Below are positions 1 through 40,804 of a stretch of 40,804 nt of DNA, piece after piece. Origin of the DNA: a virus; IMG/VR virus record IMGVR_UViG_3300021960_000180, positions 1 to 40,804 of that record, one strand, 5' to 3'. The notes beneath the pieces are model-generated. The model made no database searches. It saw nothing but the letters and a program-made list of their open reading frames with translations, and was not told the origin of the DNA. Every line of letters starts with the position of its first letter. Within the stretch, counting starts at the first letter, position 1. A program made the translations under genes and the position numbers.

Positions 1-210
1 GAGTTTGCTCCCGAAGAAAATACGATCTATATTAGTAGCGCTCGCAATGCTCACTTCGATACCATCTGCAAAACACTACTTCATGAAATGGCACACCTAT
101 ACTGTTACAAAGTAAAAGAACAAGAATACCATGACCATGAGAACAAACGTTTCAAAGCCATCATCAGACATATAGCCTCCTTATACGGGTTTGACCCTAA
201 AGAATTATAA
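1..210 (+). CDS. SprT-like zinc metallopeptidase, C-terminal part
   Basis: An open frame enters from the left edge and stops with TAA at 208-210, giving 69 visible residues. Residues 28-32 read HEMAH, an HExxH zinc-binding motif, preceded by a short hydrophobic helix (TLL) and followed about 11 residues later by YHDHENKRFK. That spacing and the closing Phe-Asp-Pro segment resemble SprT/Spartan-like minimal metallopeptidases, which are common in phages and in eukaryotes cleave DNA-protein crosslinks. The N-terminus lies outside the window. The role in this phage is inference. No gene follows it closely downstream; the next begins at 831. Confidence 0.75.
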   Translation, partial: EFAPEENTIYISSARNAHFDTICKTLLHEMAHLYCYKVKEQEYHDHENKRFKAIIRHIASLYGFDPKEL

Positions 211-370
211 AGAAGTATACCTGCATCCAAGCCATAAAGGCAAATAATATATAGTGAAATAAGTCATCTAAGTTCATACCCGAATTGTATCGAGTTTTGT
301 TTTTCTTTGCAGAAATGAGAATCAGTCTTATTTAACGCTTAACGTTAAACGTTAAACATTATACCCATAT

Positions 371-402
371 AAATAAAAAACCCCGGCAGAGAGTTACCGG
401 GG
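371..402 (-). terminator. Intrinsic terminator reading on the minus strand
   Basis: A perfect CCCCGG/CCGGGG stem (381-386 with 397-402) is flanked on its left by an A-rich run (371-380). On the minus strand this is a GC stem followed by T residues, the shape of a rho-independent terminator. There is no T-run on the plus-strand side. No minus-strand gene is recognisable immediately upstream of it in minus orientation, so what it terminates is unknown. Confidence 0.55.
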
Positions 403-648
403 CATGAGGAAGTTAATTACTACAAGGAAAGATGAGAAATTATGAAAGGAAGATCATCTATACCTTGATTAATATTATATGCCTTTTATTAAATTGTGCA
501 ATATATTTTTTACATAACCATCCTTTTATTTAAGTGACGGGGGGTGTTCCTATATAGAGGGGGTGGGGGTCTGCGGTTTTCAATTTTGTTCTAGTAATTC
601 ATGCAAGTCTTAGTGCGTAAGCACGCTGTCGGAGTCCCATTTTGTTTT

Positions 649-672
649 GGGTTGGTGGGTATAGGGTAGGGG
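649..672 (+). other. Canonical G-quadruplex motif
   Basis: Four G-tracts (649-651, 657-659, 664-666, 669-672) are separated by loops of 5, 4 and 2 bases, which satisfies the usual G3+N1-7 rule. This is striking in an AT-rich genome. It lies 20 bases before a CCTGACA palindrome and about 160 bases before the gene at 831, on the non-template strand of that gene. Folding and function are inference. Confidence 0.55.
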
Positions 673-692
673 CTTATTTATACCACGCGAAA

Positions 693-709
693 CCTGACAC
701 TATGTCAGG
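693..709. repeat. Junction palindrome copy 1 (CCTGACA-CTA-TGTCAGG)
   Basis: Perfect 7-base arms with a 3-base centre. Flanking AA/TT extends the arms to 9 bases (691-711). It is followed at once by the AT palindrome at 711-730. First of the 11 copies in the window. Confidence 0.85.
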
Positions 710-710
710 T

Positions 711-730
711 TAGTAAAAATAAGTTTACTA
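711..730. promoter_or_regulatory. AT palindrome TAGTAAA-N6-TTTACTA
   Basis: Two inverted TAGTAAA half-sites around a 6-base centre. The same half-site recurs six times at 2015-2499 and again inside the promoter at 3551-3579, so this looks like a full operator for whatever binds those single sites. A short T-run (731-735) follows, so a weak AT-rich terminator is an alternative reading. Confidence 0.5.
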
Positions 731-830
731 TTTTTGGCTTTTGTCTGTCATTTAATACATAATTACACCATGTTGCGATTGATTGACACAGGGTTAATCA
801 TGGACAACATATTTTATAGGAGTATTAGCG

Positions 831-1613
831 ATGGAAAATACAACGCTAAATCAAGCGGTGCTATCAACGCTTAAATCAGATAGTAAAGGGTTCGTTATTT
901 CATCAACCGAAGCAATCGCAAAAGCGGAAGCAATCGCGAAAGTGATCGAGCAATTCATTAGCTCTAAGCTAATCAAGGCTAGATCACCCGAGGGAAAAAC
1001 GATGGAAGAATATCGGGATGAAGTTGCGGACGCATGGCAAAATGCCCCCGATGAAGTTACTGAAGCTATCACAAGCGGAGTAACTGAGGGCGTTTTAGCT
1101 GGTGAAGCATACAAGGATAAAGTTGTCAGGATGTACGACAACGGATCTGAATATGTTGATCCAGATGTTGCGGAAGTATCCGCCCATAAGCAAGGAATTG
1201 ATTTTAATCCTGATGATATTAAATCGTTTGGAATGAGTTATATCCTTACCCAAAATTGGCAGGCTCTAAGCTATGCCATAAAAAAGGATGGTACTACATC
1301 CAATCCAATGGGTTCTTATGGTATATCATTTAAGAAACTTGCGAATGATACAAGGACTACTTGTAAAAATACCATTGATCAAAATGTTAGCCGAATCAAG
1401 GGCCGCATCGTTAAGTACCTTGCAAGTACTTACGGCTTGATCAATGAGGAAGTTGATCCTGTTGATGAGATTGAAACCAAATCTCTTAATTGGGTCAAAT
1501 CTCAGAAAAACTTAGTTGAGAAGTTACCCTCCGCTAAGCAACAGAAAATCTGGTCTGACGCTGTCAGTAAGTGTGATGAGATTCTAACTAAAGCAATCGC
1601 ATCATTGAAGTAA
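831..1613 (+). CDS. Unknown 260-residue protein
   Basis: Starts at ATG 831 with a good Shine-Dalgarno AGGAG at 818-822 and ends in TAA, followed nine bases later by a strong terminator, so it is a single-gene transcription unit. The protein is soluble and mostly helical by composition, with an acidic middle (about residues 55-120) and a basic segment near 165-205. I recognise no domain. Its codon use looks slightly less AT-rich than the small genes to its right. It is isolated between two non-coding stretches crowded with repeats, so a regulator or replication-initiation role is possible but is only a guess from position. Confidence 0.7.
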   Translation: MENTTLNQAVLSTLKSDSKGFVISSTEAIAKAEAIAKVIEQFISSKLIKARSPEGKTMEEYRDEVADAWQNAPDEVTEAITSGVTEGVLAGEAYKDKVVRMYDNGSEYVDPDVAEVSAHKQGIDFNPDDIKSFGMSYILTQNWQALSYAIKKDGTTSNPMGSYGISFKKLANDTRTTCKNTIDQNVSRIKGRIVKYLASTYGLINEEVDPVDEIETKSLNWVKSQKNLVEKLPSAKQQKIWSDAVSKCDEILTKAIASLK

Positions 1614-1622
1614 GCTATCCCT

Positions 1623-1660
1623 AGCCCCACATGGTCAAAAGCCGTGTGGGGCTTTTTTTT
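1623..1660 (+). terminator. Intrinsic terminator after the 831-1613 gene
   Basis: AGCCCCACATGG (1623-1634) pairs with CCGTGTGGGGCT (1641-1652, with one G-T wobble) around a short loop and is followed by an uninterrupted T-run to 1660. It lies directly downstream of the TAA at 1611-1613. Confidence 0.93.
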
Positions 1661-1741
1661 GCCCTGAATTTTCTAGTATGCTTCCCCTTTTGAAACCAGT
1701 TCCCCCCGCGCGCGTGCGAGCGCCTCACGTTGCGAGGACGA

Positions 1742-1758
1742 CCTGACACCCTGTCAGG
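1742..1758. repeat. Junction palindrome copy 2 (centre CCC)
   Basis: Perfect CCTGACA/TGTCAGG arms with a CCC centre. It ends the first TGAAACCAGTTCC cassette. Confidence 0.85.
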
Positions 1759-1769
1759 TTTAGTTTCTA

Positions 1770-1784
1770 CTATGATTATCATAG
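1770..1784. repeat. 15-base palindrome CTATGAT-T-ATCATAG
   Basis: Perfect 7-base arms around a single T in non-coding DNA, between the two CCTGACA palindromes. It could be an operator. No second copy was seen. Confidence 0.5.
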
Positions 1785-1868
1785 CTGACACAAATATTAT
1801 AACCGTATTTCAACTATTCTGAAACCAGTTCCGAGCGAGCGAGCGTGGCATCACCAAGAATTATCATG

Positions 1869-1885
1869 CCTGACACCCTGTCAGG
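1869..1885. repeat. Junction palindrome copy 3 (centre CCC)
   Basis: Perfect arms, extended by flanking G and C to 8 bases (1868-1886). It ends the second cassette and sits directly before the TTGTTCCA array. Confidence 0.85.
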
Positions 1886-1887
1886 CT

Positions 1888-2343
1888 TTGTTCCAACGAG
1901 ATTTACTTTGTTCCAACTTGATGACGTAGTCTGGAACAAGATTTTACTTTGTATATCAACGACTTAACTAGGTTTGTTCCAATGTTCCAACTATTTTTAA
2001 CAGGATATGCTGGTTAGTAAAGTTTTAGGCATCGTTCGCCTTGTTTTTGCAGTGCAACCTAACTTTACATTCCCCCATCGTCCTACAAAACCACTGGAAC
2101 ATTGGAACAAAACACTAATTTAACTATAACTATATAATATTATATATAATAAAAACAACAACTTAGCTCATTGCCTATCCTCTTGTTCCGTTCCATTAGT
2201 AAAGTTACAGGGTCATATTTCGTGGAACATGAATAAAATCAAGCACTTACAGAGAAAACACCTTAAATTAGTAAAGTTATTTGGAACAAGATTTACACAA
2301 AGCTCACTTGTTCCATTAGTAAACTTAGCTTGGAACGGAACAA
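1888..2343. repeat. TTGTTCCA/TGGAACAA array with TTAGTAAA sites; candidate origin
   Basis: About a dozen copies of TTGTTCCA or its complement occur in 456 bases (near 1888, 1908, 1932, 1974, 1983, 2095, 2102, 2183, 2190, 2223, 2281, 2307, 2330 and 2336). They are interleaved with TTAGTAAA sites (2015, 2197, 2269, 2317). Several copies are joined as GTTCC-ATTAGTAAA, and three carry an AGATTTAC or AGATTTTAC extension. Short directly and inversely repeated sites beside an AT-only block are typical of iteron origins, but a multi-site regulator platform would look the same. Confidence 0.6.
2116..2155. other. AT-only block, possible DNA-unwinding element
   Basis: Forty bases that are almost pure A and T, with alternating TATATA steps, inside the repeat array. 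In iteron origins such a block is where the duplex opens. Here this is inferred from position only. Confidence 0.4.
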
Positions 2344-2480
2344 AAACCCAGTCGAATACAACACCCATCATCTAAGAAAACATTACATGAACAAAGTCTC
2401 AACGCTACGCATACTAGAAACACTATACCCCAATTTGTAAAAAACGATATATTTAGTACCCCACAAAATTTGAAAAGCCC

Positions 2481-2509
2481 TTGATTTGTTAGTAAACTTG
2501 TGGTATAAT
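2481..2509 (+). promoter_or_regulatory. Sigma70-type promoter for the 2592 operon
   Basis: TTGATT (2481-2486), a 17-base spacer and TATAAT (2504-2509). The spacer contains TTAGTAAAC, with TAGTAAA starting nine bases after the start of the -35. This layout is shared base for base with the promoter at 3551-3579. Transcription would start near 2516 and give a leader of about 75 bases with a palindrome just before the ribosome site. Confidence 0.85.
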
Positions 2510-2558
2510 AATATAATGAGAGAAGCGAATTACATCTTTCAATTTTTTATTTTTTTGT

Positions 2559-2575
2559 CCTGACAGGGTGTCAGG
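2559..2575. repeat. Junction palindrome copy 4 (centre GGG)
   Basis: Perfect arms in the 5' leader of the gene at 2592, immediately before the ribosome site GAGGAG (2579-2584). In RNA it would form a hairpin next to the start region. Confidence 0.85.
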
Positions 2576-2591
2576 TTTGAGGAGTTAAACT

Positions 2592-2900
2592 TTGGATTTA
2601 CACTATTTATTTAGTAGCGAATATGCGAACGCTAAGAAACTTGGCTTGGCATCACAGTTCATTACTTTGTATAAACATTTTAGAAGATGTGATACATCGT
2701 TGAGCCGTGATGACAGTATATTCTATGCGATAGTCAATGCGACTAAATATTTACAAGGCTCTTTAGTTAGAGTTTATGGTAAATATTTAGGTGTAACAGG
2801 CGATGCGATGCGTATGCGTGGAGGTAGGCAATATACATTAGTTCGCTTTGCAAAGGGCAATAAAGATTATGTGTACAACAATGAGCTTAATGGTATTTAA
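2592..2900 (+). CDS. Unknown 102-residue protein, TTG start
   Basis: Begins at TTG 2592; GAGGAG at 2579-2584 gives a proper ribosome site at normal spacing and no ATG lies nearby, which decides the start. The product is small and basic, with many Tyr, Arg and Lys (an RMRGGRQY stretch near residues 74-81), as in proteins that touch nucleic acid. No family recognised. It is first in the transcription unit driven by the promoter at 2481-2509 and is flanked by palindromes on both sides (2559 and 2902). Confidence 0.7.
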   Translation: MDLHYLFSSEYANAKKLGLASQFITLYKHFRRCDTSLSRDDSIFYAIVNATKYLQGSLVRVYGKYLGVTGDAMRMRGGRQYTLVRFAKGNKDYVYNNELNGI

Positions 2901-2901
2901 A

Positions 2902-2917
2902 CCTGACAGGGTGTCAG
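2902..2917. repeat. Junction palindrome copy 5 (centre GGG, last base missing)
   Basis: CCTGACA-GGG-TGTCAG starts two bases after the stop codon of the preceding gene and ends before the AGGAG ribosome site of the next. The last G of the consensus is T. Confidence 0.8.
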
Positions 2918-2941
2918 TTATTATTATATTAGGAGATAGTT

Positions 2942-3145
2942 ATGAATAAGAAACTAAGTGAAGATTCAATACAAAGGTATTGGGAAGACAGTTTAAGGTA
3001 TCATCGCATGTTACCTGAGTTCCAAATACAAGATCGTAAACAACGTAAGATTGATATGATCATGTCATGTGCTATGGCATATCTCATGGGCGTGTTGACT
3101 GTTCTTATTATATGGGCGATGTATCAAGTGAGGATTGGACTATGA
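2942..3145 (+). CDS. Small single-pass membrane protein, unknown
   Basis: 67 residues from ATG 2942 with AGGAG at 2931-2935. A polar, charged N-terminal half (about residues 1-37) is followed by one hydrophobic stretch (about 39-61, AYLMGVLTVLIIWAM) and a short tail, so the protein is probably anchored with its N-terminal half in the cytoplasm. No family recognised. Its stop overlaps the next start as ATGA at 3142-3145, pointing to translational coupling. Confidence 0.65.
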   Translation: MNKKLSEDSIQRYWEDSLRYHRMLPEFQIQDRKQRKIDMIMSCAMAYLMGVLTVLIIWAMYQVRIGL

Positions 3146-3342
3146 CTACCTGTAATCTATGTGGTAATGAATTCTCTAGCGATAGAGCAAAACTAGGTTT
3201 CAAGGTTTGTTTGGACTGTGGAGAAAGACAAGCCGAGAAAGTTAAGCATTGTGTAGCACCAATGCACAAGAGCAATTATATGTTATTCACAAACTACGAT
3301 GACTTGAAAGGCATCAACAACAAAGGGGGATTAATTAAATGA
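3142..3342 (+). CDS. Small zinc-ribbon-like protein
   Basis: 66 residues from ATG 3142. This start overlaps the previous stop by four bases and is preferred to an upstream in-frame ATG at 3067, which would overlap the membrane gene heavily. Cys4-x2-Cys7 and Cys23-x2-Cys26 form two CxxC knuckles (CNLC and CLDC), the pattern of a zinc ribbon. The rest is polar. Possible roles are DNA, RNA or protein contact; none can be fixed. Confidence 0.65.
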   Translation: MTTCNLCGNEFSSDRAKLGFKVCLDCGERQAEKVKHCVAPMHKSNYMLFTNYDDLKGINNKGGLIK

Positions 3343-3509
3343 GTATAACTAATTCAGAAGATATAAAAATTATATTAGCAAACAGACGCAAGATTAAGTC
3401 TGAGAAAGAATCATGGGCTAGGGATAGCTATGACAGGGGGTCTAACTTTGATATAGAAGATAGACAGTTGATAAATGACATTGAACAGTTCGCTCAAAGA
3501 GAGGATTAA
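3339..3509 (+). CDS. Unknown 56-residue protein
   Basis: ATG 3339 overlaps the previous stop by ATGA and the frame ends in TAA at 3507-3509. The product is highly charged and probably helical (RRKIKSEKESWARD, then an acidic stretch DIEDRQLINDIEQ). The overlap chain with the two genes before it supports real translation. No homology recognised. Confidence 0.55.
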   Translation: MSITNSEDIKIILANRRKIKSEKESWARDSYDRGSNFDIEDRQLINDIEQFAQRED

Positions 3510-3550
3510 TTATTAGAAAAATAAACAGGTATGGTAAATTAGAATCTCTA

Positions 3551-3579
3551 TTGACATATTAGTAAAGATGTAGTATAAT
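3551..3579 (+). promoter_or_regulatory. Consensus sigma70 promoter before the AAA+/VWA operon
   Basis: TTGACA (3551-3556), exactly 17 bases, then TATAAT (3574-3579): a near-perfect promoter. The spacer carries TTAGTAAAG in the same register as the promoter at 2481-2509, and both continue with AATA after the -10. A repressor or activator that sees TTAGTAAA would control both. Transcription should begin near 3586 and meet the terminator-like palindrome after about 45-70 bases. Confidence 0.92.
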
Positions 3580-3628
3580 AATAAGTAGAATGAAAATTTA
3601 CCTTAGTTTTTATTTAAATTTATTTTAC

Positions 3629-3656
3629 GAGCCTGACACCGTGTCAGGCTCTTTTT
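3629..3656 (+). terminator. Leader terminator or attenuator built on junction palindrome copy 6
   Basis: The CCTGACA palindrome (3632-3648, centre CCG) is extended by GAG/CTC to 11-base arms (3629-3639 with 3641-3651) and followed by TTTTT (3652-3656), an intrinsic terminator. It lies between the promoter at 3551 and the start codon at 3672, with the ribosome site GGAGAG beginning five bases after the T-run. It therefore looks like an attenuator, or the end of a short leader RNA. Confidence 0.8.
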
Positions 3657-3671
3657 ACATGGAGAGACATT

Positions 3672-4598
3672 ATGTATAACTTTGAACAAGAAGTTAAGCT
3701 ACAACAACCAAGTCATATCGTATCACTAGCAACATCGGCAGTGTTGGTATCAGTTGATGTGAATGTTTGGTCAGCAACAAAACAAGATCGAGTTATCTCA
3801 AGCGAGGTAACAACATCAAAGAAAGCAGATCCTAATGCAGGTCGGTTTGTTAAGAATCTATTATCTAACAACCCATACCACAAGGACTTAGTGAATTATA
3901 GACAGACTATTTATAATTGGCTTAAGCGTAGCACATACAGGTGGAACAACGCCCAGGACTTACTGCCAACCATCAGCTTAGAAACTTTTAAATCAGAGTA
4001 TGACAAGCATGAGAGGGAGTTTAATAGATTACTAGATGTGTTCTGTGATAAATATGATTCTATTAAATCAAACATGGCTTTTAGTCAGGGGGATATGTAT
4101 AACCGAGAGGACTATCCTGAAGTATCTGAAGTTCGTAGAAAGTTTGGGTGTAGATTGTACATATCAGAAGTTCCCGAACAGGACTTTAGGTGTCAGGTAG
4201 CGAGTGACTTAGCATCTGACTTAAAAATTACTTATGAAAGACAAGCAAGGGAGATAGTTAAAAATGTATTACATCAACAAACAGAAAGAATCATTGATGT
4301 CATGGAGAGTATCGCACATTGCTGTGGAACGCAAGAGATTACTACCAAAGACGGCGAGACTACAACAAAGAAACGAAAGATATATGATACAACCATCGAA
4401 AAAGCCAAAGACTTGTGTCGCACGATAGGGGCTTTTAGATATGTAGACAACGAACATAGTCAGAAACTTAGATCAGTAGCGAAACAATTAGATGATGCAT
4501 TAGAGGGTGTGTCTACTGATATGTTACGAGATTCAGACTATACAAGAGATAGAGTGAAGAATGATATTGACGACATTCTATCTAAATTTTCAATTTAA
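3672..4598 (+). CDS. Putative third component of the MoxR-VWA module (DUF3150-like)
   Basis: 308 residues from ATG 3672 with GGAGAG at 3661-3666. No catalytic motif is visible; the sequence is charged and helical, with probable coiled-coil stretches around residues 105-130 and 165-220 and in the C-terminal 60 residues. First gene of the operon followed by a MoxR-type ATPase and a VWA protein. In other phages and plasmids an uncharacterised helical protein of the DUF3150 type often precedes such pairs; I assign that by position and character, not by a firm motif. It may be the substrate adaptor or scaffold of the ATPase-VWA machine. Confidence 0.6.
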   Translation: MYNFEQEVKLQQPSHIVSLATSAVLVSVDVNVWSATKQDRVISSEVTTSKKADPNAGRFVKNLLSNNPYHKDLVNYRQTIYNWLKRSTYRWNNAQDLLPTISLETFKSEYDKHEREFNRLLDVFCDKYDSIKSNMAFSQGDMYNREDYPEVSEVRRKFGCRLYISEVPEQDFRCQVASDLASDLKITYERQAREIVKNVLHQQTERIIDVMESIAHCCGTQEITTKDGETTTKKRKIYDTTIEKAKDLCRTIGAFRYVDNEHSQKLRSVAKQLDDALEGVSTDMLRDSDYTRDRVKNDIDDILSKFSI

Positions 4599-4599
4599 A

Positions 4600-4616
4600 C
4601 CTGACATGGTGTCAGG
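4600..4616. repeat. Junction palindrome copy 7 (centre TGG)
   Basis: Perfect arms, extended to ACCTGACA/TGTCAGGT. It starts two bases after the stop codon at 4596-4598 and precedes the AGGAGAG ribosome site of the ATPase gene. Confidence 0.85.
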
Positions 4617-4637
4617 TATGCAAACTAGGAGAGCAAC

Positions 4638-5699
4638 ATGCATACACAGAGAGTAACAATTAGAGAGTTAGTAACACTTATTTATACTATTGGTAAAGAT
4701 CTTACACCTATTATTCAATCAGAGCCCGGGTGTGGCAAGACATCTTTACTTAAGATGTTAGAGGAAGAACATGGTGACAAATATGATTACATCTATGTTG
4801 ATTGCCCCGTTAAGGACATGCAAGACATAGCGATGACTATTCCTAACCATGAAACACGAACACTTGAAACCTATGTTGGTTCATTGTTCAAACTAGATAG
4901 TGCAAAGCCTAAGATTATCTTACTTGATGAGTTTATGAAAGCACCGAAATTACTACAAGTTATTTTTACTAGGCTCATGCTAGAGAGATGCGTAGGTGAT
5001 ACAAAGTTACCTGAGGGTTCTATTGTGTTTGGCACATCGAACAATCAAAGCGATGGAGTAGGCGATACGATGATGGCTCATGCGGGTAACCGAGTTTGTA
5101 TCTTGCAAATGGAAAAGCCACGAGTTGAAGATTGGTTAGCTTGGGCGGGTGATAATGGCATACACCCATTGATTAGAGCGTGGGTCCACATGTTCCCTAG
5201 ATCATTGAATAGTTACTTAGATGAGGGACAAGATGACAACCCATACATATTCAACCCAAAGAAACCACAGTTGAGTTTTGTATCGCCACGATCTTTAGCT
5301 AAGTCATCGGTCATTGTCTCTAACCGAGACACACTAGGAGAGGTAGCCACAATGTGTGCATTGTCAGGCACTATTGGGTTAAGTGCATCGGCAGATATGT
5401 CAGCATTTCTATCGCTAGAGAAACAATTACCTAAGTATGAGGACATCATCAATAATCCTGATACTACTAAAATACCAACAGAAATCTCAGCACAGTTGAT
5501 GGTAATGTTCCAAGCGACAGACAAGATTAAGACACAAGACGAGTTATCTAAATTCATGAGATTCGTTAAGCGTATTAATTCGTCTGAGATACAAGCAATA
5601 TTCTTTACAATGTGTGTGCGTAGTAAACAATGCCGAGCCATTGCTAGATCCAATGCGGACATAGCGAAATGGGCAACCGATAACTACGACTTATTTTAA
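4638..5699 (+). CDS. MoxR/CobS-like AAA+ ATPase
   Basis: 353 residues, ATG 4638 after AGGAGAG. Walker A is SEPGCGKTS (residues 28-36), Walker B IILLDEF (93-99), and a sensor-1-like GTSNN follows near residue 135. Arrangement and length fit the MoxR/CobS branch of AAA+ ATPases, which work as rings with a VWA-domain partner to remodel or insert cofactors into target proteins. The VWA partner is the next gene. Palindromes bracket the gene on both sides (4600 and 5702). The target in this phage is unknown; there are no porphyrin or cobalamin genes nearby, so a chelatase role is unlikely. Confidence 0.88.
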   Translation: MHTQRVTIRELVTLIYTIGKDLTPIIQSEPGCGKTSLLKMLEEEHGDKYDYIYVDCPVKDMQDIAMTIPNHETRTLETYVGSLFKLDSAKPKIILLDEFMKAPKLLQVIFTRLMLERCVGDTKLPEGSIVFGTSNNQSDGVGDTMMAHAGNRVCILQMEKPRVEDWLAWAGDNGIHPLIRAWVHMFPRSLNSYLDEGQDDNPYIFNPKKPQLSFVSPRSLAKSSVIVSNRDTLGEVATMCALSGTIGLSASADMSAFLSLEKQLPKYEDIINNPDTTKIPTEISAQLMVMFQATDKIKTQDELSKFMRFVKRINSSEIQAIFFTMCVRSKQCRAIARSNADIAKWATDNYDLF

Positions 5700-5701
5700 C
5701 A

Positions 5702-5717
5702 CCTGACACGGTGTCAG
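5702..5717. repeat. Junction palindrome copy 8 (centre CGG, last base missing)
   Basis: CCTGACA-CGG-TGTCAG starts three bases after the ATPase stop and precedes the AAGGA ribosome site of the VWA gene. Confidence 0.8.
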
Positions 5718-5732
5718 AAAGGATTATGAGAT

Positions 5733-6905
5733 ATGAGTATCACACAAGAAACAAGACTTAAGAAAGCACACATCACTTTGATGAGACACCCTGAGACTGC
5801 ACTTTACTCAGGCATCATGATGATGGGTAAGAATGAAGTTGTAGATGATATTCCAACGGCATGCACAGATGGGTTCAATAAAAAGTATGGTAGGAAGTTT
5901 ATGGAATCTTTATCTGATGAGGAACTACGAGGTCTGATTCTACACGAGAACTTACACATAGCATTGAAACATATTCAACGCTTTAAGAAAGAGTTTAACG
6001 ATGATCCACAATTTGTGAATGCATCAGCAGATTATGTTGTAAATGACATCATCATGAGTCTGGAAGATAAATCTGTATGTCACTTACCACAAGGTGGGTT
6101 ATACAATGCGAAGTATCATAATTGGTCTGTCAGAGAAGTTATGAATGACTTGAAACAAGAACAAGAGAAAGGTAACCAACCTAACTTAGGTTCATTAGAT
6201 GAGCATGACTTTGATGGTGATGAGGGAGAAGGTCTATCACCACAAGAACAGAAAGCACTAAGTGATAAGATTGATCGAGCATTACGAGAGGGTTCTATAC
6301 TAGCAGGTAGACTGAAAGGTAAAGTGCCAAGAGGTATTACACAAATGCTAGAGCCCAAGCTAAGTTGGAAAGATATCTTGAGAGATTTTATTACATCACA
6401 AATGCGTGGCACTGATGAGTATACATGGCGAAAGTATAACAAACGACTTGTCGCTAATGATATTTATATGCCAAGCATGGAAGATGAGCGTGTAGGTGAG
6501 TTGGTAGTAGGTATAGATACGTCAGGTTCTATCAGTGATACATACTTGTCAGCATTTTTGACAGAACTGGTTTCAATCTGCGACATTGCCAACCCTGAAA
6601 AAATTAGACTTTTGTGGTGGGACACTGAGGTTCATGGTGAACAAGTATTTGAGAATGATTACAATGGACTATTTAGTAAAGCAAAGCCACAAGGGGGTGG
6701 AGGGACTGATCCAACCTGTATACCGAAATACATCGCTAAGAATAATATTAACGCACAGGCAGTTATTGTATTCACTGACGGTTATTTCTTTGAAATACCT
6801 ACATGGGACTTGTCAACACCAACGTTGTTTGTAACAACAGAAAATGAAAATTATATCCCGACAGGGTGTCAGGTTATTAAACAAAACTTAGAGGAGTATG
6901 CATGA
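5733..6905 (+). CDS. Metallopeptidase-like VWA protein (DUF2201/CobT-like)
   Basis: 390 residues. The N-terminal part carries HENLH at residues 71-75 with a further His80 (HExxH-x4-H), as in the putative metallopeptidase domain of DUF2201. An acidic linker (about 145-172, rich in Asp and Glu) follows, then a VWA domain from about residue 255 with a complete MIDAS metal site: DTSGS (262-266), Thr325 in a GGGGTDP loop and TDG (348-350). This is the classic partner of a MoxR/CobS ATPase, encoded just upstream. Whether the HExxH is an active protease is unknown. A palindrome copy lies inside the 3' end of this gene. Confidence 0.87.
   Translation: MSITQETRLKKAHITLMRHPETALYSGIMMMGKNEVVDDIPTACTDGFNKKYGRKFMESLSDEELRGLILHENLHIALKHIQRFKKEFNDDPQFVNASADYVVNDIIMSLEDKSVCHLPQGGLYNAKYHNWSVREVMNDLKQEQEKGNQPNLGSLDEHDFDGDEGEGLSPQEQKALSDKIDRALREGSILAGRLKGKVPRGITQMLEPKLSWKDILRDFITSQMRGTDEYTWRKYNKRLVANDIYMPSMEDERVGELVVGIDTSGSISDTYLSAFLTELVSICDIANPEKIRLLWWDTEVHGEQVFENDYNGLFSKAKPQGGGGTDPTCIPKYIAKNNINAQAVIVFTDGYFFEIPTWDLSTPTLFVTTENENYIPTGCQVIKQNLEEYA
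6857..6873. repeat. Junction palindrome copy 9, inside coding sequence (one mismatch)
   Basis: CCCGACA-GGG-TGTCAGG, one base off consensus, lies 32 bases before the VWA stop and encodes part of its C-terminus. The position near the 3' end keeps the pattern of one palindrome per gene boundary. Confidence 0.7.
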
Positions 6906-7057
6906 TGAGTAAAATATTTAGAGTAAACATAACACAGTATTGCAAACCTATCACGGTGTTTGCACAAACAGAAGAACAGGCAATATTAAAAGCACAAGAA
7001 CAATCAACATGGGAAGTGCATGATGCTGAGTTTCAAGCAGAGGAGATTACATCATGA
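6902..7057 (+). CDS. Unknown 51-residue protein
   Basis: ATG 6902 (or ATG 6905) overlaps the VWA stop; TAGAGGAG at 6889-6896 is the ribosome site. The frame ends at 7057 as ATGA shared with the next gene. The product begins with a beta-like stretch (KIFRVNITQYCKPITVFAQT) and continues as an acidic helix, which resembles small DpnD/PcfM-like phage proteins, though I cannot confirm it. Coupled on both sides, so probably real. Confidence 0.55.
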   Translation: MMSKIFRVNITQYCKPITVFAQTEEQAILKAQEQSTWEVHDAEFQAEEITS

Positions 7058-7272
7058 GTAAAGAGATTATATACCGATTCACTGTCGGGTGTTGGTTTGT
7101 ATTGGGTCTTACAATGGGGGCATTATCAATGCGAGTGTATGATATGTTTGATTATTTAGACAGACAAAAAGATACAGTATATATCTGTCATAAAAACATA
7201 GCATATCAAGCAATGGGCGAAAATGATGGTGTTGTGTATGTAAAAACAAACTTACAATGTTTAGGAGAGTAG
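7054..7272 (+). CDS. Small single-pass membrane protein, unknown
   Basis: 72 residues from ATG 7054 with GAGGAG at 7040-7045. One hydrophobic segment near the N-terminus (about residues 9-28, GCWFVLGLTMGALSM) is followed by a polar domain with two Cys (near residues 44 and 68), so it may be anchored with the C-terminal domain outside the cytoplasmic face. The function is unknown; small membrane proteins of this sort in accessory phage regions are often host-envelope modifiers. Confidence 0.6.
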   Translation: MSKEIIYRFTVGCWFVLGLTMGALSMRVYDMFDYLDRQKDTVYICHKNIAYQAMGENDGVVYVKTNLQCLGE

Positions 7273-7273
7273 C

Positions 7274-8227
7274 ATGTTTGAGAAAGTATATTTTGATATA
7301 TTAGCTGATATAGTAAAAAACGATAAACCATACAGAAATAGGCATAATGAATATCCTGTATTAAATAGACGGCATGGATATAAATACTTTAAACCTATTT
7401 ATGAAACGGGTAAAAAGTTTAGTCAAGAAACCTTGTTGGGGTTTGATATATATTATTACAACACTAAACTAATTAGTGTTTATAAAGATGATGTTGTTGA
7501 GATACAAGAGCAAGATATTTATCAAGGCGAAAGACATTTTCTTAATTTATTAAATGCTGATTCTTTTGGTTCATGCTCACAAGGATATTGGAGCGAGGGT
7601 CAAATTATCTTTCATGATGTTCGAAGAGGTGGATCTGTATATGCAAAAGTATTAGATGCAAAAGGTAGATATGCAGTTACATTACCATTGCATCGTGGAA
7701 TGAAATATTACATGAGATCTGATGAGCCTGTGACTAAATATGATATTGTCAGAATGATAGTTGATAGAAAAAAGTCTCATGACATACTGTCAGGTCACAA
7801 AGATGGACTTAAGTATATAAAAACTTATTGGAAATCAATTCTATCACAGATAAATAATTCAAGTTTTGATGAATTAGAAAAAGAAATTGATGAAAGGCTA
7901 AAGAGTAAATACTCTAATACATTCTTTAATGATAGTGAGATAGGTTACATACTTAAAGATTTAATTGAACAAAAAGATTATGCAACACTAGGAGATTTAT
8001 TATTTCATAGAGGAAAAAGTAACAGTACCATATTTCATTACATGAAATGGAGATCTTCTGTGCCTGAAGGAGAAGTAGAGCGTGCTGTTAATTATATGTT
8101 AGATTCATTTAAACATTTAGTGTGGGATACTTTTGAAGTGTACAAAGAAATATCTACACCATGTGAATTACGATACATACCAAGCAATCCAATACAAAAA
8201 GTTGTTTTAAGAAAGGAAACTGTATGA
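7274..8227 (+). CDS. Unknown 317-residue protein
   Basis: ATG 7274 with AGGAGAG immediately upstream (7262-7268). A soluble, Tyr-, Lys- and Asp-rich protein with no transmembrane segment and no motif I recognise. The C-terminal half is helical. It ends in ATGA overlap with the next gene. A one-mismatch junction palindrome (7778-7794) lies inside the gene. The region 7274-9948 is clearly more AT-rich in third positions than the replication genes, which may mean later acquisition. Confidence 0.65.
   Translation: MFEKVYFDILADIVKNDKPYRNRHNEYPVLNRRHGYKYFKPIYETGKKFSQETLLGFDIYYYNTKLISVYKDDVVEIQEQDIYQGERHFLNLLNADSFGSCSQGYWSEGQIIFHDVRRGGSVYAKVLDAKGRYAVTLPLHRGMKYYMRSDEPVTKYDIVRMIVDRKKSHDILSGHKDGLKYIKTYWKSILSQINNSSFDELEKEIDERLKSKYSNTFFNDSEIGYILKDLIEQKDYATLGDLLFHRGKSNSTIFHYMKWRSSVPEGEVERAVNYMLDSFKHLVWDTFEVYKEISTPCELRYIPSNPIQKVVLRKETV
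7778..7794. repeat. Junction palindrome copy 10, inside coding sequence (one mismatch)
   Basis: CATGACA-TAC-TGTCAGG differs from the consensus arms by one base. It is inside the 317-residue gene, the only copy not at a gene edge, so it may be chance or a relic. Confidence 0.5.
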
Positions 8228-8460
8228 GTAACCGAGAATACAAAATAGCAGAGATAAAAGCTAGATATAGTCGAGACGAGATATTAGATATGTTATTAGA
8301 TTATAAAGGACAGTCATGGGATACGGCTACTCATGAAGAGATGTTAGAAGCAATAGTTAATCTACATTTAGATGGGTGTGATTCATATAATAAATACTCT
8401 ACTGATGAACTAGCAAAATGTTTGGTAAACGAGCGTCAATGGTGGGGAGAGATGGAATGA
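8224..8460 (+). CDS. Unknown 78-residue acidic protein
   Basis: ATG 8224 overlaps the previous stop (ATGA) and AAGGAAA precedes it. A helical, acidic protein with no recognised domain. It ends at 8460 with ATGA overlap into the next gene. Part of a tightly coupled run 6902-8898. Confidence 0.55.
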   Translation: MSNREYKIAEIKARYSRDEILDMLLDYKGQSWDTATHEEMLEAIVNLHLDGCDSYNKYSTDELAKCLVNERQWWGEME

Positions 8461-8714
8461 GTATGCCAAGCATTGAAGACGAAACATGGCAGTATTGGTG
8501 TAACGAGGTGGAAGCTAATTGCCCAACACCGTCCGACAAGTATCGCATGGCTTACAAAGTAATGATGTATAAATGCTTTGAACACCCAAGTGAAAAGGAA
8601 CGGCAACATATTATTGAGGGATTATTAGAACATTATATCTACTCAGTAGACAACAAAGATTTGATTCACTTGATAGCCGATGCATTACGAAATAAGGAGA
8701 TAGACTATGACTGA
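8457..8714 (+). CDS. Unknown 85-residue protein
   Basis: I take ATG 8457, which overlaps the previous stop by four bases and has GGGGAGAG upstream; the in-frame ATG at 8418 would bury 43 bases in the previous gene. The protein is helical and acidic with a few Cys and Trp. No family recognised. Confidence 0.55.
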   Translation: MSMPSIEDETWQYWCNEVEANCPTPSDKYRMAYKVMMYKCFEHPSEKERQHIIEGLLEHYIYSVDNKDLIHLIADALRNKEIDYD

Positions 8715-8898
8715 GTTTGATTATGATATTAAAATTAAAATCCCTGTTGAGTTGAGGATATGGGATAAAGAAGGTAAAGAAGTTACTCAAACGATGGACT
8801 TGGTATTAGGTAGTGAAGTAATAGAAGATGATACTTTGCAGATGATATTCAGAGACATTGATAATTATATTAACACTAACATTATGAGAAATAGATAG
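8707..8898 (+). CDS. Unknown 63-residue protein
   Basis: ATG 8707 overlaps the previous frame by eight bases; AAGGAGATA (8694-8702) is a strong ribosome site. The composition suggests alternating beta strands (FDYDIKIKIPVELRI and TQTMDLVLG) and then a helix. Function unknown. Confidence 0.5.
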   Translation: MTEFDYDIKIKIPVELRIWDKEGKEVTQTMDLVLGSEVIEDDTLQMIFRDIDNYINTNIMRNR

Positions 8899-8907
8899 GA
8901 GAGAGAA

Positions 8908-9948
8908 ATGCAAATTAAAAAGGAATTTAAGTACTACGAAAATTATGACATTGAAGTTATGGATACTAAGTTTTTAGAATACATCTATGAAGTTTGTCAT
9001 ACTTATGGTTTGAAAGTATTAAATAAGATATTTTTAGTTGAAAGTTATACTGACTATTTAGATTTTAAACCTTACGATAGACGAGCAGAAGAGGCATATA
9101 AGGGAGAAGCTAATGCAGTTGCCTTGACTGAAAACGGAATTATTAATGCGGTCATATCTTATAGAAATGGTAACTATTATTATTCAACAGATAAAAGATT
9201 AAAAGAAAAAGGCGATCATAAGTTTATTAGATCAAGTAGTTTAAAAGATATACTTAGAAAAATTAAATTACATAGTACTAGATTACCTAGTGGTAATAAG
9301 CCAATTACAACGGCAGAAATATTAGGATTAGACATTCATAATAAACAGAACCCAATAGGTGCAAAAATACAAGCAGACTATGTAGACACAGCATCTATTA
9401 AACGAGATTATAATTCTATGAGTATGAATGGTGTTGAACTACATCAGCTATTATTACATTCATTGAAAGATAAAACAATAGAACTTAGTGATTCATACAA
9501 ACAAAAACTTGACAAGTTTGATAAATTGTTCGATGATATTAACTTAGGTTTAACGAATATACAAAATGATCTTGCAAAACCTTTTTATGTATTTATTAAA
9601 CAACCAATGATACATGGTAATGCTTGTGTAATATTTAAAGCTAAGTTAGATGAGCAATATAAAAGTTTACAAGTAGTTGGAGAAGTCAAGGGGTATGAAA
9701 ATATAGAAGACTTCGAAGACTTTGATAAAGTTAAAAGTAAATTATTAATGTGGTCATTAGAAATAGAAAATAAATATTCAAATAAATCAGGCTTTTCTTG
9801 GTTAATTGATAAAGTTATTCCTAAAATTGATGAATACTTTAATTCTGATAAAGATAAAATAGATGCCGTAGAGTTTGGAGTTGGCGCACTTAAACTTCAA
9901 TACAATACTTGGCAAATGTATGCGACTTATGTAATAGATGATAATTAA
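8908..9948 (+). CDS. Unknown 346-residue protein
   Basis: ATG 8908 after AGGAGAGAG (8898-8906). A Lys/Asp/Tyr-rich soluble protein, very AT-rich gene, no motif recognised. Together with the 317-residue protein it is the second long orphan of this accessory run; I see no convincing sequence similarity between the two beyond composition. Confidence 0.65.
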   Translation: MQIKKEFKYYENYDIEVMDTKFLEYIYEVCHTYGLKVLNKIFLVESYTDYLDFKPYDRRAEEAYKGEANAVALTENGIINAVISYRNGNYYYSTDKRLKEKGDHKFIRSSSLKDILRKIKLHSTRLPSGNKPITTAEILGLDIHNKQNPIGAKIQADYVDTASIKRDYNSMSMNGVELHQLLLHSLKDKTIELSDSYKQKLDKFDKLFDDINLGLTNIQNDLAKPFYVFIKQPMIHGNACVIFKAKLDEQYKSLQVVGEVKGYENIEDFEDFDKVKSKLLMWSLEIENKYSNKSGFSWLIDKVIPKIDEYFNSDKDKIDAVEFGVGALKLQYNTWQMYATYVIDDN

Positions 9949-10291
9949 ACACGAACTAGAACCTATACCACATTTCAAAATGACGGATTATATCCGTGTC
10001 CCCGTTCACAAGAGTGGAGATGATTATATAGTGCATATTGGTAAAAAGAATAAGCGAATATATACTCTTTCCACTCTACCTTCTTTTATTACATCTAAAC
10101 TTACCGTAGCAAATGTATTATCTAATAATACTATTTCTGATGAACAGCTAGATCCTAGTAAATTATTTATTTGTCATGAAGATGGCGGAGATCCTGACTT
10201 AGCATGGAAAGCAAGTGATAGTTATTATATAGTTATAATTCATCATAATGAATTTTTATCGTTGTTAGGACTAGGAGAAAATGACACCTGA
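9938..10291 (+). CDS. Unknown 117-residue protein
   Basis: ATG 9938 lies 11 bases inside the previous gene; there is no strong ribosome site, so translation is probably coupled. Acidic and His-rich (HEDGGD and IIHHNE). No recognised fold. It ends at 10291, overlapping the nuclease gene by 11 bases. Confidence 0.55.
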   Translation: MIIKHELEPIPHFKMTDYIRVPVHKSGDDYIVHIGKKNKRIYTLSTLPSFITSKLTVANVLSNNTISDEQLDPSKLFICHEDGGDPDLAWKASDSYYIVIIHHNEFLSLLGLGENDT

Positions 10292-10580
10292 AAAGAAAGT
10301 TAAAACAAGAGTTAAGAAACTATTAGATGAACTAGGTTGTTACCATTGTATGCCTGCAACGGGTGGATATGGTGCAAGCGGAATACCTGATATTATTGCA
10401 TGTTATCAGGGTAAGTTTATAGGAATAGAATGTAAAGCCAACGGAAACAAACCTACCTTACTTCAATTAAAACACCTAAATGATATTAGCTTTGCGGGCG
10501 GACTTTCAATAGTCATTGACGAACATAATATAAATATGTTAGAATTATATATCACGGGTAAGCAAACCATTAATAAGTAA
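10281..10580 (+). CDS. VRR-NUC domain nuclease
   Basis: 99 residues, the usual size of the stand-alone phage VRR-NUC proteins (PD-(D/E)XK superfamily, structure-specific or Holliday-junction-type nucleases). Visible catalytic set: GIPD (34-37), ECK (50-52) and Gln62 in the following helix. ATG 10281 has TAGGAG at 10275-10280. A palindrome starts right after the stop. Probable role: processing of branched DNA during phage replication or recombination. Confidence 0.85.
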   Translation: MTPEKKVKTRVKKLLDELGCYHCMPATGGYGASGIPDIIACYQGKFIGIECKANGNKPTLLQLKHLNDISFAGGLSIVIDEHNINMLELYITGKQTINK

Positions 10581-10597
10581 CCTGACACCCTGTCAGG
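10581..10597. repeat. Junction palindrome copy 11 (centre CCC)
   Basis: Perfect arms, extended to ACCTGACA/TGTCAGGT. It starts at the base after the VRR-NUC stop and precedes the AAAAGGA ribosome site of the DUF3310 gene. It is the rightmost copy; none was seen in the remaining 30 kb. Confidence 0.85.
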
Positions 10598-10612
10598 TAG
10601 AAAAGGAATAAC

Positions 10613-10852
10613 GTGTCAGAAATTAAAAATGATATGGTAAATCACCCACCACATTATACGGCAGGTGGTATAGAAACCATTGACTTTATCAAAGCAAAGC
10701 TATCACCTAAAGAATACATAGGTTATCTACGAGGAAACATATTCAAATACAATTCTAGGATTGGCTTGAAAGATGATCCTATTCAAGATGCAGGTAAGAT
10801 TGAATGGTATGCAAAAGAACTTAAAAAATATATTCAGGAGATTAAATCATGA
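10613..10852 (+). CDS. DUF3310 protein, GTG start
   Basis: 79 residues. The HPPHY motif (11-15), the EtiDF segment (21-25) and the GNIFKYNSR helix (41-49) followed by a charged C-terminal helix are the signature of the DUF3310 family, small phage proteins sometimes labelled nucleotide kinase although the activity is not established. GTG 10613 is chosen because AAAAGGA precedes it by six bases and HPPHY then sits at its usual place. It ends in ATGA overlap with the next gene. Confidence 0.88.
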   Translation: MSEIKNDMVNHPPHYTAGGIETIDFIKAKLSPKEYIGYLRGNIFKYNSRIGLKDDPIQDAGKIEWYAKELKKYIQEIKS

Positions 10853-11109
10853 GTGATGATATTTTTATGCGAGTGAAAAGACTTCTCGAGAATCATGTTG
10901 AGGTCTTAAATAAACATAGTATCGGTGATGAACACGCAACTGAAGCACAAGACATCATTGATGAATTAAATGTGTTGATTAAAAACAAGGCATTTATTGA
11001 ACACTTAGAACACGAGATTGAAGAAGAGGAACGCAAGATGGTCAGCGATGACTTGGCTAAAGAAATTCTTAACGGAAAGTTTTGTGTTGGTAGTCAATGT
11101 GAAGACTAA
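10849..11109 (+). CDS. Unknown 86-residue helical protein
   Basis: ATG 10849 overlaps the DUF3310 stop. Charged, helical and strongly acidic in the middle (HLEHEIEEEERKM), with two Cys near the C-terminus. No family recognised; translation is probably coupled to DUF3310. Confidence 0.55.
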   Translation: MSDDIFMRVKRLLENHVEVLNKHSIGDEHATEAQDIIDELNVLIKNKAFIEHLEHEIEEEERKMVSDDLAKEILNGKFCVGSQCED

Positions 11110-11127
11110 GAACTGGTATCAACAACA

Positions 11128-11331
11128 ATGAAATGCGAGAACGGCAATGAGTTTACCCATGCACTATTAGATTTTGAAGGTAGCATTATAAAAAAATATA
11201 GGTGGACAGACAAAGATTATAAGTGGTATATTGGTACTTACCCAGACAATACTATTATAAAACTTGATAAGCCACCTTTTAAATCTGAATATCAACGATC
11301 ATTAGAAATAGTAGGAGAATGTTTATTTTGA
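11128..11331 (+). CDS. Unknown 67-residue protein
   Basis: ATG 11128, with no clear ribosome site. Rich in aromatic and charged residues (KKYRWTDKDYKWYIGTYPD), suggesting a small beta fold. It overlaps the next gene by 13 bases. Real translation is less certain than for its neighbours. Confidence 0.45.
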   Translation: MKCENGNEFTHALLDFEGSIIKKYRWTDKDYKWYIGTYPDNTIIKLDKPPFKSEYQRSLEIVGECLF

Positions 11332-11618
11332 AAAGATTAAAACAAAAATCACATGGTAGAGATTATATTCCTTTTTATAAAAAAGGACCAAAAACAACGT
11401 ATGAAGAAAAAGTATTAATAGTTAAAAAACTGTTAGAAGAAAAACCTGATATAAATTCTAGACTTAGAGTTACTAAAATAACAGGTATACAAAGTAATAT
11501 ATTAGATTTAATGGATAAAAATAAAGATGTGACTACTTTGCCTGCAAAGAAAAAAAGCGGTCATAATAAATGGACACGTAGTTTAGGTATGTTAAGTAAT
11601 AAAAAATATGGCAGATGA
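11319..11618 (+). CDS. Unknown 99-residue basic protein
   Basis: ATG 11319 with GTAGGAG at 11311-11317. Strongly basic (Lys/Arg), with a helical middle (residues 28-68) where RLRVTKITGIQSNILDLM could be a helix-turn-helix. That and the charge suggest nucleic-acid binding, as inference only. Confidence 0.55.
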   Translation: MFILKRLKQKSHGRDYIPFYKKGPKTTYEEKVLIVKKLLEEKPDINSRLRVTKITGIQSNILDLMDKNKDVTTLPAKKKSGHNKWTRSLGMLSNKKYGR

Positions 11619-11796
11619 AATAGATATAGCAAATGATCAAGTACAAAAATCTTTAGATATGACTATGAGAACAATTAATGTAGAAATCAAAGAGAATGAT
11701 ACAGGACGATGTCTTTGGTGTGGTGAACCAGTCAAGGACAAACGTAGATGGTGCAGTATAGACTGTCGAGATGAGCAAGAACGATTTAATAAATAA
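11608..11796 (+). CDS. Small DksA/TraR-like zinc-finger protein
   Basis: 62 residues. A helical N-terminal half and then Cys35-x2-Cys38 ... Cys49-x3-Cys53 (CLWC and CSIDC) with the KRRWCS-x2-CRDE signature seen in small phage zinc fingers related to TraR/DksA or treble-clef proteins. ATG 11608 lies inside the end of the preceding gene without a clear ribosome site. The function could be RNA-polymerase or nucleic-acid contact. Confidence 0.65.
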   Translation: MADEIDIANDQVQKSLDMTMRTINVEIKENDTGRCLWCGEPVKDKRRWCSIDCRDEQERFNK

Positions 11797-11807
11797 AGGA
11801 GAGAGTT

Positions 11808-12149
11808 ATGAAACTTATGGATAAATATAAAGATTATATTAATAATATGGAAAACGAGATTTATAGGGAAAGATTTAAAAAAAGAACTATGGAACTAGAT
11901 AAATATTTTGAAAAGAATAAAGCGATAGTTAAAATAGTATTACCTGAAGATCAAAGAGATTTAATTGCAACACAAAGTAGTGGTTCAAAAACAGGAAAAG
12001 ACTTTAATAAATTATCTATGGATAAGCAAGAGATGTATAGCAAATCACTATCTTCTTTCTTGTGGTCTGTGATGCAGAAACATCAATATGCATTTGGTGA
12101 TAAACACTATAGCTATTATGTTAGATGGGCTAAAAAGAATTTTAAATGA
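11808..12149 (+). CDS. Unknown 113-residue basic helical protein
   Basis: ATG 11808 with a very strong AAGGAGAGAG ribosome site. Lys-rich, helical, with aromatic residues near the C-terminus (YSYYVRWAKKNFK). No domain recognised. Ends in ATGA overlap with the DUF1289-like gene. Confidence 0.6.
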   Translation: MKLMDKYKDYINNMENEIYRERFKKRTMELDKYFEKNKAIVKIVLPEDQRDLIATQSSGSKTGKDFNKLSMDKQEMYSKSLSSFLWSVMQKHQYAFGDKHYSYYVRWAKKNFK

Positions 12150-12367
12150 CTGAAGGTATAGTTAGTCCATGCAATTCAATTTGCCGATATGAAGAAATTA
12201 ATGGAGAACCACGATGTTTAAGTTGTTTCAGAACCTACGAAGATTTATCTAACTGGATGTATCTAACAAATGAAGAGCGACAAAAAAGAATTAGACAAAT
12301 TAAGAAAGATAGGAGAGAGTATGAACGTCAGCAAAAAAACAATGGAGATTTGGCAAAAAAATCTTAA
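12146..12367 (+). CDS. DUF1289-like small zinc protein
   Basis: 73 residues. SPCNSIC (7-13) and CLSCFRT (24-30) followed by Trp37 reproduce the DUF1289 pattern (SPCxxxC ... CxGCxRT ... W), a family of short Cys4 proteins of unknown function found in proteobacteria and their phages; here the usual Gly between the last Cys pair is Ser. The C-terminal 30 residues are a highly charged helix. ATG 12146 overlaps the previous stop; the next gene starts inside its 3' end. Confidence 0.75.
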   Translation: MTEGIVSPCNSICRYEEINGEPRCLSCFRTYEDLSNWMYLTNEERQKRIRQIKKDRREYERQQKNNGDLAKKS

Positions 12368-12461
12368 ACAAGGATATCGTTTTTTTCAACCATGTAACGC
12401 TATTCAATTAACACCAAGAACATTAAGAGAAGCACATGCCATTAAAAACTCAAGGAAATAA
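12321..12461 (+). CDS. Unknown 46-residue basic protein
   Basis: ATG 12321 is preceded by AGGAGAG (12311-12317) inside the end of the DUF1289-like gene, which makes it a better start than the in-frame ATG at 12270. Short and basic (RTLREAHAIKNSRK at the end). No family. Supported by the ribosome site and the packing of genes. Confidence 0.5.
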   Translation: MNVSKKTMEIWQKNLKQGYRFFQPCNAIQLTPRTLREAHAIKNSRK

Positions 12462-12582
12462 ATGTAACAAATGTTCTAACCCCGCTAAGTACTACGATAA
12501 AAAGAAGTGGTGGTGTGGATTTACAATGGATGCACATGGATACTGCAAAGCAGAGAAAGAAAACAAAAATGACAGAAGATGA
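12436..12582 (+). CDS. Small Cys4 protein, 48 residues
   Basis: ATG 12436 lies 26 bases inside the preceding frame, with AAGAGAAG upstream. Cys10-x2-Cys13 (CNKC), Cys27 and Cys37 could bind one zinc ion; the YYDKKKWWCGF segment is typical of tiny phage zinc fingers. It overlaps the next gene by 14 bases. Confidence 0.5.
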   Translation: MPLKTQGNKCNKCSNPAKYYDKKKWWCGFTMDAHGYCKAEKENKNDRR

Positions 12583-12751
12583 ATTTATAAAATTATTTAC
12601 AGAAATAGTAAATAAACTAGGTTTAGAATCAGATATTTCAATAGAGGAAGATATGATTGGATTTCCCGTAGGAAAGTGGAGCCGAGAAGAAACAGAAAGA
12701 ATACTTTCCACTATATCTGATTATGTAAAATACGGAAAGAACTCTCACTGA
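12569..12751 (+). CDS. Unknown 60-residue acidic protein
   Basis: I choose ATG 12569 (MTEDEF) over an upstream in-frame start at 12515, which would overlap the Cys4 gene almost fully. An acidic helical protein. Its stop shares one base with the polymerase start (TGATG at 12749-12753), implying coupled translation with the polymerase. Confidence 0.5.
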   Translation: MTEDEFIKLFTEIVNKLGLESDISIEEDMIGFPVGKWSREETERILSTISDYVKYGKNSH

Positions 12752-14616
12752 TGCAAATAGTAACGCTCGACTTCGAGACATTTTATGATACGGGATACGG
12801 ACTAAATAAATTAACCACTGAAGAATATATTAGATCAGAACAATTCCAAGTCATAGGCTACGCAATAAAAATAAACAACGGCTCTACTAAATGGTATACA
12901 GGATCACACGAAGAGTTACAAGAAGAACTTAGTAAAATAAACTGGAAAGACTCAATGTTACTCTGTCATAATACTTTGTTTGATGGAGCTATTCTTAGTT
13001 GGATATTTGACCTACACCCATTCGTATACTTGGATACCCTGTCAATGGCTAGGGCTATACATGGTGTCAATGCAGGGGGATCATTAAAAGCCCTTGCTGA
13101 ACGATATAATTTAGGTGTAAAAGGTACAGAAGTATTAGACGCAAAAGGTAAAAGGCTAGAAGATTTTGCTGACCACGAGCTACATCAATATGGTGAATAT
13201 TGTAAGAACGATGTAGAACTTACACATAAACTATTCATTACTTTGTCTCAAGACTTTCCTATAAAAGAATTAAAACTGATAGACATTACCTTAAAAATGT
13301 ATACAGAACCCACCCTAGAAATAGATGATGGGATTTTAATAACTCGGCTCGAGGAAGTCAAAGAAGAAAAGTCAAAACTACTTTTAGGATTGATGCATAG
13401 ACTTGAATGTGAAGATGAAGAATGTGTGCGTAAAAAATTAGCAAGTAATAAACAGTTTGCTGAATTATTAATGGAACTTGGTATAGATGTACCAACAAAA
13501 ATTAGTCCAACCACAGGTAAAGAAACGTATGCACTAGCCAAAAATGATGTAGGATTTATTGAGTTGACTGAACATGAAGATTCTTTTATACAAGAATTGT
13601 GCTCGGTCAGATTAGGTACAAAATCTACAATGGAAGAATCAAGAATAGAAAGATTCATAGATATTGCGGGAAGAAATAATTATAAGTTACCTATTCCACT
13701 TAAATACTATGGTGCCCACACAGGTAGATGGGCAGGACTAGATAAGGTTAACTTTCAAAACTTACCAAGCCGTGACGCAAAAAAGAAAGCCCTTAAACAA
13801 GCTATTGTTCCACCTGAAGGGCATGTGATTATGAACGTAGACTCTTCACAGATTGAAGCTAGGATACTTGTATGGCTAGCTGGGCAAGAGGATGTAGTTG
13901 AACAATTTAGAAAAGGAGACGACGTTTATTCAGTATTTTCATCAAAAGTATTCAACAAAGAAGTTTCCAAAGATACACCTAAAGAACGATTCATTGGTAA
14001 AACTTGTGTTTTAGGATTAGGCTATGGTACAGGGTGGCAAAAGCTACAACACACATTATCTACATCACCACCCGGTGCTGACTTATCAGATTTTGAGTGT
14101 CAAAACTTAGTAAAAATGTATCGTGATATTAATTATAAAGTGATAGACTTATGGAAAGAATGTGATAAAGCATTAGAAGCTATTGCAAATTGGAATAATA
14201 GGGAAGAATATTATTTAGATAAACATAAATGCATAGCTGTTACTGAAGAAGGATTAAGATTACCTAATGGATTATATATTTACTATCCTGAATTACGATG
14301 GGATACATCAGAAGCACAAGGTAAGTATGTATATAAATCTAGGTACGGAGTCAATAGTATATGGGGTGGTTCAGTAGTAGAGAATGTAGTACAAGCGTTA
14401 GCTAGAATTGTCATAGGTGAACAAATGATTAAAATAGCAGATAAGTATAAGCCTGTACTAACGGTGCATGATGCAGTTGTTATCGTCGCAGCCAAGCATG
14501 AAGCAGAACAAGCCTTAAATTTTGTAATGGAAGAAATGTCAAAACCGCCTGAATGGGGTAAGGACTTACCAATATCATGTGAGGGAGGATATGCAGATAA
14601 CTATGGAGATTGTTAA
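12751..14616 (+). CDS. DNA polymerase, family A (PolA-like) with 3'-5' exonuclease
   Basis: 621 residues, the replicative polymerase. The 3'-5' exonuclease domain shows DFE (Asp7, Glu9), Asp78 in NTLFD and Tyr150-x3-Asp154. There is no 5'-nuclease domain, as usual in phage enzymes. The polymerase domain shows HTGRWAG (323-329), the motif A metal ligand Asp364 in DSSQIEAR, motif B Arg413-x3-Lys417-x7-Tyr425-Gly, and motif C VHDA with catalytic Asp574. Two points stand out: Leu421 occupies the position of E. coli Phe762, and motif C has Ala575 where HDE is usual. Translation is coupled to the gene before it. Confidence 0.97.
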   Translation: MQIVTLDFETFYDTGYGLNKLTTEEYIRSEQFQVIGYAIKINNGSTKWYTGSHEELQEELSKINWKDSMLLCHNTLFDGAILSWIFDLHPFVYLDTLSMARAIHGVNAGGSLKALAERYNLGVKGTEVLDAKGKRLEDFADHELHQYGEYCKNDVELTHKLFITLSQDFPIKELKLIDITLKMYTEPTLEIDDGILITRLEEVKEEKSKLLLGLMHRLECEDEECVRKKLASNKQFAELLMELGIDVPTKISPTTGKETYALAKNDVGFIELTEHEDSFIQELCSVRLGTKSTMEESRIERFIDIAGRNNYKLPIPLKYYGAHTGRWAGLDKVNFQNLPSRDAKKKALKQAIVPPEGHVIMNVDSSQIEARILVWLAGQEDVVEQFRKGDDVYSVFSSKVFNKEVSKDTPKERFIGKTCVLGLGYGTGWQKLQHTLSTSPPGADLSDFECQNLVKMYRDINYKVIDLWKECDKALEAIANWNNREEYYLDKHKCIAVTEEGLRLPNGLYIYYPELRWDTSEAQGKYVYKSRYGVNSIWGGSVVENVVQALARIVIGEQMIKIADKYKPVLTVHDAVVIVAAKHEAEQALNFVMEEMSKPPEWGKDLPISCEGGYADNYGDC

Positions 14617-15232
14617 TAAATCTTTCGGTAGTGAACACATTTTAGCTTTTGATAAAACAAATGTTTTACGAAGATTATTTATGTTAGCTGATCAATGGGT
14701 ATCAAGATCAAAAGACTTTCCATTTTTTACATTAGGTCGAAGTGCTTATCTAGATGGTCAAACAGCTCAATATAAAGAAGGACAAAAAGCAATGAATGCT
14801 TTATTATATGATAACTTTGTAGGTCTATATAAAACAATCCTTCAAACGTTGCAAGACGAACTTAATGAAGATGTTGTTTTAGCTGAAGATTTATGCTATC
14901 CAGGTTTTCATATATTTCCTTCACATGAAAAGTTTTTAACCATTGCAGGTAATTGGCATCAAGATTATCCACACATGACTTTAGGACTTCCTGATGTAGA
15001 TGCAAGCACTTTTACTATCCCTATACTGATACCAAAATCAGGAGCAGGGATTGACTATACTATTGATAAAGGACATTATTATTTACCATACAAAGAAAAA
15101 GTAATGATATGGCATGATGGTAGAACATTACACAGAATAGCAGGATTTAAAGAACACGTGCCTGATGAATTTAGAATCACAATGCAAGGACATTTAATAC
15201 GACGTAACAATAGAATGGAAGTGTTTTGGTAA
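14591..15232 (+). CDS. 2OG-Fe(II) oxygenase-like protein
   Basis: 213 residues from ATG 14591. An iron-binding facial triad is visible: His-x-Asp in NWHQDYPH (residues 123 and 125), the distal His181 in LHRIAGF, and Arg195 (FRITMQG) at the place that binds 2-oxoglutarate. Spacing fits a double-stranded beta-helix oxygenase. Substrate unknown: protein prolyl hydroxylation or DNA-base oxidation are both known for such folds. The start is uncertain: GGGAGGA (14583-14589) is too near ATG 14591 and too far from ATG 14603, and GTG 14579 is also in frame. It overlaps the polymerase 3' end. Confidence 0.7.
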   Translation: MQITMEIVNKSFGSEHILAFDKTNVLRRLFMLADQWVSRSKDFPFFTLGRSAYLDGQTAQYKEGQKAMNALLYDNFVGLYKTILQTLQDELNEDVVLAEDLCYPGFHIFPSHEKFLTIAGNWHQDYPHMTLGLPDVDASTFTIPILIPKSGAGIDYTIDKGHYYLPYKEKVMIWHDGRTLHRIAGFKEHVPDEFRITMQGHLIRRNNRMEVFW

Positions 15233-15253
15233 ACCAAAAGAAAAGGAAAAGAA

Positions 15254-15313
15254 ATGAGATTTGATGATAACTACTTTAATAGAAACGGAACTAAGAAAAA
15301 ATGGCAAAAGTAA
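15254..15313 (+). CDS. Possible 19-residue peptide
   Basis: ATG 15254 with AAAAGGAAAAG just upstream (15241-15251) and a stop at 15311-15313 that overlaps the next gene. A Lys-rich tail (NRNGTKKKWQK). The good ribosome site and overlap argue for translation; the size argues for caution. It may serve only as a leader that couples the next gene. Confidence 0.3.
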   Translation: MRFDDNYFNRNGTKKKWQK

Positions 15314-15450
15314 AACAATCAGTATCAGGAATAAAAACACACGCGCCCGTGCACAAACGAACATCGCAAGGTGGTCGTCGAGTTAAGATGCAAACAATGA
15401 ATAAGAATAAAAAAGCATCCTATAAAAAATATCGTGGGCAAGGACGATGA
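15301..15450 (+). CDS. Small very basic protein, 49 residues
   Basis: ATG 15301; ends in ATGA overlap (15447-15450). About a third of the residues are Lys or Arg (HKRTSQGGRRVKM and KKASYKKYRGQGR), so it almost certainly binds nucleic acid. Similar short Lys-rich proteins occur in many aquatic phages, but no function is known. Confidence 0.6.
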   Translation: MAKVKQSVSGIKTHAPVHKRTSQGGRRVKMQTMNKNKKASYKKYRGQGR

Positions 15451-15668
15451 AGACAATTATTCATGTTAATCAGCATGTCATAAAGTCTAATCGAAAAAAC
15501 GAAGTAGAAGACCCTGTGCTAACAGTTAAAACATATAAATCAAATACCTATGCTAAAGAAGTAAAGATACATGGGGACTCTAAAGTGGTATATAGTCCTA
15601 ACAAACCTTTGTCCTGCGGTGCACACGTATGGATTGAAACCGAATCAAAAGTGGAGATAACTAAATAA
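15447..15668 (+). CDS. Unknown 73-residue protein
   Basis: ATG 15447 overlaps the basic gene stop. The composition suggests beta strands throughout, with basic and polar residues. Its TAA shares a base with the start of the Cas4-like gene (TAATG), so the two are probably cotranslated. No family recognised. Confidence 0.55.
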   Translation: MKTIIHVNQHVIKSNRKNEVEDPVLTVKTYKSNTYAKEVKIHGDSKVVYSPNKPLSCGAHVWIETESKVEITK

Positions 15669-16324
15669 TGGCTAATTTTACTTGGAGTTATTCATCACTT
15701 AAACAATATCAAAATTGTCCTAAGCAATATCATCACCTAAGAGTTTTAAAAGATTATCAATCAAAAGAAACAGAAGCCACCATATATGGTAAAGAAGTAC
15801 ATAAAGCTTTAGAAGAATATGTAAGAGATGGTATAGAGTTGGCAAAAAACTATCAACGTTTTAAATCAGTAATTGATGCATTAATTAATATACCCGGTGA
15901 AAAATATTGTGAATATGAAATGGCTCTTACATTTGATAAAGGACCTTGTGAATTTGATAGTTCTGATAGATGGGTTAGAGGTATAGCTGATTTAATAATA
16001 ATTGATGGACCTTATGCATTTATAATTGATTACAAAACAGGAAGTAATAAATACCCTGACCCTAAACAATTAAGATTAATGTCTTTAATGGTGTTTACTC
16101 ATTTTCCTGATGTACAAAAAGTAAAAGCAGGATTGTTATTTATAATGCATAATAGTTTTATCACTGAAGAATATCTTAGAAAAGATATGAGTAAATCTTG
16201 GGATATGTTTGAACAACCTTTAAAAAGATTAGAAGTATCTTATGAAACTGATGTTTGGCAAGCTAACCCTACTCCCTTATGTAAGTGGTGCCCAGTAAAG
16301 AGTTGTGAGTTTAATCGGGGTTAA
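15668..16324 (+). CDS. Cas4/RecB-like PD-(D/E)XK exonuclease with Fe-S cysteines
   Basis: 218 residues. An N-terminal SYSSLKQYQNCP (residues 7-18), His45 in GKEVHKALEEY, Asp108 in GIADLI and Asp121-Tyr-Lys in IIDYKTG give the RecB-family nuclease motifs, with the QLRLMSL helix after them. Cys17 together with Cys205, Cys208 and Cys213 (CKWC-x4-C) matches the four-Cys iron-sulphur site of AddB/Cas4 nucleases. Probable role: trimming DNA ends during replication or recombination, or host DNA breakdown. No CRISPR or cas1 is present, so adaptation is not implied. Confidence 0.88.
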   Translation: MANFTWSYSSLKQYQNCPKQYHHLRVLKDYQSKETEATIYGKEVHKALEEYVRDGIELAKNYQRFKSVIDALINIPGEKYCEYEMALTFDKGPCEFDSSDRWVRGIADLIIIDGPYAFIIDYKTGSNKYPDPKQLRLMSLMVFTHFPDVQKVKAGLLFIMHNSFITEEYLRKDMSKSWDMFEQPLKRLEVSYETDVWQANPTPLCKWCPVKSCEFNRG

Positions 16325-16327
16325 GTT

Positions 16328-16903
16328 TTGAATTTAGAATTAATTAAATGTAAACGCACAGATTCTATATATCAAGAAATAAGAAACAGACATTATATCC
16401 CTAATAAAGGAACTCATGGACAGCAAATGCATTATAAAATAAAATTAGATAATAATATTGTTGGTATTATTAGTGGTGCAAGTTCAGTATGGGCAGTAAA
16501 AGCTAGAGATGATTTTTTTGGATTAACAAAAGAGAATAAAAGAAAAGGACTGCCTTCTATTATTAATAATACTGTTTTTAGATTAGAAGTACACGTTCCA
16601 AATTTAGCGACTAGAGTTTTAGCAATGTGGAGAAAAAGATGTGCTCAAGATTGGTTGGAAAGATATAACGTAATTCCACACGGATTTGAAACATTTGTAA
16701 TAGAAACAGATTATAGAAAAGGAACTTTATATAAAGCAGATAATTGGGTTTGTTTAGGTAAAACTGCAGGAAGTACAAAAGCTCATCCAAAAGGAATGAC
16801 ACAGAAATCTGAACGAGTTGAGACTATACCTAAATTAATATACGCTAAAAAAATACCTAAAACAAAATTATCTACTGAGTATGAAGCTACTTGGAATAAA
16901 TAA
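16328..16903 (+). CDS. DUF4338/DruA-like protein
   Basis: 191 residues, TTG start at 16328 three bases after the previous stop. The order of motifs matches DUF4338: RHYIPN (21-26), a GQQMHYKI strand (31-38), INNTVFRLEV (79-88), PNLATRVL (91-98) with Trp109, GFETFV (119-124) and GTLYKADNW (132-140) followed by LGKTAGS. DUF4338 defines DruA of the Druantia defence systems, whose biochemistry is unclear; stand-alone copies occur in mobile elements. No other Druantia gene is visible. It is followed by HNH-like genes. A DNA-modification or anti-defence role is inference. Confidence 0.72.
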   Translation: MNLELIKCKRTDSIYQEIRNRHYIPNKGTHGQQMHYKIKLDNNIVGIISGASSVWAVKARDDFFGLTKENKRKGLPSIINNTVFRLEVHVPNLATRVLAMWRKRCAQDWLERYNVIPHGFETFVIETDYRKGTLYKADNWVCLGKTAGSTKAHPKGMTQKSERVETIPKLIYAKKIPKTKLSTEYEATWNK

Positions 16904-17340
16904 TGTTTAAAAGAAACTGTGTTACATGTAATACAAAGTTTGAAACTTACCACCCAAAATATCTTAATTGTTCTCCCGAATGTAATTCTATTTATAGGGT
17001 CAATGCTAGATATGAAAGAGAGAACAATGATTGGGAAAGATATTTTAAACACTTACTGTCTAAAAAAGAGTCAAATCTAACCGTTGCTCAATTAATAGGC
17101 AAGATAGCAGAACAAGACTATAAGTGTGCTTTGTCAGGAGTTGAGTTAACCTGTGTACATAAACGTGGTACTATCATATTAACTAATGCAAGTATAGATA
17201 GAATTAATGCAGGAAAAGAGTATAATTATGATAATATTCAGTTAGTCTGTAGGGCAATCAATAACTTTAGAGGTGACCTGAGTGTAGAAGAATTTGTAAC
17301 TTGGTGTAAGAGGGTATCATATCATGCCATATGTAAATAA
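16903..17340 (+). CDS. HNH-like endonuclease with N-terminal zinc finger
   Basis: 145 residues; TAATG overlap with the DruA-like gene. N-terminal Cys6-x2-Cys9 and Cys23-x3-Cys27 (CVTC and CSPEC) form a zinc finger. The C-terminal half has the layout of phage HNH nucleases: KCALSGVEL (74-82), then SIDRINAGKEYNYDNIQLVC (97-116) and Asn120. Asp99-Arg100 replace the usual His-His pair, so this belongs to the variant set with S-x-D-R, and Asn111 and Cys116 are kept. Possible roles are DNA nicking or homing. Confidence 0.75.
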   Translation: MFKRNCVTCNTKFETYHPKYLNCSPECNSIYRVNARYERENNDWERYFKHLLSKKESNLTVAQLIGKIAEQDYKCALSGVELTCVHKRGTIILTNASIDRINAGKEYNYDNIQLVCRAINNFRGDLSVEEFVTWCKRVSYHAICK

Positions 17341-17638
17341 GAAAAGACCTTATAAAAAAGAATACGAACAACAAAAAGCAAGAGGCGAACATTCTAATCG
17401 AATGGAACGTCAACGTGCTCGTCGTAAAGTTGATGCAAAAGGTAAAGACTTAAATGGTAATGGTAAAGCTGATATGAGAGAAGGAAAAGATATTGCTCAT
17501 CGTAAAGCATTATCTAAAGGTGGATCAAATAAAAACGGTATGACTATTCAGTCTAAATCTAAAAACCGTTCATTCAAAAGAAACTCATCAGGAAAACTGG
17601 TTTCTGAAATAAGTAAAAAAGAATCTAAAAATAAATAG
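17324..17638 (+). CDS. Small basic protein with HNH-like half motif
   Basis: 104 residues, overlapping the HNH-like gene by 17 bases, with GAGGG at 17310-17314. Extremely rich in Lys and Arg. The DIAHRKALSKGGSN segment (56-69) looks like the first strand-loop of an HNH/treble-clef nuclease (xHxxxLSxGGxN) and SKSKNRSF (77-84) like its end, but no Cys or second His is present. It may be a DNA-binding protein derived from such a nuclease. Last gene before a new promoter. Confidence 0.6.
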   Translation: MPYVNKKRPYKKEYEQQKARGEHSNRMERQRARRKVDAKGKDLNGNGKADMREGKDIAHRKALSKGGSNKNGMTIQSKSKNRSFKRNSSGKLVSEISKKESKNK

Positions 17639-17648
17639 TAAATAAAGC

Positions 17649-17676
17649 TTGACTTTCTTTTAAGACAAGTTATACT
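17649..17676 (+). promoter_or_regulatory. Promoter before the helicase-primase operon
   Basis: TTGACT (17649-17654), a 16-base spacer and TATACT (17671-17676). It lies in the only sizeable gap of this stretch (17639-17705) and points at the helicase start at 17706. It lacks the TTAGTAAA motif of the two left promoters, so it may be controlled differently. Confidence 0.65.
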
Positions 17677-17705
17677 AGTAATGTTATGTTATTGGTATAC
17701 AAAGT

Positions 17706-19271
17706 ATGAGATTAATTGATGACAAAATAGTTTCTATTAAATTAAAAGAAAAATCAGCAAACATTGTTTTAAATGATATTCAACGAAGTGAGTTGATTAA
17801 AAAAGACAATGACATATATGAAGTAGCTATTTACTGGGGTCTAGATGAGATGACTAGACTTAACCAGCTTTTAAAATTTAATAAAAACTTACCTTCACCT
17901 ATCACAAGAGATTATGATTGGCCCGGTTTATATAAACCCTTTGACCACCAGCGTGTTACTGCTGAATTCTTATCTATAAATCAAAAAGCTTTTTGTTTCA
18001 ATGAAGCAGGTACAGGTAAAACTTCGTCTGTTTTGTGGGCGGCTGATTACTTAATGAAACAAGGTAAAATTAAAAAAGTATTAATAATATGCCCATTATC
18101 TATTATGTATTCTGCATGGCAAGCTGATGTATTTAATACATGTATGCATAGAACTTCCATTGTATGTCATGGAACAAGAGACAAAAGAGAAAAAATTATA
18201 GACAGTAATTATGATTTTACTATTATTAATTATGATGGTGTTGCTATTATTAAAGACTTAATTGAACGAAAAGAATTTGATTTAATTGTAGTTGATGAAT
18301 GTAATGCATATAAATCTACAGCTACTACAAGATGGAAAGTATTAAATAAAATAATTAAACCTTCTACAAAACTATGGATGATGACAGGTACTCCTGCATC
18401 TCAATCCCCGATAGATGCATTTGGATTAGCTAGATTAGTATGTGCTCATCGGGTTCCTAAATTTAAAAATGCATGGAGGGATCGGGTCATGTATCAAGTT
18501 GCTAGATTTAAATGGTTACCTAGACCTTCGGCAAAGAATGATGTATTTAAAGCATTACAACCAGCAATCAGATACTCTAAAGATGAATGTCTAGACTTAC
18601 CTGATGTAATGTATCAAACAAGAGAAGTAGAATTAACACCACAAGCAAATAAATACTATAGACAGTTAAAGAACCAAATGCTTATTGAAACAGGTGGTGA
18701 ACAAATTACAGCTGTTAACGCAGCTGCTGGGCTAAATAAACTGTTACAAATATCAGGTGGTGCAGTTTATACAGATACAAAAGAAACAGTTAGATTTGAT
18801 ATCAAACCTAGATTAAGTGCGTTATTAGAAACAGTAGAAGAAACTGAACATAAGATATTAGTGTTTGTACCTTATAGACATACTATTAATTTTGTATCTG
18901 AGTTTCTAACAGATAATGGTATTACAAATGAATTAATACATGGTGGCATTTCTGCAACAGATAGAGCTTCCATAATTACTAGATTTCAATCGTCAGATGA
19001 ACCAAGAGTTTTAGTAATACAACCTCAATCAGCTTCTCATGGTGTAACGTTGACTAGAGCAAACGTAGTTGTGTTTTGGTCTCCAGTTATGTCAGTAGAA
19101 GTTTATTTGCAATGTATTGCTAGGATGGACAGAGTAGGGCAAAAGAACAAGATGACGGTGGTTCACCTACAAGGTTCTGATGTTGAAAAGAGGATGTATG
19201 CAATGCTACGTGGCAAAGTAGATTTGCATACTAAGTTAGTTGACTTATATCGTGAGGAGATTAGTGAATGA
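17706..19271 (+). CDS. SNF2-family (superfamily 2) DNA helicase/translocase
   Basis: 521 residues. Motif I NEAGTGKTS (99-107), motif Ia region VLIICPLSI (125-133), motif II VVDECNAY (195-202, DECN in place of DEAH/DExx), motif III MMTGTPAS (225-232), and in the C-terminal lobe motif VI QCIARMDRVGQKN near residue 480. This is the compact SNF2-like helicase common in podovirus-type replication modules. ATG 17706 has only a weak ribosome site. Its stop overlaps the next start (ATGA). Together with primase and polymerase it forms the replication set. Confidence 0.93.
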   Translation: MRLIDDKIVSIKLKEKSANIVLNDIQRSELIKKDNDIYEVAIYWGLDEMTRLNQLLKFNKNLPSPITRDYDWPGLYKPFDHQRVTAEFLSINQKAFCFNEAGTGKTSSVLWAADYLMKQGKIKKVLIICPLSIMYSAWQADVFNTCMHRTSIVCHGTRDKREKIIDSNYDFTIINYDGVAIIKDLIERKEFDLIVVDECNAYKSTATTRWKVLNKIIKPSTKLWMMTGTPASQSPIDAFGLARLVCAHRVPKFKNAWRDRVMYQVARFKWLPRPSAKNDVFKALQPAIRYSKDECLDLPDVMYQTREVELTPQANKYYRQLKNQMLIETGGEQITAVNAAAGLNKLLQISGGAVYTDTKETVRFDIKPRLSALLETVEETEHKILVFVPYRHTINFVSEFLTDNGITNELIHGGISATDRASIITRFQSSDEPRVLVIQPQSASHGVTLTRANVVVFWSPVMSVEVYLQCIARMDRVGQKNKMTVVHLQGSDVEKRMYAMLRGKVDLHTKLVDLYREEISE

Positions 19272-19663
19272 AAGTAGACAGTATTGTTACGGCTTATCTT
19301 AAGATTAGAGATGAACGTGATAGATTAACTAGGGAGCATGAGGCTAGAGATAGAGAATTAGCTAATGATCTTGCTCAACTAGAACAAATACTCTTAAACT
19401 CATGTAATGAAATAAATGCTGACAGTATTAAAACTGAAGTAGGCACTATCATTAAGAGTACAAGAGAAAGCTTTGTGTGTGGAGATTGGGATAATTTTAA
19501 AAAGTTTGTCATGGATAATGATGCTATTGAATTATTACAACAACGTATACATCAAGCAAATTTTAAAGAGTTTTTAAGTAATCGCGAGGATGAAGGATTA
19601 CCTCCAGGCATTAGTAGTATGCGAGAATTTAAAATCACTGTACGTAAACCAAGTAAAACTTAG
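19268..19663 (+). CDS. Conserved-looking phage protein of unknown function, 131 residues
   Basis: ATG 19268 overlaps the helicase stop. The N-terminal helix is highly charged (residues 10-40, KIRDERDRLTREHEARDRELAND) and probably coiled-coil; the C-terminal half ends in LPPGISSMREFKITVRKP, a beta strand pattern I associate with a widespread family found next to replication genes in aquatic phages. No catalytic residues. A helper of the neighbouring candidate ssDNA-binding protein or helicase is possible. Confidence 0.65.
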   Translation: MKVDSIVTAYLKIRDERDRLTREHEARDRELANDLAQLEQILLNSCNEINADSIKTEVGTIIKSTRESFVCGDWDNFKKFVMDNDAIELLQQRIHQANFKEFLSNREDEGLPPGISSMREFKITVRKPSKT

Positions 19664-19674
19664 GAGATTATATT

Positions 19675-20544
19675 ATGGCTAATGAATTAGCAAACATTTT
19701 ACAAAACAATCCTGCAGTAGTTCAAACAGGACTAGACGAAGATACTCTTGCCGTTGCCGGTGGTAACGTTGGTAGTGGTAGTAAACGTATTTCAATCAGA
19801 GGTAAAAACTTTCACAAAGTTGTGAACGGTAAAGAAGTAGCAACCATTGAAGATAACTTTATGGATGTAATTATAGTTAAGATGTCACACACAGCCGCTA
19901 GAACATTTTATGCAGCATCATATAGAGAAGGTGAAAAAGTAGCACCATCATGTTGGTCTGGTGACTCCAATACTCCTGATCCAGCAGTAGAATCACCGCA
20001 GGCTAAATCATGTAATGAATGTCCACAAAGTGTAAGAGGTTCAGGTATGGGTGGTACAGGCAGTGCATGTAGATTATCTTGGAGAATAGCAGTAGTTTTA
20101 CCTGCTGATCCATCAGGTGATATTATGCAATTAGTACTACCAGCTACGTCAGCTTTTGGTAAAGAAGAAAATGGTAAATGGCCCTTTAGACCATATATTC
20201 AAATGTTAGCAAATAATAATGTTAGTGCTGGTCGTGTAGTAACACGTATGCAATTTGATCCTAAATCATCAGTACCTAAGTTATTGTTTTCTCCTATTGC
20301 GGCTGTTAACCCTGAAGATATTGAGCTACTACAAAGACAAGGTAAAACACCGGCTGCAGAATCAGCAGTTAAAATGACTGTATATCAAACTGATTCTAAA
20401 GAAGAAACTACGGAACAACCTAGGCAAGCTGTCTTACAAACAGAAGCAGATGAAGTAGATGAGCCAGAAGTAGTTGCAAAGGCAAAAGCAGAAAAGGCAA
20501 ATGATATAGCTGATATCATGAATAAATGGGGTATTAAAGACTAG
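19675..20544 (+). CDS. Candidate ssDNA-binding-like replication protein with Cys cluster
   Basis: 289 residues, ATG 19675 after TAGGAG. The predicted beta-rich core (about 35-190) contains Cys93, Cys113, Cys116 and Cys128 (CW ... CNEC ... C), which could hold zinc. The last 50 residues are acidic and end in a separate amphipathic tip (IADIMNKWGIKD). A beta core plus an acidic, protein-binding tail between helicase and primase genes is what a single-stranded DNA-binding protein looks like; this is inference, as I cannot match it to a named SSB family. Confidence 0.5.
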   Translation: MANELANILQNNPAVVQTGLDEDTLAVAGGNVGSGSKRISIRGKNFHKVVNGKEVATIEDNFMDVIIVKMSHTAARTFYAASYREGEKVAPSCWSGDSNTPDPAVESPQAKSCNECPQSVRGSGMGGTGSACRLSWRIAVVLPADPSGDIMQLVLPATSAFGKEENGKWPFRPYIQMLANNNVSAGRVVTRMQFDPKSSVPKLLFSPIAAVNPEDIELLQRQGKTPAAESAVKMTVYQTDSKEETTEQPRQAVLQTEADEVDEPEVVAKAKAEKANDIADIMNKWGIKD

Positions 20545-20553
20545 GAGAACGAT

Positions 20554-20865
20554 ATGGCAAGACCTTATAGTACTAAATTTTTAGTCGGACTTTCCAACGC
20601 TGATTCTAATAGAGTTGGCATACAATTAGCTAAACTTTGTGTTGATGCAAATATACCAGCTAATAGTATTGCCAACTTCTTTGGAGTATCAAGAATGGCA
20701 GTGCATGGATGGTTTCGTGGTAATTACATTAGAGAAGAAAAATGTATAAAGATTATGAAATTTATTGATTATGTTAAGAGAGATTTAGATTCTGGCGATT
20801 TACCAGCAAAGACTACTAAATCTACAAAGGAGTATTTAAGTAATATACAAGATAAATATTTATAG
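20554..20865 (+). CDS. Helix-turn-helix DNA-binding protein
   Basis: 103 residues, ATG 20554 with AGGAG at 20543-20547. Residues about 34-58 (IPANSIANFFGVSRMAVHGWFRG) form a Cro/CI-type helix-turn-helix, with Gly45-Val46-Ser47 in the turn. The C-terminal third is charged. It could be a transcription regulator of this operon, the reader of one of the repeat motifs to the left, or a replication factor. No oligomerisation domain is evident. Confidence 0.75.
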   Translation: MARPYSTKFLVGLSNADSNRVGIQLAKLCVDANIPANSIANFFGVSRMAVHGWFRGNYIREEKCIKIMKFIDYVKRDLDSGDLPAKTTKSTKEYLSNIQDKYL

Positions 20866-20877
20866 AAAACCACTATT

Positions 20878-23709
20878 ATGATTAAACAATTTTATAAAAA
20901 AGTATTACCCAGTAAAGGCACCTATTGTATTGCTGAAATAAGCAAAGAAGGTAGGGTAAAACATCATTACACAGAGTCTATTGCTAAGATAGAACCAATA
21001 ATAGAAGATATAAAAAGTCAAAGAGACACCAATATATATGTAGCACCAGGTAGTTTTAATAAAACAAGACTAGCTAAAAACTCTTTATACTTTAAATGTA
21101 TCTTTATTGATGTCGATGTAGGCGATAAAAAAGACTATAAAACTAAAGAGGAAGCTGGTGAAGCATTAGATAAATTCATTGAAGAATCTGAGCTACCTAG
21201 ACCAATTAGAGTTGACTCTGGTAATGGCTACCATGCATATTGGTGTCTTGATAGGGACATAACCAAAGAAGAGTATTTGATATATTCAAAAAAATTAGCA
21301 GACTATTGTAATGAAAAAGGTCTAAAAAATGACCCTGCTGTTATGAAAGATACTGCTAGGATTATGCGATGTCCTGATACTCACAATTATAAATCTGATC
21401 CACCTAAACATTGTATTGTTATGGATGAAGATATTGGCACCTATACAATAGAAGAAATACAAGCAGTGTTAGGAGAAGTTCAACCATCACTAGAGGATAT
21501 ATTAAATCAAGCTAAGAGTCCTTTAACAGAAGAAGAACGTAAAGCTTTAAAACTTGATAACTTTCAATCATCATTTGAGAAAATAGTTAAAGAGACTATC
21601 AAAGGTAATGGGTGTGGGCAGATAATGCATATACTACAAAATGCTTCTACACTTCAAGAACCTATGTGGTATGCAGGGCTATCCATTGCTCAACATTGTA
21701 AAGATAAAGAAAAAGCAATACATCTAATATCTAGTGAGCATCCAGGCTATAACGCTGAGGAGACAGAACGTAAAGCTATGCAGTCACAAGATAAACCTTT
21801 TTCCTGTGATAAATTTAATGATTTAAATCCTGGTATTTGTGAAGGATGTCAACACTATAAAAAGATAACTAACCCGTTAGCCATTGGTAAAGAGTTTATA
21901 GCAGCGCCTGTACCAGAAAATTATGTTTTAGGTAACACAGCAGTTGTAGCTAAGTCTGGATATCCTAAAGATCTTTATCCCTATGTACGTGGTGCTAGTG
22001 GCGGAGTATATTTTGAGTTTGAGCAAGAGTATGACGACGATGGTCAACCATTACCTAGAAAGAAACCTTTAATGGTATTACCTTATGACTTTGAGCCAAT
22101 TAAAAGAATATATAGTCCTGTTGATGGCGAATGTTTAGAAATGCAATTAGAGCTTCCACATGATGGAACTAGACAGTTTTTAGTCCCTATAAAATCTTTA
22201 TATGCTGTGGATAAATTTAGAGATATAATAACAAGTCAGGGTATTTTATATAACCCTAATAATCAACAAGGTAAACATCTTATGACATACATATATAAAT
22301 GGGGAGACTACTTAGTTTCAAGAACACGAGCAGATATTATGCGTATGCAAATGGGATGGACTGTAGACAAAGATGCATTTATTATTGGTAATAAAGAGAT
22401 TAATAGAAAAGGAGAGATATTAAATAGTCCTACATCACCATTATGTAAAAGCATTGCTGTACATCTTAAAGAACAAGGCGAATATGATAAATGGAAAGAA
22501 GCTGCTAATAAACTTAATTATCCTAGTTTAGAACTACATGCTTTTACTATGCTAACTGCATTCGGCTCGGTCTTATTAAGTGAAACATCTACAAACGGTA
22601 TGACTATATCTTTAACAGGATCAGATTCTGGTACAGGTAAAACAGGTTCTTTGCATGCAGCGTTAAGCGTATGGGGTGATCCTAGACAACTTGGTATTAA
22701 CACCACAGAAGGTTCAACTAACAATGCATTAGTGGGTAGATATTTAGGATTACATAATATTACTTTTGGATACGACGAGGTAGGAAATATTGACAGCCGT
22801 ACACTAAGTAATTTAATACTTAAGATATCATCAGGTAAAGCAAAGATAAGAATGCAGGCATCAGTTAATGCTGAACGAGATCATGAAATGTCAGCCTCCT
22901 TGATAGCTGTGTTTACATCTAACCATTCTTTATATGACAGACTTACAACATTTAAGAAAAACCCAAACGGTGAAGTAGCAAGGCTTATAGAATTTACAGT
23001 AAGAAAGCCAAAAATATTAATTGAAAAACCAGAGCTAGGCTTTGAAATATTTAATTCTTTTGCCCATCATCATGGTCATGCAGGTATAGACTTTATACAA
23101 AACTTATTTAAATATACAAAAGAAGAAATCGTAGCCAAACTTAATAAATGGACTAAGAAATTCAAAGAAGATTTTGGTGATGATACTACGTATAGATTTT
23201 ATGAAAACATGATATCAGCCGTTTTTACTGGAGGAGAAATAGCTTGCGAAGCTGGTATAGTTGACCTTAATTTAGATAGGATTTATAACCAAGTTATTCA
23301 CGAGATTATTAACATTAGAGATAACGTTGTTCGGATTAATGACGTAGACTACGAGAGTATGCTTGGTGAGTATATTAACTCACATCAAACAGGTATTCTT
23401 GCTATTGAAGAAAATAATAGGATATCTATGGAACCACGCTCTGATTTAGTCATGAGAGCTGAACTTGATAAATCTTTATTATGGATAGAGAAGCGTCACT
23501 TCAGAGAATATCTGGCTGAAAGTGGTATAAGTATAAATGATTTTGTATTTAAAATGAAAGAGAAAGGATATAACATACGTGATCATAAACGCAGAATGGG
23601 TACTGGCTGGAAAGCTGCTACAGGGTTTAGTGCAGTTATGGCACTAGAAATAGATACTACTAAATTCCTAGAAGATTTACTCAAGGAAAATAACAATGAG
23701 GCTGCATGA
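20878..23709 (+). CDS. Primase-helicase: PrimPol-like N-terminus, DUF927-like ATPase
   Basis: 943 residues. The N-terminal primase of the archaeo-eukaryotic (PrimPol) type shows Asp78-x-Asp80 in FIDVD, SGNGYHAYW with His119, and an MRCPDTHN segment near residue 165. A Cys-rich stretch near 310-325 (SCDKF ... CEGCQHY) may bind zinc. The C-terminal half is a DUF927-like P-loop ATPase with Walker A GSDSGTGKT near residue 582 and Walker B FGYDE near 630. It makes primers and probably unwinds the fork. ATG 20878 follows the HTH gene by 12 bases. Confidence 0.88.
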   Translation: MIKQFYKKVLPSKGTYCIAEISKEGRVKHHYTESIAKIEPIIEDIKSQRDTNIYVAPGSFNKTRLAKNSLYFKCIFIDVDVGDKKDYKTKEEAGEALDKFIEESELPRPIRVDSGNGYHAYWCLDRDITKEEYLIYSKKLADYCNEKGLKNDPAVMKDTARIMRCPDTHNYKSDPPKHCIVMDEDIGTYTIEEIQAVLGEVQPSLEDILNQAKSPLTEEERKALKLDNFQSSFEKIVKETIKGNGCGQIMHILQNASTLQEPMWYAGLSIAQHCKDKEKAIHLISSEHPGYNAEETERKAMQSQDKPFSCDKFNDLNPGICEGCQHYKKITNPLAIGKEFIAAPVPENYVLGNTAVVAKSGYPKDLYPYVRGASGGVYFEFEQEYDDDGQPLPRKKPLMVLPYDFEPIKRIYSPVDGECLEMQLELPHDGTRQFLVPIKSLYAVDKFRDIITSQGILYNPNNQQGKHLMTYIYKWGDYLVSRTRADIMRMQMGWTVDKDAFIIGNKEINRKGEILNSPTSPLCKSIAVHLKEQGEYDKWKEAANKLNYPSLELHAFTMLTAFGSVLLSETSTNGMTISLTGSDSGTGKTGSLHAALSVWGDPRQLGINTTEGSTNNALVGRYLGLHNITFGYDEVGNIDSRTLSNLILKISSGKAKIRMQASVNAERDHEMSASLIAVFTSNHSLYDRLTTFKKNPNGEVARLIEFTVRKPKILIEKPELGFEIFNSFAHHHGHAGIDFIQNLFKYTKEEIVAKLNKWTKKFKEDFGDDTTYRFYENMISAVFTGGEIACEAGIVDLNLDRIYNQVIHEIINIRDNVVRINDVDYESMLGEYINSHQTGILAIEENNRISMEPRSDLVMRAELDKSLLWIEKRHFREYLAESGISINDFVFKMKEKGYNIRDHKRRMGTGWKAATGFSAVMALEIDTTKFLEDLLKENNNEAA

Positions 23710-23896
23710 TGAGCCAGAATGGAACTTTCCTTTAGATTGGATGAGTATAGGAGATAGTTTTTTCATACCAACACTTAAGGCATCATCTGTTATATTTGCT
23801 ATTGATGAAGGTGCTAAGCGAGCTAAGATAAGAGTTAAGGCTTTTCAAAGTATAAAAGAAGGGTGCTTAGGTGTTAGAGTATGGAGAGTTAAATAG
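23696..23896 (+). CDS. Unknown 66-residue protein at the end of the plus-strand operon
   Basis: ATG 23696 lies 14 bases inside the primase gene, preceded by AAGGA (23683-23687), and fits a coupled start. WNFPLDWMSIGDSFFIPTL followed by a basic RAKIRVKAF strand resembles small beta proteins seen at the end of phage replication operons. Its TAG is the last base before the stop codon of the opposing polyvalent-protein gene. Confidence 0.6.
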   Translation: MRLHDEPEWNFPLDWMSIGDSFFIPTLKASSVIFAIDEGAKRAKIRVKAFQSIKEGCLGVRVWRVK

Positions 23897-26800
23897 TTAG
23901 TCATATTGCTCAAGCCCAACTTCAATCATAGCTGCAATATTTTTCTTATATAATAGTTGTAATTCTTTAATACCTTGTAATCTAGCTTGTCTTTCTTTTT
24001 GACTTAATCCAGGCATTCTTCTTATTGTGGATGCTTGGTCATTTAATTTATCCAAATCTGCTTTTTGTTGATTATATGCATCTATAAGTACAGGTACAGA
24101 AGGATACTTACTTAAAACTTTATTATATTCTATTGGGTTAGCGTCTTTAAATAAGTCAATTCTTGTTTCTAAAGCCTTTAATCTTTCCACTTGCTTACTA
24201 TAATCTCGTTGTTCAATCCTAGAATATTTACTTATAAAACTATCAAAGAATATAGTATCTCGTTTAAAATCAAATTCTTTCTGTCCACGTAAGAATAAAC
24301 TAATACCATATATATCATGAGCAACTCTTGCTATAGCATCCCCATAGTTATTTGCAAAAAAACTTATTGTATTGGGACCCCAATTTATATAACCACCTGA
24401 TATTTCTGCAAGGAATCTAGAAGCATCTTTATACGCTTCAGGTATTTCATCGCTACCACCAAATGCGCCACCATATTTTCTAGTTTGTAATGGACTATAA
24501 ATATTTTGTCCGAAAGCGTTTAAATTAATAGCATACTCTACAGCAGGTCTAGCAATAGATGGAGCAGCAGTATCTAATACCCAACCAAGAGGATGTTCAA
24601 AAGGACTCATTCTTGAAAAAGGTAATGGCATAAAAGAATCTAACATAATGTTATACATATTACCTAATGTATCAGCTAATGGAATATTTTTACCACTTTG
24701 CGCAGCTGCTAACTGAGCTCCCATTGCAGCAAATCCACCTGGACCAAAACCCCAAGGTATTTGTAATACAGCATCTTTATCAAAACCAGGTAACCAACCT
24801 AAACTAACTCTTAAATATCTAGTCCATCTCGCTGGATCATCTTCTCGTGTAGGATTATCATCATCACCTCCACTAAACATAGCAGCCATTTGCCATGCAA
24901 CATACCCAACGGATACACCAACTGCAATTGTAGTCAATGCTGCTTGTCTTCTTTTATCAAAGTCCGCTTCCCATGTAGCTAATCTTTGAGGATCAGCTTT
25001 AATATAATTTGGTAAGTTTTGTTTTGCTATATCTTTTCTTTGTAGTGCTGCGGAAAAAGATTCAAAAGCTCTCATGATACCCACCGCACTTGGTTTAAAA
25101 AACATAAACCATGCAGCCATTTTATCACCTTGTATACCTGACTCTTCAAAGTTAGATAATCTTTTAGCATACACAGTAGCTGTTTCTATAGCAGCTTGTT
25201 TTACATTTGCAGGAATTTGATTTTCTGAAAGCCCTGGAGCATTTTTAGTAATATAATTTTGTTTTGCTGTTCTATATGCAGCAGCCCGAGTAGCCATCTC
25301 AAAGGTACTCATCCATATATCAAAGAAATCTTTTACACCTTGTTTAGTTCTAACAATACCATCTTTATTCTCTCTTATACTTTGTCTTAATCTATTAAAT
25401 GCATTCTCAATAGATAGAGATTGTGAGTAAGATATCATCCCACCATTTTCTAAATATTCAACTAGATCAGCTGGTAAGTTATTACCTTTAGCAGTTTGTT
25501 GTTGTACATATTTTCTTAGGTCATTTTTTTGCCCTTTAGTATACATACTCATTACATTCCATGTTTGTTGCATACCACCATTAACAACTGTATTAGCTAT
25601 ATTAGATGCATAACCTCCTAAATCTTTTAAACCAAACTCATTTCCAATATAAAATAAGTTAGTGATTGCATCACGAACAAAGTTTAATGTTGCAAACGGT
25701 GGATTAAACCTAGTATGAAATTGTCCTATAGTTCCTGTAAAACTATTTAACGTATTAACCCAAGTAGGATTATCTGCATAAACACCTCTAATAGCTTCTA
25801 CTAAATCTGGGTCTTTAATTTGTATTATAGCCATCGAACCATCACTCAATAAATGAACAATAGTATCTTTTTTATCTAGTTCTTCTTGTATTTCTGGATC
25901 ATTTAAATATCGTTGTTGATATGTAAATCGTTTTAATATTTTACCTTCTATAGCTTGCCCTTTCACAGGTTTACCTGTAGTAGGATCTGTATAATCTATA
26001 GTCTGGGTAACTGCATTATATATAGATTGTGTATAGTTAATTCTACCTGCTCTTCCTGCAGCTCTTGATGCATCAACTAATACTTGTGTAAATGGGTCTT
26101 CTGCATCATTATGATTACCCTCAAATGAACCTTCTAATTTTTTAAGTTCTCTAGATAATCTACTACCTGTTGGATTAAATATTGCATCTTCTGATATACC
26201 TTCAGCATCTTGTCTATGTTTTAAAGGCACATAGTTTTTCCAACCATAGAACTCAATAATATTCATTGCCTGAGGACTAGCATAGTTAGCAGTTTGATTT
26301 AATTTTAATGTTTGCTGATTTATTAATTGCATTGAATTTTTAACATGCTCGATAGATTGATATAATTGTGGATCAGCACGCTTAATACTTTCTATTTCAG
26401 CTTTTAATATAGCCGCTTTTTCAGAGTTGTAAGTGGATACATCATATCTAGAATTTACAATGTCAGTTGGTCCGCCTTTTTTATTTGGAGATGCGTAACT
26501 TATACCTGCAACTCCATCTACAGTATTTTTACCAGATATTTTTGTATCCTGATTAGCTAATTTTCTAAGTGTTTGTTTATAGTTTTCTAAATCAGCTTTT
26601 TTCTGAGTAGCATCAGACCATACTTTAGTAGTAATTTGATCCATTATATTTTGTCTTAAATCTGCAGGACTAGTTAAACTACCATCTTTTCTTCTAATAA
26701 TTTTTTCTGTACTTAATGGTACATCTAGTAAGTATCTTACTTCTCTACGTTCGGATTCATGTAATCCAGTTAACCATTGTTGTAATTGAGCTTTTGCTTC

Positions 26801-29800
26801 TGCTTCATTTAAACCTTTACTTTTTTGTAGATCTATGTAGTCTCCTAAAGCTAAAGAATACTCATTAAATGCAGGCATCATTTCTTTCATGTAATTATCT
26901 GATATACCAAAGGCTCTTGTTAATTGGTCAAACACATTATTGAACCCATCAACACCTATTAACAATAAGTTAGAACGTTGTAATTTATCCTGTAATTTTT
27001 TAATTTCAATGTTTCTGTTAGCAAAGTTTTTAATTGCACTTGTAAGTACCTTATCTCCATTTTTAAGAAACCCAAAAAATGTACTTCTAATTCTATGTCC
27101 AACTCGTTCATCTTTTTTTTCATAATTTTTAACTAAGTCTTCTTTAATTTCATCTAAACTTCTATCACGTCCTTTACTTCTAACAGGCTCTCCTTTTCTA
27201 GCTAGAACTTCAGAATATCTTATTTTTTTAGGAGATGGTATTCTGTCTATCCTATTATTATTTAAATCTTCTTGTGCAGATATTAAACTTTCTGGGAATC
27301 TAATATCTAGTATTTTTTTCCTAAAGAATTTTGTAAGGTCTGAATCCTTTCTATTTTCTATGGCTCTTAACTCATCTAATTTATCTCTAAATAAAGCTTT
27401 CTTATACCATTGATTCCACCTTGTATTATCTCCTTTGTATGGTCTAGTTCCTATTTTAAATAATCTTGGAGATACAGATATAACATCAGCTAATAAAGTT
27501 TTATCTATAGATTGTAATCCTAAAGTAGTTGCAACAAAATCTATAAAGTCACTAAATAAAGTTTTAAAGAATCCCTCTTCTTGCAAAGTTGTATTTTCTT
27601 CACTTTCAATAGATGCTAAAAATTTTTGAAATTCATAATTAGTAAAAGCTTCAGCTATAAATTCTCGTATATTTGTTAAACCATAATATTCTTTACCTCT
27701 TTCTTTAGCTGATTCAGTAGCTTTATTAAATAATCTATCTAACTTTGCTTTTTCAGCTTTAGTTAACATGTCATACTGTATACTTGCCACTGTAGCTGCA
27801 TGTACATATTCATGTAATAAAATTGCATCAGTTTTTCCTGAATTCATATCATCACGAATGACTACTACATCTTTATTTTTAGCTTCATTAATAATTAATG
27901 TTCTAGCAGAATTTATAAAATCTTTACTTACTCTATTAAGTTCTGTAAAAAAACCATTTAAATTTGGTGAAGGTTCTTCATTAGCTCTCCATGTTTGTCC
28001 TCTTTTTTTAGCCGTTTCGCTAAGTATTTTTGATTGGTCTGTGTGTATTTCATCTAATCTTTCTTTAGATACAGTAATAGTGTCTACTTCATTCATTCCT
28101 GGAATTCCAGATAATATTCTAGCTAATTCTGCTTGAGCTTTTTTAAATGCAACATATTGAACACCTTTTTCAGTTTGAACATCTTGGTCTGCTTGTTCAT
28201 TTAATCTATTAGATAAAGCTTTTAATATCTCAACAGAATTACCGTTTGTATCTTTAATTAGTTGTACAGTTTTACTTGTAGAACTAAGCTCTCTTATAAA
28301 TCCTTTTATTTCTTCTTCGCCATTATTTTCATCAAAAATATTATCCATTAATATATCAGACCTGGTTATTTCATTAATAACATTTACCATATCATCTTCA
28401 ATATCAAGTTCATCTATTTCAACATCAAGCAATTTTTTTAATGCGTTGTTTTCTATTATTCTTTTTTTAGCTTCAGCTTTTAATTTTGATTTGGCTTCAT
28501 TAATTGCTTTTGTATCTCGTTGTCCTCTAGCTATTTGTTTTAATACTCTATCTTCTTCAGCAGCTAAACTATCTACAATATTTTTACCATTGTTATTACC
28601 ATCTAAACTTTCTACATATTTTGTACCTTTTGCAATTTGTTTTTTAAATGCTTCAACATCATTTTTAATTGCGTCAATAGAGTCATATTCATCTGAACGA
28701 GTCAAATATTCTTCTAGTATGGGAGAATTAATAAATTCATCTCTAAACTTTTTACGTCTAGCTTTATCAATTTTGGTATTATTATTAGGAAAAGTACTAT
28801 ATGAATCTGTTACATCTGATGCTTCTTCATAAATATAATCGCCTATAGCTGCTTTAATTATGTCATCAATTGAACGTGCGCCATTAATAGGATGAGTTTT
28901 TGAATTAAACACAGCTCCTGTTTTTAAGAAACTAGGTATTGTAGCACCTATATTTTTTACTTTTTCGATAAACTTTTGATAATCAGGTAAATTTGAAACC
29001 CTTATATCAAACTCTAATTCTCTACTTAATCTTGCTTTTTTCTCTTGTGTTGGTGTAGCTCCATCTGCTTGGTCAGAACTTCTATCTTCAAACTGTTTAG
29101 TTATTTGTTTTAGGATACCTGGTTTATTAACTTGATTAAATTGTTCTGTATTTAATTTAGTTTGAAGTAGATTTTTTACTTGTGTTTCAGTAGGTCTTTT
29201 TGAAAACTCTAAAGGGTTAGTAAATTTATTTAAATTCTTTCCTTTATCTCTTATTAAAAAGTCTGCAATAGTAGCGGGTTGTAAATTATTTAAAGTGACT
29301 CTAGGTTTAACAGTGTATGCAATTATTTTACCATCAGAAGTTTCTTCAGTATCTATATAGTAGTCTGCTTCTATATTATTTTTAACCATATAGGTTCTAG
29401 CATTGTCTCTATTATTTGTAGCATATATTGACGGAGTAACTTCACCTTGTACTTTTGGAGATTTAGTATCTATGTCTGTTTGATTAAATAGCGCACTGCT
29501 ATTACGTTTATTTTCTAAATACCTATCTGCAGCTGGCTTACCATTTGTTTCTAATATACTTGTATATATTCTATCTGTTTCTTCTAATGCAGCTGGTGTA
29601 AGTGCATAGGGTAATTTAGATGGCTCATATTTTGTTTGTAAACTTGATAGATTATAATATTTTAATAACTGGTTTCGATATATGTTATTCTGATCTTCAC
29701 CTAATGGAAGGCTATATTGATATGGTTCAGAAACAAAATCTTTTTTAGGTCTATCTACAAATACAGGTTCTTTTTGTATTAGGTTTTTACCGTCAGCTCT

Positions 29801-31537
29801 TTTTCCAGTAACAATTTCTTTAATACCTACTTGAATCCTATCATATCCATAAGGAACTGGACCTAGTTCAGCGAGTGTTCTTCCTTCTCCTGGAGTAACT
29901 CCGATAACATTATTTGTAGTGCTATCCACTGTAGTTCCGACAACTTCTTCAACGTTTGCGGTATCGGTCTTGGCTCGTTGCTGTCTAAGTTTCTGTCTAG
30001 ATATAGGAAGGCCTCCTCTATCTGTTTTATTGATAGGTCCTTCAGTTCCTGATACATATGTAACATCTTGTGTCTCCTGTAAAGCCTGATCTACTTCTGA
30101 ATAAGGTGGCAACTCATAATCTTTTTCTATAGTTTCTTTTGTTACTTCTTCCGGTGCTATTAATGCTTTCATTCTAGCATCAGCGTCGTCTAAATCAACA
30201 TCAACCTTATCTTTATCAAGATTAATTTTTTCTTGTTCTTGTACTATTTTGTCACGGCGTTTAATTTCTTCATCAGTGTATTTCCACCCTTTTCTATCTG
30301 ATGGTTCAGTAGGAGTTGGTGAAGGTTCTGGTCCTTTAGGATCACCACTTAAATCTACATTAATATCATCAGGAGTAGGATTAGTAGGAGTTTTTGGTGT
30401 TCTAAGTCCACCAATAGTAGCAGGTATAATTGGCATTGCAAAGCCAGCTGCAGCAGCGTTAATATATTCTTTGATTGCAGCTTTATCATTTAAAGGTAGA
30501 TTAGCTCCTTCTCGCTCTAATATAGTTTGTAAAGCTTCAACTGTACCCTCTTTTAAACCCGTAACACCAACATTCTTAGCAACATTTAGTAACCAATCTT
30601 GTGTAGGCTTAGCTAATTTATCTAAAGAACCTAAACCAATTTTTAAACCTATATAGTCTGCAAATGCATGAGCAGTACTTAATGCAGCTAATTTACTAGT
30701 ACTTAATTCTTTAATTTTTTGAAGTTGTTCGTTAGGGTCTTTTATATTAGCAATGGCTTCATCAACAGCTCTACCTGTAACTTCACCAGCACCAAATTTA
30801 CCAGCCATACCATATAATGCAATATTACTACCTGATTTTCTAAATATTTTTTTAATTTCTGCTCGACCTACATCAGAGGCTAGGTATTCTTGTGATCGTT
30901 TTGCCGCTTCTTTTTCAACAAAATCTTTTGCTGCGTCTCGTCCTTCTGATTTTGCTATTTCTTCTGCTGCTTCTTTTAATCCTTTTTTAACTATATTTTT
31001 AGCTAAAAGACCTGATACTGCTCCACCTACTGTACCTTCAGGTCCTATTAATGACCCTGCTGCTCCTCCAGCTATAGATGTTATTAAAGCTTCCCCAATC
31101 ATACCAACACCTTGTCCAGCTACGTAAGGTACAAAGTCTGTCAATACTGAGCCAATACCTCTTTCCCAAGCTTCTGTAAATTCATCAGTAGGTTTAGTGC
31201 CAGTAGCTGCAACTTTTTTCTCTGACTCTTGCATATCTTTAACGCCACTTTTGATTAATTCATCAGAATTAGCTACTTTACCTGCAAGAACTTTAGAAGC
31301 ACCATAAATACCTTGGTATTGATTTACATATTGTTTTAATCCACGAGTAAAATCTGGAGCATCTTCTGGTAATTGACCAGGTTGTTGTGGTTGTTGTGGT
31401 TGTTGTGGTTGTTGAGGTTGTTGTGGTTGAGATTGCTTTTCTTGAATAGCTTGTATTACCTGTTCACGTGATGCACCTGCAGGACCTTGTATAGAGTATG
31501 TTTTGCCATCAGGCCCTTTTATGCTGTATAAAGGCAT
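23897..31537 (-). CDS. Giant polyvalent virion protein with zinc-protease motif
   Basis: 2546 residues, ATG at 31537 with AAGGA before it. In order: YSIKGPDGKTYSIQGPAG plus the REQVIQAI helix (4-31), a start common to phage ejection proteins; a Gln-Gln-Pro repeat (about 36-53); a Gly/Ala-rich hydrophobic stretch (130-180) suited to membrane contact; a long charged helical middle; HEYVH (1242-1246) with a downstream REFIAEAF as possible third zinc ligand; and a C-terminal part with FNPPFATLNFVRD (near 1945) and FKPSAVGIMRAFES (near 2150) like the large-polyvalent-protein-associated domains (LPD38 type), then a hydrophobic segment near 2210. Probably carried in the virion and injected into the host. 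Confidence 0.82.
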   Translation of the reverse strand: MPLYSIKGPDGKTYSIQGPAGASREQVIQAIQEKQSQPQQPQQPQQPQQPQQPGQLPEDAPDFTRGLKQYVNQYQGIYGASKVLAGKVANSDELIKSGVKDMQESEKKVAATGTKPTDEFTEAWERGIGSVLTDFVPYVAGQGVGMIGEALITSIAGGAAGSLIGPEGTVGGAVSGLLAKNIVKKGLKEAAEEIAKSEGRDAAKDFVEKEAAKRSQEYLASDVGRAEIKKIFRKSGSNIALYGMAGKFGAGEVTGRAVDEAIANIKDPNEQLQKIKELSTSKLAALSTAHAFADYIGLKIGLGSLDKLAKPTQDWLLNVAKNVGVTGLKEGTVEALQTILEREGANLPLNDKAAIKEYINAAAAGFAMPIIPATIGGLRTPKTPTNPTPDDINVDLSGDPKGPEPSPTPTEPSDRKGWKYTDEEIKRRDKIVQEQEKINLDKDKVDVDLDDADARMKALIAPEEVTKETIEKDYELPPYSEVDQALQETQDVTYVSGTEGPINKTDRGGLPISRQKLRQQRAKTDTANVEEVVGTTVDSTTNNVIGVTPGEGRTLAELGPVPYGYDRIQVGIKEIVTGKRADGKNLIQKEPVFVDRPKKDFVSEPYQYSLPLGEDQNNIYRNQLLKYYNLSSLQTKYEPSKLPYALTPAALEETDRIYTSILETNGKPAADRYLENKRNSSALFNQTDIDTKSPKVQGEVTPSIYATNNRDNARTYMVKNNIEADYYIDTEETSDGKIIAYTVKPRVTLNNLQPATIADFLIRDKGKNLNKFTNPLEFSKRPTETQVKNLLQTKLNTEQFNQVNKPGILKQITKQFEDRSSDQADGATPTQEKKARLSRELEFDIRVSNLPDYQKFIEKVKNIGATIPSFLKTGAVFNSKTHPINGARSIDDIIKAAIGDYIYEEASDVTDSYSTFPNNNTKIDKARRKKFRDEFINSPILEEYLTRSDEYDSIDAIKNDVEAFKKQIAKGTKYVESLDGNNNGKNIVDSLAAEEDRVLKQIARGQRDTKAINEAKSKLKAEAKKRIIENNALKKLLDVEIDELDIEDDMVNVINEITRSDILMDNIFDENNGEEEIKGFIRELSSTSKTVQLIKDTNGNSVEILKALSNRLNEQADQDVQTEKGVQYVAFKKAQAELARILSGIPGMNEVDTITVSKERLDEIHTDQSKILSETAKKRGQTWRANEEPSPNLNGFFTELNRVSKDFINSARTLIINEAKNKDVVVIRDDMNSGKTDAILLHEYVHAATVASIQYDMLTKAEKAKLDRLFNKATESAKERGKEYYGLTNIREFIAEAFTNYEFQKFLASIESEENTTLQEEGFFKTLFSDFIDFVATTLGLQSIDKTLLADVISVSPRLFKIGTRPYKGDNTRWNQWYKKALFRDKLDELRAIENRKDSDLTKFFRKKILDIRFPESLISAQEDLNNNRIDRIPSPKKIRYSEVLARKGEPVRSKGRDRSLDEIKEDLVKNYEKKDERVGHRIRSTFFGFLKNGDKVLTSAIKNFANRNIEIKKLQDKLQRSNLLLIGVDGFNNVFDQLTRAFGISDNYMKEMMPAFNEYSLALGDYIDLQKSKGLNEAEAKAQLQQWLTGLHESERREVRYLLDVPLSTEKIIRRKDGSLTSPADLRQNIMDQITTKVWSDATQKKADLENYKQTLRKLANQDTKISGKNTVDGVAGISYASPNKKGGPTDIVNSRYDVSTYNSEKAAILKAEIESIKRADPQLYQSIEHVKNSMQLINQQTLKLNQTANYASPQAMNIIEFYGWKNYVPLKHRQDAEGISEDAIFNPTGSRLSRELKKLEGSFEGNHNDAEDPFTQVLVDASRAAGRAGRINYTQSIYNAVTQTIDYTDPTTGKPVKGQAIEGKILKRFTYQQRYLNDPEIQEELDKKDTIVHLLSDGSMAIIQIKDPDLVEAIRGVYADNPTWVNTLNSFTGTIGQFHTRFNPPFATLNFVRDAITNLFYIGNEFGLKDLGGYASNIANTVVNGGMQQTWNVMSMYTKGQKNDLRKYVQQQTAKGNNLPADLVEYLENGGMISYSQSLSIENAFNRLRQSIRENKDGIVRTKQGVKDFFDIWMSTFEMATRAAAYRTAKQNYITKNAPGLSENQIPANVKQAAIETATVYAKRLSNFEESGIQGDKMAAWFMFFKPSAVGIMRAFESFSAALQRKDIAKQNLPNYIKADPQRLATWEADFDKRRQAALTTIAVGVSVGYVAWQMAAMFSGGDDDNPTREDDPARWTRYLRVSLGWLPGFDKDAVLQIPWGFGPGGFAAMGAQLAAAQSGKNIPLADTLGNMYNIMLDSFMPLPFSRMSPFEHPLGWVLDTAAPSIARPAVEYAINLNAFGQNIYSPLQTRKYGGAFGGSDEIPEAYKDASRFLAEISGGYINWGPNTISFFANNYGDAIARVAHDIYGISLFLRGQKEFDFKRDTIFFDSFISKYSRIEQRDYSKQVERLKALETRIDLFKDANPIEYNKVLSKYPSVPVLIDAYNQQKADLDKLNDQASTIRRMPGLSQKERQARLQGIKELQLLYKKNIAAMIEVGLEQYD
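31380..31430 (-). repeat. Tandem 9-base repeat coding Gln-Gln-Pro
   Basis: Between five and six copies of the plus-strand unit GGTTGTTGT, with one T-to-A change in the fourth copy, encode Pro-Gln-Gln units in the N-terminal linker of the 2546-residue protein. Perfect units at DNA level suggest slippage, so the copy number probably varies between strains. Confidence 0.85.
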
Positions 31538-31546
31538 TATTTATCC

Positions 31547-32995
31547 TTATTCAGAAACAGTTAACTCACCCCAACTTTCAGACTTACCTGTTTTAGCTAC
31601 TGTATCATCTGGGTGAGGTTGTTGAGTTAAGCCCAAGTTACGATAAACGTTACTTCGTATTTTGTCTTGCTCTATTTTAATTTGTCTTAATCTTTCTAAC
31701 TTTTCTGTAGTTTGTGGAGGTCTTATTAAGTTTTGTTTTTCTACTTCTAAGTCTTGCATTGTTTTATTTGCTGCTATCATTTTTTCAGCTTCTAAGATAC
31801 CTTTACCAGTATTGTAGCCATATACAGTAGAACCAATTCTAGCAACTTCAAGATCTTTTTGTCTTTCTCTTGCTGATTCTTGTAGTTTAATTTCTTCAAG
31901 CTGCATAGTTCTATTATGAGCTTCAGCTGCTTCAACACTATCAATACCTTTAGATGCAATAGCTACATCTTCAGCACGTTTGGCTTTAAGTATTTCAGTA
32001 TCAATATCAAATACTTGGTTACGTAAAGCTTCAATATCTTTAATTGATTGACCATAATCTTCTATACCTACACCTGCACCGCTAGCTATATTTTTTAATG
32101 CAAACGGAGAATCCCCAGCAGCGATAGCAAATCCTGCTTTAGTCGCAGCCATCCAGGGAGCTAAGTCTTCACGACTTTCAATCCTGCCTTCCATATCCTC
32201 TAATCGTTTTTGTAATCGTGGTGTCATTGTATCTTCACCTATCATTTCACGATACATACTCATTCTATCTTTGCCATAAGCCATAGGATTATCAATAGTA
32301 GGTAAATTATACTTAGGAATTGAATCATCATAATTACTTGTATTTTGTACACCACCTAAAATTGCAGGATCAATTTGCATTGCAGCTACTTCTTCATCAC
32401 TAACTGATTCTGGTTCACCTTTATCATTTAACATATAGTAGGCACCTGCACCACCAAGTATTAGTGATTTTTTAGGATTTCTTGATAATATATTTTTAGT
32501 GCCAGGTACGTCTTCTAATACAGAGGGTAAATTACGTGTATCTGTATCAAATGTTGTTGAAGGTTTCTTAATTTGTTTTGAAGCAGGTTTTCCAAAAATA
32601 AAATCTTTAACTTTACCACCGTAACCAAATGCAACAACGCCACCTTCAGCAAAGTTACCTTCAGGTACAGGCAATGCACCAATACCACTTGCTGTCAGTT
32701 GATCAGGAGTAGGTTCGGGTTGAGGTTGAGGAGCTCCTACACCAGATTCAGGAGGCATCATATCTTGAGTTGGCATAGAGGCTAAGCCCATCGGCATATT
32801 TTCTTCAACGATTTGTTCAGCAACTGATGAAGCTTCGGACTTCATTGCATTATATTTATTCTCCATCGTTTTACGACGTTCTAGTTCACCTAGAGCTAAG
32901 TACGTAGGAACATCGCCAGTAGGATTTTGTACATATTGAACAATAGCCTCTTTAGGCATACCTTTAAGTCTGTCTTGTATCTGGATAATATTCAT
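31547..32995 (-). CDS. Structural/internal virion protein, 482 residues
   Basis: Starts at 32995, two bases after the previous stop. An N-terminal small domain (IIQIQDRLKGMPKEAIVQYV, YLALGELERRK), a Pro/Met-rich linker (75-120), a Gly-rich segment (FAEGGVVAFGYGG, near 115) and a long helical C-terminal half from about residue 240. The FAEGG-VAFG pattern is common in internal proteins of aquatic podovirus-like phages. Between two other ejection-type genes, so a core or internal virion protein is likely, without a named family. Confidence 0.65.
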   Translation of the reverse strand: MNIIQIQDRLKGMPKEAIVQYVQNPTGDVPTYLALGELERRKTMENKYNAMKSEASSVAEQIVEENMPMGLASMPTQDMMPPESGVGAPQPQPEPTPDQLTASGIGALPVPEGNFAEGGVVAFGYGGKVKDFIFGKPASKQIKKPSTTFDTDTRNLPSVLEDVPGTKNILSRNPKKSLILGGAGAYYMLNDKGEPESVSDEEVAAMQIDPAILGGVQNTSNYDDSIPKYNLPTIDNPMAYGKDRMSMYREMIGEDTMTPRLQKRLEDMEGRIESREDLAPWMAATKAGFAIAAGDSPFALKNIASGAGVGIEDYGQSIKDIEALRNQVFDIDTEILKAKRAEDVAIASKGIDSVEAAEAHNRTMQLEEIKLQESARERQKDLEVARIGSTVYGYNTGKGILEAEKMIAANKTMQDLEVEKQNLIRPPQTTEKLERLRQIKIEQDKIRSNVYRNLGLTQQPHPDDTVAKTGKSESWGELTVSE

Positions 32996-32997
32996 AA

Positions 32998-34164
32998 TTA
33001 AGCCTTATTACCTAAAATATTGTATAGCCCTAATCCTGCTAAACCTAAACCACCAATTTGAGATGCAAGACTTGGTGCTGGAGCATATTGTACTTGTGTT
33101 GAACCTAAAGCTGCAGCATTACCACGAAGAATACCTGATTGATACTCAAGTAAACTACGTTGATAATTTTGTTCATCCATAAACTGTTGATATGCTAAAT
33201 TAAGCTGTTCTTGTTCTAATGCTTGTCTTTCCCCTGCAGTTGCAGCTTGTGCTTTTAATCTTTCTAGGTTTGCCATTTGCTCTGTGGCACTTAATGCACC
33301 AGTCGCTTTACCTGTTTCAAGACCTGTTTGTAAACCAGCTAACCCTACATCTTTACCTAGTCCGGCACTAAACTGTTGACCTTGTTGACCTAATTCAGCC
33401 GCTTGTAATCCCGATTGTATATTAGTTTGTTGGGCTTGCAGTCCCCTTGTTTGGTCAGCTTGGAATGCTTGCATAGCTTGTTCGTACGCTGCTTGGTCAC
33501 CTTTAGCTTGAATATCAGCTAATAGTTGTTGAGTACCTCTTTCTGTTTCGCCTGTCATTAATGCTTCACGTCCACCACCAAAAGTACCACGTCCAATAGA
33601 ACCCATTGCCGCTCTATTTGCAGCAATATCTGCTTGACGACGAGCTTCACGTTTTTGAACATCAGTAACCGCTTGTGTATATGGAGACATATATTGTTGA
33701 GCCGCTGCTGTATCAAATGTTCCTGTTGTAGCTGTACCCGGAGTATATTGAATTGGAGTATAACCAAAGGCTCTTGTTAAACCTAATTGAGACGCTGCAC
33801 CTGCTTGACCCCCAACTGTACCTAATGTACCTGCAGCGGTTTGAAACCCACCAGGTGTAGTCATGCCTAAAGCTTCTGTTTGTACTTGTTGTTGTTCTGG
33901 AGTAAAGTCGGCTAGTCTATCGCCAGTATAAGGTTGGAATTGTTTGACACCAGTTACTTTGCCATCAGCATCAGTTTCGTAAATCTGCTTACCAGACTGT
34001 TTTAATAGTTCTTCGTAAAAAGGTTTAGCATATTCAGGTAAGTTAGTAGAATAAGAAGTAGAAGTCTGTGCACCGCCACCGCCTCCCCCTTTACCACCTT
34101 TATAGAATGTAAGGTACTCGGTAAAACCAGTACATATATTCCAAAAAATTTTATGTAACCACAT
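32998..34164 (-). CDS. Ala/Gln-rich internal virion protein, 388 residues
   Basis: ATG at 34164 with GGAGT upstream. Short hydrophobic N-terminus (MWLHKIFWNICTGF), a Gly run (about 23-31), then a low-complexity Ala/Gln/Gly/Thr-rich body. A long coiled helix region (about 185-330, rich in QAA and LQA units) precedes a C-terminal hydrophobic GGLGLAGLGLYNILG. The composition fits an internal-core or ejection protein such as the T7 gp14-gp16 class. Assignment is by position and composition, not by family motif. Confidence 0.6.
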   Translation of the reverse strand: MWLHKIFWNICTGFTEYLTFYKGGKGGGGGGAQTSTSYSTNLPEYAKPFYEELLKQSGKQIYETDADGKVTGVKQFQPYTGDRLADFTPEQQQVQTEALGMTTPGGFQTAAGTLGTVGGQAGAASQLGLTRAFGYTPIQYTPGTATTGTFDTAAAQQYMSPYTQAVTDVQKREARRQADIAANRAAMGSIGRGTFGGGREALMTGETERGTQQLLADIQAKGDQAAYEQAMQAFQADQTRGLQAQQTNIQSGLQAAELGQQGQQFSAGLGKDVGLAGLQTGLETGKATGALSATEQMANLERLKAQAATAGERQALEQEQLNLAYQQFMDEQNYQRSLLEYQSGILRGNAAALGSTQVQYAPAPSLASQIGGLGLAGLGLYNILGNKA

Positions 34165-34170
34165 AGTTAT

Positions 34171-34593
34171 TTACTCCACAGGTAATTCGTAAAATATGAA
34201 CTTTTGTTCATATCCATCTTTTTTAAATACTTTTTCCCAACCCGGTCTGCCATATGATTCTATTATATTACATTCATTATCACGAGCAAACTGCTGTAAA
34301 ACTTCCAGCATTGGTTTTTTCCATTTAGGCAGTTGTTTACCACCTGTAAAATGCATTATCAGTGCTCTTATTTGTGGATACTGAGAAATCTCTGTAACCA
34401 CTGCACCATAAACGTTTTCAAAATCTTCAAAAGCTACCCACAATTGTTGCAGGTGTTGCTTTTGTAATAGCTGTTGTTTTATATCTTCTTCAGTAAATCT
34501 GCCATAAGTAAAATCAGCAGCGCCCTTCATATAATCTTTTATACTAGGCCATACCATCTCAATATGTTCTGTAGGAACCCACGTTACTTGCAT
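34171..34593 (-). CDS. GNAT-like internal virion protein, 140 residues
   Basis: Start ATG shares a base with the previous stop (TAATG at 34591-34595 on the minus strand). The order of an N-terminal helix pair, strand QLWVAFEDFENVYGAVVTEISQ, strand ALIMHFTGGKQLPKW and helix MLEVLQQFARDNEC, then the terminal IIESYGRPGWEKVFKKDGYEQKFIFYE matches the acetyltransferase-like fold seen in T7 gp13-type proteins and in many podovirus tail/core modules. Acetyltransferase activity is not implied. It sits between structural genes, in agreement with a core-assembly role. Confidence 0.72.
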   Translation of the reverse strand: MQVTWVPTEHIEMVWPSIKDYMKGAADFTYGRFTEEDIKQQLLQKQHLQQLWVAFEDFENVYGAVVTEISQYPQIRALIMHFTGGKQLPKWKKPMLEVLQQFARDNECNIIESYGRPGWEKVFKKDGYEQKFIFYELPVE

Positions 34594-36008
34594 TAAGCCG
34601 GCATATACCTTTCTGGCTTAATCTCTTTGCCTTGTTGCTTATTTCCTGTTCTTGCCATACGAACTTTATCCATCATTTCATAAAGACGTCTAGCCCCTGC
34701 ATCAGATGAACCATTACCTAAATGGCTGACCACATCTGCAGGTATTACAAATTCACCATCTGACAAACGAGCTTCTTGTTCGCCTTCAATAGTAGCCTCA
34801 ATTTCATCAGACATACCATCGCCTACTTCACCACCTGTTTCTAAATATCCACCACCAGCTAGTGAGGATAAACCTAAAGTTTGTGATTTAGTAGGAGGAT
34901 TCATTTGTTGTTGAGCAAACCCTGCTGCTAATGCAGAAAGAGCTCCTGGATTCATACCTTTATCATCAGCACCTTGTCCGCCTGGAGCTAAATTAGGATC
35001 CATACCACCGCCACCACCGCCTTGTTGGTTTTTTTCTGCTGTAGTAGTTTGATATTGTTCTTTAAAATCAGAGTCACTAATTAAACCAGGTCCAGGTTTA
35101 TCACTTGTTTCTACAAATTTACCACCGACATCAATGATTCCGTATTTAGGTGGAGGAGCTGCAGGTTGACCTAATCCTGCTATACCACCAATTTGATATT
35201 TTTTAATAGGTCCACCTTGTGCTATTAAACGTAACCCTGTATCCCGTCTTAAAGCTTTATCAATGCCTGTGTCCATGCTTAGATCTAATCTAGCGTTAGG
35301 GTCATATTTATCTCTGCTATCACTTAATTTAATAGGTTCAGGATCAAATGCACCTGCTCCGCCAGCAACACCTAATCCCATAATACCTAATTTACCCATG
35401 CCCATTGCTGTATTACCACCACCAAGCCTATTAACTCCAGACATAAAATCTGTTCCTACTGGAGCTGTTGATTGAGTTGCCAATGGAGACAAATCTATTC
35501 CCCGTGTACTAGTAATACCTGGAGCTCCTACATTTAAAAATTCGTTGCCTGCTGATGATCCTAAAGTGCCAGCAGTTTGTTTTCCTAAATTAACACCAAA
35601 TCCAGACGAAGGTACGCCTTGTCCAATTATATTTGATGTGTTTATTGAACCTAAATCACCTGGTATCCCTACATTTTGAGCACCTTGTAATAAGTTTTTT
35701 CCAGTAACATCTGTTGCTGCTTTTAGAGCATTTGCGTTTAATTGAGATGTAGGCACTGTAGGTGCTTGTGCTACAGCACCTGGACCAAAGGCAGATTGAA
35801 GGCTTCCTCCAGACATACCACCTAGTCCACCAGTAAAAGCGCCTCCGAGTATATCATCACCAGATAACGCAGCAATACCAGCACCTGTAAATGCACCTGT
35901 GGCAATAGCGCTACCCGTAGCACCTAAAGCACCGCCAAACATACTGGCAGGGGCAAAATACCCTGCGGCTATTGGAGCTGCTGTTTTTAATATTCTACCT
36001 ATGCCCAT
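34593..36008 (-). CDS. Gly-rich structural protein, 471 residues
   Basis: ATG at 36008 after TAGGAA. The N-terminal 60 residues are Ala/Gly-rich and hydrophobic (AAPIAAGYFAPASMFGG), followed by a Gly/Ser/Thr-rich low-complexity body. The C-terminal part, from about residue 395, has ETGGEVGDGMSDEIEATIEGEQEARLSDGEFVIPADVVSHLG, a segment typical of a group of aquatic-phage tail or core proteins. No enzyme motif. Probably a virion core or tail component. Confidence 0.65.
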   Translation of the reverse strand: MGIGRILKTAAPIAAGYFAPASMFGGALGATGSAIATGAFTGAGIAALSGDDILGGAFTGGLGGMSGGSLQSAFGPGAVAQAPTVPTSQLNANALKAATDVTGKNLLQGAQNVGIPGDLGSINTSNIIGQGVPSSGFGVNLGKQTAGTLGSSAGNEFLNVGAPGITSTRGIDLSPLATQSTAPVGTDFMSGVNRLGGGNTAMGMGKLGIMGLGVAGGAGAFDPEPIKLSDSRDKYDPNARLDLSMDTGIDKALRRDTGLRLIAQGGPIKKYQIGGIAGLGQPAAPPPKYGIIDVGGKFVETSDKPGPGLISDSDFKEQYQTTTAEKNQQGGGGGGMDPNLAPGGQGADDKGMNPGALSALAAGFAQQQMNPPTKSQTLGLSSLAGGGYLETGGEVGDGMSDEIEATIEGEQEARLSDGEFVIPADVVSHLGNGSSDAGARRLYEMMDKVRMARTGNKQQGKEIKPERYMPA

Positions 36009-36031
36009 AATAAGTTCCTATAATAATTTGT

Positions 36032-36060
36032 ATAATATCATGTTTTGTGTTATGTATAAA
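36032..36060 (-). promoter_or_regulatory. Possible weak promoter inside the virion operon
   Basis: On the minus strand TTTATA (36060-36055), 17 bases, TATTAT (36037-36032) point at the 471-residue gene starting at 36008. This 78-base gap is the only one in the structural block. Such AT-rich matches are easy to find by chance here. Confidence 0.3.
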
Positions 36061-36086
36061 CCGTTTTGTAGCGGTATTAGCCATAA

Positions 36087-37565
36087 TTAGTCCTCAATAA
36101 AAGTAATAGTCCCTTGCACTGTTTGTAATAGTCCAGATGACTCAATAGCCATACCTATACTATTATTAGGCGGAATCACAATTCGTAAATCAGATACATC
36201 AATGGTAGCCGGAGCACCAGAAGTAATAGCAAATGCTGCTAAAGGTACAAAGTTAGCTGCGGTAATAGTTCCGTCTGTGTCTGAACATAAAATACTTTCT
36301 CTTACAAGCTCCCATTCTAAATTAGCAGAATAAGTTGGGTTTAAATATAAGAATACTGTACAAGGGTTAGATGCAGCAGCAGTTGCACCTACTGATATTT
36401 TTTGTATAATGAGTTCTCTAGTATTAATTTTATCATTATCAACAATATCATTTTTAACGGTTATAATATGACCATAATTCCCTGAACTTAAACTTGTTGT
36501 TCGTTCTCCATAACAAGCAACTGGATAAGAAGTAGGGGTAATCAATCCTTCAATAGCTCCCATCATAGAACCCCCTTCAACTACAACATTGGTTCCACCA
36601 CCTCCTGTTAAATCAGCAGCAACATATCCAATTCTATACGTTGGACTGTCCATATGCAAAGTGGTATTTTGATTAACATAGTGTATCTTATGGAAGTAAA
36701 CTACTTGTCCTGTTGTTTGGTCTTCTATAGCAAAACTAATAACCCCTGCTCCTAACCATCTAAAATCAATCTGATAGACATTATATTTAGTAGGGTCTAG
36801 TATCATACCAGACGGACCTGTTCCATCTAATTTATCTATATTAAAACTTGATTGTGGTGTCCAAGTATCAACAGTCGTAACTCCAGTTTGTAATGAAGTA
36901 ACCGCAGAAGCAGTTAAAGTACCTGTACTAGTAATACTAAAAGCACCTGCTGTAGGACCATTAGATGTTCTTACAAATCTAAGTTTGTCATCATAATAAG
37001 AAGTAGTCCATCCAGCATAAGTATCAACACCAAGTTGTGATGTGTTAAAAGCAATCGTTCCAGAAGTCACTGCAACATTGTAAGCTGTTCCATTTAAGGT
37101 AACTGTAACTGTTTCTGATCCTGAAGCTGCTGCTGTAATAGTAAATTCTACAATAGATGCTTTACCCGCAGATTGTAATACACCAAAACTAGTCCCATTA
37201 TAACCAATCTGTAATGCACCTTCTTGTTGAAAGAAACCAGCTCGTTGTGTGTAATTAGCTGTACCAGTTGTAAACTTTGCTGTGAACCTTGTTAATGCTC
37301 CTTGACCGGGTCTATAGCGTAATACTCGTAAAGATCTTATCACACCGTAACCATAAGCTCCTGTTCCTGTTTCGCAACGCATAACTCCATTAGCAGAAAC
37401 AGCACCTGTACTTGCAGTAAAAGTTTGAAACTTTCTATTATCTAATCCATAAATACCATCAAGTTGAATAACGGGTGAAATAGGAACTGCAATCGGTTCT
37501 CCAAATGCAGTTGTAAGTGTTGCTATCTGTGACTCTGGTTTACCTGGATAAAAAGTTATGGTCAT
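36087..37565 (-). CDS. Fibre-like structural protein, 492 residues
   Basis: ATG at 37565 overlaps the previous stop. Rich in Thr, Gly, Ser and Val with predicted beta strands throughout, including repeated GTxxAxxVTSG and FNIDKLDGTGPSGM loops and a concanavalin-like central part. No coiled-coil. It looks like a head-fibre, tail-fibre or decoration protein. I recognise no named family; position next to other virion genes supports a particle role. Confidence 0.65.
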   Translation of the reverse strand: MTITFYPGKPESQIATLTTAFGEPIAVPISPVIQLDGIYGLDNRKFQTFTASTGAVSANGVMRCETGTGAYGYGVIRSLRVLRYRPGQGALTRFTAKFTTGTANYTQRAGFFQQEGALQIGYNGTSFGVLQSAGKASIVEFTITAAASGSETVTVTLNGTAYNVAVTSGTIAFNTSQLGVDTYAGWTTSYYDDKLRFVRTSNGPTAGAFSITSTGTLTASAVTSLQTGVTTVDTWTPQSSFNIDKLDGTGPSGMILDPTKYNVYQIDFRWLGAGVISFAIEDQTTGQVVYFHKIHYVNQNTTLHMDSPTYRIGYVAADLTGGGGTNVVVEGGSMMGAIEGLITPTSYPVACYGERTTSLSSGNYGHIITVKNDIVDNDKINTRELIIQKISVGATAAASNPCTVFLYLNPTYSANLEWELVRESILCSDTDGTITAANFVPLAAFAITSGAPATIDVSDLRIVIPPNNSIGMAIESSGLLQTVQGTITFIED

Positions 37566-37897
37566 TGAGCCTCTCCTCCTGTTACATTAACAGTGCATCC
37601 TGCCGCTGAGGCTTTAACTTGGACTGTGCCTGATGTATTTAATATTTGAGCTCCTGTCCATTGTACAACAGTATAAGCTGGTAAAATTGTATTATAAAAC
37701 AAAGCATTAGAAGCCCCTGGTGTGCCTTGATCTGGGACTAAGCTCACATAGATTCGTATCGTGGACGCTGTAGTATTAGCAATAGTAATATCTTTAACAT
37801 AAGTTCTTGTGTTAGCAGGCACGGTATAAACTGCTAAGTAATCTGTCGTCATCTCAGCTTGGGCTAATAAAATAGGAGTAACAAATTGAAATGCCAT
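37562..37897 (-). CDS. Small beta structural protein, 111 residues
   Basis: ATG at 37897 shares a base with the previous stop (TAATG). The alternating hydrophobic pattern (YLAVYTVPANTRTYVKDITIANTTASTIRIYVSLV ends here as a fold, not a motif) is that of a small beta-sandwich, like head-decoration or fibre-adaptor proteins. Four-base overlap with the fibre-like gene suggests they act together. Confidence 0.6.
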   Translation of the reverse strand: MAFQFVTPILLAQAEMTTDYLAVYTVPANTRTYVKDITIANTTASTIRIYVSLVPDQGTPGASNALFYNTILPAYTVVQWTGAQILNTSGTVQVKASAAGCTVNVTGGEAQ

Positions 37898-38082
37898 TAA
37901 TAATCTCCCAACCAGTGTAATGTTGTTAGTCCGTCTAAATTAGTAATAACTTGATTATTGGTACCATCAACTTGGTTAAAATATAATCTTAATTGATTAA
38001 CTAATTGTAGCATTTGATCTCTTTGATATTCTACATTAGGATTAGCTAAGTTAGGGGCTTTAGTTGTAGGGATATGAGCCAT
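37897..38082 (-). CDS. Small structural protein, 61 residues
   Basis: ATG at 38082 shares one base with the stop of the 720-residue gene (TAATG). Helical middle (QRDQMLQLVNQLRLYFNQVD) between two short polar ends. Small helical proteins in this position between a gp10-like protein and beta structural proteins are common in aquatic podovirus-like genomes; function unknown. Confidence 0.6.
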   Translation of the reverse strand: MAHIPTTKAPNLANPNVEYQRDQMLQLVNQLRLYFNQVDGTNNQVITNLDGLTTLHWLGDY

Positions 38083-40244
38083 TATCCTCTCCTTCCATCA
38101 GGTCTAAAGTCAACACGAGTAGCACCCAACTGCCATTGAACACCTACATCACTTGATGCAATTCTAAAGTTCATTTGACGACCACGTGCTCTTACAAAGA
38201 CTTGATTGGTATATTGGTCAATCGTTGCTGTAGTAATAACATCACGAGATAAAGTATTACCTGCAACATCAGAAGTTGAATTAGCAGCACCTGGGAAGTT
38301 ACGTACACCTACAGTCATCTGTACTTCTGGAGTTAATGCTGCTCCTGTCACTGAATTAGTCGTATCAGAGTTAATAAAGTTCACATCTGGAATGACTCGT
38401 TTTGTTAAGATGAAGTTATCTCCGTCTTCAATAGCCATATCTGAAGATTGTATATAGGCATTAATAGGAAGTGGAGCAGCTCCTTTTGGTTGACCATCAT
38501 CGTTACCATTTTCATGTTGATAAATATAACCCGTACTTGCTGCAAGTGGGTATTTAACTACAGAAGAATCAACCCATGCTGATCTATTTAAATTACCATA
38601 GTACCAAATTTGTTCTTGATAATTATAGATAACATATCTGTCAATACGAACAGCATTCTCTGAACAATAGAACCAAATAATTTCATTAAACTCACTATTG
38701 ACTCCAGCAAAGAATAAGTTACTTTGTCCTCTATTCATATCATCAAACACATACTGTTTTAAAGTACAAGGTAAAGTATTGACTCGACCGTCGTACATGA
38801 AGAACTTATCATTACCCATCCAGAATACTGTGTTATTTGCTTCGGCTATTACGTTGGGCCCTGCAATATTAATTGCATTAGATATTTCTTGAACACCAAA
38901 GACTTCTTCTGTAGCTAAAAATTGTAATGTAGATAAAGCTATGTCAGTAAATACAAGAACTTCTTGTCGTGTTCTAAAGGCACCTACAATATTAGAACCT
39001 TGTTTTAATCGTAAGAACCCTGCTGTGTTTGTTACTTCAGGTTTCCAATATTCAGGCACAGGTCCTACTACAGGGTCAACATTAGCCCAACGAATAAGAA
39101 GTGGATCATAAGGTCCGTTGTAGTCAATTGATTGATAAGTACCGACGGTAGTAGCACTTGAACCTGGATCATAGGGTAGAGCAAAAGTAAATGTTGTTGT
39201 GGTAGGAGTATTTATAATTCTAAATTCACCTTGATAGGCTTGTGGTGCTTGACCACTTAATATTACCCAGTCTAATGGGTCTAGACCATGAGGTGTTGCT
39301 GTAGTCAATGTAGCTGTTGTGCCTGTTCGAGTAATACTAACAATAGTATAACCTGCTGTTTTAGTTTCTGCATATTCAGTACAAGACATAGCTAGAAGAT
39401 GGCCACTTGGGGCAAACAGAACTTCACCCACTTGTTGTGGTACAGCTTTAGCTAAAGGCAGATTAACCATAGGAATAGAACGGTTAGAGAGTGGAGCATC
39501 ATACTCCCAATAATAAATCTCGCCGTCTTGAATATTCCATACAAAATCATTATTAAACTTATCTAAGAATAAAACACGTTCAGGTATATTTACAGGTGTT
39601 GCAGCACCAGAACCCCATGTGCCTCGTCCCCAAGTTCCTGCACCCCAACCATAACCATAAGTTGAACTACCATACCCAATAGAGATTTGAAAAGCTGCAG
39701 ATATAGAAGTACCACCTCCTGCTGCTACAGTTGATGTGGCTGCGGTCGCAACAATGATTTCAAATTGATTACCTGATACAACTCTGACAATCTCGTGTTC
39801 TTTATTTAAGTCACCTGCGGGTACTCCACCTACTGCACCAGAACCACTAAAGGTTACAAAGTCGCCTGTTGTTGCACCATGTCCAGTGATATTAACTAAA
39901 ACTGTTGTAGAAGTATCTGTTGTTTCAAAACAATTATCTGTAGCAGGAGAAGTTAAAGTAACTCGAAGAGGTGTTACGTCAGTTAAAGTAGTACCTGCTA
40001 ATACATAGACTTTAGCATTAGTACCAAGGGCAATTAGAGTTGCGCCATCAGTTGTTCCATAAGGTAATATTGCACGACAGTTTCCTACATAAGGATCAAA
40101 GTTAATAGGTTGCCAACCCCCTATTTTTTCAGGAAACCCCTGTCTGAATCTTATTTTATCACATGCATACCAACCACCTTCATTAGCATAGTTTGTATTA
40201 TCCCTGCTAATACCAGGTTTAAAAGTTAATTTTTTTAGTGCCAT
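38082..40244 (-). CDS. P22 gp10-like packaged-DNA stabilisation/tail protein
   Basis: 720 residues, ATG at 40244 after GAGG. The start KLTFKPGISRDNTNYANEGG, then CDKIRFRQGFPEKIGGW, is what I associate with a head-tail adaptor/stabilisation protein like P22 gp10 in marine and freshwater phages. The body is a repeated beta pattern (propeller-like, with strings of Gly and Trp near 210-220) and recurring FVWN, FWMGNDKFFMYDG segments. It probably closes the portal channel and joins the tail. The exact family name is uncertain. Confidence 0.7.
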   Translation of the reverse strand: MALKKLTFKPGISRDNTNYANEGGWYACDKIRFRQGFPEKIGGWQPINFDPYVGNCRAILPYGTTDGATLIALGTNAKVYVLAGTTLTDVTPLRVTLTSPATDNCFETTDTSTTVLVNITGHGATTGDFVTFSGSGAVGGVPAGDLNKEHEIVRVVSGNQFEIIVATAATSTVAAGGGTSISAAFQISIGYGSSTYGYGWGAGTWGRGTWGSGAATPVNIPERVLFLDKFNNDFVWNIQDGEIYYWEYDAPLSNRSIPMVNLPLAKAVPQQVGEVLFAPSGHLLAMSCTEYAETKTAGYTIVSITRTGTTATLTTATPHGLDPLDWVILSGQAPQAYQGEFRIINTPTTTTFTFALPYDPGSSATTVGTYQSIDYNGPYDPLLIRWANVDPVVGPVPEYWKPEVTNTAGFLRLKQGSNIVGAFRTRQEVLVFTDIALSTLQFLATEEVFGVQEISNAINIAGPNVIAEANNTVFWMGNDKFFMYDGRVNTLPCTLKQYVFDDMNRGQSNLFFAGVNSEFNEIIWFYCSENAVRIDRYVIYNYQEQIWYYGNLNRSAWVDSSVVKYPLAASTGYIYQHENGNDDGQPKGAAPLPINAYIQSSDMAIEDGDNFILTKRVIPDVNFINSDTTNSVTGAALTPEVQMTVGVRNFPGAANSTSDVAGNTLSRDVITTATIDQYTNQVFVRARGRQMNFRIASSDVGVQWQLGATRVDFRPDGRRG

Positions 40245-40245
40245 A

Positions 40246-40728
40246 TTATCCTCGCATTAATAAAGCGTGTTCTGCTAATCTACGACGTTGCAGCCCTTTT
40301 AACACTTTACCCCCTGCTCTACAATATTTCAAAAGAACTTCGCCAGCGCGCGTTTTATCACCACGTATAAATGCTGATCGAACTGTCGATCTTTGAAATG
40401 TCCCCAAACCAAGATTAAAGCTAAAGCTGACAAGAGCGTCAAACTCACTTTGTCTTGGTTGCACAGAACCCAACAAACGAAGTACTCCCAACTCGAAGCG
40501 TTGTAAGTCGTATTTAAGTAGTCCATCTACTTCCTCTTTTGTCCATACTCTGTTGTCTTCTGGTTTTAATTTATATTCTTTTCTATCTGCTAAATTCATC
40601 ACTAGTTGCCTAGGATATAATGCATGCCCACAACCTATCGTCCACACATTTCCGCTACACATGTATGGCCTATACCGGACCCCCTCGAAATACTTGATGA
40701 GGTCTATACCTGTTGCTGATGTTTTCAT
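40246..40728 (-). CDS. Endolysin, GH24 (T4/P22-type lysozyme)
   Basis: 160 residues, ATG at 40728. Catalytic Glu15, Cys24 and Thr30 follow the E-8-(D/C)-5-T rule of phage lysozymes (FEG ... YMCSGNVWTIGCGH), with Cys in the Asp position as in some family members. FSFNLG near residue 105 is the usual downstream helix. It has no signal peptide or anchor, so export needs a holin, and a holin-like gene end lies directly upstream. Hydrolyses peptidoglycan at lysis. Its start overlaps the stop of that gene (TAATG). Confidence 0.93.
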   Translation of the reverse strand: MKTSATGIDLIKYFEGVRYRPYMCSGNVWTIGCGHALYPRQLVMNLADRKEYKLKPEDNRVWTKEEVDGLLKYDLQRFELGVLRLLGSVQPRQSEFDALVSFSFNLGLGTFQRSTVRSAFIRGDKTRAGEVLLKYCRAGGKVLKGLQRRRLAEHALLMRG

Positions 40729-40804
40729 TATCTACGTTTATCCCAGTGCCTTGATCCAAACCAAAATCCTATAATAGAGGCAAAAATTGCCATTTCATCG
40801 TCAG
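40728..40804 (-). CDS. Holin-like membrane protein, C-terminal end
   Basis: Only 24 residues are visible before the TAA at 40728-40730: an aliphatic/aromatic membrane segment (MAIFASIIGFWFGSRHW) and a basic tail DKRR. The FWFGSR ending just after a membrane segment is typical of three-pass phage and gene-transfer-agent holins. Position upstream of, and translationally coupled to, the endolysin supports this. The rest lies beyond the right edge. Confidence 0.6.
   Translation of the reverse strand, partial: DDEMAIFASIIGFWFGSRHWDKRR

Follow-up and report, generated by a model that had tools for sequence, protein, structure and literature searches.

Lineage-specific inverted repeats in the early genes of an environmental phage group resemble Corndog repeats and stoperators and may serve as operators

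Introduction

In Corndog (Cluster O mycobacteriophages), 34 copies of the 17-bp repeat TGTTCGG-N3-CCGAACA have been described, the function of which was unknown in 2015 according to the available sections of that report (PMC4351075). The stoperators of the Cluster A phages L5 and Bxb1 are dispersed sites whose consensus covaries with the repressor, as stated in the accessible part of PMC3029335. These two systems are the closest known to the dyads analyzed here, which lie in a 40,804-nucleotide stretch of DNA (the window; IMG/VR record IMGVR_UViG_3300021960_000180). The window DNA is that of an uncultured phage.

Like the Corndog repeats, the window dyads combine a 7-3-7 design with near-invariant arms, a variable centre and many copies (34 versus 11 here), and the available sections of PMC4351075 place many Corndog copies in short intergenic gaps and describe traces of recombination between copies. 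The two sets differ in their arms (TGTTCGG/CCGAACA versus CCTGACA/TGTCAGG here) and in distribution, which is genome-wide in Corndog whereas our dyads are confined to the early block; those same sections do not report lineage change or promoter spacing, and they describe the repeats as not closely tied to translation starts. The stoperators, as presented in the accessible part of PMC3029335, are likewise dispersed, mostly intergenic and lineage specific in consensus, but they are 13-bp asymmetric, oriented sites rather than symmetric dyads, and they belong to temperate phages in which the HTH repressor is known, whereas here there are candidate binders and a tyrosine integrase was found in 0 of 10 records, which may be incomplete (14 of 14 controls were positive). 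The start-associated sequences (SAS) and extended SAS of Cluster K include inverted repeats 5′ of some start codons that are kept with gene families, vary in consensus by subcluster and have no known function; the extended SAS differ in having imperfect 17-bp arms, spacers of mostly 4 to 13 bp and a link to a 13-bp start sequence (PMC3203893, portions available). Asymmetric dispersed motifs of Nostoc phages, possibly stoperators, are mentioned in the portion of PMC4916379 available. Neither these dyads nor this phage group was described in the published literature searched, subscription papers and preprints aside. We put a probability of about 0.6 on the dyads being operators, recognized as double-stranded DNA by a dimeric regulator that the phage encodes and that damps early transcription.

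Results

The first-pass annotation had listed 11 palindromes CCTGACA-N3-TGTCAGG between positions 693 and 10597 with varying three-base centres, and every copy was recovered where it had been placed, seven being exact and four carrying one mismatch (Table 1); the centres agreed with the earlier list, and T, C, G and A all occurred at the middle base. When the full window was scanned for the 17-mer with up to three mismatches, 100 shuffles yielded a mean of 0.91 and a maximum of 4 matches, versus the 11 seen. A twelfth match, at 35935, has three mismatches and is chance-like. An Rfam scan of the window returned nothing at the gathering threshold, and ARAGORN found no tRNA in it.

Table 1. Positions of the dyads, nearby promoters and candidate regulator genes in the window
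Feature	Position	Strand	Description
Dyad 1	693..709		Exact, centre CTA, 5′ of gene X
Dyad 2	1742..1758		Exact, centre CCC, 3′ of gene X and its terminator-like hairpin
Dyad 3	1869..1885		Exact, centre CCC
Dyad 4	2559..2575		Exact, centre GGG; centre 58 bp past −10 box 2504-2509
Dyad 5	2902..2918		One mismatch, immediately 3′ of stop codon
Dyad 6	3632..3648		Exact, centre CCG; centre 61 bp past −10 box 3574-3579
Dyad 7	4600..4616		Exact, separates c2 gene (3672-4598) from ATPase gene (4638-5699)
Dyad 8	5702..5718		One mismatch, separates ATPase and VWA genes
Dyad 9	6857..6873		One mismatch, within 3′ end of VWA gene (5733-6905)
Dyad 10	7778..7794		One mismatch, within ORF 7274-8227
Dyad 11	10581..10597		Exact, immediately 3′ of VRR-NUC/Hjc-like gene (10281-10580)
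Gene X	831..1613	+	260 aa, fast-evolving; first candidate for regulator
Terminator-like hairpin	1624..1660	+	With T run, 3′ of gene X; read by eye
Promoter	2481..2509	+	Sigma70 type, TTGATT-17-TATAAT
Promoter	3551..3579	+	Consensus sigma70, TTGACA-17-TATAAT
Gene H	20554..20865	+	103 aa, helix-turn-helix-like; second candidate for regulator

The proposed siting at gene junctions held for nine copies and failed for dyads 9 and 10, both of which lie inside reading frames. The centres of 9 of the 11 dyads are intergenic, although intergenic DNA makes up 15.1% of positions 600 to 10700 by our own gene list (binomial p = 1.7e-6). Four copies begin 0 to 2 nt past a stop codon (2902, 4600, 5702 and 10581) and five end 14 to 23 nt ahead of the next start (2559, 3632, 4600, 5702 and 10581); the dyad at 2902 ends 23 nt ahead of the ATG at 2942. 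The AAA+ gene is indeed bracketed, by dyads 7 and 8. The suggested confinement to the left 10.6 kb was borne out by a near-identical phage: on its contig of 54,163 bases, the 11 sites (up to two mismatches) all fall within 29,696 to 39,600, and the dyads are restricted to about 10 kb in contigs of 54, 52 and 44 kb.

Dyad families with at least four copies were present in 43 of 72 sequences of ATPase relatives, versus 1 of 360 Markov controls. The relatives' dyads share the design with other arm sequences and centres of 1 to 6 bases; 16 forms were assigned by hand in 32 hand-picked loci, many of them at orthologous junctions. In this environmental phage group the early-gene region carries about 10 dyad copies, whose sequence is particular to the lineage and whose sites correspond from one lineage to the next. 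The arms differ between lineages as a set, all copies of one lineage changing, and a stepwise change (CCTGACA versus CCTGTCA) separates loci with 88 to 90% ATPase identity over a partial protein. The hand-picked sets contain near-duplicates or one phage repeated (the window, L008 and L124). In the ATPase-identity comparison 18 loci, many truncated, were left unclassified, and the assignment of L151 to CTTCAGG has two-mismatch sites as its sole basis. A GCAAGTT-N7 family (L163, L169, L170 and L172) was treated as spurious, its members being truncated near-copies of TTCTGGGA loci; L163 and L164 have 100% ATPase identity.

At 18 hand-picked loci, or 16 for the junctions of gene X, dyads occupied matching junctions more often than expected: 14/16 both 5′ of X (3.2 expected) and 3′ of X (5.2), 11/18 5′ of c2 (2.8), 10/18 between c2 and the ATPase gene (2.4), 7/18 between the ATPase and VWA genes (3.0) and 6/18 at the VWA end (2.6). 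The dyad 5′ of X was absent from L144 and L162, the one just 3′ of X from L175 and L178, and L141 had none at any junction tested. In RHph_TM3_14A, dyads are scattered across the genome (10/30 intergenic in the stretch tested), and the best family of Pseudomonas phage KPP25 has only 3 copies, in line with its shuffles (2 to 4).

Promoter spacing was examined in hand-picked loci, 25 in one comparison and 21 in the dyad count. A strict sigma70 promoter with its −10 box ending 40 to 75 bp 5′ of the dyad centre was found for 21 of 188 dyads, spread over 12 of the 21 loci; uniform placement gave a mean of 1.5 and at most 7 in 1000 runs, and the minus-strand control was flat. That so few dyads have such a promoter counts against the operator reading. 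Of 14 loci, about five had a clear promoter facing the X-side dyad; the window was not among them (p 0.35). Dyad families, matching junctions and promoter spacing in the relatives strongly support the earlier suggestion of a selected recognition element. Arms changing as a set between lineages, like promoter spacing, were beyond the reach of an annotation made from a single sequence. Sites for replication, partition, packaging or DNA condensation rather than transcription would suit the numerous copies per genome and the origin-like repeat stretch close by; they leave unexplained both the promoter spacing and the placement directly ahead of ribosome sites, and we hold this explanation improbable.

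A further reading is that the dyads act as RNA hairpins in early transcripts, bound by a phage protein for antitermination or translation control, or stabilizing cistron ends. In lambda, the nut/boxB element lies soon past an early promoter, its lineage-specific partner protein is the product of the first gene, the order is N-nut-tL1, and boxB is an RNA hairpin read chiefly via its loop. The dyads near +50 and just ahead of ribosome sites, together with gene X in first place and a terminator-like hairpin behind it, are reminiscent of that arrangement, and most dyad forms fold into short hairpins (for most classes the median is between −4 and −10 kcal/mol). In 25 hand-picked loci, the arm covariation expected of RNA was seen in part, since 6 of 11 two-sided changes were compensated versus about 1.2 expected, whereas one-sided changes showed no G-U preference: 22 of 127 leave a G-U pair, and by our own reckoning random changes would give about 1 in 6. 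The six compensated changes are equally compatible with an RNA stem or a dimer site. All four single mismatches of the window dyads break a pair, and boxB has no such free centre. The L185 dyads have a one-base centre; all 13 copies retain the inner A and T, drift is seen at the outermost position only and the hairpins are weak (median −2.6). Because an RNA loop of a single base would not let this A and T pair, they count against an RNA stem. The one-base centre and the lack of G-U preference thus favour DNA recognition, and we judge RNA hairpins unlikely.

Hairpin promoters for an N4-type virion RNA polymerase would fit the three-base loops, the placement just ahead of ribosome sites and the likeness of the window ATPase to a protein of phage LUZ7 annotated as N4 gp24-like (22% identity). 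However, N4 virion RNA polymerase promoters need a fixed base at the loop centre, where the dyads have all four, the dyads lie downstream of sigma70 promoters, and in the relatives the centre ranges from 1 to 6 bases. A search for a single-subunit RNA polymerase gave no match, its controls being likewise unmatched. We give this possibility scarcely any credence.

The dyads have also been viewed as recombination seams or parts of mobile gene cassettes, either carried along or targeted by a recombinase. A 102-aa ORF with a dyad on either side lies between the dyad linked to a promoter and the gene for a 67-aa membrane protein, a relative of which stands directly 3′ of a dyad in L131; recombination between dyad copies probably took place once in the window (unit 2559-2918), and comparable events are described for Corndog in the available sections of PMC4351075. 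The flanked core genes c2, ATPase and VWA are nevertheless conserved and syntenic, and the arms change in every copy of a lineage, so that seams as the primary role appear very improbable. Of the three roles first put forward, that of operator, read by a dimeric regulator, agrees best with the data; RNA hairpins are less likely, and recombination looks like a by-product.

Gene X tracks dyad sequence best among the genes tested in 17 hand-picked loci (partial Mantel given ATPase 0.31, 0/2000 permutations; 0.29, 0/2000, with L100 included), the other values being 0.16 for VWA, −0.05 for c2, 0.11 for c7 and −0.04 for VRR. After allowing for X, the dyads remain correlated with ATPase (0.23, p 0.04) and VWA (0.25, p 0.03), which indicates that shared descent was not fully removed. 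In L100, three CCTGACA dyads are exact, and one of these lies about 9 bp 5′ of the c2 ORF start, yet the gene at the position of X shows no detectable relation to window X, and this speaks against X as the binder. Window X has a net charge of −5 and is not strongly basic. PHROGs and Pfam searches of X and 28 relatives (E up to 1) gave weak scattered matches and no recognized domain; Foldseek found nothing at E ≤ 0.001 when window X was compared with PDB and BFVD, or family-B X with PDB; and VIA-align covered mostly the C-terminal helices, its best Z values of 6.9 and 4.8 lying in the range of common helical arrangements. These results do not make the fold new. We name X tentatively as the first candidate for the dyad binder. 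The zinc-ribbon-like cluster c7 and c2 were rejected as partners, as neither tracks the dyads; c2 gave 18 pattern matches in cellular genomes, 0 of which were confirmed.

Gene H, whose helix-turn-helix likeness comes from weak Pfam matches, sits outside the dyad block. It was found in 10/10 long records first tested, in 2/8 of a second set, where four misses are 20- to 32-kb fragments, and in 9/13 of a third, which overlaps the second in L164, L166 and L188. H had no match in annotated phages and no relative among 21 compared loci, most of which stop short of its position; searches of RHph_TM3_14A and of the 48-kb record of L159 also failed to detect it. Overall it does not track dyad similarity (−0.04 and −0.08 for the whole protein, −0.18 for the recognition helix). 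Pairs with the same dyad have 5, 6 and 5 of 6 recognition-helix residues in common, and L188 and L191 have identical helix residues with different dyads. H is the second candidate, only a little less probable as the dyad binder than X; the remaining probability, of similar size, goes to some other binder.

Discussion

One dyad stands 5′ of gene X, facing a promoter-like −35 box in some lineages, and others lie about 50 bp past strong sigma70 early promoters and just ahead of ribosome sites within the early operon. If the dyads are operators, a regulator bound there, presumably as a dimer, would chiefly obstruct RNA polymerase as a roadblock, the mode of action proposed for stoperators, and so repress the early genes; regulator and sites would shift specificity jointly, giving each lineage its own dyad. 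In the lambda system the element is read as RNA, chiefly through its loop, whereas the dyads vary freely at their centre and are more probably read as DNA.

A bolder proposal is that X founds a DNA-binding family without a recognized fold, and that X and its dyads form a switch for the early genes of phages that appear to be lytic, one that brakes the polymerase about 50 bp past the point of initiation and at the borders between cistrons, with a recognition code rewritten in concert, copy by copy, in more than a dozen lineages. We regard this as rather unlikely, its probability being lowered because H is a rival binder.

The Corndog-type design recurs in a large environmental phage group, with many natural versions, a preferred promoter spacing and two candidate partner genes, and the function of Corndog-type repeats is thereby open to testing. 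The dyad lineages would offer a natural series in which a regulator and about 10 sites change specificity together.

Dyads in the window

All eleven palindromes of the form CCTGACA-N3-TGTCAGG (dyads) reported by the first-pass annotation of this 40,804-base virus record were recovered at their positions, seven exact and four with one mismatch, the chance expectation for the 17-mer at up to three mismatches being 0.91. Their placement at gene junctions held for nine of the 11, whose centres are intergenic (the intergenic share of the dyad interval being 15.1%), but not for copies 6857 and 7778, which lie within ORFs. Confinement to a left block was borne out by a near-identical phage, whose 54,163-base contig carries 11 sites (at most two mismatches), all in one block.

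Features of the window; dyad counts are from hand-picked loci, with density-based expectations of 2.4 to 5.2
Feature	Position	Observation
Dyads 1-11	693-10597	
Gene X (260 aa)	831-1613 (+)	Dyad upstream 14/16 loci, downstream 14/16, at least one flank 16/16
Iteron-like non-coding stretch	1880-2520	GTTCC/GGAAC present 14 times (in shuffles, 0.6 on average and at most 4)
Early promoters	2481-2509; 3551-3579	
Early-promoter leaders	2510-2530; 3580-3600	First transcribed bases AGARTGAAAG-like
102-aa ORF	2559-2918	Dyad on both flanks
67-aa membrane-protein gene	2942-3145	
c2 gene	3672-4598	Dyad upstream 11/18
ATPase gene	4638-5699	Dyad between c2 and ATPase 10/18
VWA gene	5733-6905	Dyad between ATPase and VWA 7/18, at VWA end 6/18
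VRR-NUC/Hjc-like gene	10281-10580	
Mom-like match	16328-16903	phrog_1384, E 2.4e-5
Gene H (103 aa)	20554-20865 (+)	
2546-aa protein	23897-31537 (-)	phrog_37402, partial, ~137 residues
TTAGTAAA	710	Directly after dyad 1
TTAGTAAA	2489; 3559	Spacers of both strong early promoters
TTAGTAAA	2014; 2196; 2268; 2316	Origin-like stretch

The dyad block encodes an ATPase (phrog_1297) that resembles, among others, a LUZ7 phage protein annotated as N4 gp24-like (22% identity), together with a DUF2201/VWA-like protein; downstream lie a PolA-like polymerase, a SNF2-type helicase and a primase/helicase. By PolA, the top annotated matches are RHph_TM-group Rhizobium phages and Pseudomonas phage KPP25 (~35% identity). 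No tyrosine integrase was detected in 10/10 records searched, some of which may be incomplete, with controls positive in 14/14. Elsewhere, the 2546-aa protein has a single PHROGs match, the match to the Mom-like DNA modification family is weak, and one unnamed member among 24 small window proteins matched DruA (Pfam, E 4e-14).

The iteron-like stretch, which holds five TTAGTAAA words, is a candidate replication origin. Five further TTAGTAAA copies occur elsewhere in the window, and the word is common to promoters of three related loci (L117, L127 and L131); a second regulator may act through it. The 102-aa ORF looks like a cassette inserted between a promoter-linked dyad and the membrane-protein gene; in L131, the relative of this gene comes immediately after its dyad.

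Lineage-specific dyad families

The exact 17-mer occurs in at least 119 IMG/VR stretches; among the matches listed, 13 loci carry at least three copies, of which 11 match window proteins and two (L069 and L106) gave no such match. An ATPase search yielded 69 loci. An unbiased search for repeated dyads found a family of at least four copies in 43 of 72 sequences, while among 360 Markov-resampled controls one reached four copies and four reached three; the relatives' loci are often truncated, some are duplicates, and their gene calls are simple ORF picks. The families, hand-assigned to motif classes from this unbiased list, vary by lineage and include CCTGACA-N3, CCCTAGA-N4, TTCCGTG-N4, TGTCGT-N6, CCTGTCA-N3, TGTCGAA-N4, TTCCACG-N4, CTTCAGG-N4, TTCTGGGA-N3, TGCGTTAG-N4, CCTAACA-N1, CCTAACA-N2, TAGCGACA-N3 and AGTGTCA-N3, among others.

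Dyad sequence shifts stepwise in places: loci with CCTGACA and CCTGTCA have ATPases 88-90% identical (partial protein compared). TTCTGGGA persists down to 52% ATPase identity, and CCTGACA is also present in L100, a locus found via the 17-mer itself, with a 44% identical ATPase. The named isolate RHph_TM3_14A (MN988472) fits the pattern less well: its GTTACCT-N4-AGGTAAC is spread genome-wide in 30 copies (at most one mismatch; 5, 22 and 3 in three stretches). Some of these adjoin start codons directly, and several end 2-6 nt before starts, so placed that their AGG could serve as a ribosome site.

Spacing from promoters

Sigma70 consensus promoters and dyads keep a preferred spacing. Within 300 bp, 41 plus-strand pairs were found, and in 24 of them the dyad centre follows the -10 end at a distance of 40-80 bp, most often 57-61 bp; the 26 minus-strand pairs had a flat distance distribution. 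In a set of 21 loci holding 188 dyads, such a promoter precedes 21 dyads by 40-75 bp (1000 random placements: mean 1.5, maximum 7), and dyads so spaced therefore lie near transcript +50. By eye, leaders after early promoters begin alike across lineages and could form short 5' hairpins.

Unlike these, the dyad beside X ends 85-139 nt before the gene in 13 loci, and it is close to the X start in L137, L186 and L191. In L134, L139, L175 and L185, and less clearly in L127, this dyad adjoins or overlaps a promoter-like -35 box (combined p ~3e-4, from non-independent loci); in the window this box does not stand out.

DNA or RNA as the recognised form

Among 210 copies from 25 loci, 127 one-sided arm changes left a G-U pair in 22, about the expectation for random changes. 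Both arms had changed in 11 cases, six of them Watson-Crick (~1.2 expected), as an RNA stem predicts; a dimer site predicts such compensation likewise. L185 dyads have a one-base centre whose flanking A and T, kept in 13/13 copies, are unable to pair in RNA; they vary at the outermost position only, and their hairpins are weak. Recognition as RNA is accordingly unlikely, and the arm patterns favour duplex DNA.

Candidate binders

X, the first rightward gene, lies amid the first dyads and diverges fast; it is doubled in tandem in L144, L165 and L175. By profile search, the window family extends to L138, L139 and L006. It is probably related to the L144/L150/L162 family (hhalign 78.1), which is possibly related to that of L134 (42.4); profile comparison detected no relationship among the remaining families. 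AlphaFold2 models of the first two (pLDDT 85.8 and 90.4) resemble each other in their order of helices, a small beta part, a long helix and C-terminal helices. With the ATPase allowed for, X similarity correlated with dyad similarity at 0.31 (0/2000 permutations), outscoring VWA, c2, VRR-NUC and c7 (a zinc-ribbon-like cluster), and at 0.29 with L100 included. This tracking is a correlation, since X also evolves fast and lies next to the dyads. The window's dyad occurs in L100 as well, where the X-position gene shows no detectable relation to window X.

H has an HTH-like centre, its relatives matching Pfam HTH families weakly, all below cut-off. It was present in 10/10 long records first tested and 9/13 others, and was not found in RHph_TM3_14A, KPP25 or the 48-kb record of L159. 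Three same-dyad pairs share 5/6, 6/6 and 5/6 residues of the recognition helix, whose positions we presume by analogy to 434 repressor, and in one such pair ATPase identity is 52%; L188 and L191 are identical at 6/6 with different dyads. Over 11 loci H did not track dyad similarity (helix, -0.18; whole protein, -0.08), and in the nine loci with H, X scored 0.60 (1/2000 permutations) versus -0.04 for H. Fold speaks for H as the more plausible binder of a dimer site; covariation speaks for X.

Known systems and a possible mechanism

Extended start-associated sequences are among the nearest known systems (PMC3203893). Corndog 17-bp repeats, of unknown function, share the 7-3-7 design of the window dyads (PMC4351075), and stoperators, which are asymmetric with coevolving repressors, share their lineage-specific dispersal (PMC3029335), but the window dyads lack defining features of each.

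Beyond the sequence pattern, each step of the mechanism is one that we infer: a dimeric regulator would bind the dyads, act on gene X too, and slow early transcription both near +50 and where cistrons meet.
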